Source: Trichomonas vaginalis G3
Lineage: Eukaryota; Parabasalia; Trichomonadida; Trichomonadidae
Length of the DNA: 64,000 bases
Assembly (NCBI RefSeq): GCF_026262505.1
Contig: NC_067208.1
Location: forward strand, 6,271,962 to 6,335,961
Reading direction: 5' to 3'
The first letter of the stretch is position 1. The number at the start of each line of letters is the position of its first letter. Position numbers and translations under genes: made by a program. Positions 1 through 64,000 of the stretch are shown piece by piece. The notes under the pieces were generated by a model that did not search any database, was not told the DNA's origin, and worked only from the letters and a program-made list of their open reading frames with translations.

Positions 1-975
1 ACTTTGAAAAGGAATGTATGAATAGCTATAAAATGATGAGAAGATGTTTTATGGGTTGCTTCCATTTTTTCTGAAATAAATGAATAAATATAATGCTTAT
101 ACGTTTTCATATCTTTTATATTCTTAATAACGAATGGTATAGACCTTTCAACTTCGTCATCCTTCGGTGCTGTTCTTTCATATGAAACATTATTGGTATC
201 TTCAATAATGAAACCGCAATCACATAAAATTTTATATGTTCCAATGGTTTCTTTTGATATTTTATCTAATAAATCAAAAACTTTATCAACACCTGTGCAT
301 TTATTTAAATAATAATTTGTGTAAATATCATGATCTTCTTTCTTAATCGTATTAGTTGCATACGTCACGTTTTTAAGAGCTTTTTTGAATTTCGGAATCT
401 AAAGGTGGTGAAAGTAGGATACAGGGGTATCCTTCATTATCAATAAATTGTAACTTATGTTTACGAATAAATTTAGTACCTTCTTCTGAAAGTGTTTCGT
501 CTATTTCACCATCTAATAAATTTTGTGTTGATTCTGAGACATAATTTTTATATCTTTCTTCATGAGATTTCTGTACTTCTGATTCTGAAGCTGGGATATT
601 CATTAAACCCTCTACTTCATTTTCATTATATTTTTCAACTTCTCTTAATTCCTTAATTTTTTCATCTATTTCATCTCTTATTTTTTCCAGTCTTTCAATT
701 TCATCGTATTCATCATCTTTAATTCGTTCTTCATAAGATTCAGGGAAAACATCAGGTTCTTTAGGTTTTTCTTCTTCAGATGTGGGATATAAGAAATTTA
801 TAACATCATCTTTATTCATTTTTCCATCATAATCTAAATCATTTAATAACTCGGCAAATTTTTGACAATTTCTTAAATAATATTTATTAACTTCATAACC
901 TACCTCCTCTAATATATCCATTATTTCCTCATTTGTGAATCCTAATTTTTTAACGTTGTTAGTTTTGACGTTCAT
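1..975 (-). pseudogene. Maverick terminal gene, EF-hand-like motif, partial and frameshifted
   Basis: Product of unknown function. The first 200 residues are open from the ATG at 975, which follows an A/T-rich leader ending TTCGTAAGAA. Residues ~45-58 read NDLDYDGKMNKDD, which fits the spacing of an EF-hand calcium loop (D-x-D-x-D-G); a Glu/Lys-rich coiled coil follows at ~75-130. The frame stops near 373, but coding continues one frame over (ALKNVTYATNTIKKED..., then CDCGFIIEDTNNVSYERTAP) to the window edge, so there is one frameshift near 375. The paralogue in M2 (53039-54105) shows the missing C-terminus, ending CVLNSFYGL. It is always the outermost gene, next to the terminal repeat. Confidence 0.65.
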
Positions 976-1320
976 TTCTTACGAATTAAAAAAATAAATT
1001 ATTCAAAAATGTAAGACATGAATTTTTAAAGTTTATTTTTAAAAAAAATTTTTATTTCATTATGGTAGTGAATCTTTTACTCGTTTATGAGGTCTTTGAT
1101 TATGACTCCATTGATTCCATTCAGGATTTAAACAATGTTTAATTAATCGCGGAATATCTGACATCATCTATATATAGCTTCTTTTATAAAAGAATAAAAA
1201 ATAAATTATTTTAAAATTAATGTTAATTTTTTAAATGATTTATAAATAAATATATTTTAATGCATCGTCTATATATAGATGTAACAAAAAAAGTCACTAA
1301 ACCCTTCAACATATACTACT
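1..1320. mobile_element. Right end of Maverick/Polinton element M0 (body outside window)
   Basis: Positions 1-1010 are nearly the same as 53160-54130, the terminal gene region of M2, and 1160-1200 repeats the block at 54340-54380. The final bases ATATACTACT (1311-1320) are identical to the right end of M2 at 54653-54662. The six bases that follow, TGTAAT (1321-1326), are the candidate target-site duplication; its partner lies left of the window. M0 is therefore the same Maverick family as M2, inserted in the same orientation. Only its terminal gene and right inverted repeat are visible. Confidence 0.8.
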
Positions 1321-2348
1321 TGTAATATCTGAGAAAATCGAATTTAAATATTCATAGAAACCCAAATCATTCTCCGGTTCGAATAATTCATCTGTTGCTT
1401 TTTCTGTTTTTTCTATGAATTTTAATAATTTGATTAATAAATCTTCATCAGGAAGAATTATTGCTGCATTTGTGATAAAATTCCATATTGAGGTAATATG
1501 GCAATAATTACATTTATAAAATGTAATTTTATCCAAAATTTTTTGGCAAATTCGCATAATAGCATTAATATTTGAAGCTGAGATTAAACCTGTGATTACT
1601 TCTGTAACTTTTGGAAAATCATCGCAATTTAATATCTCTTTATATTGAATTGAGAAATAAAAAAAATCAAATGGATTCATTTCTTCAATTTCAAGGAGAT
1701 TGTAAAAATTGATAGAAGTGTTATTGCAACAAATTGTATTTGCAGCAAAAAATATCATTTGCTCGATTCCATTTTTGGAATAAATTTGCTGGAACAATGT
1801 TAAATTAAAACAGTTGCTTAATTTTTCTTCATTGTTTTCATAAAAAGTAACAAGTTTGCAACTGAAATTTCAAAATTTTGATAATTGCCAGTTATTTCAG
1901 TAAATATATATATTTGCTTTTCTTCATCTAAAAATGGCAAATATTGATTTGCAATATTAACTAAAGTTTGGGATAAATTGTTCCAGTTTGATTTTACAAT
2001 TTGTGAGCACATTATGTAATATGTAAATTTATCCGCTTTGTAGGAATTTAAAATTGTTTGTTGTTCTGTTTCAGTTAAATTACTGAATTTTTCAAGATTA
2101 ATATTGTGATAAAAAATAGAATCCTTGAAACATTCTGATATCTTTTCAATGTTTAAAACGGATGCTAAAAAATGTAAAAGAACTTCATCAGTCACTGTGA
2201 TTTTTTTGAAAAATTTATCCCAATTCAAGCATCCAATTGATCTTTCTGTCATTGTACTTATGCATTGATAAAGTTGATTTAATGAATCCGAAGAATAATC
2301 ATTATGCTTGACTAGTTGAGTTAGTTGATACAGACTGTCGTCAGCCAT
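1306..2348 (-). pseudogene. Host gene of unknown function, broken and truncated by M0
   Basis: Two minus-strand reading frames (2348-1818, 176 aa; 1797-1306, 163 aa) have the same helical, Phe/Ile/Asn-rich character and the same direction. They are separated by stops at about 1800-1820 and read as one former gene. The start at 2348 follows a host-like Inr (TTCATTTTTTTAAAATG on the minus strand). The last five codons of the second frame (TSSIC) lie inside the M0 terminal repeat, so the Maverick removed the native 3' end. I do not recognise the family; alternating short amphipathic helices suggest an all-helical repeat protein. Confidence 0.55.
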
Positions 2349-2397
2349 TTTAAAAAAATGAATAAAATTGTATAGTAAATTATATTTGTGAAATTTG

Positions 2398-2629
2398 TGA
2401 CGCTACATTCAATCTAAGACCAATATCTCAAAGAATTCCTCATTTAAGTATTACTTTTCATTGTTTTTTAAAAAATATCTTTGCTTATTTGTTCACTTTT
2501 TTGACATTTATTATATGCTTTTTATCATATTTCCGATGATATGAATATATATTCTATATAAGAATGACGCTACATTCAATCTAAGACCAATATCTCAAAG
2601 AATTCCTCATTTAAGTATTACTTTTCATT
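2398..2629. repeat. 65-bp direct repeat, two copies
   Basis: The 65 bases beginning TGACGCTACATTCAATC occur at 2398-2462 and again, apparently identical, at 2565-2629, 167 bp apart. Both copies lie between the start of the truncated host gene (2348, minus) and the start of the MULE transposase (2683, plus). Each ends TTTTCATT, resembling the Inr of this organism. The intervening 102 bp are AT-rich without coding signal. Confidence 0.85.
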
Positions 2630-2682
2630 TTTGATTCAATTTTCGAACGGTTTTCGTAAATTTTGCATCATTTCATTTTTTA

Positions 2683-4934
2683 ATGGGAAAATCATCTATA
2701 TTTAATCAAAAAAGAGCAAACTTTACAGACGAAAATAAAATATTTATCAGGGAACAATCTGATAAATACCAAAAATCAACATCGAGAGATGAAAAAACGA
2801 ATATAATCAAACAAGTTCTTCAATATTTTAATATTAAATACGCCGAAAATGAATCTAAAGCTGTCAGAAGATATTTTAGTTATATTGCAGTTAAAAATAT
2901 TCCCGCAGTTACTGGAAAATATCCTGATACAATTGTTCGCAAAGATATGCTTTATTCGCATGATCATACAAATATTATTAATTCAAATAATATTGAACGT
3001 TACTACCGTTGCATCGATCATTCTTGTCAAGCACGTTATTTAGTTAAAATTGAGAACAGTTCAGTTTCCGAAGATTTACAAAAGGAACATATACCCGAAT
3101 GCAGACAATTTAAAAAGTTACAAAATGAAAAAAATGATCTTCATAAATCAATGACTCTGACAGAAATATACAATAAGGCAATGGCAAAATTTTCTGAAGA
3201 CAACGGCACTTTTCAGCAGATTAAAAAATTTATGACAGAACTTGCTGTTGGTACTGATGAAAACCCATTAATTAAAGATTCATTGGTCAGGGAAGTTTAT
3301 AATAAGTCCAGAAAATTTTCTGTTGGAGAAAAAATTACAGACGATGAAATTGCTAATTTTTTTTAATAAATGGCGAGCAGTTTTTCATTGGCCATGATTT
3401 TCAAGCAAATTGTGAGACGATGTTTTTTGGTTTTGAGAAGGCAATTCAATTTGCAAAAGAAGCCACAGATTTATTTTGCGATGGAACTTTTAAAATTACA
3501 CCAAAACATTTTCAAAAAGGACAGATGCTAACAATTATGATTTGTGAACCTTCAACAAATCAATATCTACCACTTTTATTTATATTCATGAAAAACCGCA
3601 CATTTGAATCTTATAAGAAGGCATTTGAATATATTTTTACTGTCAAGGGTATTCAATTTTCAAAGCTAATTCAAATTCATTGTGATTTTGAAAAGGGAAT
3701 GATAGAGGCACTTCAACAAATTTTCCCTAAAGTCCGTATAATTGGATGCCTATTTCATTTCAAACAAGCTTTACACAGGAAACTTGTAGCACTTTATACA
3801 AAAAATTTCAATACTTTACAAAATTCTTTATTTAAGCTATATTCTATTACTCCATTCATGTCTCATGAAGAATTTGTACTTACAATGCATATAATTAATC
3901 AAAATAAAGTTGATTCGATCAAAGATTATATTGATTATTTCAACAAAGTTTGGTTGCCGCACTACAATTTAATATCTCAATATAATAATGCAACTGCAAT
4001 ATTCACTAATGATTGCCTCGAGAGTATGCATTCAGAATTTTCTTCGTTAAAACATCCAAACATTTATGAAGCTATTAAGAAGATATCTCAAATCCAATTA
4101 GATAAATATAACGCCATCAAAAATAACCAGAAGATCGAGCGCCATATAAAAACCGTTATCACTGATAGCTACAAAAATTATATTCTTGACTGCTTTCAAA
4201 AAGAACTTGAGAAAACAATTTTTTCTATCAAACAATACAACGTAAGTGATCTTTCTTTGGCTCAGAACGAGATTTCTCCATATGGTTCCATAGAATCGAG
4301 TTCATTGTTCGAAAATATTCCAGTTCATGATGCAGATATACTCAAATCGATCGATCTAACAGATAAAGATACAATGATCACTAAGTTTATTAATGAAAAA
4401 AGAGAAAAAATTATGGCATTATTTAATGAAACATTAAATCATCCAGATTTTAATTCATCCACTCCAATTCAAACTAATTTTGAGCAAGCCGATACAAATC
4501 AAGGTTCAGATGCTCCAATTCGCTCCGAAAATTCAAATATTGCAGACTCTACAGATTTAGAACCAGAAAATCAAAACCATCCTTCTACAAATCAAATGTC
4601 TAGTAATCTAGAACATAAGCTGGACCTTCTTGATCATATTGAAAAACAATTATCGAAAATGCGCTCGTTATTGGGAATTCTTCCTACTACAAATGCTATT
4701 GTTGGGCCGTCAAAACAAGTTTCAGTTAATAGCAAGCAAAATTCTGAAAAAAATAAGAAAAAATCTTCCATAACAACAAAATCAAACAATAAAAAACAAA
4801 ATTCATCCGACAATCCTCCTAAACGTAAAGCTCCTATTTCGGAAAGGATTCTCAGCGATAATAACTTATATTTTCAAGTTCATCGAAAGAGATCGAAAAG
4901 CAAACGTTCCACATCTACAGAGAAAAAGAATTGA
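2683..4934 (+). pseudogene. MULE (Mutator-like) DDE transposase, one frameshift
   Basis: The ATG at 2683 follows an Inr-like TCATTTCATTTTTTA. Residues ~105-145 have a FLYWCH/WRKY-type zinc pattern (C...C...H...C around YYRCIDHSCQARY). The second frame holds the MULE catalytic core: DLFCDGTFK, QIHCDFEKGMIEAL, GCLFHFKQALHRK and DCLESMHSEF, giving the D-D-(C/H)-E order of the family. The C-terminal ~180 residues are Ser/Lys/Asn-rich and end in a basic stretch. The frames join across an eight-T run at 3357-3364; one extra T would restore a single ~750-residue protein reading EIANFFLINGEQFF. I could not identify terminal repeats or a target duplication. Confidence 0.8.
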
Positions 4935-5371
4935 TATATGAAGTCTAATTCCTTTTATAACTACTATATTTTTATTCTTATGACTAAAAAATAATATATT
5001 ATTTAACAATTTTCATTTTTTTCTTTTAACAATTTCGTTTTATTTCCATTTATTGTTAAATGATTTTTAGCATACACCTTTCTTTGTTCATCTTCTAAAT
5101 ACAATTTATTTTTTCTTAGATATAATTCTATTCATTCAATTCGATCGTCATTTTTCAGTACATGATCGTAATTTTCAATTATTGATCGCGATTTTACTTC
5201 AGAATTTGTTCGCAATATTGCTTATCAAAATTATATCTCTATTCTCTCATTTCTGTTTAGTCAATATCATTACACTCCTATTGTCTAATAACATGCTATT
5301 AATTTTCTTAAAATTAAAAAAAATATCAACTTTTAAAAACAGAAACTTAACATCCTTAGGTCAATGGATTT
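4935..5371. other. AT-rich intergenic stretch, no gene seen
   Basis: This 437-bp stretch between the MULE frame and the left end of M1 has no supported gene. It contains repeated ATCG-centred words (GATCGTAATTTTCA, GATCGCGATTTTAC) near 5140-5200. The pentamer GATTT at 5367-5371 is the left copy of the candidate M1 target duplication. The right terminus of the MULE should lie here but I cannot define it. Confidence 0.6.
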
Positions 5372-5423
5372 AAAAAAAAAAAAAAGGAAGTGGGGCTTCC
5401 AGGGGCTGCGCCCCTTCTAGCCC
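5372..5423 (+). repeat. M1 left terminal inverted repeat with hairpin
   Basis: Begins with 14 A residues, then GTGGGGCTTCCAGG, followed by an inner stem GGGGC-TGC-GCCCC (5402-5414) and CTTCTAGCCC. An outer stem GGGCT/AGCCC encloses the inner one. The repeat matches the reverse complement of 30765-30819 except in the inner stem, where the bases change in pairs. Confidence 0.85.
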
Positions 5424-5477
5424 ATAAGAAATTTTTGTTTAGATTAAAATTAAAATTTTTATTCTGAAATGTTTGCT

Positions 5478-6536
5478 TTAATGTTTTTTATGGATGGAAA
5501 TGAACTGGATATCGTCTGAGTCTTCGCTTGTTTCCTCCTCCTCTTCTTCTTCGTCCGAATTGTCTTCATCTTCACAATAACCAGATAAGAAGATGGTTAT
5601 TTTGGTTTGTTCTGGTTTTTTGAGAAGCATTTTGGCTGTGCCAGTAAAAACGAACTCAAGATTTTGATAGAATTGTCTGCTTGAGTGAGTGAATTTGCAT
5701 ACTGTAAGTGGCATTGCAACTCGGTTTGCTTGAACAGATATTATTGAAACTTCTTCTCCATCTGGTATCCGTTCAATAATATCTAAAGCGGCTGTTGTTA
5801 TAATATGCATATTGTTTTCGTAATGCAATTTTGGATATATTTCGAATGGATGTGCAGCTACACCAGCTGGAGCAACAATGGAAAGATTCCAGGAGAAAGA
5901 ACCGTGTTTGTTTTCATCTTCTTTCCAATTGTAAGTTAAAGGATAAGGACGAAAGTCTTTGAGTGTTTCATATAGCTGTTCTCTTAAGTTTGGTTCACAG
6001 CAAATAATGAATTCGTCAATTGCTTGAAGAGATATCATAGTTGAAACATAAGGCAAATTCGACAAGAAAAAGTCAACCATTACTGTCGGGTTTTGAACTT
6101 TGTTTTCTAATGTTTCGACTGGTTTTATTATACTTTTGAAATATCTATCATAGTCATTGTTGTCTGTTAAGGACAAATTGTTTGGATAATCTGCAATGAG
6201 TCTTCTATATCTTGCTTCTGTTGTTGAGAATGAGAAGACACCTTCTGGTTCTGTAGGAGTGTAAGTTTTTAGTTGAATTTGAGCTTCAATTTGTGTCTGA
6301 TTGGAGTCTGATTGGACTGAAACAACTTGAGCTTCTGTAGTTTGTTCGACTTCGGCAGTTTCTTTTGGTTGAATTTGAGCTTCAATTTGTGTCTGATTGG
6401 AGTCTGATTGGACTGAAACAACTTGAGCTTCTGTAGTTTGTTCGACTTCGGCAGTTTCTTTTGGTTGAATTTGAGCTTCAATTTGTGTCTGATTGGAGTC
6501 TGATTGGACTGAAACCTGTGTAACCTCTTTGGACAT
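5478..6536 (-). CDS. M1 hypothetical protein with N-terminal 32-residue tandem repeats
   Basis: An intact 352-residue protein of unknown function. The N-terminal ~85 residues are nearly three copies of a 32-residue unit (SVQSDSNQTQIEAQIQ, then KETAEVEQTTEAQV), encoded by a 96-bp direct repeat at ~6272-6512. Residues ~90-315 form a mixed, probably globular domain, and the last 35 residues are strongly acidic (a Glu/Asp run near DNSDEEEEEEE) with a short basic end. It is the first gene at the left end of M1 and transcribes outward toward the terminus. The start at 6536 begins MSKEVTQVS; an upstream ATG at 6655 opens only a short out-of-frame reading frame. The position and divergence from the virion operon suggest an accessory rather than structural role, which is inference. 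Confidence 0.7.
   Translation of the reverse strand: MSKEVTQVSVQSDSNQTQIEAQIQPKETAEVEQTTEAQVVSVQSDSNQTQIEAQIQPKETAEVEQTTEAQVVSVQSDSNQTQIEAQIQLKTYTPTEPEGVFSFSTTEARYRRLIADYPNNLSLTDNNDYDRYFKSIIKPVETLENKVQNPTVMVDFFLSNLPYVSTMISLQAIDEFIICCEPNLREQLYETLKDFRPYPLTYNWKEDENKHGSFSWNLSIVAPAGVAAHPFEIYPKLHYENNMHIITTAALDIIERIPDGEEVSIISVQANRVAMPLTVCKFTHSSRQFYQNLEFVFTGTAKMLLKKPEQTKITIFLSGYCEDEDNSDEEEEEEETSEDSDDIQFISIHKKH
6272..6512. repeat. 96-bp tandem repeat inside the 5478-6536 gene
   Basis: The words GTTGAATTTGAGCTTCAATT recur at 6272, 6368 and 6464, an exact 96-bp period. The last copy is partial. Because 96 is a multiple of three the repeat keeps frame, giving 32-residue protein repeats; copies are nearly identical, which suggests recent expansion. 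Confidence 0.9.
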
Positions 6537-6659
6537 ACTAGTAAAGTATGAGATATAAGTGTTTGACCTTTAAAGAGCTTTTGTAAAGAATTGTCAGTCA
6601 TGCTACTACTGTGGTCTTCCATTAGACAAAAATGAACTGTTTTTTCGGAACTCATAGAA

Positions 6660-7090
6660 AAGTTTAAAATAAACCGTTTTCGTCAACGGTAACCCCCTCT
6701 ATTTTTTTATTTTATTTAATAGTTACCGTTGGCAAACCGTTCCATCTCAAATATTGAATGAACTATAAACGTTTTTTGTTTTCTATATATACTTTTTTGT
6801 CCAACGGTAAAACTTTTTACACAACGGTTTTTGAGAGTCGTCGCCGTTGACTTTTTTGTAGAGCACTCAAAATAGTATAACTTTGTCCGGACAAGTAAGG
6901 GTCTATCGTCGCTACAGGAAAAGTTACAGGCGTTCCAAGGAAGTATACTTTGAGAAGCCTTTTCCCTTATAGAATGAGATAGGACGGTTATTTTACAAAA
7001 CTGACAACACTTTGACCGAGTAGTTTTTTGTGCTGAACAAAAAGTGTCATATAAACATCTGTCAAAAACCGCTTTTTAACTTCACTTAAA
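6660..7090. promoter_or_regulatory. Divergent intergenic region with clustered Myb-type CAACGG sites
   Basis: Between the outward gene (start 6536, minus) and the rightward virion genes (start 7091) lie five exact CAACGG/CCGTTG hexamers at 6684, 6726, 6802, 6822 and 6844, plus weaker AACCGTT words near 6671 and 6736. YAAC(G/T)G is the established core recognised by Myb-family proteins. The segment 6870-7080 has no clear ORF. The start at 7091 follows TTCACTTAAA, which resembles an Inr. Regulation by host Myb proteins is inference. Confidence 0.45.
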
Positions 7091-8569
7091 ATGCCACGTA
7101 AGCTACGTAAGAATATACGTAAGAGGAAGAGAGCATTGAAACATCCAATAGTAAAACTGACACCACAACAACAGTTGCAACAACAAATGATGAATGACCC
7201 CACTATGTTGCAACAAATGTCAAGCAACCCTATGCTTTTAAACCGAGTTATTGGTGCACAGAGTGGAGGTTTAAGAGCGGCACTTTTAGCGAAAATGGCA
7301 GGCTATGGTGGAGCTGCAGACGGAACAGCTATAACCCTCAAAGTCAAATGAATTTGAGTTCACTCAAAAATCAAATAACAGATGTCAAAAAGTCAAACAT
7401 AGACATACAGAACAAATAAGTGAAAACGAAAAGAAACTAGAATATGACAGACACACAAAGAAACTCAATGAGTTAAACGTAGAGAAAAAGAAGAAAGAAG
7501 AACAACTGAAAGAACTAAGTACAGAGGAATATGCGAAAAAAGTGTCAGAAAAAGCAGCAGAAGTAGCAAGCAAAAATGGAACAAGATGTTATAAATTTGA
7601 AAAACCATACTACTCAATATAAAGTACTGAAAGATGAAGAAATAAAAAAAAAGCCCTGAAGACATATATGGATAGCGATGAGTATAAAAAAGAAGTTGAA
7701 GCAAATGTAAAGGCAGAAAAACTTTTACAGTTGCAAAACCAAACCGTACAGTATGAAAACTTAGCACAAGAAAGTAAAAATAACGACGCAGCCATGCAAA
7801 AGGCAATGAAAAGCGCAGAATATATAAAAGCTAATAATGACTGGTTAGATGCCCAAGCCAACGCTAAAGCAGCCCAACTTATAGGGTCAATAAGGACAAA
7901 AAATACAAGCGGATGAAGACAGTTCAAATGAAGCTTTAATGAATGCTGACTTTAAGAACGCCTTCGAAGCTCTTCATAGTAAGGTGAAACTAGTGAACGA
8001 CTTCTCATCTGGAAAGAAACTGAAGTCTGAAGGTTTCGACAAAGAGTTAAGAGAAGTAGCACAAAATATGACGAAAATAACAGATGCAGCAACGAGACAG
8101 GCAGTTCAAAGTGCCTATGACGCCGTTAGAGCAACTGTTGTGGAAAGTCAAAAAAGAGTTACAACAGACCAAAACAGACCTAGTAAATGCTTTCTTAAAA
8201 ACGAAAAGTCAGGTAGGACATTATGCTGCAGATGGAACATATGTGCCAGCTGGTGGAACTTATATACCACCAAACCCTCCAAGAGAAGCACCTGCACCAG
8301 GACTACCTAAAACATTTACATCGTCACATGGACACAGACACAGGCATGCACCAAAACCAACACAACAACCAACAGTTCAAAATCCAGCACCACAACAACA
8401 ACCAAAACAACACACAACACACAACCAACAGCAAACACAGCAACCAACAGTTCAAAACCCTGCACAACAACAACCACAAACAGAGCAAGGACATAAAAGA
8501 AGTAGAGAACAAGGAAACCAAGAATTCTTAAAAATGCTTAAAGAAAGTATGGTTCCCAGATACTATTGA
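7091..8569 (+). pseudogene. M1 virion-region coiled-coil/proline-rich protein, several frameshifts
   Basis: Coding signal is continuous but jumps frame several times: an N-terminal basic peptide (MPRKLRKNIRKRKRALKHP) with a Gln-rich part and a Gly/Ala stretch (7091-7351), a Lys/Glu-rich coiled coil (~7385-7920), an alpha-helical part (7939-8160), and a Pro/Gln-rich segment with repeats of QPTVQNPAPQQQ (8240-8520). Breaks lie near 7350, 7600, 7915 and 8160. Near 8565 the reading moves on into DTIDFSDRYKEAIRKF, so this may be the front half of one very long gene ending near 10295. The arginine-rich N-terminus would suit a core or capsid-associated protein; I do not recognise the family. Confidence 0.6.
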
Positions 8570-10295
8570 CTTTAGTGACAGATATAAAGAAGCTATTAGA
8601 AAGTTCAAGGAGGAAATACTGACCCGAACCTATTTAGCTTTATGGCTCAGCACCAAAACGGATATAATTCAAACCTGGAAAATACAAGCTCGCTAAGGGA
8701 TATGATTTAATAGCATATCATCCAAATGACATGATGAATTTACTCCGAGATATTTGATGTCAGAGCTAAATGATAATTCAACTTCGTCATGAAACGCGTA
8801 AAAAATAGAGACGGAACGAAAGAAAAAGGCTTATGAATGCGGATGACGTAGATAGGGAAATTGTTAAAAACGGTCTCGGAATATATGAAATGCCAGCAGA
8901 TGAGGTACAAGAAACTCCACAGGAAGAAGTTCAGATACAACCAGACATGGAAGAAATAGTTCAGCAACAACAGCTAGAAGAGCCTGAAGGAAACGAACAA
9001 GTCCCTCCTTTGGAAACTAACTTCACAGAACTAGATGAAGATTTGGAACAGCCGAAAAATCTTGACCCTCAACAAGAGTATGCGGAGAATATGGAATATT
9101 TCCAAGAGTCTAAAAAAAATTCGGCTGACATAGTAGAAGAATATCGAAAAATGTTTGCCGACATACAAAAGACTCCAACACCAGATGAAAATATTCAGCA
9201 TAGAATGGAAGAACTGAAAGAAAATGTACACAAATACAACAACCCTTTTTACTTACGAGCATTTAACGTTCAATCTTCGGATGAACTCGGTGAAAATAAA
9301 AGGTTAAATTTCAAGAAAACATATAGAAATGAAACATTGTTTAAAGTTCATTCAGAACCTAACCAAGATGGAAACAAACCTACTTTTGTTTCTGCAGACG
9401 ATGGAACTACAATGAGATGGGGTCATAAAGCTAATCCGGATAGGTGGTTCATAAACTTACAACCACAATTCCAAGAAGTTGTAGACGCAATGGAAGTCAA
9501 TGGTGAACCAGATATAGCTGGTATTTTCAGCGCGGCTTTAATGCCATTGAAAGATATGAAACATGCAGATATTTTGGACCAGTATGAAATGAACATGGCT
9601 GATGGAAATATAACACCTGACGTTCTAGAACATTTATCTCAAAGAACTACACAGAACCATAGAGATGGTATATTTGGTGAAGAGTTTAGAAAGAAAGTTA
9701 GGGAGAGAAGGAAGAGAACCTATTGTACATGACCTTGCAAACGAAAGTTTACAAAATGTCATAAAAACTTACTTTGCAGACAATGAACCGAGAAGGGATG
9801 AATATTTAAGAAAACTCAAATGGACAGTACCAAATGAAATGTTAGTATTGAAAAACATGTTCCTTGACAAAATAAAACCAACTACAGAAATAAACGACGC
9901 AAGACTGAAAGATTGGGTAAAAGCTTTCCCATTCACAAAAAGATTATTGGTAACATGGAAAGAAAACCAGAATGGCTACAAAAACATATATTTGGAAACG
10001 AGCTTATTCCATATGGACAAGCACTGTTTGAAGAGCTTGAACCGGAAACTCAGGAAAGAGTCATGCAAACAATACGCGAAGACTCAAATACAAACTATGA
10101 CAAACTCTTTCTAGGATATAGGTTACCTGAGATGGGCGACCAGAGCCAAAGGCAAAAAGGACATGGGAAATTTGCAACATACTAGATGAACATAATGCAA
10201 AGATGCAACAACTTCAAGCAGAGGGCAATAAAAGGAAAAAGAAGAGTCAGAAGAAAGTAAAGCTTGGTCCGAGTGGGTTCTATTATGACATATAA
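8570..10295 (+). pseudogene. M1 large virion-region protein upstream of capsid gene, frameshifted
   Basis: Coding resumes at DFSDRYKEAIRKF (8570), continues in the frame starting 8833 (299 residues, acidic and Gln-rich at first, then YAENMEYFQESKKNSADIVEEY and a globular part) and after a frameshift near 9690 runs in two further frames (LANESLQNVIKTYFADNEP; EWLQKHIFGNELIPYGQALFEEL). The last part ends with a Lys-rich tail and LGPSGFYYDI, stop at 10293-10295, overlapping the ATG of the capsid gene at 10285. Placement directly before the major capsid gene suggests a minor capsid or scaffold protein. No recognised domain. Confidence 0.6.
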
Positions 10296-11922
10296 ATCCA
10301 ACTATTCTATATTTTTACCATATGAAATGTACGCCGCTCAGAATATAACGCCAACAGTTTTGGATGCCATGAATGGAAATGTTTCCGAATGGTATAACGA
10401 ATGCGACAATGCCATTAGAAGGTCAGAAATAGTTCCTGGAACTTACGAATATACAACTGCTGTTTCTTATGGAAACGTAGGTGAGTTTGGAGAAGGTTCT
10501 TCAACAACAGTAGATATTGCTTGCGACAGGTTTCATATTATTTCTATTGACAACTCATTCTTATACGTGGAACAAGACATTGAAATAAAACCTTCTGCCA
10601 AGTTGTCTGACAAGAAAGGTTGCAATGGAATTTTCTATGTCGGATACCAATATGCTCCAGAAGTTTTCATGGGATATAAGATATATTCTAACTCTGACTT
10701 AGTTCAAACAGTAACATGGGCAAACTATGAATGGTTCGCTTTGAGAAACTCAGTACAACCACAAGCTAGAGAACAAACAGACCAGTATGCAACTATTGAG
10801 AAAATAAGAAGACTTGACCCTAACGTTCCAGGAGTTTATGTTAACCTTTCTGGCAGAAACTGCAGCAGCTAAAGTAAAACTGAAACTTAGAGTTCCTTTG
10901 TCATCTTTCCTCATCTTCAGGTTTTTAAGATACTTGCCAAACTGGGCAGGAAAAATTTCTATCGAACTTACTCCAAGCAAAAATAACTTAGTCATTGCAC
11001 CAACACAAGACCCATTCACTTACTTAGCTGGAACTGGTGGAGCCAAAGTTCTGTGACTTTTGCAAAGACAAAGTTGACTTAGACTTTGGTTTCTCAAACT
11101 TCAACACTGAAGTAAACTATTATTTCAATGCTGCTGGAATGCTTGGGACCCAGTTAAGTTCACATGCGAAAAGTTTGAATGCAAGAGAATAGAAAGCAGA
11201 CTTGCAGTCTATATGTTGGACCCAGATATTTCAAATGCTTTAGCTGCCAAATATATTGCAGTTCCACTTATGTTCCCTATACACCAAATATCTGTCAAAG
11301 ACTTTGCAGGTGAAGTTGGAAACCAAAGTGCTGACCCAGGTGCAAGAACAGATATTGCTTTAACAACTGCAATGAAACATGCAGATACTATGTTTGTACT
11401 GTTCAGACGAACTATAAATGACTATTCTTGTTTCTACAACCCGGTATTAAATATCATATAAACATAGATGGCAAATATTATCCAAGAGAAGAATATTCTA
11501 CAGTTGAGGATATGAGGTCATACAACTTGACATTAGATGCTATGAACTTTAACAACAACTTCACAACAACCATTAACCCTGAAATGCAAAGTTCTATTAT
11601 GCCATATGTGAAAGTATGGACTCATACAGGAGGTCAAAAAACTCAATATACAAATGGAGACCGTTCAAACTTTTGGCTTGGCATTCCATTTGCTGACTCA
11701 GAAGACTTTATGGGTGGTATTTCAACTGTTGGTACTGTACAAATACAATATACTGGTGACAGAGACGGTCCAGATGAATTGAGAGCAAAGAAGTTTACAA
11801 AACCAATAGCACTTTTCACGGAAGATGCTCTTTTGAAGATTCGTTCGATGAAACCTGCTGGGGCTCCTCAGATTGGCATAACGACAGCTTCCATCGAGCA
11901 GATTTTGGCAGCAGGTCAGTAA
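10285..11922 (+). pseudogene. M1 major capsid protein candidate (double jelly-roll), frameshifted
   Basis: The reading passes through frames starting 10285, 10814, ~11057, 11213 and 11428, together ~545 residues, the usual size of a Polinton major capsid protein. Key blocks are RVPLSSFLIFRFLRYLPNW, PLMFPIHQISVKDFAGEV and the C-terminal FTKPIALFTEDALLKIRSMK. The M2 capsid gene (43288) carries an equivalent block, MIIPVNDLLAFQAFDDYPKS, which supports homology. Beta-rich composition agrees with two jelly rolls. The true start is the ATG at 10285; the codon at 10264 is TTG. Breaks lie near 10850, 11055, 11190 and 11440, so no full-length capsid protein can be made from this copy. Confidence 0.65.
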
Positions 11923-11924
11923 GT

Positions 11925-12229
11925 TGTTCTTGAACTGACTTCTCTCCGTCAAATATTGACAGTACGCCAGTTTTGACATAATATTGTATAAACTTACCTT
12001 TAGAAATATCTGTAAGTTTTGTTGTTATATTTTTGTCTGTCAAGAACTTTCACCATTTCAGTTATACCAACTTTCTTTGCTTTATGAAAATATTTTGGTT
12101 CAGCAAAGACTGCTATTCTATAACATTTCCATTGTTTGTATAAAGAACTATTCTGTCAATGTATTTGTATTGTTTGTGTGTGTAAACTTTGTTCTGCTTC
12201 AATTCGAAGAGATACTCGAATACGTCCAT
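11925..12229 (-). pseudogene. M1 small minus-strand gene, ~100 aa, frameshifted
   Basis: A gene too short to stand out as an ORF. It starts at the ATG at 12227-12229 (MDVFEYLFELKQNKVYTHKQ), continues after one break as RIAVFAEPKYFHKAKKVG and after another as ITTKLTDISKGKFIQYYVK, and ends around 11925, just behind the capsid stop. Two frameshifts, near 12115 and 12030. It diverges from the 12248 gene with only 18 bp between start codons. Function unknown; the basic, beta-rich sequence gives no family. Confidence 0.55.
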
Positions 12230-12247
12230 CTTTTTATTCTAAGTAAA
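12230..12247. promoter_or_regulatory. 18-bp bidirectional promoter
   Basis: The whole gap between the divergent start codons at 12229 (minus) and 12248 (plus) reads CTTTTTATTCTAAGTAAA. The gap at 28186-28203 between another divergent pair has the same length and nearly the same sequence. A/T-rich words of this type precede several other M1 genes. Confidence 0.55.
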
Positions 12248-12824
12248 ATGTCATTTCCGAAAAATAGAAGCGTAAGTGTTTCAAAAGGTTTAATGGCGGT
12301 GGCAGATGTGAAGTTAAATTCACCAACTCAAACAAACAGTCAAAGTGTTGTTGTCAATGTCAAAGACAGAGATGTTGAAGTGGGGAAACCATACGAAGAC
12401 GAAGATGGTATAACAATAGTTCCTGTAAAAGAACCAACATATCCTGAAGTTAGCAGAGACTTAAGTTCTGTTGCAGATATTCGAAACGACTACCAACAAC
12501 TGAAAGACAAACTTAAAACTCAGGAGAAGATTTGTCAAGCTTTAAGTATAATGTTAAACTTGGTCGAACACAACCCTGTAAAAGTGAACTCATATGTCAT
12601 TGCACCTCATGAAGTTGAAAGAACTATTGAAACTTTTGACAGAGGCAGACGATATAAACATCAAAGAAATAGAACCCGACATTAGTTGCTGTGGTGTTTC
12701 ATATAATGTCATTGACAAGATATACGTTATGAAAGGAGGTGAAACGTTGAACTTAAAGTATAGTTTCCCAGACGTCATAAAAATATTTGACGACCACAAC
12801 ATTTCATTAAAATTTATTTGCTAA
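12248..12824 (+). pseudogene. M1 hypothetical protein, ~190 aa, one frameshift
   Basis: The start is the ATG at 12248 (MSFPKNRSVSVSKGLMAVAD), not the longer open frame upstream, which is covered by the divergent gene on the other strand. The first ~115 residues end SYVIAPHEVE; a frameshift near 12610 moves to LLKLLTEADDINIKEIEPDI and on to the stop at 12824. A coiled-coil segment (SSVADIRNDYQQLKDKLKTQ) sits in the middle. Six bases later the next gene starts, so the two are co-oriented. Function not recognised. Confidence 0.6.
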
Positions 12825-12830
12825 GTAAAA

Positions 12831-13061
12831 ATGTCAAAACTTCTTGAAAGATGTTTGAAGAAAAATAATATAGACTTTATTTCATGTAAAGGACTTTACA
12901 CACTTTTGAACGATATGAAAGACCCTGTTTTGTTTGTTCGTGTAGACAAAGGAAAGTTCTATGTCTTTACAAAATATTTGAACTTCTTAGACAGAGAACT
13001 TCAAGAAACGCCATGTGAAAGTTTAGATGAAGTTCTTCTCCACTTTCAGAAAAACTTTTAA
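12831..13061 (+). CDS. M1 small hypothetical protein, 76 aa
   Basis: An intact 76-residue protein (MSKLLERCLKKNNIDFISCK...) between the 12248 gene and the penton-like gene, preceded by AAGTAAAA directly before the ATG. Mixed alpha/beta pattern with no membrane segment or metal motif. Position in the morphogenesis block suggests a virion or assembly factor, but there is no direct evidence. Confidence 0.6.
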   Translation: MSKLLERCLKKNNIDFISCKGLYTLLNDMKDPVLFVRVDKGKFYVFTKYLNFLDRELQETPCESLDEVLLHFQKNF

Positions 13062-13071
13062 ATATATATAA

Positions 13072-13926
13072 ATGGCAGAAGATATAATGGTTTATACTAT
13101 TACGACTAAAAACCCTGAGTCATATAATTCTATAACAACAAACTTACAAAGTCCTCAAGGACGATTGTAAACTAACTTTAAACACAATGACGACTAAAGC
13201 CTGTTTTGCTTTTTGACACCAGAAGACTTTATTGTTGTGAATGGTAAAAAATACTCCTTTGAAGATACTTACTCAGATATACCACCAACAGGTTTTGTTG
13301 ACTTATTTAATACTTTAAGTACAGGTGTAACATGTGCTGCAACTAGAGCAGGTTTCGTTATGTTTGGATGTCCGACTGAGTTTACTATAAACAATATGAG
13401 CTATAATACAAAACTTATTTCTGGTTTTTACTACCAACAGTTTCCTATAACAGGAAAAGGTGTCATACAAGGAATGTCTATTCCATTGACTTTAAGTACA
13501 CCTATTTTATATATTGTTTCAAACTTAGGTTCAAAGTGTTATTCGAATGTCGACAGAAACTACTATGACCAAAAGATACTTATGCGTATAAACAATACTT
13601 TCTCTGCTGGTTTGCCTATTGTTCATTCGAATGCAGAATTTTCAACCTTAGTGAACTCAAACACTTTGGCAAGTATAACGTTGACATTAGTTGACGCAAA
13701 CTTTGTTCCTGTAAAACTTTTATGTCCTATGTATTTGTCAATGACGGCAGAAAGTTTCGAATTGGAAGATGCAACTGGTGAAAGTATTGTATTACAAGAA
13801 CAACTTCAACAACAAATAGCTCAAGAACAACAAATGCAACAAATGAACAACAAAGTCAAGAATAAAAAAAAATATTTTTTTTATTTTTATAAAAATGTAC
13901 AGAATAGATGTTTCAGATTTTTATGA
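13072..13926 (+). pseudogene. M1 penton-like minor capsid candidate, frameshifted
   Basis: Starts at ATG 13072 (MAEDIMVYTITTKNPESYNS) after a TTTAAATATATATAA leader; a stop at ~13170 and another near 13215 are passed by one-base shifts into the long frame beginning TPEDFIVVNGKKYSFED. The ~200-residue core is beta-rich (SMSIPLTLSTPILYIVSNLG-type strands) and is followed by a Gln-rich coiled tail. Size (~270 aa), beta content and position between capsid and helicase suit the single jelly-roll penton protein of Polintons. This is inference from size and context; no signature motif proves it. The tail overlaps the helicase start at 13895. Confidence 0.45.
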
Positions 13927-15128
13927 CTTCCAAGCATTCAGAAATATGTGTCCATTTAGAGACTATAACAAAGCAGTCGAGAATTTGAAACGTTTAGTCA
14001 TTTATGTTGACTCTGCCCCAGAATGTTATGTCATGAAAGAATGGGATGTTGTCTTTAACAAACCAAGAGCAACAATAGTGTCTGAACAAGAATGTAGACA
14101 GAAACTTAAGAAAATAAAAGTTGTACAAGTTGGCATGAAGATGTTAGATGCTTGGGATATCTTATTGTCAAAACTTGAAGATTTTTCAGTTCGTGGTATA
14201 AAGTTTATACACCTTCTCCAAACTTCTATTCTATCTTCACTGGATATAAATACGAACAAGTAGAATGGAAAGAAAATATTATAGAAGCTTGGTTAGACCA
14301 TGTCAAAGAAATTATATGCAATGGAAACGAAAGGTTTATGAGTATATCTTATGTTGGTTTGCAAACATCTTACAACATCCAAGTGCTAAAAATGAAACTG
14401 CTCTCATTATAATTGGAAAACAAGGAACTGGTAAGAACACATTCTTTACAGATATTTTGTGCAAACTGTTAGAAGGTTATTCGAACCCGAATATGACAAA
14501 CTTAGAAAACATCTGTGGCAAGTTTAACTCCTCAATAGAGAATATGAAACTTATAGTTTGCAATGAACTTCAAAGTATAGATACAACAAAAGTTTTAAAC
14601 TCAGATGCTTTGAAGAGTCTTATAACAGACAAAGTTGGAGTTGTTGAAAGAAAGTATAAAGACCAAAGAGTTTGTGAAAATGTTGCAAACTTCATTATGG
14701 TTTCAAACAATGCTGTTCCGATGAAGTTAGAAAGTTCTGACAGAAGATATGTAGTTGTCAGAACGTCAGATTCTCATATGCAAGATACAGAATATTTTGA
14801 CGACTTAGCAGAAACTTTGACATCTGACTTTTACAACCACTTGTTCTCATATTTCATGACATTAGATATTTCAAAGTTCAATCCAAGACAAATTCCACAT
14901 ACCGAAGAGAGACAAACATTGTTAGAAGCAAACAAGAGTGTATATGAACTGTTCATAGATGAAACTGATTTTGAGTGTTTAGATGAAAGGTCATTGTACG
15001 ATTCGTATAAACAATATTGTCAAGAATATGGTTATATGACAGCGTCTAAACGTACATTCTTGGCAAATGTCAAAAGTCTTTTAGACGTACAGAATGGTGT
15101 ATATACAAAGAAAAATTTTTATGAGTAA
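13895..15128 (+). pseudogene. M1 superfamily 3 helicase (D5/primase-helicase type), frameshifted
   Basis: The N-terminal part (13895 to ~14210, MYRIDVSDFYDFQAF) leads through a short middle frame (PNFYSIFTGYKYEQVEWKE) into the ATPase domain from ~14330. Walker A is GKQGTGKNT, followed by an acidic motif LIVCNELQSID in the place of Walker B and the SF3 sensor motif NFIMVSNNAVPM, then SSDRRYVVVRTSD. Total ~411 residues, with frameshifts near 14215 and 14340. The enzyme would unwind the linear element during replication with the PolB. No primase domain is visible upstream. An A/T-rich TTTTTATAAAA leader precedes the start. Confidence 0.75.
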
Positions 15129-15164
15129 ATTTTAAAAAAAATATTTTTTTATCCGATAGAAAAG

Positions 15165-15584
15165 ATGGCAAAATTCATCTCAGTAAACAAGTACATGTCA
15201 GGACTTAAAGAAGAACTAGACCCATTCACATATTTGAATGTTTACTTCTACCATTTTGAAAAGTCTTCATTCAGCAAAGTTTGGAACATCGAACCAGTTA
15301 AGTTTGCTATTGTGACTAAAAATGGTGCGAAATTTGAAGACTTAGACATAGAAGGTTTGTTAGCAGTCAAAGAAAATTTTGACAGAAGGTTCTCAAACCT
15401 TAAAGAAGGCAAAGCATACAAACTTGTTATACCTTATGAACCAAAGAAAGCAGACGACTATGAATATTATGAGTCTAAAGTTGTAGAAGTTCAAGGTAAA
15501 TTGGGTAAAAAGATTTTAGAGTCTAAGCCAGTGTTTACTCCTAAAGAGGAAGAGAACATTGACATTGACCCAGAAATGTTCTAA
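15165..15584 (+). CDS. M1 hypothetical protein, 139 aa
   Basis: An intact 139-residue protein starting MAKFISVNKYMSGLKEELD, 36 bp after the helicase stop and preceded by TTTTTTTATCCGATAGAAAAG. The beta-rich centre (YKLVIPYEPKK) and acidic tail ending EENIDIDPEMF resemble the layout of single-stranded DNA binding proteins, and its place next to a helicase would suit that. This is a suggestion only; I see no conserved OB-fold signature. Confidence 0.6.
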   Translation: MAKFISVNKYMSGLKEELDPFTYLNVYFYHFEKSSFSKVWNIEPVKFAIVTKNGAKFEDLDIEGLLAVKENFDRRFSNLKEGKAYKLVIPYEPKKADDYEYYESKVVEVQGKLGKKILESKPVFTPKEEENIDIDPEMF

Positions 15585-15600
15585 AAATAAAATTTTATTT

Positions 15601-16076
15601 TTACATGTCAAATTTCTTTTTCTCTGGAACTGGTTCAGGTTCTTTCTTCTCTTCTTCTACTTTCTTTTCTTTCTTCTCTTCTACTTTCTTCTCTTTCTTT
15701 TCTCTCTTCTTCTTTTCTGGTGGAGTTATGTCAAATTTCTCCGAACCATATTTATGTAAAAGTTCTTTGTCCTTTAATAGCTCATCTATTCTGTTTTCTA
15801 TTTCATCTTCAAGAACGGCGCATGTGTCTTCTTTGCATTCTAAGAAGTTTTGTTGGACTTCATCTCTCCAAGAGGCGTCATCTCTGTCAACAAGTCTGTC
15901 ATTGACAAATTTTAAGACTGCTCTGCTTAATGTTTTATGGTTCTTGTCATATTCCAGAAACAGAACTTTAGAACAAATTCACCTTTCTTGTTTACACTAT
16001 GTAAGATTTTATGGTCGACAGATGTTTTGCTGTCAAAAAGTTTGTCTCGAATATAGATAGCGAAATCGCTAGACAT
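15601..16076 (-). pseudogene. M1 minus-strand gene with Lys/Glu tail, one frameshift
   Basis: Missed as an ORF because it is split. It starts at 16074-16076 (MSSDFAIYIRDKLFDSKTSV), reads HKILHSVNKKGEF, shifts frame near 15965, and continues LEYDKNHKTLSRAVLKFVND, then DDASWRDEVQQNFLECKED and a Lys/Glu-rich tail ending VPEKKKFDM, stop 15601-15603; ~158 residues. The 36-bp gap to the ATPase start at 16113 is a divergent promoter. Function unknown. The tail has the alternating charge pattern of a single alpha-helix. Confidence 0.6.
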
Positions 16077-16112
16077 TTTCTAAAAGATAAAAATTTTAAT
16101 TTTTCTAAAAAT
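16077..16112. promoter_or_regulatory. 36-bp bidirectional promoter between minus gene and ATPase
   Basis: The gap between the divergent ATGs at 16076 (minus) and 16113 (plus) reads TTTCTAAAAGATAAAAATT then TTAATTTTTCTAAAAAT, entirely A/T-rich and roughly symmetrical (TTTCTAAAA on the left, TTTTTCTAAAAA on the right). It supports taking 16113 as the ATPase start. Confidence 0.45.
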
Positions 16113-16988
16113 ATGTTAGAAAAAAAGTTTGCTGACATTGACAAGAAATTTGAGAATGTTTTAAACAAGAACAAGAGGAAGTTAGAAAATGCTCAGATAA
16201 AGCCTATACATGACAAGTTCTTATTTGCTCAGAATGGTATAACAGGTCTAATTGCACCACCTGGGTCGGGTAAGACTTTCACTTATCTTAAAATGGCTGC
16301 ACAACAACAAGAACTAGATGAGAAGAACCCATTTTATGAGTTAGTTGTTATTTGTAGTACTTCTGGTCAATTTGACCAAACCGTCAATTCGTTCAAAGAT
16401 ATTATAAAGAAGTCTAAGTTAGTATGTATAAAGGATACTGAGTTGTTAGATTGGATAAAGAAGTACCAAAGAAGAGTTTTGAAGTACAATGCTATAAATG
16501 AGTATATAAATTCTAAGTTTAAAGACCCAAATGAGGAAATGCAGAGAATATTAGAGAAGAAACACTTCAGAAACAAACAGAAAGAGATAGAATACATTTC
16601 GAAGAAATTGCAATCTTACGATTGGAAGACATACCCTCATAGGTGTCTTCTTATCTTAGATGACTTTGCTTCTCATCCTTTGCTTAAGAATAGAGAACAA
16701 GATATGTGTCGAATTCTTAAGAAGCTCAGACACTTTAACATCTCAGTCGTAATATGTGTACAGACAGCAAAGAGTTTAAGTAAGGATGTTAAAAGAATAC
16801 TTACTGACATTGTACTTTTCCCCGGATTGTCCGAAGACGATTTCATGGAACTTATGAAAGAGTCCATGGCAGGTAAGTTTGACAGACATGAACTATGGGA
16901 GAAGTACAAAGTCATACAAGACCCTCATACTTCTTTCAGAATTCATATCTACGCAAACAAAGTTCAAATTGTAAAAAGTCAAGCTTGA
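16113..16988 (+). CDS. M1 A32-type (FtsK/HerA) packaging ATPase
   Basis: Intact, 291 residues from the ATG at 16113; the same frame is open to 16011 but that stretch is the 5' end of the minus-strand neighbour. Walker A is APPGSGKTF near residue 50, Walker B is CLLILDDF near residue 180, and the sensor ICVQTAKSLSKDVKR follows. These are the marks of the genome-packaging ATPase shared by Polintons, virophages and large DNA viruses. It would power loading of element DNA into capsids. The end reads NKVQIVKSQA; a second copy of this tail occurs at 18496-18524. Lies after the helicase block, with its own divergent promoter. Confidence 0.88.
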   Translation: MLEKKFADIDKKFENVLNKNKRKLENAQIKPIHDKFLFAQNGITGLIAPPGSGKTFTYLKMAAQQQELDEKNPFYELVVICSTSGQFDQTVNSFKDIIKKSKLVCIKDTELLDWIKKYQRRVLKYNAINEYINSKFKDPNEEMQRILEKKHFRNKQKEIEYISKKLQSYDWKTYPHRCLLILDDFASHPLLKNREQDMCRILKKLRHFNISVVICVQTAKSLSKDVKRILTDIVLFPGLSEDDFMELMKESMAGKFDRHELWEKYKVIQDPHTSFRIHIYANKVQIVKSQA

Positions 16989-16993
16989 AAAAT
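16963..16993 (+). repeat. 31-bp ATPase 3'-end sequence, duplicated at 18503-18533
   Basis: The 31 bases starting TTCAAATTGTAAAAAGTC and covering the last ATPase codons and stop occur again at 18503-18533, same orientation, 1540 bp downstream. In the second copy the preceding bases still translate as NKIQIVKSQA before a stop, so it is a remnant of an ATPase tail and not chance similarity. Confidence 0.85.
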
Positions 16994-17170
16994 AAAGAGT
17001 TCATCTACCCTACTTGTTTGAAGTTGTCAAAATACTCTGTTATTTTTCACTGTTTTCATAGAGTTTTGGCGACTGGGGTTTCTTCCCTACTCGCTGTGCT
17101 TCATGATTTTCATGTGTTTTATGCAAGGCCGATAAAAGTCGGTCTAGAGAAATTTCACTGTTTTCGTACG

Positions 17171-17454
17171 GAATTCAATAAAAATATATTTTAGGGTAGA
17201 AGGTTAGATCTAACCTGTTTTCTAACCTCTTTTCTACCCCAGTTATTTTATAAGCGTTTTACATGGTAAACGTTATTTTTGGAATTTTGTGAAAACTCAA
17301 CGGTTTGACACATGCCCTAAAAATTATTTTACTCAGAATTTTGTTGCTGAATTCAATAAAAATATATTTTAGGGTAGAAGGTTAGATCTAACCTGTTTTC
17401 TAACCTCTTTTCTACCCCAGTTATTTTATAAGCGTTTTACATGGTAAACGTTAT
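17171..17454 (+). repeat. Direct repeat pair, 106 bp each
   Basis: Copies at 17171-17276 and 17349-17454 appear identical. Each starts GAATTCAATAAAAATATATT, contains the 16-bp palindrome AGGTTAGATCTAACCT and ends ACATGGTAAACGTTAT. On the minus strand the end encodes NVYHVKRL plus a stop. In the second copy this is the real C-terminus of the 17426-18340 gene; in the first it is a remnant (NSKNNVYHVKRL) of another copy of the same 3' end. The 180 bp before 17171 show no gene. Confidence 0.85.
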
Positions 17455-18505
17455 GAATTCGTGAGACTTTAAACAGTTTTGTAGCTTCTATTTCTTCTTT
17501 TAGTACATCGAATGTTTTAACTATGCCGAAAGTTTCTTTATACTTCTTCTTGACGTCAGATAGAAGGAAATCGTCAGCAGTTGGATAGTTTTTGTTCAGA
17601 AATTCTAACATGTCCATTTTATTTTCTGCTGGTTTCTCTGCTTCTTTCTTTAAGTCTGCATAGTCGTTTCTCATTCTTTCTATCTCTTTGACGGAGTAGT
17701 TATATTTCCTCATTGCTGCTTTACATTTAGAACATTGCGGGTTCATTTTTGCGTTATATTCTGAAACCTTACCAGCTAAAACAACTAAAGCGTCAATTGC
17801 TCTCTTCATCTCAAACATAGCGGGTCTTATTTGTTTGTTCCATACTTTACCTCTTCTATCTTCATCTCTTATCTGCCATACACATTCAGCAACTAATGTA
17901 ACAAAGTTGTCGTAGGTCTTAAATTCTTCAAATTTATATATGTCAGAAACATTCTTATATACCATGTCGCAATCTTTGTCCATAACTTTATGGTTGCAAT
18001 GAAAACCAAGGAATTCATAATTTACCTTTCGTATGAACTTCTTTATTTCTACTGAGTCAGTTGCTTTGACTTCAATTTCGTCGAATTCAGGAATAGTGAG
18101 TTTTTGTTGTTGGATTTCAGGTAGTTTAGGCAAATGGTCAATAATGTCCTGCATTTCATAAAGATACTGTTCATTTGTTTCATCTTTCGCACTACAGTCT
18201 AAATTACTTGTTAAAAGTTCTTGCTTTATCTTCTGGATTTCTGTTTCAAAAGTATATGAAGAAGGAATGAAGCTTTTCATCTCTACTAACATTGACGTTG
18301 GGTTCATGACTAACGAGTTTGGTGCTGTTGTTGCTAACATGTTCTTACAATAAAAATAAAAAATATTTTTTTAAAAAAACTAACTTTATTTTTTATTTCG
18401 GGAAAATTCATGAAAATTCAAGAGGGTAGAAAACAGGTTAGAAAAGAGGTTAGATCTAACCTTCTACCCTAAATTATATTTTTGCTGAATTCAGCAACAA
18501 AATTC
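17336..18505. mobile_element. Cassette bounded by 82-bp inverted repeats, candidate nested element
   Basis: 17336-17417 (GAATTTTGTTGCTGAATTC...) is repeated inverted, almost identically, at 18424-18505. Between them lies one gene (17426-18340, minus) and its promoter. The right repeat touches the duplicated ATPase tail at 18503. The arrangement looks like a one-gene cassette inserted behind the ATPase, or the scar of recombination between two related elements. No short target duplication is evident. Confidence 0.4.
17426..18340 (-). CDS. M1 hypothetical protein, 304 aa, CxxC motif
   Basis: Intact, starting at 18340 (MLATTAPNSLVMNPTSMLVE) after ATTTTTATTGTAAGAAC. Mostly helical, with a single zinc-type pair (NPQCSKCKAAM, ~residue 205) next to a coiled coil (VKEIERMRNDYADLKKEAEK), and a C-terminal region (~245-304) that looks like a small helix-turn domain ending FKVSRIHNVYHVKRL. 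The last codons fall inside the 106-bp repeat. A second set of terminal codons at ~17250-17290 shows that this gene, or a relative, was once duplicated. Function unknown; DNA binding is possible. Confidence 0.65.
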   Translation of the reverse strand: MLATTAPNSLVMNPTSMLVEMKSFIPSSYTFETEIQKIKQELLTSNLDCSAKDETNEQYLYEMQDIIDHLPKLPEIQQQKLTIPEFDEIEVKATDSVEIKKFIRKVNYEFLGFHCNHKVMDKDCDMVYKNVSDIYKFEEFKTYDNFVTLVAECVWQIRDEDRRGKVWNKQIRPAMFEMKRAIDALVVLAGKVSEYNAKMNPQCSKCKAAMRKYNYSVKEIERMRNDYADLKKEAEKPAENKMDMLEFLNKNYPTADDFLLSDVKKKYKETFGIVKTFDVLKEEIEATKLFKVSRIHNVYHVKRL

Positions 18506-18533
18506 AAATTGTAAAAAGTCAAGCTTGAAAAAT
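18503..18533 (+). pseudogene. Remnant of ATPase C-terminus
   Basis: Second copy of the last codons of the packaging ATPase, reading QIVKSQA then stop, immediately beyond the right inverted repeat of the 17336-18505 cassette. No further ATPase sequence is visible upstream of it. Confidence 0.7.
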
Positions 18534-18547
18534 CTAAGTGTTTAGTC

Positions 18548-18727
18548 TTAGTAAGATGGTAGCTTCTTAAAGCAAATACCATTGCTGAGTTTTATGTACG
18601 TGAAGAGAAGTACAATGAATTCAATTACGAGTACAATTGCAATGACAACTAAGGCAACTATTTTTGTCTTTTGCCAGCAAGGGTACTTCTTCTCTTCCAA
18701 TGGTTCGGCAGAACTATACTCACTCAT
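18548..18727 (-). CDS. M1 small single-pass membrane protein, 59 aa
   Basis: Starts at the second Met (MSEYSSAEPLEEKKYPCWQK); the longer form would add four residues. Residues ~22-47 form one strong transmembrane helix (IVALVVIAIVLVIEFIVLLF) with a short acidic N-terminal part before and a short Cys/Lys-containing end after. No signal-peptidase site is evident. It is divergent to the 18772 gene. Such small membrane proteins are common in viruses with internal membranes, but the role here is unknown. Confidence 0.6.
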   Translation of the reverse strand: MSEYSSAEPLEEKKYPCWQKTKIVALVVIAIVLVIEFIVLLFTYIKLSNGICFKKLPSY

Positions 18728-18771
18728 GAGAAATGCCAAAACGGTTTAATAGAAAAAGTGTCATTTTTTTC

Positions 18772-18966
18772 ATGTCCGAAGACTCGAAGGTGCAACACTT
18801 CCAAAATACCGACGAACTCAGAAGAGCAGCATGGCAGTATGTTCTTGACAACTTCTTTGAGTTCTCCAGGAACACCTTGGAAAATGCTGAAGAACTCCGA
18901 CACAGAGAATTTGGAGAAATTGCACTCCAATACTACCTTGACAAACAAAGGGTAAACAAAGGGTAA
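18772..18966 (+). CDS. M1 small helical protein, 64 aa
   Basis: The start is taken as MSEDSKVQHFQNTDELRRAA at 18772, because GTGTCATTTTTTTC, a host-like Inr, lies directly before it. The protein is alpha-helical and charged, ends DKQRVNKG, and the 3' end has a short duplication (AACAAAGGGTAA twice). Intact. Similar in style to the next gene; possibly both are small regulators. Family unknown. Confidence 0.55.
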   Translation: MSEDSKVQHFQNTDELRRAAWQYVLDNFFEFSRNTLENAEELRHREFGEIALQYYLDKQRVNKG

Positions 18967-19007
18967 AATAAGACTAAAAACTTAACGTTTAAAAAGTGAC
19001 ATTTTTA

Positions 19008-19208
19008 ATGAGCTCCGAGTCACCGAGAAAACTTGGTCAGATGTTAGCAGCTTACTTCCCTGAGGAGGATGGAAGCGTTACATACGTAAGGTTCAAAAAC
19101 AACGAACCTGGAATTGCGTACCAAATTCGCAATTACATGACCATGGAAGAGTACGAAAGGTTTCTACAAGAGAAACCAGCTCTAAACAACTCAGAAAAGA
19201 AAGAGTAA
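19008..19208 (+). CDS. M1 small hypothetical protein, 66 aa
   Basis: Starts MSSESPRKLGQMLAAYFPEE at 19008, directly after AGTGACATTTTTA, the same Inr-like leader as the 18772 gene. An intact, compact alpha/beta protein (VTYVRFKNNEPGIAYQIRNY) with a Lys/Glu end. It is 41 bp downstream of the previous stop and on the same strand. Function unknown. Confidence 0.55.
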   Translation: MSSESPRKLGQMLAAYFPEEDGSVTYVRFKNNEPGIAYQIRNYMTMEEYERFLQEKPALNNSEKKE

Positions 19209-19236
19209 AAAGTTTAATTCGTAATTGTTTATTTTT

Positions 19237-19815
19237 TTACTTGTAAGGGCAAGCTGCAAGAATGAAGTCGACTATCTCAGTCTTTGTTTTGACGAGCTGG
19301 ACGGCTCTTGCGAGTACGTCTGTTTTGCGGTCTCCAGCTGGTGTCTGACCTTCGTAATTGCGCATGTTCTTGAGAGCTCCAGTTGTAAATGATTGTAGGA
19401 TGAAGAGTCTCTCAGACTGCTTGAGGTAGTCTTCACGGTCACGAACCGAATCTGTGGTACGAGTCGAATCGGTCGATTTGAGGGAAGAGACTGAAAGCCT
19501 GTCGTCTTCCATAGGGGCTGTGGCATAATCTTTGCGTAAACGGTTCAGACCTTCTTCGAAGTCTTGGTCTCTCTTCGATTGAGATTGAGATTGGAATTGC
19601 TGGGGTGGAGCTTGCTGGAACATCCAAGGGTTGGGGAAGTAAGGCATAGGCTGAGGAGGGTAGTTCGGGAAGCCTTGTAGTGGAAATTGGTAGTAACCTT
19701 GAGGTGGAAATTGGTAGTAATTTGGTGGAGGGACTTGCTGGAACTGAGGTGCAGGGGCTGGTGCTTTAGGTTCCTCTGGTTTGGGAATGGGCTCGGTTGG
19801 TGGGACGTCGGACAT
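19237..19815 (-). CDS. M1 Pro/Gln/Tyr-rich protein, 192 aa
   Basis: Starts at MSDVPPTEPIPKPEEPKAPA (19815); a Met nine codons earlier is also in frame. Residues 10-85 are a disordered Pro/Gln/Tyr/Phe region with repeats of YYQFPPQG, resembling a phase-separating or adhesive sequence. Residues ~90-192 are helical and charged, with a Ser/Thr-rich stretch (SSLKSTDSTRTTDSVRDRED) and a C-terminal LARAVQLVKTKTEIVDFILA. Intact. Its 5' end faces the palindromic repeat array at 19859-20130, shared with the divergent 20131 gene. Confidence 0.6.
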   Translation of the reverse strand: MSDVPPTEPIPKPEEPKAPAPAPQFQQVPPPNYYQFPPQGYYQFPLQGFPNYPPQPMPYFPNPWMFQQAPPQQFQSQSQSKRDQDFEEGLNRLRKDYATAPMEDDRLSVSSLKSTDSTRTTDSVRDREDYLKQSERLFILQSFTTGALKNMRNYEGQTPAGDRKTDVLARAVQLVKTKTEIVDFILAACPYK

Positions 19816-19858
19816 TCGTTTGTGGCTTAACCGTCGGACCACAACGATAAAAATCTCT

Positions 19859-20130
19859 GCTCCTAGCAGTACTGCTACTGACAGTAGCAGTACTTTTACT
19901 GACAGTAGCAGTACTTTTTCTGACAGTAGCAGTACTTTTTCTGACAGTAGCAGTACTTTATCGTCGAAAACCCTCTCAAATTTTCCTTTTTACTGCTCGT
20001 AGCAGTACTTTTACTGCTCCTAGCAGTACTGCTACTGACAGTAGCAGTACTTTTACTGACAGTAGCAGTACTTTTTCTGACAGTAGCAGTACTTTTACTG
20101 ACAGTAGCAGTACTTTTTCTGACAGTAGCA
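19859..20130. repeat. Iteron-like palindromic array, candidate origin or control region
   Basis: Two clusters (19859-19960 and 19992-20130) of a ~21-bp unit CTGACAGTAGCAGTACTTTT. The core AGCAGTACT occurs eleven times. Each cluster contains a perfect hairpin in which AGTACTGCTACT is followed, after GAC, by its reverse complement (~19868-19894 and ~20016-20042). The array fills the gap between divergent genes and its last unit runs into the ATG at 20131. Such phased palindromic iterons suit initiator or regulator binding. Confidence 0.7.
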
Positions 20131-20496
20131 ATGGTCGAGGTCGAACCTACCGACGAGGCAATTTACCTAATTGAAATTAACGAGCTTGTTAAAGACTTCC
20201 TCAGGCAGAATGTAAAAGGCAAGCTTGTTAACTGTTGGATAACGGGAAGGGCTGCCTTGAATCTCGAGACTTCGACTGGAATTCCAATTCAAATACCAGA
20301 CGGGACAGCCTACGACGACATAAAGCAAGCAAAGAAAGAAGCTCTTCTCAAGTTCTTTGCCAAGCGTCCTTGGATACTACTTCCAAACAGAGAGAACCCT
20401 TTCCCAAGAATGAGCCAAATTCTCAAGGGTCTCCTTCACTTCTCGGGTCAGCCGTTCTACATAACCTGTGAAGGCGACATCCAACCAGTTCAGTAA
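20131..20496 (+). CDS. M1 hypothetical protein, 121 aa
   Basis: Intact, MVEVEPTDEAIYLIEINELV..., starting directly at the last palindromic repeat (GACAGTAGCA then ATG), so the array serves as its 5' region. Alpha/beta composition with IPIQIPDGTAYDDIKQAKKE and a C-terminal FSGQPFYITCEGDIQPVQ. No motif recognised. The higher G+C of this gene and its neighbours contrasts with the virion block to the left. Confidence 0.6.
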   Translation: MVEVEPTDEAIYLIEINELVKDFLRQNVKGKLVNCWITGRAALNLETSTGIPIQIPDGTAYDDIKQAKKEALLKFFAKRPWILLPNRENPFPRMSQILKGLLHFSGQPFYITCEGDIQPVQ

Positions 20497-20537
20497 ACCT
20501 TAACGTTTAGAGTAAAAACATTTTTTTCATTTTTTGA

Positions 20538-21122
20538 ATGAAGCAAGTTAAATTCGTCCCACACCAATCTCAATGGACCGATGAAGAGTTTCAAGCCATG
20601 GTTGAAGGCGTTGAGAACGACATAGACGGCGAACTTGAAGGAGCTCAAACCACAATTGCAACCAAAATTGCACAAGTCAAGGAACAGATAGCTCCACTTA
20701 AAGCTACCAAAGCTACTCTTGACCTCATGGATACTTACCGTTTAGATGTCAAGAGTGGAATAAGACAATTAAAATTAAAACTTCTAAACTACGAAGCTAT
20801 ACTCCAAAAGTTAGCAGAAATGAGAAGACTTTACCAGAGCTACTTACATGTAAGGGACTTACCTTCAAGCAGTCCGACCAAAGATGAATTTTCTGACATT
20901 GTCCCAATTTTGTCCGAAAGTCAGCTCAGATGTTTCGAACTGCTCCCAACATATCCGGAATATGAACGTTTGCCTGAACTCTTCCGCAATCTCAAAAAAC
21001 GTTTTTTGGTTCTCATGTTCCAAACTTTTATCGGAAGAGACAACAAACGTTCAGAAGAAGAACAAGATATTATTTTAAACTTGTTGTATGACATAACTGT
21101 CATAACAAGCTTTTTGAAGTAA
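20538..21122 (+). CDS. M1 coiled-coil protein, 194 aa
   Basis: Intact, MKQVKFVPHQSQWTDEEFQA..., with a host-like TTTTTTTCATTTTTTGA leader. The N-terminal part (TDEEFQAMVEGVENDIDGEL) is acidic, residues ~45-105 form a coiled coil, and the C-terminal half is helical with a conserved-looking Tyr/Pro segment (CFELLPTYPEYERLPELFRN). Same strand and style as the flanking genes at 20131 and 21155, so probably one functional block. Family unknown. Confidence 0.6.
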   Translation: MKQVKFVPHQSQWTDEEFQAMVEGVENDIDGELEGAQTTIATKIAQVKEQIAPLKATKATLDLMDTYRLDVKSGIRQLKLKLLNYEAILQKLAEMRRLYQSYLHVRDLPSSSPTKDEFSDIVPILSESQLRCFELLPTYPEYERLPELFRNLKKRFLVLMFQTFIGRDNKRSEEEQDIILNLLYDITVITSFLK

Positions 21123-21154
21123 AACCGCCATTCTCAAACCACTTCATTTTTTCG

Positions 21155-21853
21155 ATGTCCGAACAAGCACCGAAGCCGAACACAATAGCAGATGTCCTTT
21201 CATGGTTGCCAGACAAGCGCCCAGTTCAAATTCAAATTGCCCAATTGAAAGTTCATCTGACAAACACCATTAAGACTCTCCAAAGTAGTCTTATGACAGA
21301 GATGACCAATCTCAAAGCCGATGTCCTCATGAACCAAGCTTCCAATGAGAAACGCCTGAACGATTTCACGGAAACCTTGCGCATTTACGCGAGAGAGAAC
21401 CGAGACCTTGCCAGACTCATCTACCGTTTCTTCGAAGAGATAGACGCCATCTGGAAGGTACTCGGAAAGGACAGAACATGCAACACCGTACTTCGTGAAC
21501 ACAGAATTGCCGAAGGTATTATCAAAGAAGAGGAAGAAGAGGAAGAAGAGGAAGAAGAGGAAGAAGAAGAAGTTCCTGAAGCCGCTACATGGGCAACCCT
21601 TGTTGCCGATGACACTTACGAAATTTCCCAACCCTACCCATACCAAATCCGCAACAAGGAGACCGGCAAGGTTCTTACCCCAGTCCTCAACAACTTGGGA
21701 CACTTGAACCTTAACCTTCGGAATCGCGGTTCAATTTCCATGGGCAAGCTTGTCGCAATTCAATGGGTTCCAAATCCAGACAAGAAGACGAGGGTCAGAC
21801 ACATTGACGGTGACAAGCTCAACAACCGTAAGGAGAACCTCGAGTGGTTCTAA
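21155..21853 (+). CDS. M1 coiled-coil protein with C-terminal NUMOD4/HNH-like domain
   Basis: Intact, 232 residues. Residues ~1-120 form helices and a coiled coil (IQIAQLKVHLTNTIKTLQSS). A run of 15 Glu with GAGGAA codons follows (~123-140), then a domain at ~145-232 that starts like NUMOD4 (YEISQPYPYQIRNKETGKV) and ends with the HNH signature VRHIDGDKLNNRKENLEWF, as in phage and algal-virus homing-type endonucleases. Only the C-terminal half of an HNH motif is expected in this HNH_3 subtype. It may cut DNA during packaging, replication or spread. Leader CTTCATTTTTTCG before the ATG is Inr-like. Confidence 0.72.
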   Translation: MSEQAPKPNTIADVLSWLPDKRPVQIQIAQLKVHLTNTIKTLQSSLMTEMTNLKADVLMNQASNEKRLNDFTETLRIYARENRDLARLIYRFFEEIDAIWKVLGKDRTCNTVLREHRIAEGIIKEEEEEEEEEEEEEEEVPEAATWATLVADDTYEISQPYPYQIRNKETGKVLTPVLNNLGHLNLNLRNRGSISMGKLVAIQWVPNPDKKTRVRHIDGDKLNNRKENLEWF

Positions 21854-21919
21854 GAGTAAAAAAATTTTATTTTAGGGGGAAACCCCAAGTAAATTTAGGT
21901 GTTTATTTGGATAAGTATG

Positions 21920-22165
21920 TTAAATTAAGGTAATTTGCAAAATTAGTTCCTGACCTTTGAATTGGACTCTTTCGTTATCCCAGTTGCGTAGGAGGTCGTC
22001 CCAGAGGAGTTGGTAGAATTGCCAATCCAAGGACGATTTGTCCTCCCAGGCATTGAGGATGTACTGCTCGTAGAGTTTCATGACCTCTGCCTTGCACCAG
22101 ACACCCTCTCCCTTGGAACGTAAGGCTTCTTCGAAGTGCTCGAATGCGATTGGCTGCGTGACCAT
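21920..22165 (-). CDS. M1 small hypothetical protein, 81 aa
   Basis: Starts at MVTQPIAFEHFEEALRSKGE (22165), chosen because GTGTCATTTCGG, an Inr-like word, lies directly upstream on the minus strand; an ATG four codons earlier overlaps that word. A Trp-rich helical protein (LDWQFYQLLWDDLLRNWDNE). Divergent to the 22196 gene. Function unknown; intact. Confidence 0.5.
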   Translation of the reverse strand: MVTQPIAFEHFEEALRSKGEGVWCKAEVMKLYEQYILNAWEDKSSLDWQFYQLLWDDLLRNWDNERVQFKGQELILQITLI

Positions 22166-22195
22166 CCGAAATGACACTTTTTGTCCGTTTGGTCA

Positions 22196-22441
22196 ATGTT
22201 TGTGTCTCGTGCCATAGTCGACGAAAATACAGACAAACAGGTTATATATGAGTTTGAGACCAAGAATGGTGTAACTCGACCTGTCCGATTCAAAGACTCC
22301 GAGGGCGACCATGAAATTAAACGGAAATTAGCTAGGAAGGAATATAAAATGGACTGGTTGCCACCACCTCCACCTCCACCACCTTTACCTGTTCCTCAAG
22401 TAAATAAGCCTTTCCCGTTCCCAAGAATTCCCACATTTTAA
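22196..22441 (+). CDS. M1 small protein with polyproline C-terminus, 81 aa
   Basis: Starts at MFVSRAIVDENTDKQVIYEF (22196). The first ~50 residues look like a small beta domain with a basic end (KRKLARKEYKMDWL), followed by eight consecutive Pro and a further Pro/Phe-rich tail (VNKPFPFPRIP). Polyproline of this type usually binds SH3/WW/profilin-like partners. Intact; 22 bp before the end of the convergent polymerase gene. Role unknown. Confidence 0.5.
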   Translation: MFVSRAIVDENTDKQVIYEFETKNGVTRPVRFKDSEGDHEIKRKLARKEYKMDWLPPPPPPPPLPVPQVNKPFPFPRIPTF

Positions 22442-22463
22442 TTCAAATTCGAATAAAAATTTT

Positions 22464-24605
22464 TTATTTCATGCAATGTTTTATTTCTGTGCCGTCTTCA
22501 AGTATGCCCCAGTACTTACGCTTGGAGAGGACATGAACTTCGGTGAAAATTTTGTCCAATTTGAATTGACCCATCTTCTCACCGACCATCCCATTTCAAT
22601 GAGTTTGTTGTACCTTCTTCGTTCGTCATGAGTGCGTCAATGTTCTCATAGTAAACCACACTTTCGATTTGACTTCGGAGAAGAATTTGTTGTAGTTGTC
22701 AAGGACTGCCTTTGCGAACTGAGGGTAAGACCAATGTTCGACAATAGGTTTTAATGTGGTTACTAAGCCACTTTGACCTTGAGTGAATTCGTACTTCAAA
22801 ACAAAAGGAGAAAACCTTTCAACAAAGTTGTCGACCTTCTCATAATGTTTACTCTTCATCTCTTGAGGTTTCTTAATGGAATATCCCCATGTCGAATTCA
22901 TAAGCAATTTGAGTGTCATTGCAAGTTTGGGGTTTGAAGCTTTCCTAATATCATACAGTTGTTGTATGACTTTTCCAACTGTATAGTTCCTTCCCGGGAA
23001 CTCACCATCTTCGTTTGGAATTCCAGTCGGAATATATTGGACAAACCTCATGTATGCAGCGTTAAGGTCGACATAGTATATCTTTTCATCTGAGTCGAAC
23101 TTGTCGCAACCAATTGGTCCAGTTTGTGGAAATTCAAGTGAGTCTCTTATCTTCTGAGAAACTTCTCCTGTTATCTCATAAACATCGTCGAAGCAACCTG
23201 TTTCATATAAAACCTTCTGACCTAACTCAGATGCTCTCCAATACAATTTGACGTCAATTGGATGTCTCAATGGAAGTTTGTTTATAGCATCTTGAAGTTC
23301 TTGCAACCTCATTGGAAGTTCTTCTGGTTCAGGTTGGTATCCGAACAATCCAACTCCTTGTGGAATTGTGTACTTCTTTTGTACTAGAACTTTGTCTGGA
23401 ACAACTTTTGGTCTTGCTAACAGTGAAAAGTTTGTTTCGTCTTTTGGTACAAAAGTTTCTGTCAGCTTGTCATCTGGAATTGGTTCCAACAAACCTTTCT
23501 CGAAAAGAATGTTTACAGCTCTGACAATGTTGCACTTGCCTTTTCCGAACAATGGGTTTGTAAGACTTTCGTTCAACATGAAGTGGTTGTGGACAATTAC
23601 AATCTTCAACCATGGTAAATTGAACTCAACAACATAGTCGTCATGTGAAGAACCTTTAGCTGTAGGTATGTTGACTCGGATATTGACATTTGCCAACGGT
23701 GCAATTTTTGCCAATTGACCTCTGAGAATGTACCTTGTCTTCACACATGACTCAAGATACTTCATCTTCTCATCTGTAACAAGACCAGAGTTCCTGAGAC
23801 ATGTAAGAATGCAAGGTTCATTGACAATTGTTTCAATTGAATTGTAAATTCCATACCTTGTCAAGTCAATGTCAGACTTATTTATGAACGGGAAGTATCC
23901 AGCATGTTGTCTGACTGCTTGAGGGTTAGGTTGGTACCATTCGAACTTGACACTTGCAATTCCTTCAATTGCATTCAAAATGTCTGAGTCGGAGTCAACC
24001 ATTTGTTCTCTCTTTGTAGTCTTGAAAGCGTCAAGAAGTTTTGCAGCTGTTTGTTCATTGCCATTTGCATAGTAAATGTGACCATCCAAATCTGTTATGG
24101 TCAATCTGAGATTGTATCCTTTCTTATTTCCGTCTTGTATGGCAGCAAGTACACCCATGAAGCCTTCTTTGTTCTTTCCTTCGTCAAAGTTTACTGTAAA
24201 GGTTCGACCAGATGTAATTTGACTTCTAACTTCACGATACTTTTCATATGCATATCTTGTTCTTTCCATGGGAGCATGCATCTTCACCTCCTTTTTTCCT
24301 TCTCAAAGGATGCAATTGTTCGTCATGTTTCCAGTAGAATCTGGCAAAGCCGTCGTGTCCTTCAACTTGAGGTTCACTAACATCGAAAGGCATGTCCATA
24401 AGACGTTCTTCTTCTAACCTCTCTAGTCTGTTTGGATAATTGGCACGTGCTGTTTCCAAATCCATTTCGTAGCGACCAGCCAGTTTGTCATAGACTTTTA
24501 TGGGTCTTCCCTTCCTATATTTAAATTCTTCGAAACTCTCCAACCATATCTTTGCAACTCTGCTTTTATTCTAGCAGACTTTCTATCCATTCTATATGGG
24601 GGCAT
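22464..24605 (-). pseudogene. M1 B-family DNA polymerase, frameshifted
   Basis: Starts at 24605 (MPPYRMDRKSARIKAELQRY) after TTTTTTTATTTTTATAAAA, passes frameshifts near 24545 and 24290, then a 553-residue frame, then breaks near 22650, 22605 and 22580, ending GQFKLDKIFTEVHVL...KHCMK at 22464. Palm motif A is YYVDLNAAYMRF and motif B is KLLMNSTWGYSIKK. Motif C reads VVYYENIDALMT, where the first of the two usual Asp residues is Asn. No exonuclease DxE motif is obvious in the ~350-residue N-terminal part. Protein-primed type is assumed from the Polinton context. About 713 codons in all. Confidence 0.78.
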
Positions 24606-24635
24606 TTTTATAAAAATAAAAAAATGTTTTTTTCT

Positions 24636-25217
24636 TTACTTAACATAACCGCCTGCTGCCATAAGTCTTTGACGCCAACCCATACCAGCTAATGAAGGTT
24701 GACTTGGTTTAGTTTAAACTAAACTTTGGTTTTGGTTTATCTTCAGTTTTTGGTTTTTCTTCTTCTATCGGTTTTTCGTCACTTTTCGGTTCCTCTGACT
24801 TTACTTCACTGCAGGAACAGTTGTGTTGTCAACATCTTCATAAATATCATATGCCATTTGTTTTTGTTTTCCTTTCAACTTTTTGTGTTTGTTGTAAAGT
24901 TTAGAATATTTCGACTCTAAGTCAATGAGATGTTCTATAATGAACTGTTGGTCAGTGAAGTAAACTTTTCCATCTGTTGTCTCGAAAGCTCCTTCAGACT
25001 TCAATATTTTATTTGTGAGAGTCTGTTTCTTTTTTGAGATACTAGCCGTTCCATTTCTATGAAAAGTGACTTTATAGTTAGGGTTTGTATTTCCAGACCT
25101 GGCACTTTCTATTATTGAATTTTTCTCTTCATCTGTAAGTTCTTTGACAGGTTTTGACAATGGTTCTGAACTTTTTGTTTGTGGTGTCAAATCTACCGTT
25201 TCAACTTCTTCGGTCAT
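24636..25217 (-). pseudogene. M1 hypothetical protein, frameshifted C-terminus
   Basis: A 138-residue frame starts at 25217 (MTEEVETVDLTPQTKSSEPL) after TTTTTTACTGAG. A beta-rich centre (YKVTFHRNGTASISKKKQTL) and coiled coil follow. Past the stop at 24801 coding continues in another frame with Pro/Glu/Lys repeats (KSDEKPIEEEKPKTEDKPKP), and after a second break ends SLAGMGWRQRLMAAGGYVK at 24636. The Gly/Arg-rich end resembles the C-termini of small virion proteins. Function unknown. Confidence 0.55.
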
Positions 25218-25236
25218 TTCATCTCAGTAAAAAATT

Positions 25237-25389
25237 TTAGTTTGGTTTGTTTTCAACTGGTTGTTGTTGTTTTTTAAGTCGGTCTAAAACTTCCTGAGGT
25301 ATAGGAAGAACTTGACAAACACGTTGTGTAACTGCTGGAAGCCGACAAATCCATCTTGAACCCATTTGTCTCAATGCTGTATTGTTCAT
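25237..25389 (-). CDS. M1 small protein, 50 aa
   Basis: An intact frame too short to be listed by length: MNNTALRQMGSRWICRLPAV at its start and a Gln-rich end QQQQPVENKPN. Its leader, TTTTTTACTGAGATGAA, is the same as that of the next gene downstream (25217), which supports it as a real gene. Possibly a small virion or adaptor peptide; no known family. Confidence 0.5.
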   Translation of the reverse strand: MNNTALRQMGSRWICRLPAVTQRVCQVLPIPQEVLDRLKKQQQPVENKPN

Positions 25390-25408
25390 TTCATCTCAGT
25401 AAAAAACT

Positions 25409-25810
25409 TTACATTCCCCACGTTTGAGGCGGTTGAGGTTGGTTATTGTTTACCCATTGTTGTGCATGGTTATATCCTCTGTTAAAGAATCTTTCACCTT
25501 GGTCCATATAGTGTCCTGCTTGGTTATAGTAGTCATTTGCTTTGTTATAATAGTTTCCTGCTTGTCTTCCTACATTGTCCATCCATCCTTGAACTTTTCC
25601 TCTTGTTTCAGGATTTGGAATAAGATTTGTTGCATCTCGTGCTACATCCCAACCTTTCTGTACAGTTTGTATAATAGGTTGTGCTTTCTCTTTAAGTATA
25701 CCTAATGTACTCAAAATCTTCCTTCCAACTCCAAATACACCTCTGGCTATTGTTCCCACTGCGGGCAAAAATCTGGATGCAACTCCTGCTAATGCGCCAA
25801 ATAAACCCAT
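25409..25810 (-). CDS. M1 small amphipathic virion-type protein, 133 aa
   Basis: Intact, MGLFGALAGVASRFLPAVGT... The N-terminal ~45 residues form a Gly/Ala-rich amphipathic stretch, then a basic helix, then a Tyr/Asn/Gln-rich tail (YYNKANDYYNQAGHYMDQGE) and a Pro/Gln end. The design (amphipathic N-terminus of a small minor virion protein) parallels M2 proteins at 42736 and 43002 and is reminiscent of adenovirus/Polinton minor capsid proteins that act on membranes. Divergent from the integrase with an 17-bp gap. Confidence 0.6.
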   Translation of the reverse strand: MGLFGALAGVASRFLPAVGTIARGVFGVGRKILSTLGILKEKAQPIIQTVQKGWDVARDATNLIPNPETRGKVQGWMDNVGRQAGNYYNKANDYYNQAGHYMDQGERFFNRGYNHAQQWVNNNQPQPPQTWGM

Positions 25811-25827
25811 TTCTTATGGGTTAAAAA

Positions 25828-26789
25828 ATGACGAATCCAAACAAGGACCCCTATGTTTCTAAAGGCAACAAAGAAAGCACTCATGATAAAAAATCTTTAG
25901 TTCAACACCAAATGCTTGGTTTATGGATATCTTGGAAAACATTCCGAGGTATAGAGAAGATGGACCACCATACTGGCTAATATTTGTCGGTCAAAACACA
26001 AGATACTGTGAAGCCATACCATTATGGTCCAAAAATATTTTAGATGTGAAAACTGCTTTGACAATATTCGTTGACAAATACCATCCAACAAAACTGACAT
26101 CTGACTGTGAAAGTTCTTTCAAATCAGATGATGTAAAAAACTATCTGCGTTCAAAAAATGTAAACCAATATTTCATTGTCGACCAAAACCATTCTGCTCT
26201 TGGTGTCATTGACGGTTGTATAAAAATGTTAAGAGACTTAAACCAACCACAAGGTGGTGAAGCAAATGAAATGTCATATGACGACAAATATAGACACTTC
26301 TCCATGGCAAAGATGAGACAAGTTTTAAATATTTACAATAGCCGTAAACAAAAAGGTTTGGGAAACCACTCCCCCGAAGAAATGAAAAACAACCCTGACT
26401 TAGAGAAAGACTATATATTTTAATAATTTAGTCAAAGAGACAAACAAGAAAGAATGCCGGGCTTCAAACTTCAGAAAGGCGACAAATGAAAATAGAAATA
26501 CCTAAACGCGAACCCATATGAAAATACTATTGACTATGACAACAATGGGAACCCGACAGGTACTCACATTCGTGTTCGTAAAAATAGAAGAAAGTATACA
26601 AGAGAATATTATGAAGTTTTAGGCAAACATGGCAAAATGTACACACTGCAAGCAGAAGATAAAACGACTATTGTCAGACCTCGTTTCAAACTTGTCAAAG
26701 TTCAAGGTGGTATACTTTCAAAGACAGTTCCTAACAAATATAAGACAACTCCTGACGAATATGCTAAAGAAGTTGAAAATGACGACTAA
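25828..26789 (+). pseudogene. M1 retroviral-type integrase (rve), frameshifted
   Basis: Starts at ATG 25828 (MTNPNKDPYVSKGNKESTHD), shifts frame near 25915 into MDILENIPRYRE and runs to 26423, then after breaks reads KLQKGDK and NANPYENTIDYDNN to the stop at 26787-26789. The core has D (MDIL), D (KLTSDCESSF) and, 35 residues on, D in GVIDGCIKMLRD, where retroviral integrases have Glu. The last ~100 residues are a basic chromo/SH3-like C-terminal domain. It would insert the element and make the GATTT duplication. The N-terminal zinc domain is not visible. It overlaps the fibre gene tail-to-tail by a few bases. Confidence 0.8.
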
Positions 26790-28185
26790 GCAATTCTATA
26801 CCATGCGTAAACTGTCATGTAAGGTGGCATGTAGTCTTTACTTTGTCCCGTTGTTTGCGTATATCCGAAACGCGATGTGTATGGTTTCCATCTCCCTGAG
26901 TGTCACCCCAGAAACAATTTATAGCAAACTGAACGTCGTCTTTAACATCATATCCTTTACCTTTTTTCATTGCTGACCAATCCCAAAATTATGCTTATGC
27001 CAACCTGCTTGAGATGTACTTAAATCTATGTAGTGACTGTGCGCAGGTAAATTTTCACCTGAAATCGTTTTACTTCCTCCTGTTTCCTTTGAAGAGTTTG
27101 CACAATACAAAAACCTGTCAACTATTTGAGTCCAAGTTCCAAACCAGAACTGTTTCTGGTCTGGTAGAGTTCATTGACGTATAAAAGAGCCTATAGGATA
27201 TAATGTTTGAAGCATTTCTGTCTTTAATGTTTGAAGCTCTGTTTTGTCTGCTTTCCTTGTCATATAAATCTTGAGCAGTGAATTTAGTATTATATTCATC
27301 CTTCATGACATAAACATCTTTACATCTAATGTTTCTCATCGTCGTTATGTCGTCATCCGATGTTAAACCTTGTGGAAAGTTAGGAGGTTTACAATATATG
27401 CATCCCCACCAGTTTCTTCAACCGTTCCTTCAATACTTCTATAGCAACAGTTGTAAAACTTGTATGTGTATGGTTCTTGTCTGCTTTCTTCCTAACTCAT
27501 CGTTAACATAAGTTTTATCTGCTTTAAGGTCTAAACATCCTGAAACCCATCCTGTATCGGCTTTAACTTTAAAAGTCTTCGATGTCCATTCATGGTACCA
27601 GTCAACCCTTTCTTTCATTTCGTTATCTTTTTCATCCACATATTCCTTATCCGCTTCTTCTCTAACTTACTAGCCACATATTCCTTATCTGCTTTCTTTT
27701 CAAGGCTAACGTTTAAGTCTGTTATTTCAGATATAGAATGTGTATGAGTCTTTTTAGAATATTCGTTTTCAGCTCTTGTCACTTCACTTGACATTTATTG
27801 TCAACATATGTTTTGTCTGCTAGTTCAGGATGAGTATGTTCTTTTGTTGCATAAGCATTGTTAGCTCTTTCTTTTCTTTTGCTATTGCATCGTCTACATA
27901 TTCTTTGTCAGCTTTGTTGTCAACATCTGCTTTCAAAAGAAGTTCATTTATAGGTTTCTCGTTTAAAGTTCCTTTTGTTGGATTTATACAGACAGTATTG
28001 TTCTTCTTGTCTTGAAATAGAAACTCATCTGTCATTGGGTTTAATGTCAGTTTTAAGTTTCCTTCTTTCAATGACTCAGATATCTTAGAATAGTTTGAAA
28101 AGTTTGTTGTGTTCTTATTTAGAGCTTGCATAATGAGTTGTCGGTTGTGTTGTATTTCTCTCATGGAAGCAATATCTTTCGACAT
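26786..28185 (-). pseudogene. M1 phage-type tail fibre with tail-collar domain, frameshifted
   Basis: Starts at 28185 (MSKDIASMREIQHNRQLIMQ). After an N-terminal attachment region come spaced repeats of the kind ADK-x-YV(D/N)(D/E) (27990-27440), typical of trimeric fibre shafts. The C-terminal part reads FYTSMNSTRPE, then FGTWTQIVDRFLYC, then GENLPAHSHYIDL, and ends YMPPYMTVYAWYRIA at 26786. These are the hallmarks of the tail-collar domain of bacteriophage fibres. At least six frameshifts. ~465 codons in all. The likely role is receptor binding at the virion surface; presence in a protist Polinton suggests acquisition from phage. Confidence 0.78.
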
Positions 28186-28203
28186 TTTTATTCTAGATAA
28201 AAT
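28186..28203. promoter_or_regulatory. 18-bp bidirectional promoter between fibre and 28204 gene
   Basis: The whole gap between start codons at 28185 (minus) and 28204 (plus) reads TTTTATTCTAGATAAAAT, nearly self-complementary. It matches the gap at 12230-12247 in length and in the core TTTTATTCTA. A similar word, TTAATATTAGATAAAAAT, lies in front of the 29672 gene. Confidence 0.6.
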
Positions 28204-29005
28204 ATGCTTCCAATAGAAAAAGAAAATTCAAGAGTTGCTACAACTAAACCATTAGATGAACTTTTTACTAATGTCGGTCAAAAGTTTGAGAACAGAGACC
28301 GTAAAGCATGAAGGCTATCGTTTTGACTACCCATTAAGATGGCTAAGAGACCCATCTGTCACAAAAGCTATTGGCTTTCGTAGAATGAAGTTCATTTCAG
28401 AAGCCATACATGGTTTCCCATTTACGGTCGGTTTTGAAGTTCGATACTATAACAAAGAAAAACGTATGTATGAGAAATTTGAACAGGGAAAACTTTTACA
28501 AGTTAGTTTGCTTGTAACTTAGAAACAACTCTTCAAGCTTTTCAAGAAAAAATAAACGATATCTATATCGAATATGCAAACCAGTATAACATTGACGAAG
28601 GAGAGTACCATCTCGATATTATTTATGACAGGAAAAATGCAACTGTTAAAATCAATAGAATAGAAGACCTTGGAGAAACGTTTATATTTCTACAAAATAT
28701 AACAACTTGGCATGGTATAGATTTATGAGGATGTTAAATCAGCCTGCAGCATATCCAGTACACCCAGACTTTTATGAAGTCGAAAACCCTAATGGAACAT
28801 ATAAAATGTTTTCGACCCAGCTGCTATTATTGTTCATGCTTCATTTTCTGGCGCCCAAAACTCTTTCTTATGCTTGGCAATGACTTTTACGAAAAAACCT
28901 ACAAAGTTATACGAACCACCAAGTGGAAGTATTTCAGACTTCAAGTATGGTTTACTACAGATGGAAGAAAAAAATAATTCCATTATACCATGCATTTTAC
29001 TTAGA
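28204..29005 (+). pseudogene. M1 hypothetical virion-region protein, frameshifted
   Basis: Starts at 28204 (MLPIEKENSRVATTKPLDEL). Coding continues in changing frames: HEGYRFDYPLRWLRDPSVTK (28300-28520), ETTLQAFQEKINDIYIEYAN (28520-28720), MRMLNQPAAYPVHPDFYEVE (28730-28800), and HASFSGAQNSFLCL with YEPPSG near the end (to ~29005). About 260 residues in total, with at least four frameshifts. Beta-rich composition and divergence from the fibre gene suggest another virion surface or spike-base protein; I do not recognise the family. Confidence 0.55.
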
Positions 29006-29056
29006 ACTTAGTTTCATATACAACTACTATCGAACGGTAAAAATATAATTTTTTAA

Positions 29057-29294
29057 TACGGTTGAGGTGTTGGATTTGGTTAGCCAACTAGACTGTGGTG
29101 CAGGTTCAGGCTGTTGTATAACAGGAGCTTGTTCTTCTGGTTCAGGGTCTTTAGGTATAATACCAACTAAACTGACCTACTCTTTACCAATATTTTTGAC
29201 TCCGTTCCAAATTCCTCTTCCTACGGTTTTATTCCATTCCATATACCTCTTCAACTCTTCTGAAGAAGTTTCCAATACTACTGAAGAAACCCAT
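29057..29294 (-). pseudogene. M1 small virion-type protein, frameshifted
   Basis: Starts at 29294 (MGFFSSIGNFFRRVEEVYGM) and continues after an early break as NKTVGRGIWNGVKNIGKE, then GIIPKDPEPEEQAPVIQQPE and a Pro-rich end. The N-terminal MGFFSSIGNFF and the following amphipathic helix resemble MGLFGALAGV of the 25409 gene, so it is probably another small internal virion protein. Frameshifts near 29235, 29185 and 29085. About 75-80 residues. Confidence 0.5.
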
Positions 29295-29311
29295 TTACTA
29301 CGTGTAAAAAT

Positions 29312-29672
29312 CTAATGTCCGCCTAGTCTCTTACGTTTCCTGTTGAGTTCCATAGCATTCTTTAACTGGAGCTCATACATTCTGTTTCTCCTCTGGTAGA
29401 AAACATATTCTGGGTCAACTCCTGTGTTCGCGTCATCTGCATAAAGTTGTTTATATCCCACTTCAGGGTTTGTATAAAACTCTTTCCATCTCATATTTGC
29501 ATACCATGGTGCAAACCTACGCAGCGTCATTTGACATGGCAGTTTGCATTTGTACATCTGTTGGCACTTGACCATAGTTTGCCATTGCAGTTTGTATTCT
29601 AACTTCATTTGGAATATTCTCTGGGTTTGGTTGTCCAGGTTGCTGTGCATTCGCTAAGTTCTGTGCGTCCAT
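29312..29672 (-). pseudogene. M1 hypothetical protein, ~120 aa, one frameshift
   Basis: Starts at 29672 (MDAQNLANAQQPGQPNPENI) after ATTAGATAAAAATATC. The N-terminal ~50 residues are Gln/Asn/Pro-rich with a short internal repeat (IQTAMANYG / MQTAMSNDA). A frameshift near 29518 leads into RRFAPWYANMRWKEFYTNPE and a basic C-terminus ending KRKRLGGH. The terminal GGH could be a protease-processed or DNA-binding tail, but no protease gene was found. Function unknown. Confidence 0.55.
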
Positions 29673-29695
29673 TTAATATTAGATAAAAATATCTC

Positions 29696-29827
29696 TTACG
29701 AGTACATATGCTGAACATTTGCAGGCATTGGTTCATCTTCATATTCTCTGTACTTTTCTGCCACGTCAAATAAATAAATGACACAATGGAAAAAACCTAA
29801 AACAAGTAGTCCTATTTCAAACCACAT
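29696..29827 (-). CDS. M1 tiny membrane protein, 43 aa
   Basis: An intact 43-residue frame below the usual length cut-off. Its start (29827) overlaps the end of the methyltransferase by 16 bases. Residues 2-20 (WFEIGLLVLGFFHCVIYLF) form a membrane helix, followed by an acidic tail with Met/Pro. The overlap and the membrane helix make it plausible; it could also be chance. Confidence 0.4.
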   Translation of the reverse strand: MWFEIGLLVLGFFHCVIYLFDVAEKYREYEDEPMPANVQHMYS

Positions 29828-30630
29828 TTACTTACTAATAAAATTTCTTTGTTATGACACTTTCTCCGGTTTATAGGACCTCTCTCATATTCTATCTTGT
29901 CATATCTAAACTCATAGTCATGTATGTCCTCTAACCATCTCATAAAGGTTTCCAAACCACTTTTATCGGATGTAAAGTAAAAGCATGGATGGTTATGTAT
30001 AACGTCTAAAGTTTCTAAAGAGTCTCTCAAAGTCCAGTCTACTTGGTATTGAAAATCCCATGTGTTATAGAACGGCGGGTCCACTATAAAGAAAACATTT
30101 TCCTTGTCTTTATATTTTTCATACAACTCTGTCCAATGACATCTCACAAACTCTATACCCTCAATATATTTTTCTATGTCCTCTTTGAAAACATTTGTAT
30201 AGTTAAGATATAAAACTTTTGACATAAGTGTTTCAATGTCATGAACTCTTATAGAACCACTATATAATAGTCTAGCAGATATACTATCCCAGTCTATATA
30301 TTCTGCTTTTTTCAAAACCTCTCTCACAATATTTTTCTTATCTAATGGTATACGTTCCATCTTACCTATAGGTATCTTTTCTTTTAACTCTTTCAATATA
30401 TTGTTTGTGTCTGGAATATGTTTGAGACGGTCCATATAGTTGTCGAAGTCATTGCATATAATCTTTGAGTCTGGGAATATTGTATGGCACAAATGGGATA
30501 TATGGAAACTTCCACCGAACAAATCTACAAATGTTAGACCATTCGGTAGTTTCTTAAGTTCTCTCAATATAATATCTTTACATCTACTCTTATTTCCAAA
30601 GAACGGTAACGGCGGTTTTGTAAAATTCAT
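29812..30630 (-). CDS. M1 D12-class N6-adenine DNA methyltransferase (Dam-like)
   Basis: Intact, 272 residues. The N-terminal PLPFFGNKSR corresponds to the SAM-binding motif PFxWxGxK of the D12/Dam family, FVDLFGGS is motif I, and VDPPFYNTWDF near residue 185 is the catalytic (D/N)PP(Y/F) motif. The middle region (~60-165) would be target recognition. It would methylate adenine in element or host DNA, protecting it or marking expression. Transcribed inward from the right end of M1, with a TTATTATTATATATAAATGA-like leader. One of the few long M1 genes without a break. Confidence 0.85.
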   Translation of the reverse strand: MNFTKPPLPFFGNKSRCKDIILRELKKLPNGLTFVDLFGGSFHISHLCHTIFPDSKIICNDFDNYMDRLKHIPDTNNILKELKEKIPIGKMERIPLDKKNIVREVLKKAEYIDWDSISARLLYSGSIRVHDIETLMSKVLYLNYTNVFKEDIEKYIEGIEFVRCHWTELYEKYKDKENVFFIVDPPFYNTWDFQYQVDWTLRDSLETLDVIHNHPCFYFTSDKSGLETFMRWLEDIHDYEFRYDKIEYERGPINRRKCHNKEILLVSKCGLK

Positions 30631-30764
30631 TTATATATAATAATAAAAATGTTTTTACCCGAAAAGTGACAGAAAAGTGACAAAACATGAAAACATATAT
30701 AATTTGTGAAAAGCTCCTGGAAGACCCGTATATATAAGAACTTCATTTATAATAATCATCTTCA
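30631..30764. other. M1 right subterminal noncoding sequence
   Basis: 134 bp between the methyltransferase start and the right terminal repeat. It holds a duplicated AGTGACAGAAAAGTGACA word (30664-30682) and no gene. It probably contains the methyltransferase promoter. Confidence 0.5.
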
Positions 30765-30819
30765 GGGCTAGAAGGCACGAAGTGCCTGGAAGCCCCACTA
30801 CTTTTTTTTTTTTTTTTTT
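30765..30819 (-). repeat. M1 right terminal inverted repeat with hairpin
   Basis: Reads GGGCTAGAAGGCACGAAGTG, continues CCTGGAAGCCCCACTAC and ends in 18 T. It mirrors the left repeat (5372-5423). The inner stem is GGCAC/GTGCC here and GGGGC/GCCCC on the left: two base pairs differ, and in both cases both partners changed. GATTT (30820-30824) follows, equal to 5367-5371. Confidence 0.85.
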
Positions 30820-31326
30820 GATTTTGATGTGAGATACATTTAATCTGTTTTTCTTTTTTTATTTTAAATAATTGAATATTTATAGTTGTTATGGGTCTTA
30901 CATCATGTAAAACGAATTTTCTTAAAGTAAATTTACTTTTTCTTCAATCTTTCTTACATATTTATTAAAAAAAATTATCCAAAAAAAGATGTTTTAGAAT
31001 GAAAAAAATAGAAAAATCTTCATTTATAGTCTTTCTTGAATGTATACGTTTTGATTTTTTTCTTTTTTAAAAAATTCAATTTCTAGAAAAATCGAGAAAA
31101 AATCATTTTCTTCTATTTTTTAGGACGCCATACCCATTGAAATCTCCTCTCAGGACGCCATAAACTATTCAATTATGGTGTAAACTTCTCAAAAATTGAA
31201 TAGTTTACATCAGGACGCCTTAGGACGCCAAAACTTTACGCGCCCATATTTTTACCCATTCAATAAGTCGAAATTTGAATAACTATTTTTGAGAGCTTCG
31301 AACGATTGCCTTATTCAATTTCGTAA
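30820..31326. other. Intergenic stretch with AGGACGCC repeats
   Basis: No gene seen. The word AGGACGCC occurs four times between 31121 and 31230, and TAAACTATTCAATT (31157-31170) is repeated inverted about 23 bp later. This resembles the edge of an unrecognised repeat family. GATTT at 30820-30824 is the right target duplication of M1. Confidence 0.5.
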
Positions 31327-31628
31327 TGTAAAATACTTAAAAATCAATCACTCAACAAGAAATGTATATTTAATATTGTCGATATTAATTTTGAAATTTT
31401 ATTAAATTTGAAAGCTATAAATCGAATGTTTAGCTTCCCAAGCCAAGCATCAAAAGCTATTTGGAATGTTAATTCCAGTAACATAGATAACACCTCTACA
31501 GAGATAATAAATCTCATTAAAGAGCACAAGATTTCCATCGAATTGGCCCTTAATTTGATTGATATCGCATCAAAATGCCGCTTAAAACAAATTGTTGAAT
31601 ATGAAAATATTTATGAAAAGATACTTAA
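31327..31628 (+). pseudogene. 5' part of ankyrin protein gene, cut by Kolobok-like insertion
   Basis: Open frame from 31327 reading KILKNQSLNKKCIFNIVDIN, then SSNIDNTSTEIINLIKEHKI and EYENIYEKIL up to the TTAA at 31625-31628. This fits the long helical N-terminal domain placed before ankyrin repeats in the large T. vaginalis ankyrin family. There is no ATG at the front (a TAA precedes), so the 5' end is also lost. Reading resumes at 34062 with KEFS in the same sense. Confidence 0.65.
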
Positions 31629-34057
31629 GGATGGGCACTCATTAGGGTGATGAAAAAAATCAAGTCTAGCAAAGTCAATATATTAAAAACAGTGAAGACT
31701 ATTATATAGCATTATAGTGCACAAGCTCAAATATTTAGTGATGCATTTCTCGAACTTATTTTATTTATAAGTTAACCTTGAAACATGAATTTTAGTATAT
31801 CATGAGCATATTTTTTTCTAATTTTGCAATACTTATAATATCATACCAGGATTCATGTGGAAGTCTAATATTTGGTATATAATATTCTTACAATAAATGT
31901 ATTAATTCAATTATATTCAAAATGATGGGTCGCAATTTTTACTGAAATTGCAAATTCAATTTCAACAATGAAATTATTGTTTAAAAAAAATAGCACAACA
32001 GCAAGATGGACAATCATATATAGAATTATAATGCTCCATATAATGCTTTGATTTGATGCGTATATAATGTTATTTTTCGAACATCTTTGTAAAAAATTGA
32101 TTTTTGTAATTTTTGAAAAAATTCGATTTTATTTCGAGATTTCCTCTATAGGTGAAGTATATGGAACAATATTCCTATGGGAGAAAATAATTGTAAGTAT
32201 GAGTACTTTCATTAATACTATGGGTGCCATGGTTATCGCTCAAACGATCAAGTTATATCTCGATTGCGTAAATTGAAATTTTGCTATTTTCTAAATTCAC
32301 GGCAACAACATTCTTTTATTCTGATCGTACATCACAATATTTGAATGTGCGACCATTTGTTCAAGAAACCGTCAAGTTATTCTTCATTTTTCATGCCGCG
32401 GCGAACAAAAGCAGTTGCAAAGCGTATAAAGAACTTAGTTCAAAGCGCGAAAAATAGGGTAGAGCCATATGTCGTCAACACTGTTGAATTTGTGCTATCT
32501 GTATTATTGAGCGGCGCTACATTTTGCCAATCAGAATTTCAATTCATGCTGAATAACATCAAAGTTCCGTCAGAAGCTACATTTCATCGAGTCCAAGAAA
32601 AGGTTGGTCGTGTTATCATAGAAGTTGCCAGAGAATCTGTTAATTATTGGAAATCTCGAATGAGAAAATGTTCGGGACTTTTGTTTGACGGTTCTTGGAG
32701 TCAGAGAAGAAATGCAATGTTTTGCTATGTACAATTTGTAGAAGAGAAACTCAAAAAAATTGTAGATTGGGAAGTGATATCTAAATCTTTTAAAAATTTC
32801 AAAGGTAATTTCAACGGAAAATCAAATGAAATGGAATTTGAAGGCTTAAAAAGAATGCTGAAGCGTTGGAATAATGAAAAACGTGTAAATTTTTTTGTGC
32901 ATGATGGCGATGTCAAAATTGTTTCTACAATCAAAAATACGTTCAAAGGTATCAGAGAATACAGAGATCCTGGACATTTTCTTAACAATATACAGAAAAA
33001 GCTCAAACTGCCAGAATTCAGAATCTTATCTAGCATTTCAAAGAATTTATTGCGTTGGCTTAGGCAACTTCTCAATGACACACATATGTCAATTAAAACA
33101 AAGAAGTTTTTATGGTTGAATTCCGCTAAACATTATGCCGGAAATCATAAATTTTGTCCAGATCCTGAAAAATGCAAGATGATTAAACCATGGAAATATG
33201 CAAAAAATAAAACTGCTATAAAAACACTTAAAAAATTCCTCGAAGATACCGTAAAAATCTTTGATATGGTAAAAAAGATTCATTCAACTCAAGTAGTTGA
33301 ATCGATAAACCATATCAAAGCAATGCTTGCTAATAAAAATATTAATTGGCATGCTTCTTGGCCAATTAGGATGGCAGTCACAATATTGCATTTCAATGAA
33401 AGTATGTTTGAAACGATTGTAGCAATAAGATACAGGTTAAATTTACCAACAATGCCAGAAATGATGAACAGATATTTCAGAATGTATGATACAACAAAAG
33501 ATTTAATCAAAGCATTCAAAAATTCAAAGCAAGTTCAAAAAAAGTTTGCGGCATTAAGAGCTATAAAGAGAGGTCTTCAAGCTACCGATGATCGTATTAC
33601 TCTTAAATCACATAAATAATTATTAAATTTATTTCACCCTCAAAACATCATAATCTTGCACCTTCTTTGAATAAACACTTTCACCTTCTATTTTTAATTA
33701 ATGTTTTTTAATTGTCCAAATTTTTTAGATTATATAGGATATAATTTTTTATAAAAGTATTATTTTCTAAAAGATAAGTATATATTCTTAATCACAAAAC
33801 CTAGCATTTTATCATATCTATATATCAGCTTCCTAAATATAATACTCATATAGTTAGTATGATTTTAATGTTTTTGAACATGAAACGAAAATATGATTAC
33901 AATCATATAACATAATGGAGTTATTGATAAAACTTATATGCATGATACATTAAGAAGTCTTCCAACAATATAGATATAGTTGTAGATTCCTATGATTCCT
34001 TTTATATTGTGAGATAATAACATTTTTATGCTGTCAGGAGCCTATGAGTGCCCATCC
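31629..34057. mobile_element. Kolobok-like DNA transposon, 2.4 kb, TTAA target duplication
   Basis: The left end is GGATGGGCACTCATTAGG and the right end is its inverted match CCTATGAGTGCCCATCC. TTAA flanks both sides (31625-31628 and 34058-34061). Removing the element plus one TTAA joins the two halves of the ankyrin gene in frame (EKIL then KEFS). It carries one transposase gene (32393-33619). TTAA targeting is typical of Kolobok and piggyBac; the transposase does not look like piggyBac. Confidence 0.75.
32393..33619 (+). CDS. Kolobok-like DDE transposase, 408 aa
   Basis: The start at 32393 (MPRRTKAVAKRIKNLVQSAK) lies right after the Inr-like TTCTTCATTTTTC; a longer frame begins at 32345. 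Candidate catalytic residues: D in LLFDGSWSQRRN, D in FFVHDGDVKIV, and E in STQVVESINHIKA. A Cys/His patch (HYAGNHKFCPDPEKC) lies between, as in Kolobok and Mutator-like transposases where a CxxH-type insert precedes the Glu. Intact open frame, so the copy may be young. Superfamily assignment rests on the TTAA duplication plus this motif order. Confidence 0.7.
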   Translation: MPRRTKAVAKRIKNLVQSAKNRVEPYVVNTVEFVLSVLLSGATFCQSEFQFMLNNIKVPSEATFHRVQEKVGRVIIEVARESVNYWKSRMRKCSGLLFDGSWSQRRNAMFCYVQFVEEKLKKIVDWEVISKSFKNFKGNFNGKSNEMEFEGLKRMLKRWNNEKRVNFFVHDGDVKIVSTIKNTFKGIREYRDPGHFLNNIQKKLKLPEFRILSSISKNLLRWLRQLLNDTHMSIKTKKFLWLNSAKHYAGNHKFCPDPEKCKMIKPWKYAKNKTAIKTLKKFLEDTVKIFDMVKKIHSTQVVESINHIKAMLANKNINWHASWPIRMAVTILHFNESMFETIVAIRYRLNLPTMPEMMNRYFRMYDTTKDLIKAFKNSKQVQKKFAALRAIKRGLQATDDRITLKSHK

Positions 34058-34061
34058 TTAA

Positions 34062-34620
34062 GGAGTTTTCATGCATTTTTACTCCATCAAATCCAAAATT
34101 GAATACATTGTTATACAATAAAGGAATCCAAGTTAATTTGAGAAAATCTTTTAGAGAAGAAGATATTCTTGACATTTATCCAAAGGATTCCGCTTTGTAT
34201 TACATCGCTTGGAACAAACTTGATGACCTTAAAAGCAAATTCCCAGATATCGAAGTAAATCCACAGGATCCATACAAATTTTCTCTCCTTGACTGCGCAT
34301 GCAAATTTGGATCTGAACCATGCTTCAATTACCTCAAGAGCAAAGGTGCAGAATATTCCGAAAATGCAGCCAAATATGCTCTCGAAGGCGGAAATAAGAA
34401 CATTGTAAACAAAATGTTACAAGATGGTCAGTCTTTTGAAAGTGTTCTCAATGTTGCAATGAATTTCCATAATTTCGAAGTTGCAGAAATACTTAAATCG
34501 AAGTATGGTCAAACAACATATTCACTTGCCGACAGTTTTCATTTCGGAAACTTTGATTTTGTTGCAGATTTGATCAACAAAGGTGCAAATGTTAACAAAA
34601 TTTATGAAATCTTTCTTTAG
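34062..34620 (+). pseudogene. Ankyrin protein gene, middle part with first repeats
   Basis: Continues the 31327 frame after the transposon: FTPSNPKLNTLLYNKGIQVN, SALYYIAWNKLDDLKSKFPD, then ankyrin units LLDCACKFGSEPCFNYLKSKGAEYS-like and VADLINKGANVNK. The last regular codon is Lys at 34597-34599, after which the frame runs into T-rich DNA and stops. No ATG at the front, because the element removed contiguity. Ankyrin proteins of this family are abundant in T. vaginalis; this copy is not expressible as it stands. Confidence 0.7.
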
Positions 34621-36689
34621 GTAATGAAGTTCTTATAATTTTTATATATTTCATTTGGTTGTTGGATTCATTTGCTCGTCATGAAATTCTCAAAATATTA
34701 ATGGAGTTCTTTTTTACTTTTATATTAATTATTATGTTATTATATTCATTTTCTTTCCATATCTATCTTTGTTTTATCTTATTAATTATTACTTTATCAA
34801 ATTCATTTTCATATTCATATTTATCATTAAGTTTTGAAATTTTTCATTTCTTAATCAAATTCTTTTTACAAAAACTTCACACCACTTTCTATTGCAATTC
34901 AGTGCAACACATTGGACTTTGTCAAATTCCTTGTTGAACATGGCGCTGATGTCAACATGAAAACAATTTCTTTTCGATTTATATTTACCGTTTTTTCATA
35001 CAATCAATCAATGTGTTATAAGATTCCTTTTCCACATATATCTATCATTTTAATATACTGTTCTTTTTCCCAATCATATCTTTCTTAGTTTTATTATATT
35101 CTTTTTCTAATTATGGAATTCTTTTTCATTTCATTGCATTCATTTTCAAATCATATCTTCCATTGTGTTATTCTATTCATTTTCTTCTAACATTTATTAT
35201 TGTTTGATGAAATTACCTTTCTTTTTATATCATTCATAATATCATACAATTCTTTTAATGTCTATATTGTTCTATGTAGATTTATTACATCCCACTTTCA
35301 CTTGCAATCAAGTCGAAATCCTTTGAGATCGTCAAGTTCTTGATTGAACATGGTGCTGATGTAAACATGGAGCTCGTTGATTTTCTTTTAATAGAATACA
35401 TTTTCATTTAATGTATAACATTTTCTCATTTTATTCTATTTCTCTTCATATCAATCAATACTAAATGAAATTCATTTTCCGATTATATTTTCCATTTATT
35501 TATGACATTTATTTTCATTTGATATTAATTATTAAGTCTTACAATTGTTCATCCTTTCATATCTTTCATTTATTGATGAAATTCAATTTCTAATAATCTC
35601 AGCCCACTTGTAATCGCCATCGAAGAAAATTCATTGGAGATTGTCAAGTTTTTAGTTGAACACGGTGCTTCTATCAACAAGAAACTCATCTTTCATTTTT
35701 TCATGGAATTTTTCTTCTATTCATTACATTCATTTCATGCTAATATCTTTTATCTTATTTTAAATTTCTTCTGTGAAATATATCCTTCATTTTTATATAG
35801 AATTTTCTTTCAATATATATGATTACATATCTTTTAACGGAGTTCATTTTCAAAACCTGTAGTTCTTTTTAATACTTATATCTCTCATTTTTATATGATA
35901 TAAATCATTTTAATTATGGAATTAACTATAACTTTGTGACATTCACTGTCTTTTTATATCTTTAAATATGTTTATTTAATTCATTTTCCAATAATGTTTT
36001 CTATTGATTTATGAAATTAATGTAAACTTTATATTGATCATTGTATTATGGAATTACATTTATTTTAATGCTTAACATTTTCTTATGAAATTCATTGAAT
36101 TTTAATGACTGCCCACTCTCAATAGCGATCCAATATTCATCATTGGACATTGTCAAATCCTTAGTGGAGCATGGTGCTGATGTAAACATCAAGTTAGTTA
36201 TTCTTATTCACATAGAATTCATTTTCAAGTTATATCTTTTATTAATCTTATAAAATTCATCTACGATTCATGTTAATCAATTTCTTATGCAATTAATTTT
36301 CAAATCATACTATTCTTTAATAATTCACGTTAATTATTATTTTTATCACATTCTATTTTATTTCATGTTCAATATTACATAATGCCATCTTTTATCTAGT
36401 CATTTCATTCATTTTAATTTCATATTCTTCATTGTTTAATGGAATCCATTATTAATCTTTGGAGTCCTCTTTCTTTTCAAATTCATCATTTTATTATTAT
36501 ATTCTTTTTACATCAATGACATTCCTTTTCTTTGCATGTCTATCATTCGTTTATATAGTTCCTTTTCTAATTATATCAATCATTTGGTTATCAAATTCAT
36601 TTTGATATTATGTCACACCACTTTCTATTGCAAGAGAAGGAAACTTCACCGAGATCGTCTCGTTCTTATCTGTACATGGAGCGCAATAA
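34600..36689 (+). pseudogene. Dissected ankyrin array: five units separated by T-rich spacers
   Basis: Five single ankyrin repeats lie at 34879-34962, 35289-35372, 35601-35684, 36110-36193 (each exactly 84 bp) and 36616-36689 (last, with stop TAA). Each reads like TPLSIAIQCNTLDFVKFLVE then HGADVNMK. Every one starts at the P-L of the consensus and stops after the N-x-K, so the five residues that should join it to the next unit are replaced. The spacers are 279, 326, 228, 425 and 422 bp, very T-rich, and built of words such as ATTCATTTTC and ATATCTTTCATTT. Spacer lengths do not keep frame and lack the GTAYGT/ACTAACACACAG signals of T. vaginalis introns. Confidence 0.75.
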
Positions 36690-37537
36690 TAAAAAAGATT
36701 TTCTAATTCAAGAATCTCATGATTCTTAGATTTCGAACACAAGAGATTTAAACATTAACATCAAAAAAAGCGTTTTTTTATTTGAATTTTTGAGTAATGA
36801 ATCCTTAAAGTTGGAGGACTTGTTATATATTTCTTTCCATTGAATAGTGATAAAATTGCAAGAATTTAGAATGAGATAAAATATTTTAAGGGCGAACTTA
36901 CAACTTTCTCACATTCTCTCAAATTTCCTTGCATAGGCTTTATTTTCTGCTTTTCTTCAGACCTATATTCAGCATTTTGAGAGCATTTCAGAAAATGGTA
37001 AGTGTACCATTAAGGGAACAAAAAGTTTTTTTATCCATAATAATCAATTCTGAATTATTTTAGCATTTTAAAGTAGTATTTTATAAATATGAATGCATGA
37101 GTTACTGGATTTTCTTGTGAGTCACAGATATTACACATAGTTCACAAATTTAGAGTCAATATATTTTCAAAACAATTTTTCTCAATTGGTTTGAATACTT
37201 TTCACAAAATATTGTGAGATCAGATTCAATTAATTATTGTTTCTCATTCTGCTTTATATCATATTTAATAAAAACAGTTTTAAGAAGTTGTGCACTTTTG
37301 TAAAACTTAATAAAGAAGAAAACAATGAAATTGAAGGAAAATTTGACACTAAAAATTTTTCCTTTTTGACTTTTTTTTCCTTATTTTGTTCAGTATGAGA
37401 TTTGTTAAAGTATGCTATTATGCGAGTTTAAGTGGGGAACTTTGATGCTTTTTCCATACAATAGTAGATTCATTCAAGTAAACAATGACTTTATAAAAAA
37501 GTGGTTTATTGAATACTAAAAAGTGACATTTTTTATA
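36690..37537. other. Intergenic stretch upstream of BspA-like gene
   Basis: No gene seen. 36939-37011 holds a ~73-bp sequence (TTTATTTTCTGCTTTTCTTC... ending GGTAAGTGTACCATT) repeated in the same direction at 40301-40374, downstream of the BspA-like gene. The Inr-like AGTGACATTTTTTATA at 37521-37536 precedes the next start. Confidence 0.55.
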
Positions 37538-40374
37538 ATGAAAATTTTATAAGAAATTTCTGATGGTAATAGTCGTGGTGTTGAATTTTCTGCAGATGGT
37601 ACTATTCTCCTTAGAGCTCCAGATACACTTGTTGGTGAATACATTATTCCAGCAAGTTGCACAACGATTAAAGGAGGAACCTCAGCAGATGAAAGTCCAT
37701 TCCGCTTTTGCCGAGACAACATCACATCGATTATTGCTGAACGTGGAAGTCTTCTTTCGAATGTTTGCATCTGTTGTTTCGCTAATTCTGCGCTTGTTTC
37801 TTGTGATTTAAGCCAATGCACAAAATTATTAAATATCAACTATGCAATGTTATACGAATGTAGGAAACTGGCCAATGTTCAACTTCCTCCCAATTGTGAG
37901 ATTTTAAATTCTGGTTCCTTTCATTTCACAAGTTCTTTGCTCAAACTCGAGTTGCCAGATTCTGTAAAAACTATTGCTAGTCCCCATGAGGTCTATTTTA
38001 GAGTTTTTTCAAATAGCGGATTAGAGGAGATAAAAATTAATCCAACATCGAAATTGACTACAATTGAATCTGACTCTTTTGCTGAATCTCATTTGAAATA
38101 TTTCTATTTTCCCGAATTTTGCACAAATGTTGCATTTTCTGCTTTCCAATTATGTCCTATTATTGAATTTTCCTTCCATCCTAATAATAAAAAGTTCAAA
38201 ACAGATGGAACAAGTATATTCATCGGAGATAATAATAACACATTGTTATTTGTAAGTTCTGGCCTGACAGGAACCTATACAGTTCCCAGTTTTGTGACAA
38301 GAATTGAACAATCATCGCTAAGAGGAGGAAGACTTTCAAAATGTATCTTTGGACCTCAAATTACATATGTTAGCACATGGATTTTGTGTTTAAATAAAAT
38401 CACTGAATTCGAATTTCCTCCACAGATGACATCTGTTGCTGAAGCAATGTTCTATGGCTGCAGTTCTTTGACAACGGTGAAATTCACTGATTCAATAGTT
38501 TCGATTCAAAGGCTTGCTTTCTCTTACTGCAGTTCATTGAAAAATTTGACTTTGCCATCAAAATTGAAGTCAATTGGGAATGGTGCTTTCGTAAGATGCT
38601 ATGCTCTAAAAACATTAACACTGCCTGCAGAATGCGATCAAATAGGTGATGCAGTTTTCAGTGAGATTTCAATAACAATCAATTCATTGAACCCAGAGAT
38701 CCAAATAGATAATTATGTTATGTATAAAAACAACCGTCAGACTATCACAGCATATCTTGGATCCGATGCCTCATCAAATATTGTAATCAACAAGAGCTGC
38801 ACATTAATTGGCTCAGGCGCATTTCAATCAAAGACATTTTCACAAGTTACATTTGACAACAACGAAATGATCAACATCTCTTCTTATGCATTTGCTTCAT
38901 CAACGATCAAATCAATAACATTTCCATCCGGATTAAAGAAGATTGAACAATATGCATTCAGCAATTGTAACAACCTTGTTCGTGTTTCATTTCAAGGTTC
39001 CCAAATTACAGAGATTCCTGATTATTGCTTTTACCAATGTCCTTCATTGTCACAAATTGTTCTCCCATCTTCAATCACAAAGATCGGAAACTATGCATTC
39101 CGAGAATCTCCAGTCATTGGCGACATCGGAATATCAAATCTTAATAGTCTTTCGAGCATTGGCATTTATGCATTCTATCAAAGCGGTCTTACCACAGCAG
39201 ACATCTCAAGCCAAAGTCACACTATTGGCATGCAAGCATTTGCACAATCTAAACTTGAGAATCTTACTCTTGCATGCAACATTTCGCAACAACTTTGCTA
39301 ACGCTGTACATCCTTGAAGAATTTGCAAATGAAGAGTGGTGTTGAATATATCGATGTTTATGCATTTGATGGTTGTTCATCTCTCACAGGTTTCACCATT
39401 CCGAAAACACTTACAAAAATACTTAACTTTGCATTCCAATCTTGCTCATTACTATCCAACATCCGAATGGTTTCCGATTGCACATTGAACTATTGTGCAG
39501 GTGGTGCCTTCTATGGCTGTTTCAATCTTAAGACAATCACACTTAACCCTAACGACAACAAATATTTGTTTGAGAACGGTGCACTCACAGATCGCGACCA
39601 GACTATTTTATACTTCTTCCTCCCATACAGTGGTGTCAAGAACTTTGCTGTTCCTACCGAGATGATCACTATCGGCAACTGTGCATTCATGGGTAGTCCA
39701 TCTCATCAACGAGTTTTCTTCAGTGGCAGCAAGATCCGAGAGATCGGCTACCAAGCGTTTAAAGACTGCATAAATCTCAATTTTATCTTCTTCTCATCAT
39801 CCAGTCTCACTAAGATTGATAACGAAGCATTCGATGGCTGTCCCTATCTTAAGAAATGCGGTTCATTTCAAGCACCGACAGCACTTCAAGAGAAACTTAT
39901 TTCCATCAATATCCCAAAGACTGCATTTTCCGATGATTGTGATCTATCAATAACTTGCAAACCTATCATGCGATTTTCATTCTCACTAGCAGTTCTTACA
40001 CCTTTTATTTTAATGTAAACATTTATTCATACATACTTTTTCATCCTTTAGATGTCATTTTAAAGATCTTTGAACGTGTCAAATTTTGTTTTAGAAAAAT
40101 TTTGCTACCAGAATCATTTGCTCAACCATTCTTTCAATACTACTTTCGCAATATCCGCCAGGATTTAATAATTATAATAACCTAGCCGAGAAAATATTAG
40201 TAAATATAAGGCTGTCAAATCACATTCTAAACCGATGTTGAATATTTGAGAATACAAATAAGAATATTGTAAATTCTAAATAAAATTTCCTGACATACGT
40301 TTTATTTTCTGCTTTTCTTCAAGCCTGTATTCAGTATTTACAGTGCATGTCAGAAATTGGTAAGTGTACCAATT
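36939..40374 (+). repeat. ~73-bp direct repeats flanking the BspA-like gene (36939-37011; 40301-40374)
   Basis: Both copies read TTTATTTTCTGCTTTTCTTC, then an imperfect CCTRTATTCAG, then a near-palindrome around GGTAAGTGTACC. They differ at about ten positions. They lie ~0.5 kb before and ~0.3 kb after the 37538-40018 gene; only the two ends of the stated interval are repeat. Confidence 0.7.
37538..40018 (+). pseudogene. BspA-like leucine-rich-repeat surface protein, in-frame stops
   Basis: About 820 codons of TpLRR/BspA-type 23-residue repeats with the pattern F..CSSLKNLTLPSKLKSIG and repeated YAF.NC. One start at 37538 (after an Inr-like AGTGACATTTTT) meets a stop at codon five, yet the same frame is open from 37553 (EISDGNSRGVEFSADG). 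A TAA at 39299-39301 splits the gene; the second part (39314-40018) continues in the same frame. The C-terminus has a short hydrophobic end (FSFSLAVLTPFIL) that may be a remnant of the membrane anchor. BspA-like proteins are a large T. vaginalis family of surface and adhesion candidates. Confidence 0.82.
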
Positions 40375-40386
40375 CAATATCCAATT
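40019..40386. other. Intergenic stretch before M2
   Basis: No gene seen. Contains the second copy of the ~73-bp repeat (40301-40374). Ends at the TACAAG target duplication (40387-40392). Confidence 0.55.
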
Positions 40387-40392
40387 TACAAG
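40387..40392 (+). other. M2 left target-site duplication TACAAG
   Basis: TACAAG here equals TACAAG at 54663-54668. It directly precedes the AGTAGTATAT terminus of M2. Six base pairs is the duplication size expected for Maverick integrases. Confidence 0.88.
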
Positions 40393-40695
40393 AGTAGTAT
40401 ATATGGACGGGTTGTGTGACTTTTTTTGTAAATGTAAGAATTCATACAATATCGAGCGATTTTGTATCATTTTTTTTAACATATGAAGTAAAAAATGTAT
40501 GATTCTTACGGTTTTTATTCTTACGTTTTTGAATAAATCATTAAAAAAATTAACATATGAAGTAAAAAATGTATGATTCTTACGGTTTTTATTCTTACGT
40601 TTTTGAATAAATCATTAAAAAAATGTATGATTCTTACGGTTTTTATTCTTACGTTTTTGAATAAATCATTAAAAAAATGATACAAAATCGTTCTA

Positions 40696-41999
40696 TAGGG
40701 TGTCCAAAGGTGTGTTTAGCACAAACCTGAATACTGCGAATAGAAATAAACAAGTTACATATATATAAAGTTTATTTAAATATAATCACCATTGGATTCA
40801 ATCACGCGTTCGCAGCGATCGATCCAGGCTTGAAAGACACGCTTTAAATCATCATGAGAAAATTGCTCAAATTGCTCTCTTACAAAATTTTCAAGATCAT
40901 CTGGACTCGCGAATTCGCGTCCTTCAGCTCTCTTTTTTAGCGTGCCGAATAAATAAAAGTCAGAGGGTGCAATATCAGGTGAATAAATTGGGTTTGGAAC
41001 AACTTTGACATTGTTTTCCAACAAGTAATTCATTACCTTATGACTTTTGTGAACTCTTGAATTATCAAAATGAATTGCAAACTTTTGTTTTTGTTGTTTG
41101 GATTTCTCAAACTCATCAGAATTGATAATTTGGGTAAGAACATTGTCAATTAGATACTGAGCATTCATCGTATTAGGTTTTTGAAGAATATCAATTGCGA
41201 TGATGCCATTCACGCCCCAAAAAACCGACAACATCATCATTGGTGTGTCAATTTTTTTCTTCGGGAATGTTTGCGGATTTTCATCCTTCGGGATCCACAT
41301 GATTTTGGCTTCTGTTGCATATTGAAACCAAGACTCGTCCCCTGTTACTAAAAAGCGAAACTTCTTGGATTGATACGCACCCAATATAGAGAGGAGCTCT
41401 TTCGAAGATTGGACTCTAGATTTTTTTTGAACTGAATTAAGGTTGTGCGGAACCCAACGTGTATACGCTAGTTTGTAGTTCAAATAATTGTGCAGATAAT
41501 AACTGACTGTTGTACGTGGTATCTTTGTCATCTCCTCTATCCTTCTGAGTGATGCTCTTGGGTCTTCATCTAGCGCTTGAAGAATTGCTTTGATTTTTCT
41601 TTGATCCGGCGATTTTTTGTCAATTTTTATGATGGGCGCCTTTTTGTTCATGAAGTGATACATCCTAACACGATACGTTACAGTGGAATAGCTAGGAGCA
41701 TCCATACCGAAGCATTTTACCAATGTCTCGTAGATTTTTTTACAGTCTTTGCAATTTTTTGCAAGAGCGAGGATGTTTTCTTTATGATTCATTAAAAAAA
41801 TGAAAAAAATCCCGCCAAAATTTCCCGCGAAACCGCCTCTTGTCTCAAAATTCATTTTATATCCCGGCATGGCGCCAAAATACAACATACTCATCATATA
41901 CATATATTCATATTTTTTATTATATATTTATAATCAGCATATATCTCCTTTAATAGTCTCATATAGAGCGCTGTGCTAAACGCACCTTTGGACACCCTA
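40696..41999 (-). mobile_element. Mariner transposon copy 1 (Tvmar1 type)
   Basis: 1304 bp, with ends TAGGGTGTCCAAAGGTGYG and its complement, flanked by TA (40694-40695; 42000-42001). It sits in the left terminal repeat of M2; the uninterrupted sequence is seen in the right repeat near 54430. Contains one intact transposase gene. Confidence 0.9.
40776..41792 (-). CDS. Mariner transposase, intact
   Basis: 338 residues from the Met in MNHKENILALAKNCKDCKKI (41792), which follows TCATTTTTTTA, an Inr-like leader; an open frame extends to 41903. Helix-turn-helix region in the first ~115 residues (KIYETLVKCFG; RIEEMTKIPRTTVSYYL), then the DDE/D core: VTGDESWFQYA, IHFDNSRVHKS and YSPDIAPSDFYLF. The last carboxylate is Asp with 34 residues between, the D,D34D pattern of mariners. 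Intact frame, near-identical second copy at 44546, so transposition was recent. Confidence 0.9.
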   Translation of the reverse strand: MNHKENILALAKNCKDCKKIYETLVKCFGMDAPSYSTVTYRVRMYHFMNKKAPIIKIDKKSPDQRKIKAILQALDEDPRASLRRIEEMTKIPRTTVSYYLHNYLNYKLAYTRWVPHNLNSVQKKSRVQSSKELLSILGAYQSKKFRFLVTGDESWFQYATEAKIMWIPKDENPQTFPKKKIDTPMMMLSVFWGVNGIIAIDILQKPNTMNAQYLIDNVLTQIINSDEFEKSKQQKQKFAIHFDNSRVHKSHKVMNYLLENNVKVVPNPIYSPDIAPSDFYLFGTLKKRAEGREFASPDDLENFVREQFEQFSHDDLKRVFQAWIDRCERVIESNGDYI

Positions 42000-42306
42000 T
42001 ATATTGTATGAATTCATACATTTACACTCAGCCCATACATAAATAATTTATTTGATCTTTTATAAAAGAAGCTATATATAGATGATGTCAGGTTATTCAA
42101 TAATTCATTATTTTTGAAGAACTGATGAGGTCACCAGGTCACCAGGTCACCAGGTAATTCAACTTTCTCTGAAAAAATGTGACAACATGACATTTTGACA
42201 ACAGGAATGAAAGGAGGATGGTATTTATTAATTATTTTTGAAGAACTGATTGGAATCAATGGAGTCATAATCAAAGACCTCATAAACGAGAAAAAGAAAT
42301 TAGAAA

Positions 42307-42669
42307 CTAATGATTATTTGAATTTATGAAATCAATTATTTGATTCATTCTTTCTTCAATCTCTTCTATTCTTTTTGTTAAATCATCAATTTTCATTAAT
42401 GAGGTGATTCTTGATTGAGGAATAGATTTCAAACTAACCACCCCTTTTATTTTTGAAATTTTGAATCCATCAACTTTAAACATTTTATTCAATTTACATG
42501 TTGTCAATTCTTCAAATAATTTTTTATTATTAGCATAATAGTCATTAAATTCATCAACAGATGAAAAAATTTTTATTTCAGTAATTGGTTTAACAACGTT
42601 TATTTTTTGTTGAACATTTTCATTTATTTCTTCCTCCTCTGTTTCATTTATTTTTAAAATCGGTTTCAT
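42307..42669 (-). CDS. M2 hypothetical coiled-coil protein, 120 aa
   Basis: Intact, starting MKPILKINETEEEEINENVQ. An acidic N-terminus precedes a small domain (ITEIKIFSSVDEFNDYYANN; TTCKLNKMFKVDGFKISKIK) and a C-terminal coiled coil (LTKRIEEIEERMNQIIDFIN). First gene inside the left terminal repeat of M2, pointing outward, like the 5478 gene of M1. Function unknown. Confidence 0.65.
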   Translation of the reverse strand: MKPILKINETEEEEINENVQQKINVVKPITEIKIFSSVDEFNDYYANNKKLFEELTTCKLNKMFKVDGFKISKIKGVVSLKSIPQSRITSLMKIDDLTKRIEEIEERMNQIIDFINSNNH

Positions 42670-42735
42670 TTATCATTAAATAAAAATTAGAATATAAGTG
42701 ATGAAATATATTTTTTAATTAATATTAAATCAGAA

Positions 42736-42972
42736 ATGGCGGCAGGATTCTTTAAAAAATTATGGGATGGAATTAAGAAAGCTGCAGGTTGGGTTTATAA
42801 AAAGGTTATTAAACCTGTTGCAAACTTTTTGGCACCAGTAGCGAAAACGGCAGGAACTATCATAGGTGGAGTATTAGGTACTAAAGCAGGTAATCCGGCG
42901 ATGGGAGCACAAGCAGGTAACGCAATTGGTGGAATAGCTGAAGGAATACTTAATAAAATAGGGGGTAGATAG
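42736..42972 (+). CDS. M2 small virion-type amphipathic protein, 78 aa
   Basis: Intact, MAAGFFKKLWDGIKKAAGWV..., a cationic amphipathic helix followed by a Gly/Ala-rich hydrophobic stretch (GTIIGGVLGTKAGNPAMGAQ) and ending NKIGGR. The N-terminus is almost the same as that of the 43002 gene (MAAGIFKKLWDRVKRGASKV), so the two are paralogues on opposite strands. Such Gly-rich small proteins occur in Polinton and virophage virions. Its role may be membrane interaction during entry or assembly, which is inference. Confidence 0.65.
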   Translation: MAAGFFKKLWDGIKKAAGWVYKKVIKPVANFLAPVAKTAGTIIGGVLGTKAGNPAMGAQAGNAIGGIAEGILNKIGGR

Positions 42973-43001
42973 TGGAAAAATAAATTATTTTAAAATTATT
43001 T

Positions 43002-43217
43002 TTATCTTAGTATCGGTTGTAGTCTTTGATAAACTTTTTCTCCTTTATTTAAAATTTCTCTTATTGGGGCAGCTTTTGGTGTTATTGATTCAGCAACGTC
43101 ACTAATTGCTTCTTTATTCTTAAATATCCAATTTGCTCCCTTCTTCAATGTTTCCCAAACTTTACTCGCCCCTCTTTTTACTCTATCCCACAGTTTCTTA
43201 AATATACCTGCAGCCAT
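43002..43217 (-). CDS. M2 small virion-type amphipathic protein, 71 aa
   Basis: Intact, MAAGIFKKLWDRVKRGASKV... It shares its first ten residues with the 42736 protein but has a more charged second half (KNKEAISDVAESITPKAAPI) and ends QRLQPILR. Convergent with 42736 (29 bp between stops) and divergent from the capsid gene at 43288 (70-bp gap with TTTTTTTATTTATTAATAA). Probably an internal minor virion protein. Confidence 0.65.
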   Translation of the reverse strand: MAAGIFKKLWDRVKRGASKVWETLKKGANWIFKNKEAISDVAESITPKAAPIREILNKGEKVYQRLQPILR

Positions 43218-44338
43218 AGTTGATTATTTCATTAAAATTAAAAATTCATTTCCATCTTTTAATTTTGATTTTTTTATTTATTAATAAATGACGACTAACT
43301 ATTTAGTGCCAAACACCAAACCGATTAATGGAAATGTGTTTCATTCATTCGAAAAGATAAATGAAATATTTGCAAAGAATGACGGTAGAAGATATTATAG
43401 AGAACTTGAAAGTTCATGCTATGACTCTGATGCTCCATATTTTGATGATAAACAAACTCATTTAAGAATTACAAATCCGGCTCATGATGTGAATCAATTA
43501 GGTGACACATATATTAAACGCAAAGTTAAAGCAACTCTAGTTTCAAATAAAGCTTTCACATGTGATACCGCTTTTAAATGCATGCGTTTATTCGTTGGTT
43601 ACAAATCATCAAATCAAAGCTTTAAACAATTCGAAGTAGAAACCGAAAGAGGTGATGCCGGTTATCTTCAGATGGATTGCGCCCGTGAATCTTTCGCATT
43701 TGCAACATATAAACCAAAATCAGAAAGGAAAGTTAAAAAGTTTGTTCATTCGTTATATAATAATGTTCAAAAATATGATAACTCAGTATGTGGTAAATAT
43801 ATTGACCCTTCAGAAGTTTTCAAGAAAGCAAATGAAGAAGTTAATATCACTTTTGATATGATTATTCCGGTAAATGATTTGTTAGCATTTCAGGCGTTCG
43901 ATGATTATCCTAAATCATTTGGTGATATCATTCTTAAATATTATGTTTTCAGGGATACTTTAGTATTTTGTCAGGTTGACCCGTTAAGAGTTGCTGATTT
44001 ACAAAATTACGTTTATGAAAAGATAACTGATGAAAATTATGAAAAGATTATGAATCATGTTTATAAATATGATCGCAAATTCCAACAAATCGGACTTCCT
44101 ACCAAATTAATTACAAGCTTAGCCGCTACATCTGCTGACGCAACAGTTGATGACGTTATTATTTCATGCACAAAGATGGAAGTTTTAGAGGATAAATGCA
44201 TTACACCAGGATACGGTTTAATTGAAGAATCAGTTAAAGCAATACCACGTTTATTTAGTAAGGAAGATCCATTCATGATTCCAGCTCAACATATTGACGT
44301 TCGTTCACTAAATGGAGGTTGCATCACTCCTGAAGGTA

Positions 44339-45641
44339 TAGGGTGTCCAAAGGTGCGTTTAGCACAGCGCTCTATATGAGACTATTAAAGGAGATATATG
44401 CTGATTATAAATATATAATAAAAAATATGAATATATGTATATGATGAGTATGTTGTATTTTGGCGCCATGCCGGGATATAAAATGAATTTTGAGACAAGA
44501 GGCGGTTTCGCGGGAAATTTTGGCGGGATTTTTTTCATTTTTTTAATGAATCATAAAGAAAACATCCTCGCTCTTGCAACAAAATGCAAAGACTGTAAAA
44601 AAATCTACGAGACATTGGTAAAATGCTTCGGTATGGATGCTCCTAGCTATTCCACTGTAACGTATCATGTTAGGATGTATCACTTCATGAACAAAAAGGC
44701 GCCCATCATAAAAATTGACAAAAAATCGCCGGATCAAAGAAAAATCAAAGCAATTCTTCAAGCGCTAGATGAAGACCCAAGAGCATCACTCAGAAGGATA
44801 GAGGAGATGACAAAGATACCACGTACAACAGTCAGTTATTATCTGCACAATTATTTGAACTACAAACTAGCGTATACACGTTGGGTTCCGCACAACCTTA
44901 ATTCAGTTCAAAAAAATCTAGAGTCCAATCTTCGAAAGAGCTCCTCTCTATATTGGGTGCGTATCAATCCAAGAAGTTTCGCTTTTTAGTAACAGGGGAC
45001 GAGTCTTGGTTTCAATATGCAACAGAAGCCAAAATCATGTGGATCCCGAAGGATGAAAATCCGCAAACATTCCCGAAGAAAAAAATTGACACACCAATGA
45101 TGATGTTGTCGGTTTTTTGGGGCGTGAATGGCATCATCGCAATTGATGTTCTTCAAAAACCTAATACGATGAATGCTCAGTATCTAATTGACAATGTTCT
45201 TACTCAAATTATCAATTCTGATGAGTTTGAGAAATCCAAACAACAAAAACAAAAGTTTGCAATTCATTTTGATAATTCAAGAGTTCACAAAAGTCATAAG
45301 GTAATGAATTACTTGGTGGAAAACAATGTCAAAGTTGTTCTAAACCCAATTTATTCACCTGATATTGCACCCTCTGACTTTTATTTATTCGGCACGCTAA
45401 AAAAGAGAGCTGAAGGACGCGAATTCGCGAGTCCAGATGATCTTGAAAATTTTGTAAGAGAGCAATTTGAGCAATTTTCTCATGATGATTTAAAGCGTGT
45501 CTTTCAAGCCTGGATCGATCGCTGCGAACGCGTGATTGAATCCAATGGTGATTATATTTAAATAAACTTTATATATATGTAACTTGTTTATTTCTATTCG
45601 CAGTATTCAGGTTTGTGCTAAACACACCTTTGGACACCCTA
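44339..45641 (+). mobile_element. Mariner transposon copy 2 (Tvmar1 type)
   Basis: 1303 bp, TAGGGTGTCCAAAGGTGCG at the left and its complement at the right, flanked by TA (44337-44338; 45642-45643). Inserted in the M2 capsid gene and in the orientation opposite to copy 1, with which it is nearly identical apart from a one-base deletion and a few substitutions. Confidence 0.9.
44546..45561 (+). pseudogene. Mariner transposase, one-base frameshift
   Basis: The same protein as 40776-41792, but an A run has 7 bases here (44910-44916) against 8 in copy 1 (T run 41421-41428), which shifts the frame after NSVQK. The catalytic blocks TGDESWFQYA, HFDNSRVHKS and SPDIAPSDFYLF remain in the second frame. 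Start taken at MNHKENILALATKCKDCKKI by analogy. Confidence 0.9.
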
Positions 45642-45690
45642 TATTAGCTCAGATTTCTCATACGCTCTTCATAACGTTACAGATGTTGTG

Positions 45691-46035
45691 TTAACATTTC
45701 CGAAGAAGTTTAACGATAACATCTTTATCCGAAAGTTTTGATAGAATGTCTTTTCTAACTGTTTCTTTAAGTTCATCATTGTACGATTTATTGATATCAA
45801 CATCTATAATCGTTAAATTCGAAATTTTATTTACTAATAAAGCCATACCAGTTTTCCTTCCTCTTCCTCCATCGTATTTGAGGTAGTTATGTAAATCAAT
45901 CTTGTTTTCACCAATTCTTTCGTTGAGGGTTTTAGTTTCTGCCATAACTAATTCCTCAGCTAATTCCTCAACTAATGAATCAATAACTTTTTCATCAGAA
46001 ACGATATAGTTGCTGTTGTTGTTTGTTGCTGTCAT
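45691..46035 (-). pseudogene. M2 primase-like (AEP/prim-pol) N-terminal fragment
   Basis: Starts MTATNNNSNYIVSDEKVIDS (46035). Residues ~50-105 read NYLKYDGGRGRKTGMALLVN and SNLTIIDVDINKSYNDELKE; the DVD within a beta strand resembles motif I (DxD) of archaeo-eukaryotic primases in viral primase-helicases. The following catalytic His motif is missing because the frame runs into the capsid remnant near 45735. The fragment therefore marks one edge of a large deletion. The assignment is by memory of family pattern and is moderate. Confidence 0.42.
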
Positions 46036-46102
46036 TTATATAGGAATAAAAAAATAAAAATAATTTTAAAACTAACTTTATTTTTGGGCTACATCAAATT
46101 TC

Positions 46103-46440
46103 ATTCCTGTTGTCAAAATGTCATGTTGTCACATTTTTTCAGAGAAAGTTGAATTACCTGGTGACCTGGTGACCTCATCAGTTCTTCAAAAATAATGAAT
46201 AAATACCATCCTCCTATGTTGTTGTCAAAATGTCATGTTGTCACATTTTTTCAGAGAAAGTTGAATTACCTGGTGACCTGGTGACCTCATCAGTTCTTCA
46301 AAAATAATGAATAAATACCATCCTCCTATGTTGTTGTCAAAATGTCATGTTGTCACATTTTTTCAGAGAAAGTTGAATTACCTGGTGACCTGGTGACCTG
46401 GTGACCTCATCAGTTCTTCAAAAATAATGAATTTCATTAG
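46103..46440 (-). repeat. Triplicate of a terminal-repeat segment inside M2
   Basis: A ~110-bp block (TTGTCAAAATGTCATGTTGT... CATCAGTTCTTCAAAAATAA) occurs three times in tandem at about 46110, 46219 and 46335. The same block is in the left (~42105-42215) and right (~54235-54335) terminal repeats of M2. Copies differ in the number of CCTGGTGAC units (two, two, three). It lies directly upstream of the KilA-N genes. Confidence 0.85.
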
Positions 46441-46501
46441 TTAGAAAAATAACGCTAATTTTATTTTTATTTATTTTTTTGTTTTGTATGTAAAGACAGT
46501 A

Positions 46502-47113
46502 ATGACAAACATTGAGTTTGAAACAGTTAGAAAGATAGACAATGACACCAAAGTGGTTAGAATAGGTGATTTAAACGTAAGATACTCAAAGAAATACAAC
46601 AAATATTCTTTGTCAGACATTATATCTCCATCTGAAAAGAAAACAAACGACTGGGTTAGAAATGCTTCAACTCAGAAAATTTTGACAAGAAATCCTGAGC
46701 TTATGATATCAGTAGCATTTCATGGAACAAGAGCATATCTTATAGACAAAAGTCTTATACCAATAGTTTTGTTATGGTTAGACCCAGTTGTTGGATATAA
46801 CTTCATAACATATGGTTCATTCGATACGGAACGTTGCAGTGAAGGCTTACTTTACATCGTTCAGAAACCGAAGGACTTCAACACAAAAAGATATAAGATA
46901 GGAAGGACATATAATATAACTCAAAGATATGACAGTACAGTCAATAGAGTCAAGGTTGTGTTTGTTAATGATATGAGAGCTGCTGAAACAGAACTGCTTG
47001 AAGTTTTTGAGAAAATGTATGGTGCTCCCACGAAAGGTAAAGAAACGTTTGAAGTAGATGAGATAGATAAAGCTATAAAATTATTTGACGAAGTTGCTGA
47101 AAAATACATGTAA
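46502..47113 (+). CDS. M2 KilA-N protein with T5orf172/GIY-YIG-like domain
   Basis: Start taken at MTNIEFETVRKIDNDTKVVR (46502) after a leader GTAAAGACAGTAATGACA shared with the next gene. Residues ~10-110 form the KilA-N DNA-binding domain (YNKYSLSDIISPSEKKTNDW; HGTRAYLIDKSLIPIVLLWL). Residues ~120-200 form a T5orf172/GIY-YIG-like domain (GLLYIVQKP...KRYKIGRTYNITQRYD; AAETELLEVFEKMYGAPTKG). This fusion is common in NCLDV, phages and mobile elements, usually as DNA-binding regulators. Intact. Confidence 0.8.
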   Translation: MTNIEFETVRKIDNDTKVVRIGDLNVRYSKKYNKYSLSDIISPSEKKTNDWVRNASTQKILTRNPELMISVAFHGTRAYLIDKSLIPIVLLWLDPVVGYNFITYGSFDTERCSEGLLYIVQKPKDFNTKRYKIGRTYNITQRYDSTVNRVKVVFVNDMRAAETELLEVFEKMYGAPTKGKETFEVDEIDKAIKLFDEVAEKYM

Positions 47114-47187
47114 AGCGTTTATTTTTGGTCTTTTGTGAAAGTCAGAAAATAAAGTTAGTTTTATTTATTTTGTATGTAAAGACAGTA

Positions 47188-47590
47188 ATGACAACATCAG
47201 AGAACACAACAACAGTTATAGTCCATGAAGCCATAAATGAAGAATACGAGTACATACAGTATAACAAACAGTTACGTCTCATTCGTTCAGTCAAAGCAAC
47301 CAAGTGAAGAGATTCCGTATGAAAATCACAAGAATTTGGCTCCTGGTTTGAAAGGTTATTATGTTCATAGACTTTTAGTAAACGCTGTAGCAATGTGGGC
47401 TTCACCAAAATATTGCATAGCAGTTGGAAAAATTATGGACTCCATAGACAAGAAAGTTCATGAGAAATTAGATGAAGAAGAACTCGAAGATACAGTAGAG
47501 AATGCTAAACATTTGTTTGAAGAAGAAGTTGGAAAAATGTGTGAAAAACAACAAACCACGAAAACCGAGAAGATGAGGAATAAAAATTAA
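47188..47590 (+). pseudogene. M2 second KilA-N gene, one frameshift
   Basis: Starts MTTSENTTTVIVHEAINEEY (47188) behind the same GTAAAGACAGTAATGACA leader as 46502. A frameshift near 47295 moves to the frame with LKGYYVHRLLVNAVAMWASP and KYCIAVGKIMD, the C-terminal part of KilA-N. A charged coiled coil and a Lys/Thr end follow; no GIY-YIG part. A tandem duplicate of the previous gene at the leader and domain level, diverged in sequence. Confidence 0.7.
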
Positions 47591-47850
47591 TTTTGGATTG
47601 AGTTTAAAAATTCATCTTTATTAAATTCATCTCTTCCAATCAATTTATTTATTCTATTAAATTCTTTTATTTTTGCTTCACTCAGTTTGAGGATTGAACG
47701 GTAAGTTTCTAATTTTTCGATTATTTTTTTATTGTTTTCAACCCCACCACATTGCTGCTTCTTTTTGCAATAGCATATTTTTGATTTAATTCTGTTTAGT
47801 TTCTTTTTATATTCATCGTCTGGACTCTTGGTTGCTTCGTTGTCACTCAT
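47587..47850 (-). CDS. M2 small Lys-rich protein, 87 aa
   Basis: Intact, MSDNEATKSPDDEYKKKLNR..., with a Cys/Lys-rich patch (SKICYCKKKQQCGG) and helical C-terminal half. The leader TTCGTAAGAA before the ATG equals that of the terminal genes (975 and 54105), so these genes probably share a promoter type. Ends convergent with the KilA-N gene (4-bp overlap). Function unknown. Confidence 0.6.
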   Translation of the reverse strand: MSDNEATKSPDDEYKKKLNRIKSKICYCKKKQQCGGVENNKKIIEKLETYRSILKLSEAKIKEFNRINKLIGRDEFNKDEFLNSIQN

Positions 47851-47869
47851 TTCTTACGAAATAAAAAAA

Positions 47870-49390
47870 TTAAATGTTATTTAAATATAATGGAGTAATA
47901 AAATAAATCGGAATTTCTATTAATTTATTGTTAACCTCAACTAATACATTACCGTTAATATATCTAACAAATTCAGCTATTGTGTCAAATCTTCGTCTTC
48001 TTTTTGTCATTGATTTATCAGTTTTTCCATAATCGAGATGAATCAAAACTTTATCCCCTTGTTTAAAATTCATGAGCCCCGAATTAATTTGTTCACGTTT
48101 AACATCATTTAACCTTTCCATTTGCTTTCTAATATATTCCCATTCTTTTGAAATATCATTTTTCATTTCCACAGGTTTCATGTTTATAGTTCTATGCCAT
48201 GAATTATTGTAATAATATACTAACTGCTGTATGATGGAGTCATGATTTCCATCCCAGTATATCTGACCGTTAACCCCTAACGCATCTCTAAGAGTTCTCA
48301 TTACTGCATCAACTATTTTATTATGAAACGTATATGGAGAGGATGAAAAGTAAAAATTAATTTGTGGGAAATAATGAGCCATAGCTGCCTGAAATCCTTT
48401 ATCACCATCACCCCTGATATTATCTACTCTTTCATGATCTAGTAAGTATTGAATAGCTCTTCTTGTTTCCTGTTCTGTTTTCCCTTTCACTGGAATGCAA
48501 TATAAATATCTTGTGTTAATGTTAATGACAAATAAATAAGTAACGTTTCCTTTTGAATATTCTAAATGATCGATTTCGTATGAATATGGATATGGTGCAA
48601 ATGAAGGGCGACCAAATTTTTCCTTTAACGGTTGAATTTTTGGGTCAATTGGTTTATTTAATATCTTGAAATCCTTTTTAAAATCTTTTTGCTTCTTTAA
48701 TGTTTGAAATGGATATAATAAAGTGAATGATGAAGGATTAACTGAAGGAGGAGGAGGTACTACTGTTGGAGGTTTTGGGGTTGCAAGTGGTTTAATTTTA
48801 TCTGCTTTGATTTTGGATTTCATTCCTCCTTTCATTAATTCCGGATGTATTCTATTCATTTGTTTTAAATATGCTGTATATAAAGGTTTGATATACTTTC
48901 CCGCTTCGAGTTTATGTTGAAGGATGAATTCCAAAAGTTGATCTTCATTTAAAAGTCGGGCTGAGTGTGGTTTAACTAATGAATCATAAATTAAAGCTTG
49001 TGCATCATTTATGGTCTGAATGACCTGGGTGTTTTGCACTTTTAACTGTTGAACATTTGGCTTTTGCGGCTCGGGATTATATAAATTATATAATTCATCA
49101 ATATCTTCTTCTGTTAATACTTTATTTTTGAAATCTTTCAATTGTTTAAGTTGTGATTTAGTTTTTCCCTTTGTATATTCATTATTTTTAATTTTGTCTT
49201 TAATTTTAGAAATTATTTTATCATGATATTTCAAAATTTCATTTTTATAATAATGATAATAATAATCCATATCATCACCCGTTATATTTTCATCATATTT
49301 TTGGAGATATGCTTTTAATTCATAATAAGTAAGAAAATTTTGATTAAATACTAAATCATCAATTAAAATTTTTAAATCTACATTATCCAT
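47870..49390 (-). CDS. M2 retroviral-type integrase, 506 aa
   Basis: Intact. Residues ~1-240 are helical and Lys/Asn-rich with a Pro-rich linker (TPKPPTVVPPPPSVNPSSF). The rve core at ~265-420 has D in YEIDHLEYSKG, D in NIRGDGDKGFQAA and D in HNKIVDAVMRTLRDA in the place of the usual Glu. The C-terminal ~90 residues form a chromo/SH3-like part (FKQGDKVLIHLDYGKTDKSM). It would generate the 6-bp TACAAG duplication. Adjacent to the polymerase on the same strand. No frame breaks, unlike its neighbours. Confidence 0.85.
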   Translation of the reverse strand: MDNVDLKILIDDLVFNQNFLTYYELKAYLQKYDENITGDDMDYYYHYYKNEILKYHDKIISKIKDKIKNNEYTKGKTKSQLKQLKDFKNKVLTEEDIDELYNLYNPEPQKPNVQQLKVQNTQVIQTINDAQALIYDSLVKPHSARLLNEDQLLEFILQHKLEAGKYIKPLYTAYLKQMNRIHPELMKGGMKSKIKADKIKPLATPKPPTVVPPPPSVNPSSFTLLYPFQTLKKQKDFKKDFKILNKPIDPKIQPLKEKFGRPSFAPYPYSYEIDHLEYSKGNVTYLFVININTRYLYCIPVKGKTEQETRRAIQYLLDHERVDNIRGDGDKGFQAAMAHYFPQINFYFSSSPYTFHNKIVDAVMRTLRDALGVNGQIYWDGNHDSIIQQLVYYYNNSWHRTINMKPVEMKNDISKEWEYIRKQMERLNDVKREQINSGLMNFKQGDKVLIHLDYGKTDKSMTKRRRRFDTIAEFVRYINGNVLVEVNNKLIEIPIYFITPLYLNNI

Positions 49391-49544
49391 TTATATAAAA
49401 ATAAAATAAATGTTTTAAGGGCGCCCTACCTCTTTGATCAAGAATCAAAACCATCATTCAACGGTTCCTTTTGTCTCTTCTGTGGCATTTCATTAAAAAT
49501 AAAATTTTAAATTCATGACTCAACCCCTACGTTTTTAAGTTGTA

Positions 49545-52500
49545 TTAAATAAATGGCATACAACATCCATTTTCACAACATACAGCCTTAGTGTGTGCTC
49601 CTGTTAATGCAGTCTTACCAATTGTTAAGCGAGTCATTGACCCATTTTTAAGTTGTAAATTAATATTCTGACCATCAAATATCACTTTATCATTTATTAT
49701 ATCCAAATAATTTTTAGGTGTTAATTGTTTATTTTGTCGTAAACTAACACCTTTCATTTTTTGTGCAATCTTTTTAAAATCACCTCCATCAATTGAACCG
49801 TTGAATGATGTATAACACTTGGGGCATAAAGCAACCATGTTATCACCTTGTTTCTCAATTGCTAAACCCAATAACTTCTTCTCATGTGCTTTTTCTTCAG
49901 CTTTATTCTTTAATTTAGGTTTAAATTTCTCATCAAAACAGAAGAAATCAGATGGTGCGAATTTGAAAATGTTTTTATCATAAAATTGTTTATCAGTAAC
50001 AATTGCTTGAAATGCTTGAGTGTTAGGAAGATTTGGATCGCCAGCGATTGCCCAATAAGATGAATCAGTATCACCTTCAATGAAATGAAAACGATTAACA
50101 TCCATGCATTTATACATAAAATCATAAATGAAAACCAAATACCAGTATTTAGCATTATCTAAAGTGAAGAATGCCTCTTGTAAACATGTATCACATCTAT
50201 AAAATCTATCTTTGAGCATCACTTGATACGTATCCTCTCCTATTTCTCTTATGTTTTTAAACTTATTTGACATACATGCAACGCGTGCCTTCTGTGCATT
50301 CATTATTTTAGTCTTTGTGTAATTTTGTGTATTCATTGCATCGTAACCATATGATCCATTAAGCGAAATCTTGCAAAATAAACTTTTTCCTTTATTTCCT
50401 TCTAATTCAGCCTTTTGTCTTTCGTTCATAAATTCATTCACAAATTCATTAAAACAAGTGTTTTTAGTAAATGTTAAAATTGATTGAATGTCATCAATGA
50501 TAAAATGAAATCTGTCGATTAGATACCAAAGATAATAAGAAGAAAATGGTTGATATTGGTTGTGTGTTGATGCTAACTGAGTTAATTTTCTCTGTTTCTG
50601 GTCAACTGGTAGATTGTTTGATTTCATGTAATTATACATAAAACCACCAATTGTTTTTTCATCTGTGATAATATCTAAGTTTCTTATTATCGGTAAAAAG
50701 TTTATGTAATCATTAATGTATTTTTCATCAATGTGACCCTTTACTTCAGCCACGAATAAAGTATTTTTCTTTCTAATAATTCCCAGTGCTTTTGCTTTCT
50801 TTGTTGCTGTATCACAAATGATAACACCATTCAATCTTCCCGGCATATACATTTTATGGTCAGTATATTGAATGAAATCATGAGGATTAGATGAAAATGA
50901 TGAAGGATATAATGAATTAAAATCAACACCAACGAAATGAGTCATAATGTTGGTGGTGTCCTCATTTGATACAGTTTTAGTTTCTGGATTATATGAAAGT
51001 TTATTAATGTGCGTGATTCCTTTAAGATTTACTCTATGTTGAACATTTGATAAACCACCAGTAATTCCATTACGGAGAATGTGATAAGCTTCAACTGAAT
51101 CTAAAGTCATTGGTAAATTATTTTTTAATGCATAATTTCTTAAATTGATTCTTAAACGTTGAACATCTTCATCTTTATTTGATTTTACGACATTACAATA
51201 ACAACACATTAACTGACAATTTTCTTTGGTATGTGATTTTTCATTATCGATTCTATCTAATGTTGGTTTATTTGCATATGTAAACGCTTTACCACACATT
51301 TTGCATTTAGATGAAAGGATTAAATTGTGATAGTATTGAAAATCATCCATTGAAACATTATTTTTAGTATCTCTTTCTGCTTTTTCATCTTGTTTCTTAT
51401 ATGATTCAATTTTATATTTCCAATACTTTTTCGTTAATTCAAAACTTGATTCTATCTCTTTCCTCAGGATATTTTTCATTAGGATTAAAGTCTTTATATG
51501 CTAAAGCGTAACGAATCATTGAAGCATTCGATGATAAAGAAAGATTATGAAGCATATCAATTTTATAAACAAATGTTTCTTCAATAATTTTATCGATTGG
51601 GTCAATCATAATTTCAACATCTTTATTGCAATGAATAAAATATTCTAATCTATTCTTAAATTTTTAGCATCATTGAGATATATTTGATAATCACTATCTG
51701 ATATAGTTTCTTGAGTTAATGCTGAATAAAATGAATCTTGAGTGAATGGTTCCACTTTATATAATTCTTCTTTGTAATTTTCCCACGTGATGAATTGATA
51801 AGGGAAAAAGGATTTAACACGTGATTTATTGTTTCCGAAATCTTGAGTGAATTGGTCTAATGTCCCACCCGCTATATAATTTCTGAAATTTAAATTCATA
51901 TGGAACGTTTGTTTTCTTTACAATGATTTGCTTAAATTGTGAAGATGAACCCAGCATTGATTTTATTTTCCATTTTGCAGTGTTTAAATCACGAAGAATT
52001 AAATTTAAATCAAACTTTCCCGAATTAAAACTATGATATTCACTTTATTGAATTCCTCATCTAGAAGTTCTTTAAATGCTTCCTTCTGTTTTTCATTTAA
52101 TGTATGAGTCAAAGTCCCACCGTTTGCGGCTTCAATAATTCTTCATATTGTTCAATATTTGATTTAGCAACTAATGAACAGGTTGAAAATAAAAACTCAA
52201 TCCAATCAGAAATAAAAGAATCACTCGAAGTTAAGCAAAAATTCCTCGTATATGTTTTATCGTTTAATTTAACCGTTGATGATACCATGAATGGTTTTAA
52301 GTAAGCGTTCAAAGTTGCACACTCAGAAAGTTGTAATTCTTCTTTAGTCTCTAATGTTTCAAAGTCAAAAGTAATATAATATCTTGTCGGTTTATAATAT
52401 TCCTGCAAATTGTGAGCTAATAACCACTGATATATCTTCTGTTTCGTAATATGTGGTGTATATGGTTGCTGTGTCTTTTGCAATTGAACGTCTTGAATTA

Positions 52501-52993
52501 ATCTTCCATTATTTTCTTTACATTTCTCACAATGCTTTAAAAATCTTCTTCGGTTTTTCCTTTCTGGATCATCACGGATAGAATAAACTTCTTCTTTACA
52601 ATATGGACAAACTTTATAGCCGGTGAGTGCTTCAACGTCTGTTATTCTGTCAGCGTGAAGTTTTCCACATGGACTCTGTGTTAATAAAATATTTACTGTT
52701 TCAAATTCTGGATCTATCATTATTGATTCCACTAATGGAAAGTCTACCTTATTTATGTCCACGTCTTCTGGTTGAGGATCACAATAATAAAAATCAATAT
52801 TAACATTTAACATTCTCGCTAATCTCTCACTTTCTGATGAAATGTTAAAACCTTCATATGCATCTATTGCTTCATTTAAATAGCTTCTACGAGTTTTAGG
52901 ATTAACACCATCAGGAATGTTATAGAAGCGTTTAAATAACCTTCTACCTTCTGCTCTAATTTGATTATCATTCATGGTTCCGTTTTTGTTCAT
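49545..52993 (-). pseudogene. M2 B-family (protein-primed type) DNA polymerase with internal HNH domain
   Basis: Starts at 52993 (MNKNGTMNDNQIRAEGRRLF). First part: zinc-type CPYCKEEV...HCEKC and exonuclease motif ITFDFETLE. Frame breaks near 52110, 51900, 51645 and 51490 are bridged by DPIDKIIEETFVYKIDMLHN and NASMIRYALAYKDF. Then an HNH-like insert (CKMCGKAF...TLDRIDN...CQLMCCYCNVVKSNKD, 51340-51160), palm motif A FNSLYPSSFSS, B SLNGSYGYDA, C IEGDTDSSYWAI. About 1150 codons. Catalytic motifs are intact in the 644-residue C-terminal frame (51479-49545). Confidence 0.85.
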
Positions 52994-53038
52994 TTATGTA
53001 AGAGTAAAATATCAAAAAATAAATAAAAATTTTTTTTA

Positions 53039-54105
53039 TTAAAGTCCATAAAATGAATTAAGAACACATAAATTTTTATCATCTGCGACGTGACGAATAC
53101 ATTTTAATTTACTCAAGAATGCGTACCCTGATACATTAAATCTAATTCCTGTCTTATTTAATTTCACAACTTTGAAAGGAATGTATGAATAGCTATAAAA
53201 TGATGAGAAGATGTTTTATGGGTTGCTTCCATTTTTTCTGAAATAAATGAATAAATATAATGCTTATACGTTTTCATATCTTTTATGTTCTTAATAACGA
53301 ATGGTATGGACCTTTCAACTTCGTCTTCCTTTGGTGCTGTTCTTTCATATGAAACATTATTGGTATCTTCAACAATGAAACCGCAATCACACAAATTTTA
53401 TATGTTCCAATGGTTTTTTTTATCTAATAAATCAAAAACTTTAATCACCCGTGCATTTATTTAAATAATAATTTGTGTAAATATCATGATCTTCTTTCTT
53501 TTGTATGTTTTTACGTACTTTTTTGAATTTTTCGGAATCTAAAGGTGTGAAAGTAAGATACAGGGGTATTCTTCATTATCAATAAATTGTAACTTATGTT
53601 TACGAATAAATTTAGTACCTTCTTAAAGTGTTTCGTCTATTTCACCATCTAATAAATTTTGTGTTGATTCTGAGACATAATTTTTTATATCTTTCATGAG
53701 ATTTCTGAACTTCTGATTCTGAAGCTGGGATATTCATTAAACCCTCTACTTCATTTTCAACTTCTCTTAATTCCTTAATTTTTTTCATCTATTTCATCTC
53801 TTATTTTTTCCAGTCTTTCAATTTCATCGTATTCATCATCTTTAATTCGTTCTTCATAATATTCAGGGAAAATCAGGTTCTTTAGGTTTTTCTTTTTTAG
53901 ATGCGGGATATAAGAAATTTATAACATCATCTTTATTCATTTTTCCATCATAATCAAACTCATTTAAAAACTCCGCGAATTTTTGACAATTTCTTAAATA
54001 ATATTTATCAACCTCATAACCTGCCTCCTCTAATATATCCTTTATTTCCCTGTTTGTGAATCCTAATTTTTTAACGTCGTTAGTCTTGACACTCATTTCA
54101 TACAA
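53039..54105 (-). pseudogene. M2 terminal gene, EF-hand-like motif, frameshifted
   Basis: Paralogue of the M0 gene at 1-975. Starts at 54105 (MYEMSVKTNDVKKLGFTNRE), with NEFDYDGKMNKDD in the EF-hand-like place, and is broken repeatedly between 53870 and 53400 by small deletions relative to M0. The C-terminal frame reads CDCGFIVEDTNNVSYERTAP, and after one more break VSGYAFLSKLKCIRHVADDK ending at 53039. It lies directly inside the right terminal repeat. M0 is the better preserved copy of this region. Confidence 0.65.
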
Positions 54106-54157
54106 AATAAAAATAAATTATTCAGAAATGTAAGACATGAATTTTTAAAGTTTATTT

Positions 54158-54662
54158 TACTCGTTTATGACTCCATTGATTCCAATCAGTTCTTCAAAAA
54201 TAATTAATAAATACCATCCTCCTTTCATTCCTGTTGTCAAAATGTCATGTTGTCACATTTTTTCAGAGAAAGTTGAATTACCTGGTGACCTGGTGACCTG
54301 GTGACCTCATCAGTTCTTCAAAAATAATGAATTATTGAATAACCTGACATCATCTATATATAGCTTCTTTTATAAAAGATCAAATAAATTATTTATGTAT
54401 GGGCTGAGTGTAAATGTATGAATTCATACAATATAGAACGATTTTGTATCATTTTTTTAATGATTTATTCAAAAACGTAAGAATAAAAACCGTAAGAATC
54501 ATACATTTTTTTAATGATTTATTCAAAAACGTAAGAATAAAAACCGTAAGAATCATACATTTTTTACTTCATATGTTAAAAAAAATGATACAAAATCGCT
54601 CGATATTGTATGAATTCTTACATTTACAAAAAAAGTCACACAACCCGTCCATATATACTACT
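54158..54662 (-). repeat. M2 right terminal inverted repeat
   Basis: 505 bp, inverted relative to 40393-42295 without mariner 1. Ends ...ATATACTACT at 54662, followed by TACAAG. Holds two copies of the ~54-bp unit (left has three) and three CCTGGTGAC units. Confidence 0.87.
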
Positions 54663-54824
54663 TACAAGACCACTAAAATTGAAAACCGTTTCACTCATTC
54701 AATTTTGTCCATAATTTGTTATATTATGGAGGCGTATTCAGAAACACATAATTGAGCTTAAAATTCCATTGCAAAATAAATATAAATAAATAAAAATAAA
54801 CTTTATAAATAAATAATATATAAA
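54663..54824. other. M2 right target duplication and short intergenic region
   Basis: TACAAG (54663-54668) duplicates 40387-40392. The following ~155 bp before the stop of the large gene are AT-rich without a gene. Confidence 0.75.
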
Positions 54825-57800
54825 TTACATAATCTTATCTAACCATTCGAAGGTAGATCCTTCGAGAGTGTGCACTGGAGGAGTGATTTCCAGCAAATTG
54901 TCGATGATTTCTTTTCTTCTCTCGAATATTTTCAGACGTAAATCGGAAAGAGTTCTGTCTGAGCAAACAATTGCTGTGTCCAAAACAGCAGACAAAGAAA
55001 GAGATGATTCAGCGAGTGCTGATGTAGCTGCAGCAATTCCAACTGACATAACCTCTTGAGAAAGAGGACCCAATAAAGCTTTAAGTGGCTTTGGAATTCT
55101 GCAAACAAAGTTTGATGACTTTCTCAACAAAACTTTGTTTCTTTCAGTGAAGAAAGATGCACTCGAAGGAGAAATAAACAAAGAGTTATCTTGTAACTCT
55201 AAAATCGCTTTAACAGCGTAGTTTGCTGATAGAGATCTTGTAAGAGCAATTCTTCTTTTGATCAAGTCATCTTTGGAATTCGATTTAGAAACCAAATAAT
55301 TTTCTGCTCTTTGACAATTTTCATCTGATTCATCCTCTAAATTCAACAAATCACCGAGTTGTTCGTAACACGAAGAGAGAACAGTCATTGTATATAATAC
55401 CTTGCTGTCGGATTTAGACATTTCGTGTGATCTAAGTTCGTAAGTCGAACTTGTTCCGAATTTAAATCCTCTGATACTTGTTACATAACAAGAATTGAAA
55501 ATAGAATTAATACAACCAAACAAATTCATTACACTGATCTCGTGGTGATTGGAAACAGTGTTCCTGTGGATTAAAATTTGTCTCTTCATGCAGTTATCAT
55601 TGATAAACTCAATTAAAAGTGAGTGATCTTTCAAATGACAAATTTTTCCTGTCAAACGATAAATTGTTGATGTTTCCAAAGTACTCGGCATTCTGGACGG
55701 AAGAGAAAGCGGGAATTCTCTATTACATAGTTCCAAATGTGCATTGAAACGTGTGGAAATGTCAATAAACTTTTCAAATGACAAATTCCTTTGTGAAATT
55801 ATTTCTCTAATTTCCTTCAATTTCTTGGAATCATCATTGATAATTCCAGGATTTGCCAGGTACAAATTAATCATTCCTTGTTCATTAATTCTACAAATAA
55901 ATTTGGATTCATTTATCAAATCAATGTATTCTCCAAATTCATTGTAAATGAAACTAGCAAAACGAGACATCATCGGTAATGGTTTTAATATTCTGTTCTC
56001 AACATTAAAATCTTTTCTTGCGAATTCAGCAATTTGAAGCAAAGGATCACGACCTTTTGTTTCCATCATCTGATGATTGCAGAAATTATCAATATTCGAA
56101 CGAATAATTATATTGTTTTCTCCTGTTATCAGCAATTGTTCAATCCACATGAACAAATGACGGTAAACATCATCTAGTTTTATCTCAGAAGCAATGTCAT
56201 ATAAGTCTTCAAGAGATTTTCCACAAACAACAATTGTAATTAAAAATACAATTCGTGATGCACTTTCGTATTTCTTCGCCAAAGTGTAATTTCCATATTT
56301 CAGATAATGTATGTATATATTAATGCATTGAGATACAATGGATTTGTCTTGGGACCTTCTTTCCGAAGATAATTCGAAAATTGTCGCCAAAAATCCACCC
56401 CACAATCTGAAATTTTCTGGATTCGATGTGTCTTCTAAACCAACCCTCAAAGCATTGGAAATTCTTTGGGAAGTAACAACGATTTGTCCATTCTTTGTTT
56501 CGCCAACAATTACTTTAACTAAAGGTGCAAATTCCTGTGACAAAACAATATAATTTCCTTCTTCTTCTTGTGAAGTGATGTCAAGTATTGAATCTTTCTT
56601 AATTTTCCTTTTCGCTTCTGTGTAGATCTTAAAGAAAGCTGAGTTGAAAGGAGAGAAAGGTTGTCTCATTCTATCAATCTGGGAATCGTTTTGATGTTGG
56701 TAAAATGACAAAATATTTTGTAACAAAACAAATCTTTCGGAATTCATAATAGAAGGAGCTGCTTTTCTCAATAACAAATAGTAAATGTTCATGTCTTTGA
56801 TCTTGTCAACATCTACTTGTGCATCTTTGTTCTCTCCTTCATTTAGAAGTTTCGCAATTGCATCAACAGAAAAATTGACACTTCCTAAAATTCTTTGTAA
56901 GAAATCCGAAATGTTTTCGTTTTCTCTCATTGTCAATCTCTCCGAACAACTCATGAACAAGTTAACGACATCTGTAGTTTCTATCTTTGGATCATCAACA
57001 TGTAATAATCTGTAACTTTCTTCGAAATTTCCTAATAAATAATGAATTGCGCCTGCAACAAAGTTCTTTCCACATTTTGCGAATTCGTTTATGTATTTCG
57101 CGAATACGAAATCATTTATTTCATGTGGCATGACCATACTTGCTGTTGGTAATTCTTCATCGAATTTATAGAGATTGTTCAAAGAAATTGATAAATCTCC
57201 TGTTTTCTTTGTAGCTTTGAAAGCAAGTTTTGTATTAATAATCAAATCACTTTGTACAATGCTTATTGTTAATGCTTCTAACACACCAGTATGTATGATA
57301 TGCCTTTGTATACTTAACAAGACATTTTTCAATAAAGCGACGATTATTTCCGAGTCAATTTCAATTATTTTCTTAAAAGTGTAAACACCAATTGAAATTG
57401 ATGCTCTATGGCCAATACACGTTGCCAAAGCAGCCAACTGTGTCCAGAACTCGAAATCCTGTGGTATTACTATTAAACAGAGCACAGTCAAGTATTTGTC
57501 GCACCAAAAGAAAGGCGGCAAAAATGAAACTAAATTCATCATTCTTTCATAAGGAGTTTTTCCTGTAATTTCCTGACATTTCTTCAAACATTTGATTCTC
57601 GAACTTGGTGTTGCTTGCATCGAATAAGCAATGAGCATTTGGAGGCTATAAGGTGCTAATATATCCGACATTTCAGGTGTCGAGTTCAAATTCATTGAGA
57701 AATGAACAGAAATATGAGGAATTGTCACATTATAAATCATGACTAATTCAATGATTTCTTGGAGAATTAAAATCTTTGCTTTTGTGCAGATTTGTTGTTG

Positions 57801-60800
57801 CAAATTCATTACGGAAGAATTCACAAATAACTCTGCATTCTTGAGACTTTCTTTTGCAATATCCGCAATGATTTGGGCATATGCTGTTTGGTCTTCTCCC
57901 AAATAGTTAATTTTTGTTGTCAACGTGTAATAATTTCCTGGAGATTGCTCGCCATTTTTACATTTCTCCCAAATCAAAGGTATCCATGACAAATCTATTT
58001 TTCCAAATTCGATGAGTTCCAGAGCTAAAAATAACATTGGAAGATCGAGTTTTGGATTTTCAACATCTAAAGACTTCATCCAATTCTCGAAAACTTTGAA
58101 ACAATCATCAACTAAACCATATTTCGCGAGACATTGTTTAACAAATTTTTGAGGAATATCGTTTAAAGCTTGCAACAAATTTGCGCTTGCTTTGAAATTG
58201 TAAAGTGCTTGTTGGACATACTGTTTATCGAAATCATAACCATTTGCAATGAAAAAGATCAAGAAAGCGAAGAAGATTTGATCTTTTGGAGATTTCATGA
58301 TGACAGATTCTATCAATGGTTTATAATTAATTGGATCAGTTTTCAATGCCAGGTAAGGAATGAACTTAATGAACATCTTCTCACGAGCTTGTGGAGGATT
58401 GTCTTGTGCAGATGTCAACATTTTATTGACATGACTAAAGATTAAATGGCTTCTAAGTATTTCATCGTATTCATTTTGAGAAATATGTATTCCTAGTTTG
58501 ATATCTCTCAAGAAAATATCGATGTTTCTTGTTCTTCCTTCATCTTTGAAGAGATTTCTAAATATAGAGAAAGGCAAACATTTTTGAAGACTTGGAACTT
58601 CTTTGAACAAATCATTGATGCGGTCAACTTCTGTGCTTTCACAGGAATTCTGTATCAATTTATCTAAGACACACGTGTGAACAACCTGATGAATTACAAA
58701 GGGAACAGGTTCGAATAAATCCGGTCTCAAATTTAGGAATTCTCTGATTTTTCCCATGAATGCAAATTCAGATCCATAATGGCAAGCGATCAACAAAGAA
58801 CTGATCTCGATATAGACTTCATCTGGCATGAATCTCTTCTCGCATAAACTGATGGAAATTTCGAATGCGTGGACAACAGTTTCTGAATCAATTGATCCGA
58901 AAATTTGTGGCAATAAAACCATCAGTTTCGTGTAGATTTCGGAATGAATTGTATAAGGATGGATAATTAATTTGGTAATCAATAATGTGCTGGGAATCAA
59001 ATACTTGTCAGTTAATGACAAGTGATGTGAACTGACATCACAAATATTTTCAATTAAATCTGGTGGCAAATCTTGGATATCATTGATTTTTTGGAAGGGA
59101 ACAACTAATGATCTCCAGCTTAATTTGTCCCAATCTTTAGCTATGTCGTCGATGAATTCAATCCTCTTGGAATTAGGGATTTCGTTGTATCCGTTCTCGT
59201 ATAAAACGGATAATTCGGAATTTGACAACATTGGAATTTCGTAAAGTTGTGAAATGACAGAAATGTCAGAAAATTCTGGATTTTCTATGAAAGAATTAAT
59301 CAAAGCACATCCTGTGTAATAGCAAGCCATTGGAGATAATCCAATTTCTTTAGGAGTTTTTTCCTTAAAGATATTGAAATAGAAGGAAAACAGTTGTTTC
59401 GAAGTACTCTTCAATTTCGGAATTTTTGCAATTTTCTTGTCTTCAGAAACAGTCTTTAGAATGCCTAAATAAACAGGATTCTCAACATATTCTTTCGAGC
59501 ATTCTTCAAGTTTCTCCAAGAACTTATTTATAAAGTTCTCATTACATGTTGTCAAAATAACGTACTCAAAAATGTGACAAATTTTTGGAGAATTGTTATT
59601 TGTAAATCTGAGAGTTTCGCAAACTTCGTTTGGATAATAAACAATCATTTCAGACATCAACTGTTTGATGGATGAATACTGGATATAAGGGTATTCATTG
59701 ATTTTCGCGAGATCCTCAATAAAACTCCTAAATTGAGGTCCGAAATTTCTTCTGAAATCAGGATTTTCGAAATCTCTTGGTTTGAAATTATTTGATTTCA
59801 AGATTTCTTTTACAGGCTCAGGATCCATAGGATTATTTGCGAGTTTCCTGACGAAAGCGAAAACATTGTTTGTAGTATCAATCATTGGAGGATCTTGTGG
59901 CACCAAAAAGTCTCTTAATTTGATGACTTCAGGTATTTGCAAAATTTGTGGAATTTGTCTTGCCAAAATATTATTCATGAATTTTGGTTTGATGTTTTGG
60001 TTGTCTTTATAAGGACCAATAACGAAACACAAGAACAACAAATAGAACAAATACATGTTCCTATAATCCTTTTGATTCTTAGATAATTCCATGATCAAGT
60101 TATCAATGATTCTTTCATCGTTTACCTGCAAAAACGGACTGTTAAATCCACAAACCAAACAAAGACAAATCTTAAATGATTTGATAATTAATGATTCGTT
60201 CTTTAAACCATCGGCTAATCCATCGATATCGATTCTGCAGTTGACACCTTTAAGAGCCTTGAAAATCTCTTGTTGGAACATCATGTAATGCCTATCATAT
60301 TTGCATGTGTAATAAAGATAATCAATGTATTTCTTCACTTCACTTGGATCAGAAGATTCTATCGTCGACCTCACAATTTTTCCAAAAGTTTTTGCACCTT
60401 GTTTTACAATTTTAATGGAAGGATTAACGATAGCTGCTGTTATATTGATAAGTTCTTTTGCACCTATCAAATGGGGAAAAACTTTCTTTATTGCTGTGCA
60501 AGCATTCATGAAACAAAAGAATTCATAAGTATTATAATAATAATTCATGTGATCAATGATTTTCTTGACAATTTCATCTTGTACTCCTTTTGATTTCATG
60601 TCTTTAAGGAAGTTAAATACTTGGTATAGTGTGAAATGCTCAGTATAACTTTCCAAATGCATAGAAACAGAAATCAAAGATAAAAAGTAGATGTCATTGC
60701 CACCTTTGCAAATAATATCAGCAAAATAATCATTCAAGTTCTTGTACATGTCCATGATATGATTATGCATTGCTTTAAACTTGCTTAAATCAGTGGCAAT

Positions 60801-63257
60801 GTAATGGAATTTCGTTAAAACATCTTTGAGAGCATTTTGATCGTTATCGTTTTCATATTTCTTTTTAATTTCTTCAATTGCTTGGTTTAAAAATGAGAAA
60901 ACGAACGGTGTTTGAGATTTCTCAGTAGATGTAGTACTTAACGACGTCAAGATTGCATTGATATCTATATCAGAACCTTCCAAACAGAAAGTAAATGGCT
61001 TTTCTTTATATGGTTTTTCGTGTGTCGAATTAAACCCAATTTTACAAATGAAATCCGCAATTTCTTGTTGATCATTTCTCTCTTTCACGTTCGGCAAAGC
61101 ATCCAACAAAGACATGAATAAGTCATTATCTATCTTTGTGAGTTTAAGACGTGGAAAAACCTTCGTAAAGATCTTTGCAGTGATGGAAACACGCTCAGGT
61201 TGTTCCGAATTTAATCCGATTTTTAAGTTTTCCAAAATTTGGGAAATTTCGGATTCATTAAAATTAGAATTTTGTTTATCATGACTTGCTCTCATTAAAT
61301 AAGCCAAAGCAGCAGAGTTTTGTGAATTCGTTGTTACTCTTTCAAACTTTTCACATTCTTTTGCTTTCATTTGTTTTTCATCACCATTTTTTTCGTTTTT
61401 CGATGGACAATGGAACTCCAACGCGTTGTAGTATTGTATGATGAACCTGTAAATGATGTCAAGACAAACAGTGAACTTGGATAACTTGATTAATGCCATA
61501 AGGAACTTAGTTTCAATTGATTCTAGCATTCTTCCGAAAGATTCGTTTTTTTCTATTTTTAATTTTTCGGCAATTCTCAAAATAAACAAGAAAACTTGTT
61601 CTAATTGTCTCATACAATCTTCATTGTTACAATTAGATGCATTTTGAAGCTTCAAATATAAATTCATGAACATTTTTTCAACAATTGAATTATATAAATC
61701 GTGTAATGTTGGTAAACCATCATTGCAAAACACAGTGATGAAGCTTTGAACAAGTCTAAAGGTATGGTTGCCTTCCATGACGGCTTCTATTAACAAATTG
61801 GAGATATCTTCGGAAATTGATAAATCAACAAGAGTTTTACTCGAGTTGAACAGGTTTTTAAGGAGATCTGCAATGTACCTGTTATACTGGCTCTCTTTTG
61901 TGAGAATTTGGTTCTGGTTTTTACGGTTTTCTTTCAAATTTGTATTCAAAATTAAAAATGAACATTTTCCGGAAACAATCATCATCTTAACTATCAATTG
62001 GATGATGAAGTTGAACAATCCATTGCTAATTATGCTGTAGGAATCGTAATTCTTCGTAATCCAGTTGTTGAAAAATCTCATTACTTGGAAAAACTTCTCT
62101 ATGTCAGCATTGACTTGAGATGAGAACTTCTTGAACATTGCTTTCGATTCTTCTTTGCTGTAAACAATGATCGGATTGTAATTTGTGACTAATAAATAAT
62201 CTAAGTCAGATGTCTTGTTCAAACTATGTGGTTGCTCTTGGAAAGGTACATAGTCTTTGTAAGAAGCACCAATTTCGTTGAAATATAAGCAAAGACCGCG
62301 TTGTTTGAGTAAATCTGAAATTGAATGTGTTTCTTGTAAAAGACAAGCGCTGTAAAATATAAAAGCAGTGTTAGCGTTCTTGGATATTTCATCCATGAAA
62401 GGTTGTTTCTCCATTTGAGGTGGAATTCCATTTTTTATTTTATTTGAACCGGAAAGGATGAGTTTATCAAATTGCATTGTGTAGTTTATGTTTTTCAGGG
62501 AGAAAATTTCGGCTTTTGAGAGGTCGTAGCGAAATCTGTGATTATACATCTCAAGAATGATTTTTTCTTGAATTATCTGGTCATTTTGTGGTCTACCTTG
62601 TTGCACACAGGCACAAATGTAGAGTTTTTGGTAGATTGCTGATGGTAAATTCGGATTTGATCTTAATATTGCTTCAATTATTTGTATTTTCTTGGGATTA
62701 GTAGAGGGATTTTGTATAGAATCGATAATTAATTGATATCCTTTGATTGATAAATTATCAAACTTCATTTGGGAAATGGAATCAATTATTGTAAGAGCTT
62801 CAGTTGCGTTTTTATAAAGACATTCAGGAAGACGATGTAGATAATTTTCTAGAGTTACTGAGAAGTATTGAGAAGGAGTATCTCGTTTAATACACTCACT
62901 AAATGCATTTTTAACATTTCTCATCGCTTCTTCATAAGCAAGTGGATCAGAGTTATCATTCTTTAACGGAATCCTGTTAAGTAAGCAAAATAATGGACCA
63001 TATTGCGGAGGAGGTAAATTTGGAAATTTTTTTAATAGAGAAACAGATCCGTTCTTGGACATTAAGTACTGCAAACCGACGATGTATCGAACAAGATCCC
63101 ATTCTTCTTGATTGAAATTAGAAGGGGGAGGAGAAATTAGTGTATTGTGAAGAAGAAACTTTGTATCTTCATTTGGAGGTAATCCTCGTAATATAGAAAC
63201 TGCTTCTTGGAACTTTTCAGGCGTTTTGGCACAGAAAAGCTCAAGGATCTTCTCCAT
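54825..63257 (-). CDS. Giant HEAT-rich protein, Tra1/TRRAP-like pseudokinase candidate
   Basis: Intact, 2810 residues, start at 63257 after CAACTCATAA, which is Inr-like. Residues ~1-2300 are helical repeats of HEAT/FAT type. Near 2440-2560 the order matches the start of a PIKK kinase domain: LSFEKFIDISTRF, IYRLTGKICHLKDHSLLIEF and HEISVMNLFGCINSIF, the last resembling DERVMQLFGLVN of PIKKs. The region around 2730 (LKALLGPLSQEVMSVGIAAA) resembles the TRRAP C-lobe. No DFG or catalytic DRH..N is seen, so it would be catalytically dead, as in Tra1/TRRAP, the activator-binding subunit of SAGA and NuA4. FATC end is not clear. Another HEAT-rich PIKK relative is possible. Confidence 0.6.
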   Translation of the reverse strand: MEKILELFCAKTPEKFQEAVSILRGLPPNEDTKFLLHNTLISPPPSNFNQEEWDLVRYIVGLQYLMSKNGSVSLLKKFPNLPPPQYGPLFCLLNRIPLKNDNSDPLAYEEAMRNVKNAFSECIKRDTPSQYFSVTLENYLHRLPECLYKNATEALTIIDSISQMKFDNLSIKGYQLIIDSIQNPSTNPKKIQIIEAILRSNPNLPSAIYQKLYICACVQQGRPQNDQIIQEKIILEMYNHRFRYDLSKAEIFSLKNINYTMQFDKLILSGSNKIKNGIPPQMEKQPFMDEISKNANTAFIFYSACLLQETHSISDLLKQRGLCLYFNEIGASYKDYVPFQEQPHSLNKTSDLDYLLVTNYNPIIVYSKEESKAMFKKFSSQVNADIEKFFQVMRFFNNWITKNYDSYSIISNGLFNFIIQLIVKMMIVSGKCSFLILNTNLKENRKNQNQILTKESQYNRYIADLLKNLFNSSKTLVDLSISEDISNLLIEAVMEGNHTFRLVQSFITVFCNDGLPTLHDLYNSIVEKMFMNLYLKLQNASNCNNEDCMRQLEQVFLFILRIAEKLKIEKNESFGRMLESIETKFLMALIKLSKFTVCLDIIYRFIIQYYNALEFHCPSKNEKNGDEKQMKAKECEKFERVTTNSQNSAALAYLMRASHDKQNSNFNESEISQILENLKIGLNSEQPERVSITAKIFTKVFPRLKLTKIDNDLFMSLLDALPNVKERNDQQEIADFICKIGFNSTHEKPYKEKPFTFCLEGSDIDINAILTSLSTTSTEKSQTPFVFSFLNQAIEEIKKKYENDNDQNALKDVLTKFHYIATDLSKFKAMHNHIMDMYKNLNDYFADIICKGGNDIYFLSLISVSMHLESYTEHFTLYQVFNFLKDMKSKGVQDEIVKKIIDHMNYYYNTYEFFCFMNACTAIKKVFPHLIGAKELINITAAIVNPSIKIVKQGAKTFGKIVRSTIESSDPSEVKKYIDYLYYTCKYDRHYMMFQQEIFKALKGVNCRIDIDGLADGLKNESLIIKSFKICLCLVCGFNSPFLQVNDERIIDNLIMELSKNQKDYRNMYLFYLLFLCFVIGPYKDNQNIKPKFMNNILARQIPQILQIPEVIKLRDFLVPQDPPMIDTTNNVFAFVRKLANNPMDPEPVKEILKSNNFKPRDFENPDFRRNFGPQFRSFIEDLAKINEYPYIQYSSIKQLMSEMIVYYPNEVCETLRFTNNNSPKICHIFEYVILTTCNENFINKFLEKLEECSKEYVENPVYLGILKTVSEDKKIAKIPKLKSTSKQLFSFYFNIFKEKTPKEIGLSPMACYYTGCALINSFIENPEFSDISVISQLYEIPMLSNSELSVLYENGYNEIPNSKRIEFIDDIAKDWDKLSWRSLVVPFQKINDIQDLPPDLIENICDVSSHHLSLTDKYLIPSTLLITKLIIHPYTIHSEIYTKLMVLLPQIFGSIDSETVVHAFEISISLCEKRFMPDEVYIEISSLLIACHYGSEFAFMGKIREFLNLRPDLFEPVPFVIHQVVHTCVLDKLIQNSCESTEVDRINDLFKEVPSLQKCLPFSIFRNLFKDEGRTRNIDIFLRDIKLGIHISQNEYDEILRSHLIFSHVNKMLTSAQDNPPQAREKMFIKFIPYLALKTDPINYKPLIESVIMKSPKDQIFFAFLIFFIANGYDFDKQYVQQALYNFKASANLLQALNDIPQKFVKQCLAKYGLVDDCFKVFENWMKSLDVENPKLDLPMLFLALELIEFGKIDLSWIPLIWEKCKNGEQSPGNYYTLTTKINYLGEDQTAYAQIIADIAKESLKNAELFVNSSVMNLQQQICTKAKILILQEIIELVMIYNVTIPHISVHFSMNLNSTPEMSDILAPYSLQMLIAYSMQATPSSRIKCLKKCQEITGKTPYERMMNLVSFLPPFFWCDKYLTVLCLIVIPQDFEFWTQLAALATCIGHRASISIGVYTFKKIIEIDSEIIVALLKNVLLSIQRHIIHTGVLEALTISIVQSDLIINTKLAFKATKKTGDLSISLNNLYKFDEELPTASMVMPHEINDFVFAKYINEFAKCGKNFVAGAIHYLLGNFEESYRLLHVDDPKIETTDVVNLFMSCSERLTMRENENISDFLQRILGSVNFSVDAIAKLLNEGENKDAQVDVDKIKDMNIYYLLLRKAAPSIMNSERFVLLQNILSFYQHQNDSQIDRMRQPFSPFNSAFFKIYTEAKRKIKKDSILDITSQEEEGNYIVLSQEFAPLVKVIVGETKNGQIVVTSQRISNALRVGLEDTSNPENFRLWGGFLATIFELSSERRSQDKSIVSQCINIYIHYLKYGNYTLAKKYESASRIVFLITIVVCGKSLEDLYDIASEIKLDDVYRHLFMWIEQLLITGENNIIIRSNIDNFCNHQMMETKGRDPLLQIAEFARKDFNVENRILKPLPMMSRFASFIYNEFGEYIDLINESKFICRINEQGMINLYLANPGIINDDSKKLKEIREIISQRNLSFEKFIDISTRFNAHLELCNREFPLSLPSRMPSTLETSTIYRLTGKICHLKDHSLLIEFINDNCMKRQILIHRNTVSNHHEISVMNLFGCINSIFNSCYVTSIRGFKFGTSSTYELRSHEMSKSDSKVLYTMTVLSSCYEQLGDLLNLEDESDENCQRAENYLVSKSNSKDDLIKRRIALTRSLSANYAVKAILELQDNSLFISPSSASFFTERNKVLLRKSSNFVCRIPKPLKALLGPLSQEVMSVGIAAATSALAESSLSLSAVLDTAIVCSDRTLSDLRLKIFERRKEIIDNLLEITPPVHTLEGSTFEWLDKIM

Positions 63258-63699
63258 TTATGAGTTGGAAAAAAATAAAGTAAATTTTGGAAAAAAAATG
63301 TTAAAATTTTAAATGTTTTATAATCACACAGATTTCTAATGTTTTTCATTTTTTGTTATAAGAAATTTTTTGTCAAAGCCAATTTTTTTTTCCATTCTCA
63401 ATTCTTAGCAAAGATCGATGCTAAATTCTACAATAAAATAAAGGATACCAAGACATACCTAATAATCAGGAAAGTCATACTTAGGGATGCAGACTTGGCA
63501 ATTCTGAGGTCATTTTGGCAATTCTTAAAAAAAAATTAAATTTAATTGAGTGGTCTAAGGCCGATAAACCAATATAAGGCTGTTTAGAACGTCTTGTGAT
63601 TGCAAATCTTGTTATGACTTTGTTACACTGACTAAAATTGTCAAAAAAAAAAAGAGCATCAATGATTAAGAAAGAAATGAAATGTTAAAACAATTGTTT
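63258..63699. other. Intergenic stretch upstream of the large gene
   Basis: 442 bp, AT-rich, with no supported gene. The plus-strand frame at 63339-63539 is Phe/Lys-rich and looks random. The minus-strand leader of the 2810-residue gene lies at 63258-63275. Confidence 0.55.
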
Positions 63700-63990
63700 T
63701 CAATGATGTAACCAGAAAATAGGCCTACCATCTTGAATGTTCAATACTGCCAAAATTAATAAGGTAATCACCCCACATCTAAAAAGGCCTGATAAAAAAT
63801 CCAAAATGTCCCAGAAAATTAGATTTTCTTTCCACGATTTCAGACATAGACTATTGTTTCCAGGAAAATTTATATTGTATTTATAGAGAAACTCTTCTTT
63901 ATCTAATGAAATCATTTTTTTAACTGTAATTTCCTCATAATTATCAACTTGCGTTAGGAAAATTTTTTCATAAATTCCTTGTAAATTCAT
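63700..63990 (-). CDS. Possible short gene or gene fragment, 96 aa
   Basis: A frame starting MNLQGIYEKIFLTQVDNYEE. The first half looks like ordinary protein (Glu/Lys/Val mix), the second half has a hydrophobic stretch (CGVITLLILAVLNI) and ends WLHH. It may be a real short gene, or a fragment of a longer gene whose other parts are outside the window. The codon pattern in its first 60 residues is more protein-like than in surrounding AT-rich DNA. Confidence 0.35.
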   Translation of the reverse strand: MNLQGIYEKIFLTQVDNYEEITVKKMISLDKEEFLYKYNINFPGNNSLCLKSWKENLIFWDILDFLSGLFRCGVITLLILAVLNIQDGRPIFWLHH

Positions 63991-64000
63991 TATTGTGAGG

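Follow-up and report, generated by a model that had tools for sequence, protein, structure and literature searches.

Among the intervening sequences known from the genes of Trichomonas vaginalis are its spliceosomal introns. As described in the sections of the intron survey considered here (PMC12316389), there are 63 active introns, all of them GT-AG, occurring singly in transcripts, 23-196 nt long and carrying an extended branch motif. The same sections report that RNA-seq mapping gave thousands of junctions per library, mostly with GT/AG dinucleotides, and that junctions in regions without known motifs, 99.7% of the questionable ones, were dropped (PMC12316389). Both intron types, A and B, resemble the spacers described here in being AT-rich non-coding DNA within genes, and ankyrin genes are among their carriers (PMC12316389). 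The spacers differ in occurring several per gene, with a unit spacing of 181 to >1,200 bp, in the absence of the intron motifs and in their 37-bp tandem repeat. Euglenids, a different eukaryotic group from T. vaginalis, provide a further comparison. As far as the cited excerpts go, their nonconventional introns vary in length, as our spacers do, and have unconserved borders and, often, direct repeats at the junctions (PMC4770533, PMC6221363), two features that the spacers show at some loci and lack at others. In the same excerpts, a stable RNA structure brings the ends of the euglenid introns together (PMC4770533, PMC6221363), whereas the T. vaginalis spacers fold weakly. The spacers are, moreover, known from DNA, and their removal is a step that we infer. 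Expressed pseudogenes of T. vaginalis, in the cases considered from PMC4223856, are like the locus studied here in that it is a broken gene in a family-rich genome. Unlike those pseudogenes, the split-ankyrin units keep constraint and recur at dozens of loci in the same phase. Among annotated proteins, exon 1 of the locus belongs to exactly the family of DUF3447/ankyrin proteins of ~280-300 aa recorded as 'hypothetical' (e.g., TVAG_340900). Records of this type end in the first spacer, and the downstream ankyrin units lie outside the proteins compared. No paper on this arrangement was found in the open-licence PMC literature, outside of which most subscription papers lie.

The window is a 64,000-nucleotide stretch of contig C6 of the 180.9-Mb genome of T. 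vaginalis G3. At positions 34879-36686, four ankyrin units of 84 bp are followed by a terminal unit, all five sharing their consensus start position, and the original prediction had given their coordinates and lengths correctly to one base. The features of the locus are listed below, numbered by window position. The spacers are read as decayed 37-bp arrays from their alignment to a 37-mer concatemer and their fit to a window-specific 37-mer, and the start of spacer 1 is set by the end of exon 1 at K 34599, where the tblastn match ends.

31423..31630, + strand: 5' piece of exon 1 of a DUF3447/ankyrin-type gene (tblastn with exon 1 of three relatives, E 5e-12 to 9e-17; 40-51% identity)
31631..34054, + strand: Mutator-like transposon within exon 1 (terminal inverted repeats, arms 88% complementary)
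32345..33619, + strand: 424-aa transposase ORF of the Mutator-like element (PF20700 Mutator, E 9.4e-10)
34064..34599, + strand: 3' piece of exon 1, ending ..GANVNK (PF12796 4e-8, PF11929 DUF3447 2e-7; tblastn 41-49%)
34600..34878, + strand: spacer 1, 279 bp, read as a decayed 37-bp array
34879..34962, + strand: ankyrin unit 1, 84 bp, Pfam PF00023
34963..35288, + strand: spacer 2, 326 bp, read as a decayed 37-bp array
35289..35372, + strand: ankyrin unit 2, 84 bp, Pfam PF00023
35373..35600, + strand: spacer 3, 228 bp, read as a decayed 37-bp array
35601..35684, + strand: ankyrin unit 3, 84 bp, Pfam PF00023
35685..36109, + strand: spacer 4, 425 bp, read as a decayed 37-bp array
36110..36193, + strand: ankyrin unit 4, 84 bp, Pfam PF00023
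36194..36614, + strand: spacer 5, 421 bp, read as a decayed 37-bp array
36615..36692, + strand: terminal unit, coding part 36615-36686, ending HGAQ, then TAA TAA; clusters with units 1-4

Each of the four 84-bp units matches PF00023 with E values of 1.7e-6 to 3.5e-6, while the shorter terminal unit gives no Pfam match. The spacers contain stops in all three forward frames. The reported pairing of good ankyrin consensus in the units with stop-filled spacers is borne out by the Pfam matches and the stops. The reported N-x-K ending holds for some of the 84-bp units, the others ending in N-x-E, and the terminal unit ends in GAQ. Four of the five spacer lengths agree with those first given, and the fifth, given as 422 bp, measures 421 bp.

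Exon 1 of the window copy is interrupted by the Mutator-like element, and its frame resumes at 34064, 2.4 kb past the 5' piece. The reading frame is thus disrupted, as in a plain pseudogene, a break that the original prediction had overlooked. A 9-bp target duplication, with copies at 31622-31630 and 34055-34063 that differ at one position, flanks the element; these copies and the ends of the element were read by eye. The insertion looks recent, because the transposase ORF is still open and the duplication is nearly intact, and a recent insertion would explain good-looking units within a dead gene. The window contains several other features. A BspA-type leucine-rich repeat gene lies at 37847-40018 on the + strand. 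Its first ORF matches LRR_5 (E 1e-78) and is followed immediately by a second, LRR-like by eye, in a different frame; the two are perhaps one interrupted gene. Two near-identical Tc1/mariner-like transposase copies lie ~3 kb apart in opposite orientation, at 40776-41903 (-) and 44435-45561 (+); the first matches PF01359/PF13358, and the second, judged by eye to be alike, is broken into two frames that overlap. A 272-aa ORF with a DPPF motif at 29812-30630 (-) has no Pfam match at 0.01 and presumably resembles an adenine DNA methyltransferase. A single open frame of 2,810 aa occupies 54825-63257 (-). Mutator-like elements such as the one in exon 1 have been described in T. vaginalis, according to the part of PMC2725143 considered here.

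The window copy is one member of a large T. vaginalis split-ankyrin gene family, which may exceed 100 genes. A DNA search of the genome gave at least 179 matches (40 of 365 candidates scored), and a search at the protein level with the 3' piece of exon 1 gave at least 151 (150 of 1,519 candidates scored). Thirty exon-1 loci were chosen by similarity to the window and are thus a non-random sample. All 30 have two or more 37-mers downstream of exon 1, none of them on the reverse strand; upstream of exon 1, no 37-mers were found in the 30 loci over distances of up to a kilobase. Isolated ankyrin units follow exon 1 in 28 of the 30 loci, all on the same strand and none on the opposite one, and in the same phase as in the window. 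The suggestion that the window might hold a single odd pseudogene, with no other locus arranged in this way, fails against the same architecture at these loci.

Within the DNA examined, there are 1 to 22 isolated units per gene, each of 84 bp and encoding one 28-residue ankyrin repeat. Scored with a nucleotide profile, 164 units divide into 148 intact, 5 terminal ones with a stop, and 11 damaged, 6 of the damaged ones belonging to duplicate arrays on C3 and C4. Each of the five terminal units has its stop among the final four codons of a 26-codon span; other array ends (e.g., L073, L074) stop slightly later and are counted as intact, and many array ends lie outside the DNA examined. In at least five loci, the window included, the array closes with a terminal unit whose stop directly follows HGA. 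The duplicate arrays (C3:5673-5681 kb and C4:29831-29839 kb, L015-L032) are nearly identical, with 22 units each and the same damaged units, and probably represent a recent segmental duplication of a decaying family member. Exon 1 encodes ~270 aa in most members (DUF3447/ankyrin), mostly ends in ..NGxDINK and then runs into the spacer, and the public protein records of the family end inside this first spacer. Four family proteins from public contigs (P0086, P0104, P0077, P0102) begin or end with adapter-like peptides, which we take to be typical of sequencing adapters, so these termini are probably artefacts. For a coding tail anchor at the end of exon 1, codons 3-13 after N show a weak pattern (0.27/0.21/0.29, computed from 24 of 27 exon-1 ends), and this reading was set aside.

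The spacers of the window are built on a 37-bp period. Their autocorrelation peaks at lags 37 (z 8.1), 74 (z 7.1) and 111 (z 3.9), with sub-periods of 20 and 57. All five align almost full length to a concatemer of the 37-mer with 65-70% identity; all 60 dinucleotide shuffles scored lower, and no such alignment was obtained for five further AT-rich stretches in the window. The T-rich words first noticed in the spacers are real in that about half of the bases are thymine, but this periodicity sets the spacers apart from arbitrary T-rich DNA. Genome-wide, the 37-mer occurs 8,755 times and its reversed control 0 times (33 bases as query, up to three mismatches). A window-specific 37-mer, built from the other four spacers in each case, fits each of the five better than the family 37-mer does. 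This fit to the locus's own variant shows common ancestry of the window spacers within the locus; comparison of the spacers, proposed as a check that might find them unrelated, thus found them related. TRF reported no array of 37 bp for the window, which is unsurprising given that the copies have diverged. Judged by these alignments, the window spacers are decayed arrays of a locus-specific 37-mer variant.

A 37-bp step is also evident in the spacing of successive units across 26 loci. Of 104 spacings, 57 equal 181+37n bp exactly and 71 fall within 2 bp of that grid, as compared to 14 expected. Once the near-identical C3 and C4 arrays are removed, 40 of 62 spacings are exact. Exact spacings range from 181 to 1,217 bp, the largest being those with n = 27 and 28. 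All four unit-to-unit spacings of the window lie off the grid, as expected for decayed arrays. The 37-bp periodicity and 181+37n spacing are those of a minisatellite, a tandem array of one unit in variable copy number. The expansion of low-complexity DNA at the inter-repeat junction, one of the processes originally put forward, takes the precise form of arrays of this 37-bp unit. Spacer lengths show no preference modulo 3 (40/35/29 among the 104 cases), and a frame-preserving spacer length was rejected on these counts.

The anatomy of the arrays shows modular amplification of unit plus spacer, with array lengths changing by whole 37-mers. Amplification of this kind had been offered as another source of the arrangement, and three observations in the window agree with it. 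In a tree without the C4 duplicate array and identical rows, the units of the window group with their terminal unit in a single clade (support 0.926, only 69 bp). A spacer end together with the following unit start is repeated in the window at 80% over 54 nt. Taken together with the locus-specific 37-mer, these observations suggest that unit and spacer were most likely copied jointly, before the units diverged. The unit divergence that carries the coding signature would then have come after the copying. Gene conversion from unspaced copies would be an escape from this dating; limited searches found none.

The units, but not the spacers, are shown statistically to be under protein-level purifying selection. 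Among the window units, codon positions 1, 2 and 3 differ at 0.24, 0.14 and 0.50, as compared to 0.46-0.47 in the flanks. A neutral simulation with the flank mutation spectrum places position 1 highest and position 2 about equal to position 3, unlike the window units. Codon models give omega values of ~0.2 for the window units (2dlnL 20.0), ~0.2 for C5:15.46 Mb (2dlnL 20.2), 0.3 for C5:6.37 Mb (2dlnL 9.8) and 0.4 for C2:14.14 Mb (2dlnL 5.5). Taken singly, 4 of 12 loci reject omega = 1 and the other 8 lie at 0.4-1.0 (13 chosen loci on fixed trees, one with too few distinct units for a result). Pooled tests give 2dlnL values of 57.4 for 14 units of four old loci and 10.3 for 21 units of six further loci. 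Pairwise pN/pS, pooled over units without stops only, is 0.34 both within the window and between loci; many single loci lie at 0.65-1.07, and the C3/C4 arrays reach ~2.

Counts of changes within 36 loci, 24 of them with variation, agree with the codon models. Synonymous changes number 116 versus 73 expected (p 1e-7), and replacements in the ankyrin core, at positions chosen according to the ankyrin consensus, number 39 versus 111 expected (p 1e-16). These p-values assume independent changes in loci found by similarity and are strong rather than exact. An earlier count, which included other flank frames, covered 23 of the 36 loci and was repeated on all 36; a flat mutation spectrum gives the same outcome. 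If the window, C5:15.46 Mb and both C3/C4 arrays are excluded, synonymous changes number 74 versus 50 and core replacements 34 versus 78. The within-locus tests take intact units, which contain zero stops by construction. No synonymous excess was found in the 13 codons on either side of the units (after-flank 53 vs 64, before-flank 45 vs 63). In the before-flank, synonymous changes are too few (p 0.009) and stop differences exceed the neutral model, which indicates that this model is not exact. Constraint is clearest in the window and at C5:15.46 Mb, yet exon 1 is broken at both loci. The remaining units of a plain pseudogene would carry no constraint, and the 36-locus count and the omega of the window units show that it is present, although 8 of 12 loci singly fail to reject omega = 1. 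The observation is real and repeated genome-wide, and plain decay does not explain it. The notion that the spacers are removed by some mechanism gains indirect support from the confinement of constraint to the units, and removal itself is the inferred part.

Several explanations of constrained units between unreadable spacers were weighed. It is extremely unlikely that the spacers are ordinary spliceosomal introns of T. vaginalis. As AT-rich DNA between coding pieces in phase 0 they would suit this role, and a permissive criterion, a GT no more than 6 bases from the 5' end and an AG equally close to the 3' end, is satisfied by 18 of 112; GTWYWD lies within 12 bases of the unit end in 6 of 148 cases. 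However, GYAYGY is present at 0 of 148 unit ends, the strict 3' splice motif at 0 of 36 loci and a relaxed branch site at 0 of 148 unit starts, and canonical introns were rejected on the absence of the strict motifs at the 148 units. The length, single occurrence and uniform GT-AG borders of the known introns, as given in the survey sections cited above (PMC12316389), also argue against this explanation. Spacer borders are alike in younger loci, possibly by descent. The old loci show no clear conserved border motif, which is hard to square with precise splicing; position -1 is 88% alike within loci. Folding of 32 of 68 eligible spacers (60-340 nt) gave no consistent RNA fold joining the spacer ends (0-22 end-to-end pairs; z averages -0.84, with four spacers reaching -2.2 or below), and euglenid-like folded introns were rejected. 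Translation of the spacers, by stop read-through, ribosome hopping or a mini-ORF per unit, is very improbable as well. A few members do have spacers that are open by chance (P0108), but the flanks lack a synonymous excess in any tested frame, spacer lengths ignore the reading frame, and the case studies considered from PMC4223856 exclude stop suppression in T. vaginalis. Both translated spacers and unit-plus-tail mini-proteins were rejected because the synonymous excess is confined to the units.

The main rival to spacer removal is that exon 1 alone is the gene, its frame stopping in the first spacer, and that the units are untranslated relics. Their similarity would then reflect recent amplification and gene conversion, and their coding signature an earlier contiguous state. 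This explanation is unlikely on balance, though it has a real claim. Of the 107 relatives found, 88 are named NCBI records and 76 have a C-terminal hydrophobic stretch, as compared to 4.7% of internal 12-residue windows; in 17 of 30 loci the exon-1 frame closes no more than 8 codons from the aligned end. When young loci are tested one by one, most fail to reject omega = 1, and the C3/C4 arrays are damaged. Against relics, constraint is seen among units that diverged inside loci with old, locus-specific spacers, and it persists after the oldest loci are dropped. Contiguous copies able to carry the selection were not found: in a search with window unit 4, all 150 scored matches (of 1,687 candidates) lie in open frames of 43-235 aa, and a narrow pattern for adjoining 28-residue repeats gave one match, which proved to be an ordinary 33-residue ankyrin gene and was rejected. 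A further, distinctly doubtful, explanation is that the units are cassettes, either donors that recombine into a rearranged expressed gene or pieces joined in it at the DNA level, with short direct repeats guiding the joining. In 43 of 99 spacers, the unit end (GATGTTAAC-like) agrees with the stretch from -12 to -4 ahead of the next unit at no fewer than 7 of its 9 bases, as compared to 0.45% in the background; 21 of the 43 cases belong to the two duplicate arrays, and 22 of 67 spacers outside them match. Module amplification and array homogenisation likewise imply active recombination. However, neither the window nor several other loci show these direct repeats, the arrays are preceded by an exon 1 of their own, and limited searches found no contiguous expression site.

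The reading that we prefer, and hold at about an even chance, is a split-ankyrin family whose spacers would be removed before translation, probably from RNA. A DUF3447/ankyrin exon 1 is followed by isolated 84-bp units separated by 37-bp minisatellite arrays, and unit and spacer have amplified as a module, presumably by unequal exchange. The spacers would be taken out most likely at the RNA level, in the absence of the GT-AG and ACTAACACACAG signals that mark the introns known in this species; the window copy was later disrupted by the Mutator-like insertion in exon 1. Several results weigh against this reading: the old loci lack a conserved border motif, folding is weak, the C3/C4 arrays combine a pN/pS of ~2 with damaged units, 8 of 12 loci singly do not reject omega = 1, both loci of clearest constraint have a broken exon 1, the neutral model is inexact, and the public protein records end in the first spacer. 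Non-canonical junctions in the 37-bp arrays, if they exist, would have been discarded by the motif filter described in the cited sections of the intron survey (PMC12316389). A wider proposal is somewhat less probable than this reading and is put forward tentatively. T. vaginalis would have a second, unrecognised removal of intervening sequences, in which 37-bp minisatellite arrays of up to >1 kb are excised precisely between 84-bp single-repeat exons in the absence of GT-AG and branch-site signals. The products would be ankyrin proteins of variable repeat number that could grow by unequal exchange. If the units are joined, many recorded proteins would be truncated and T. vaginalis would have a new excision process; if they are unjoined, there would be the puzzle of coding selection on unreadable sequences.
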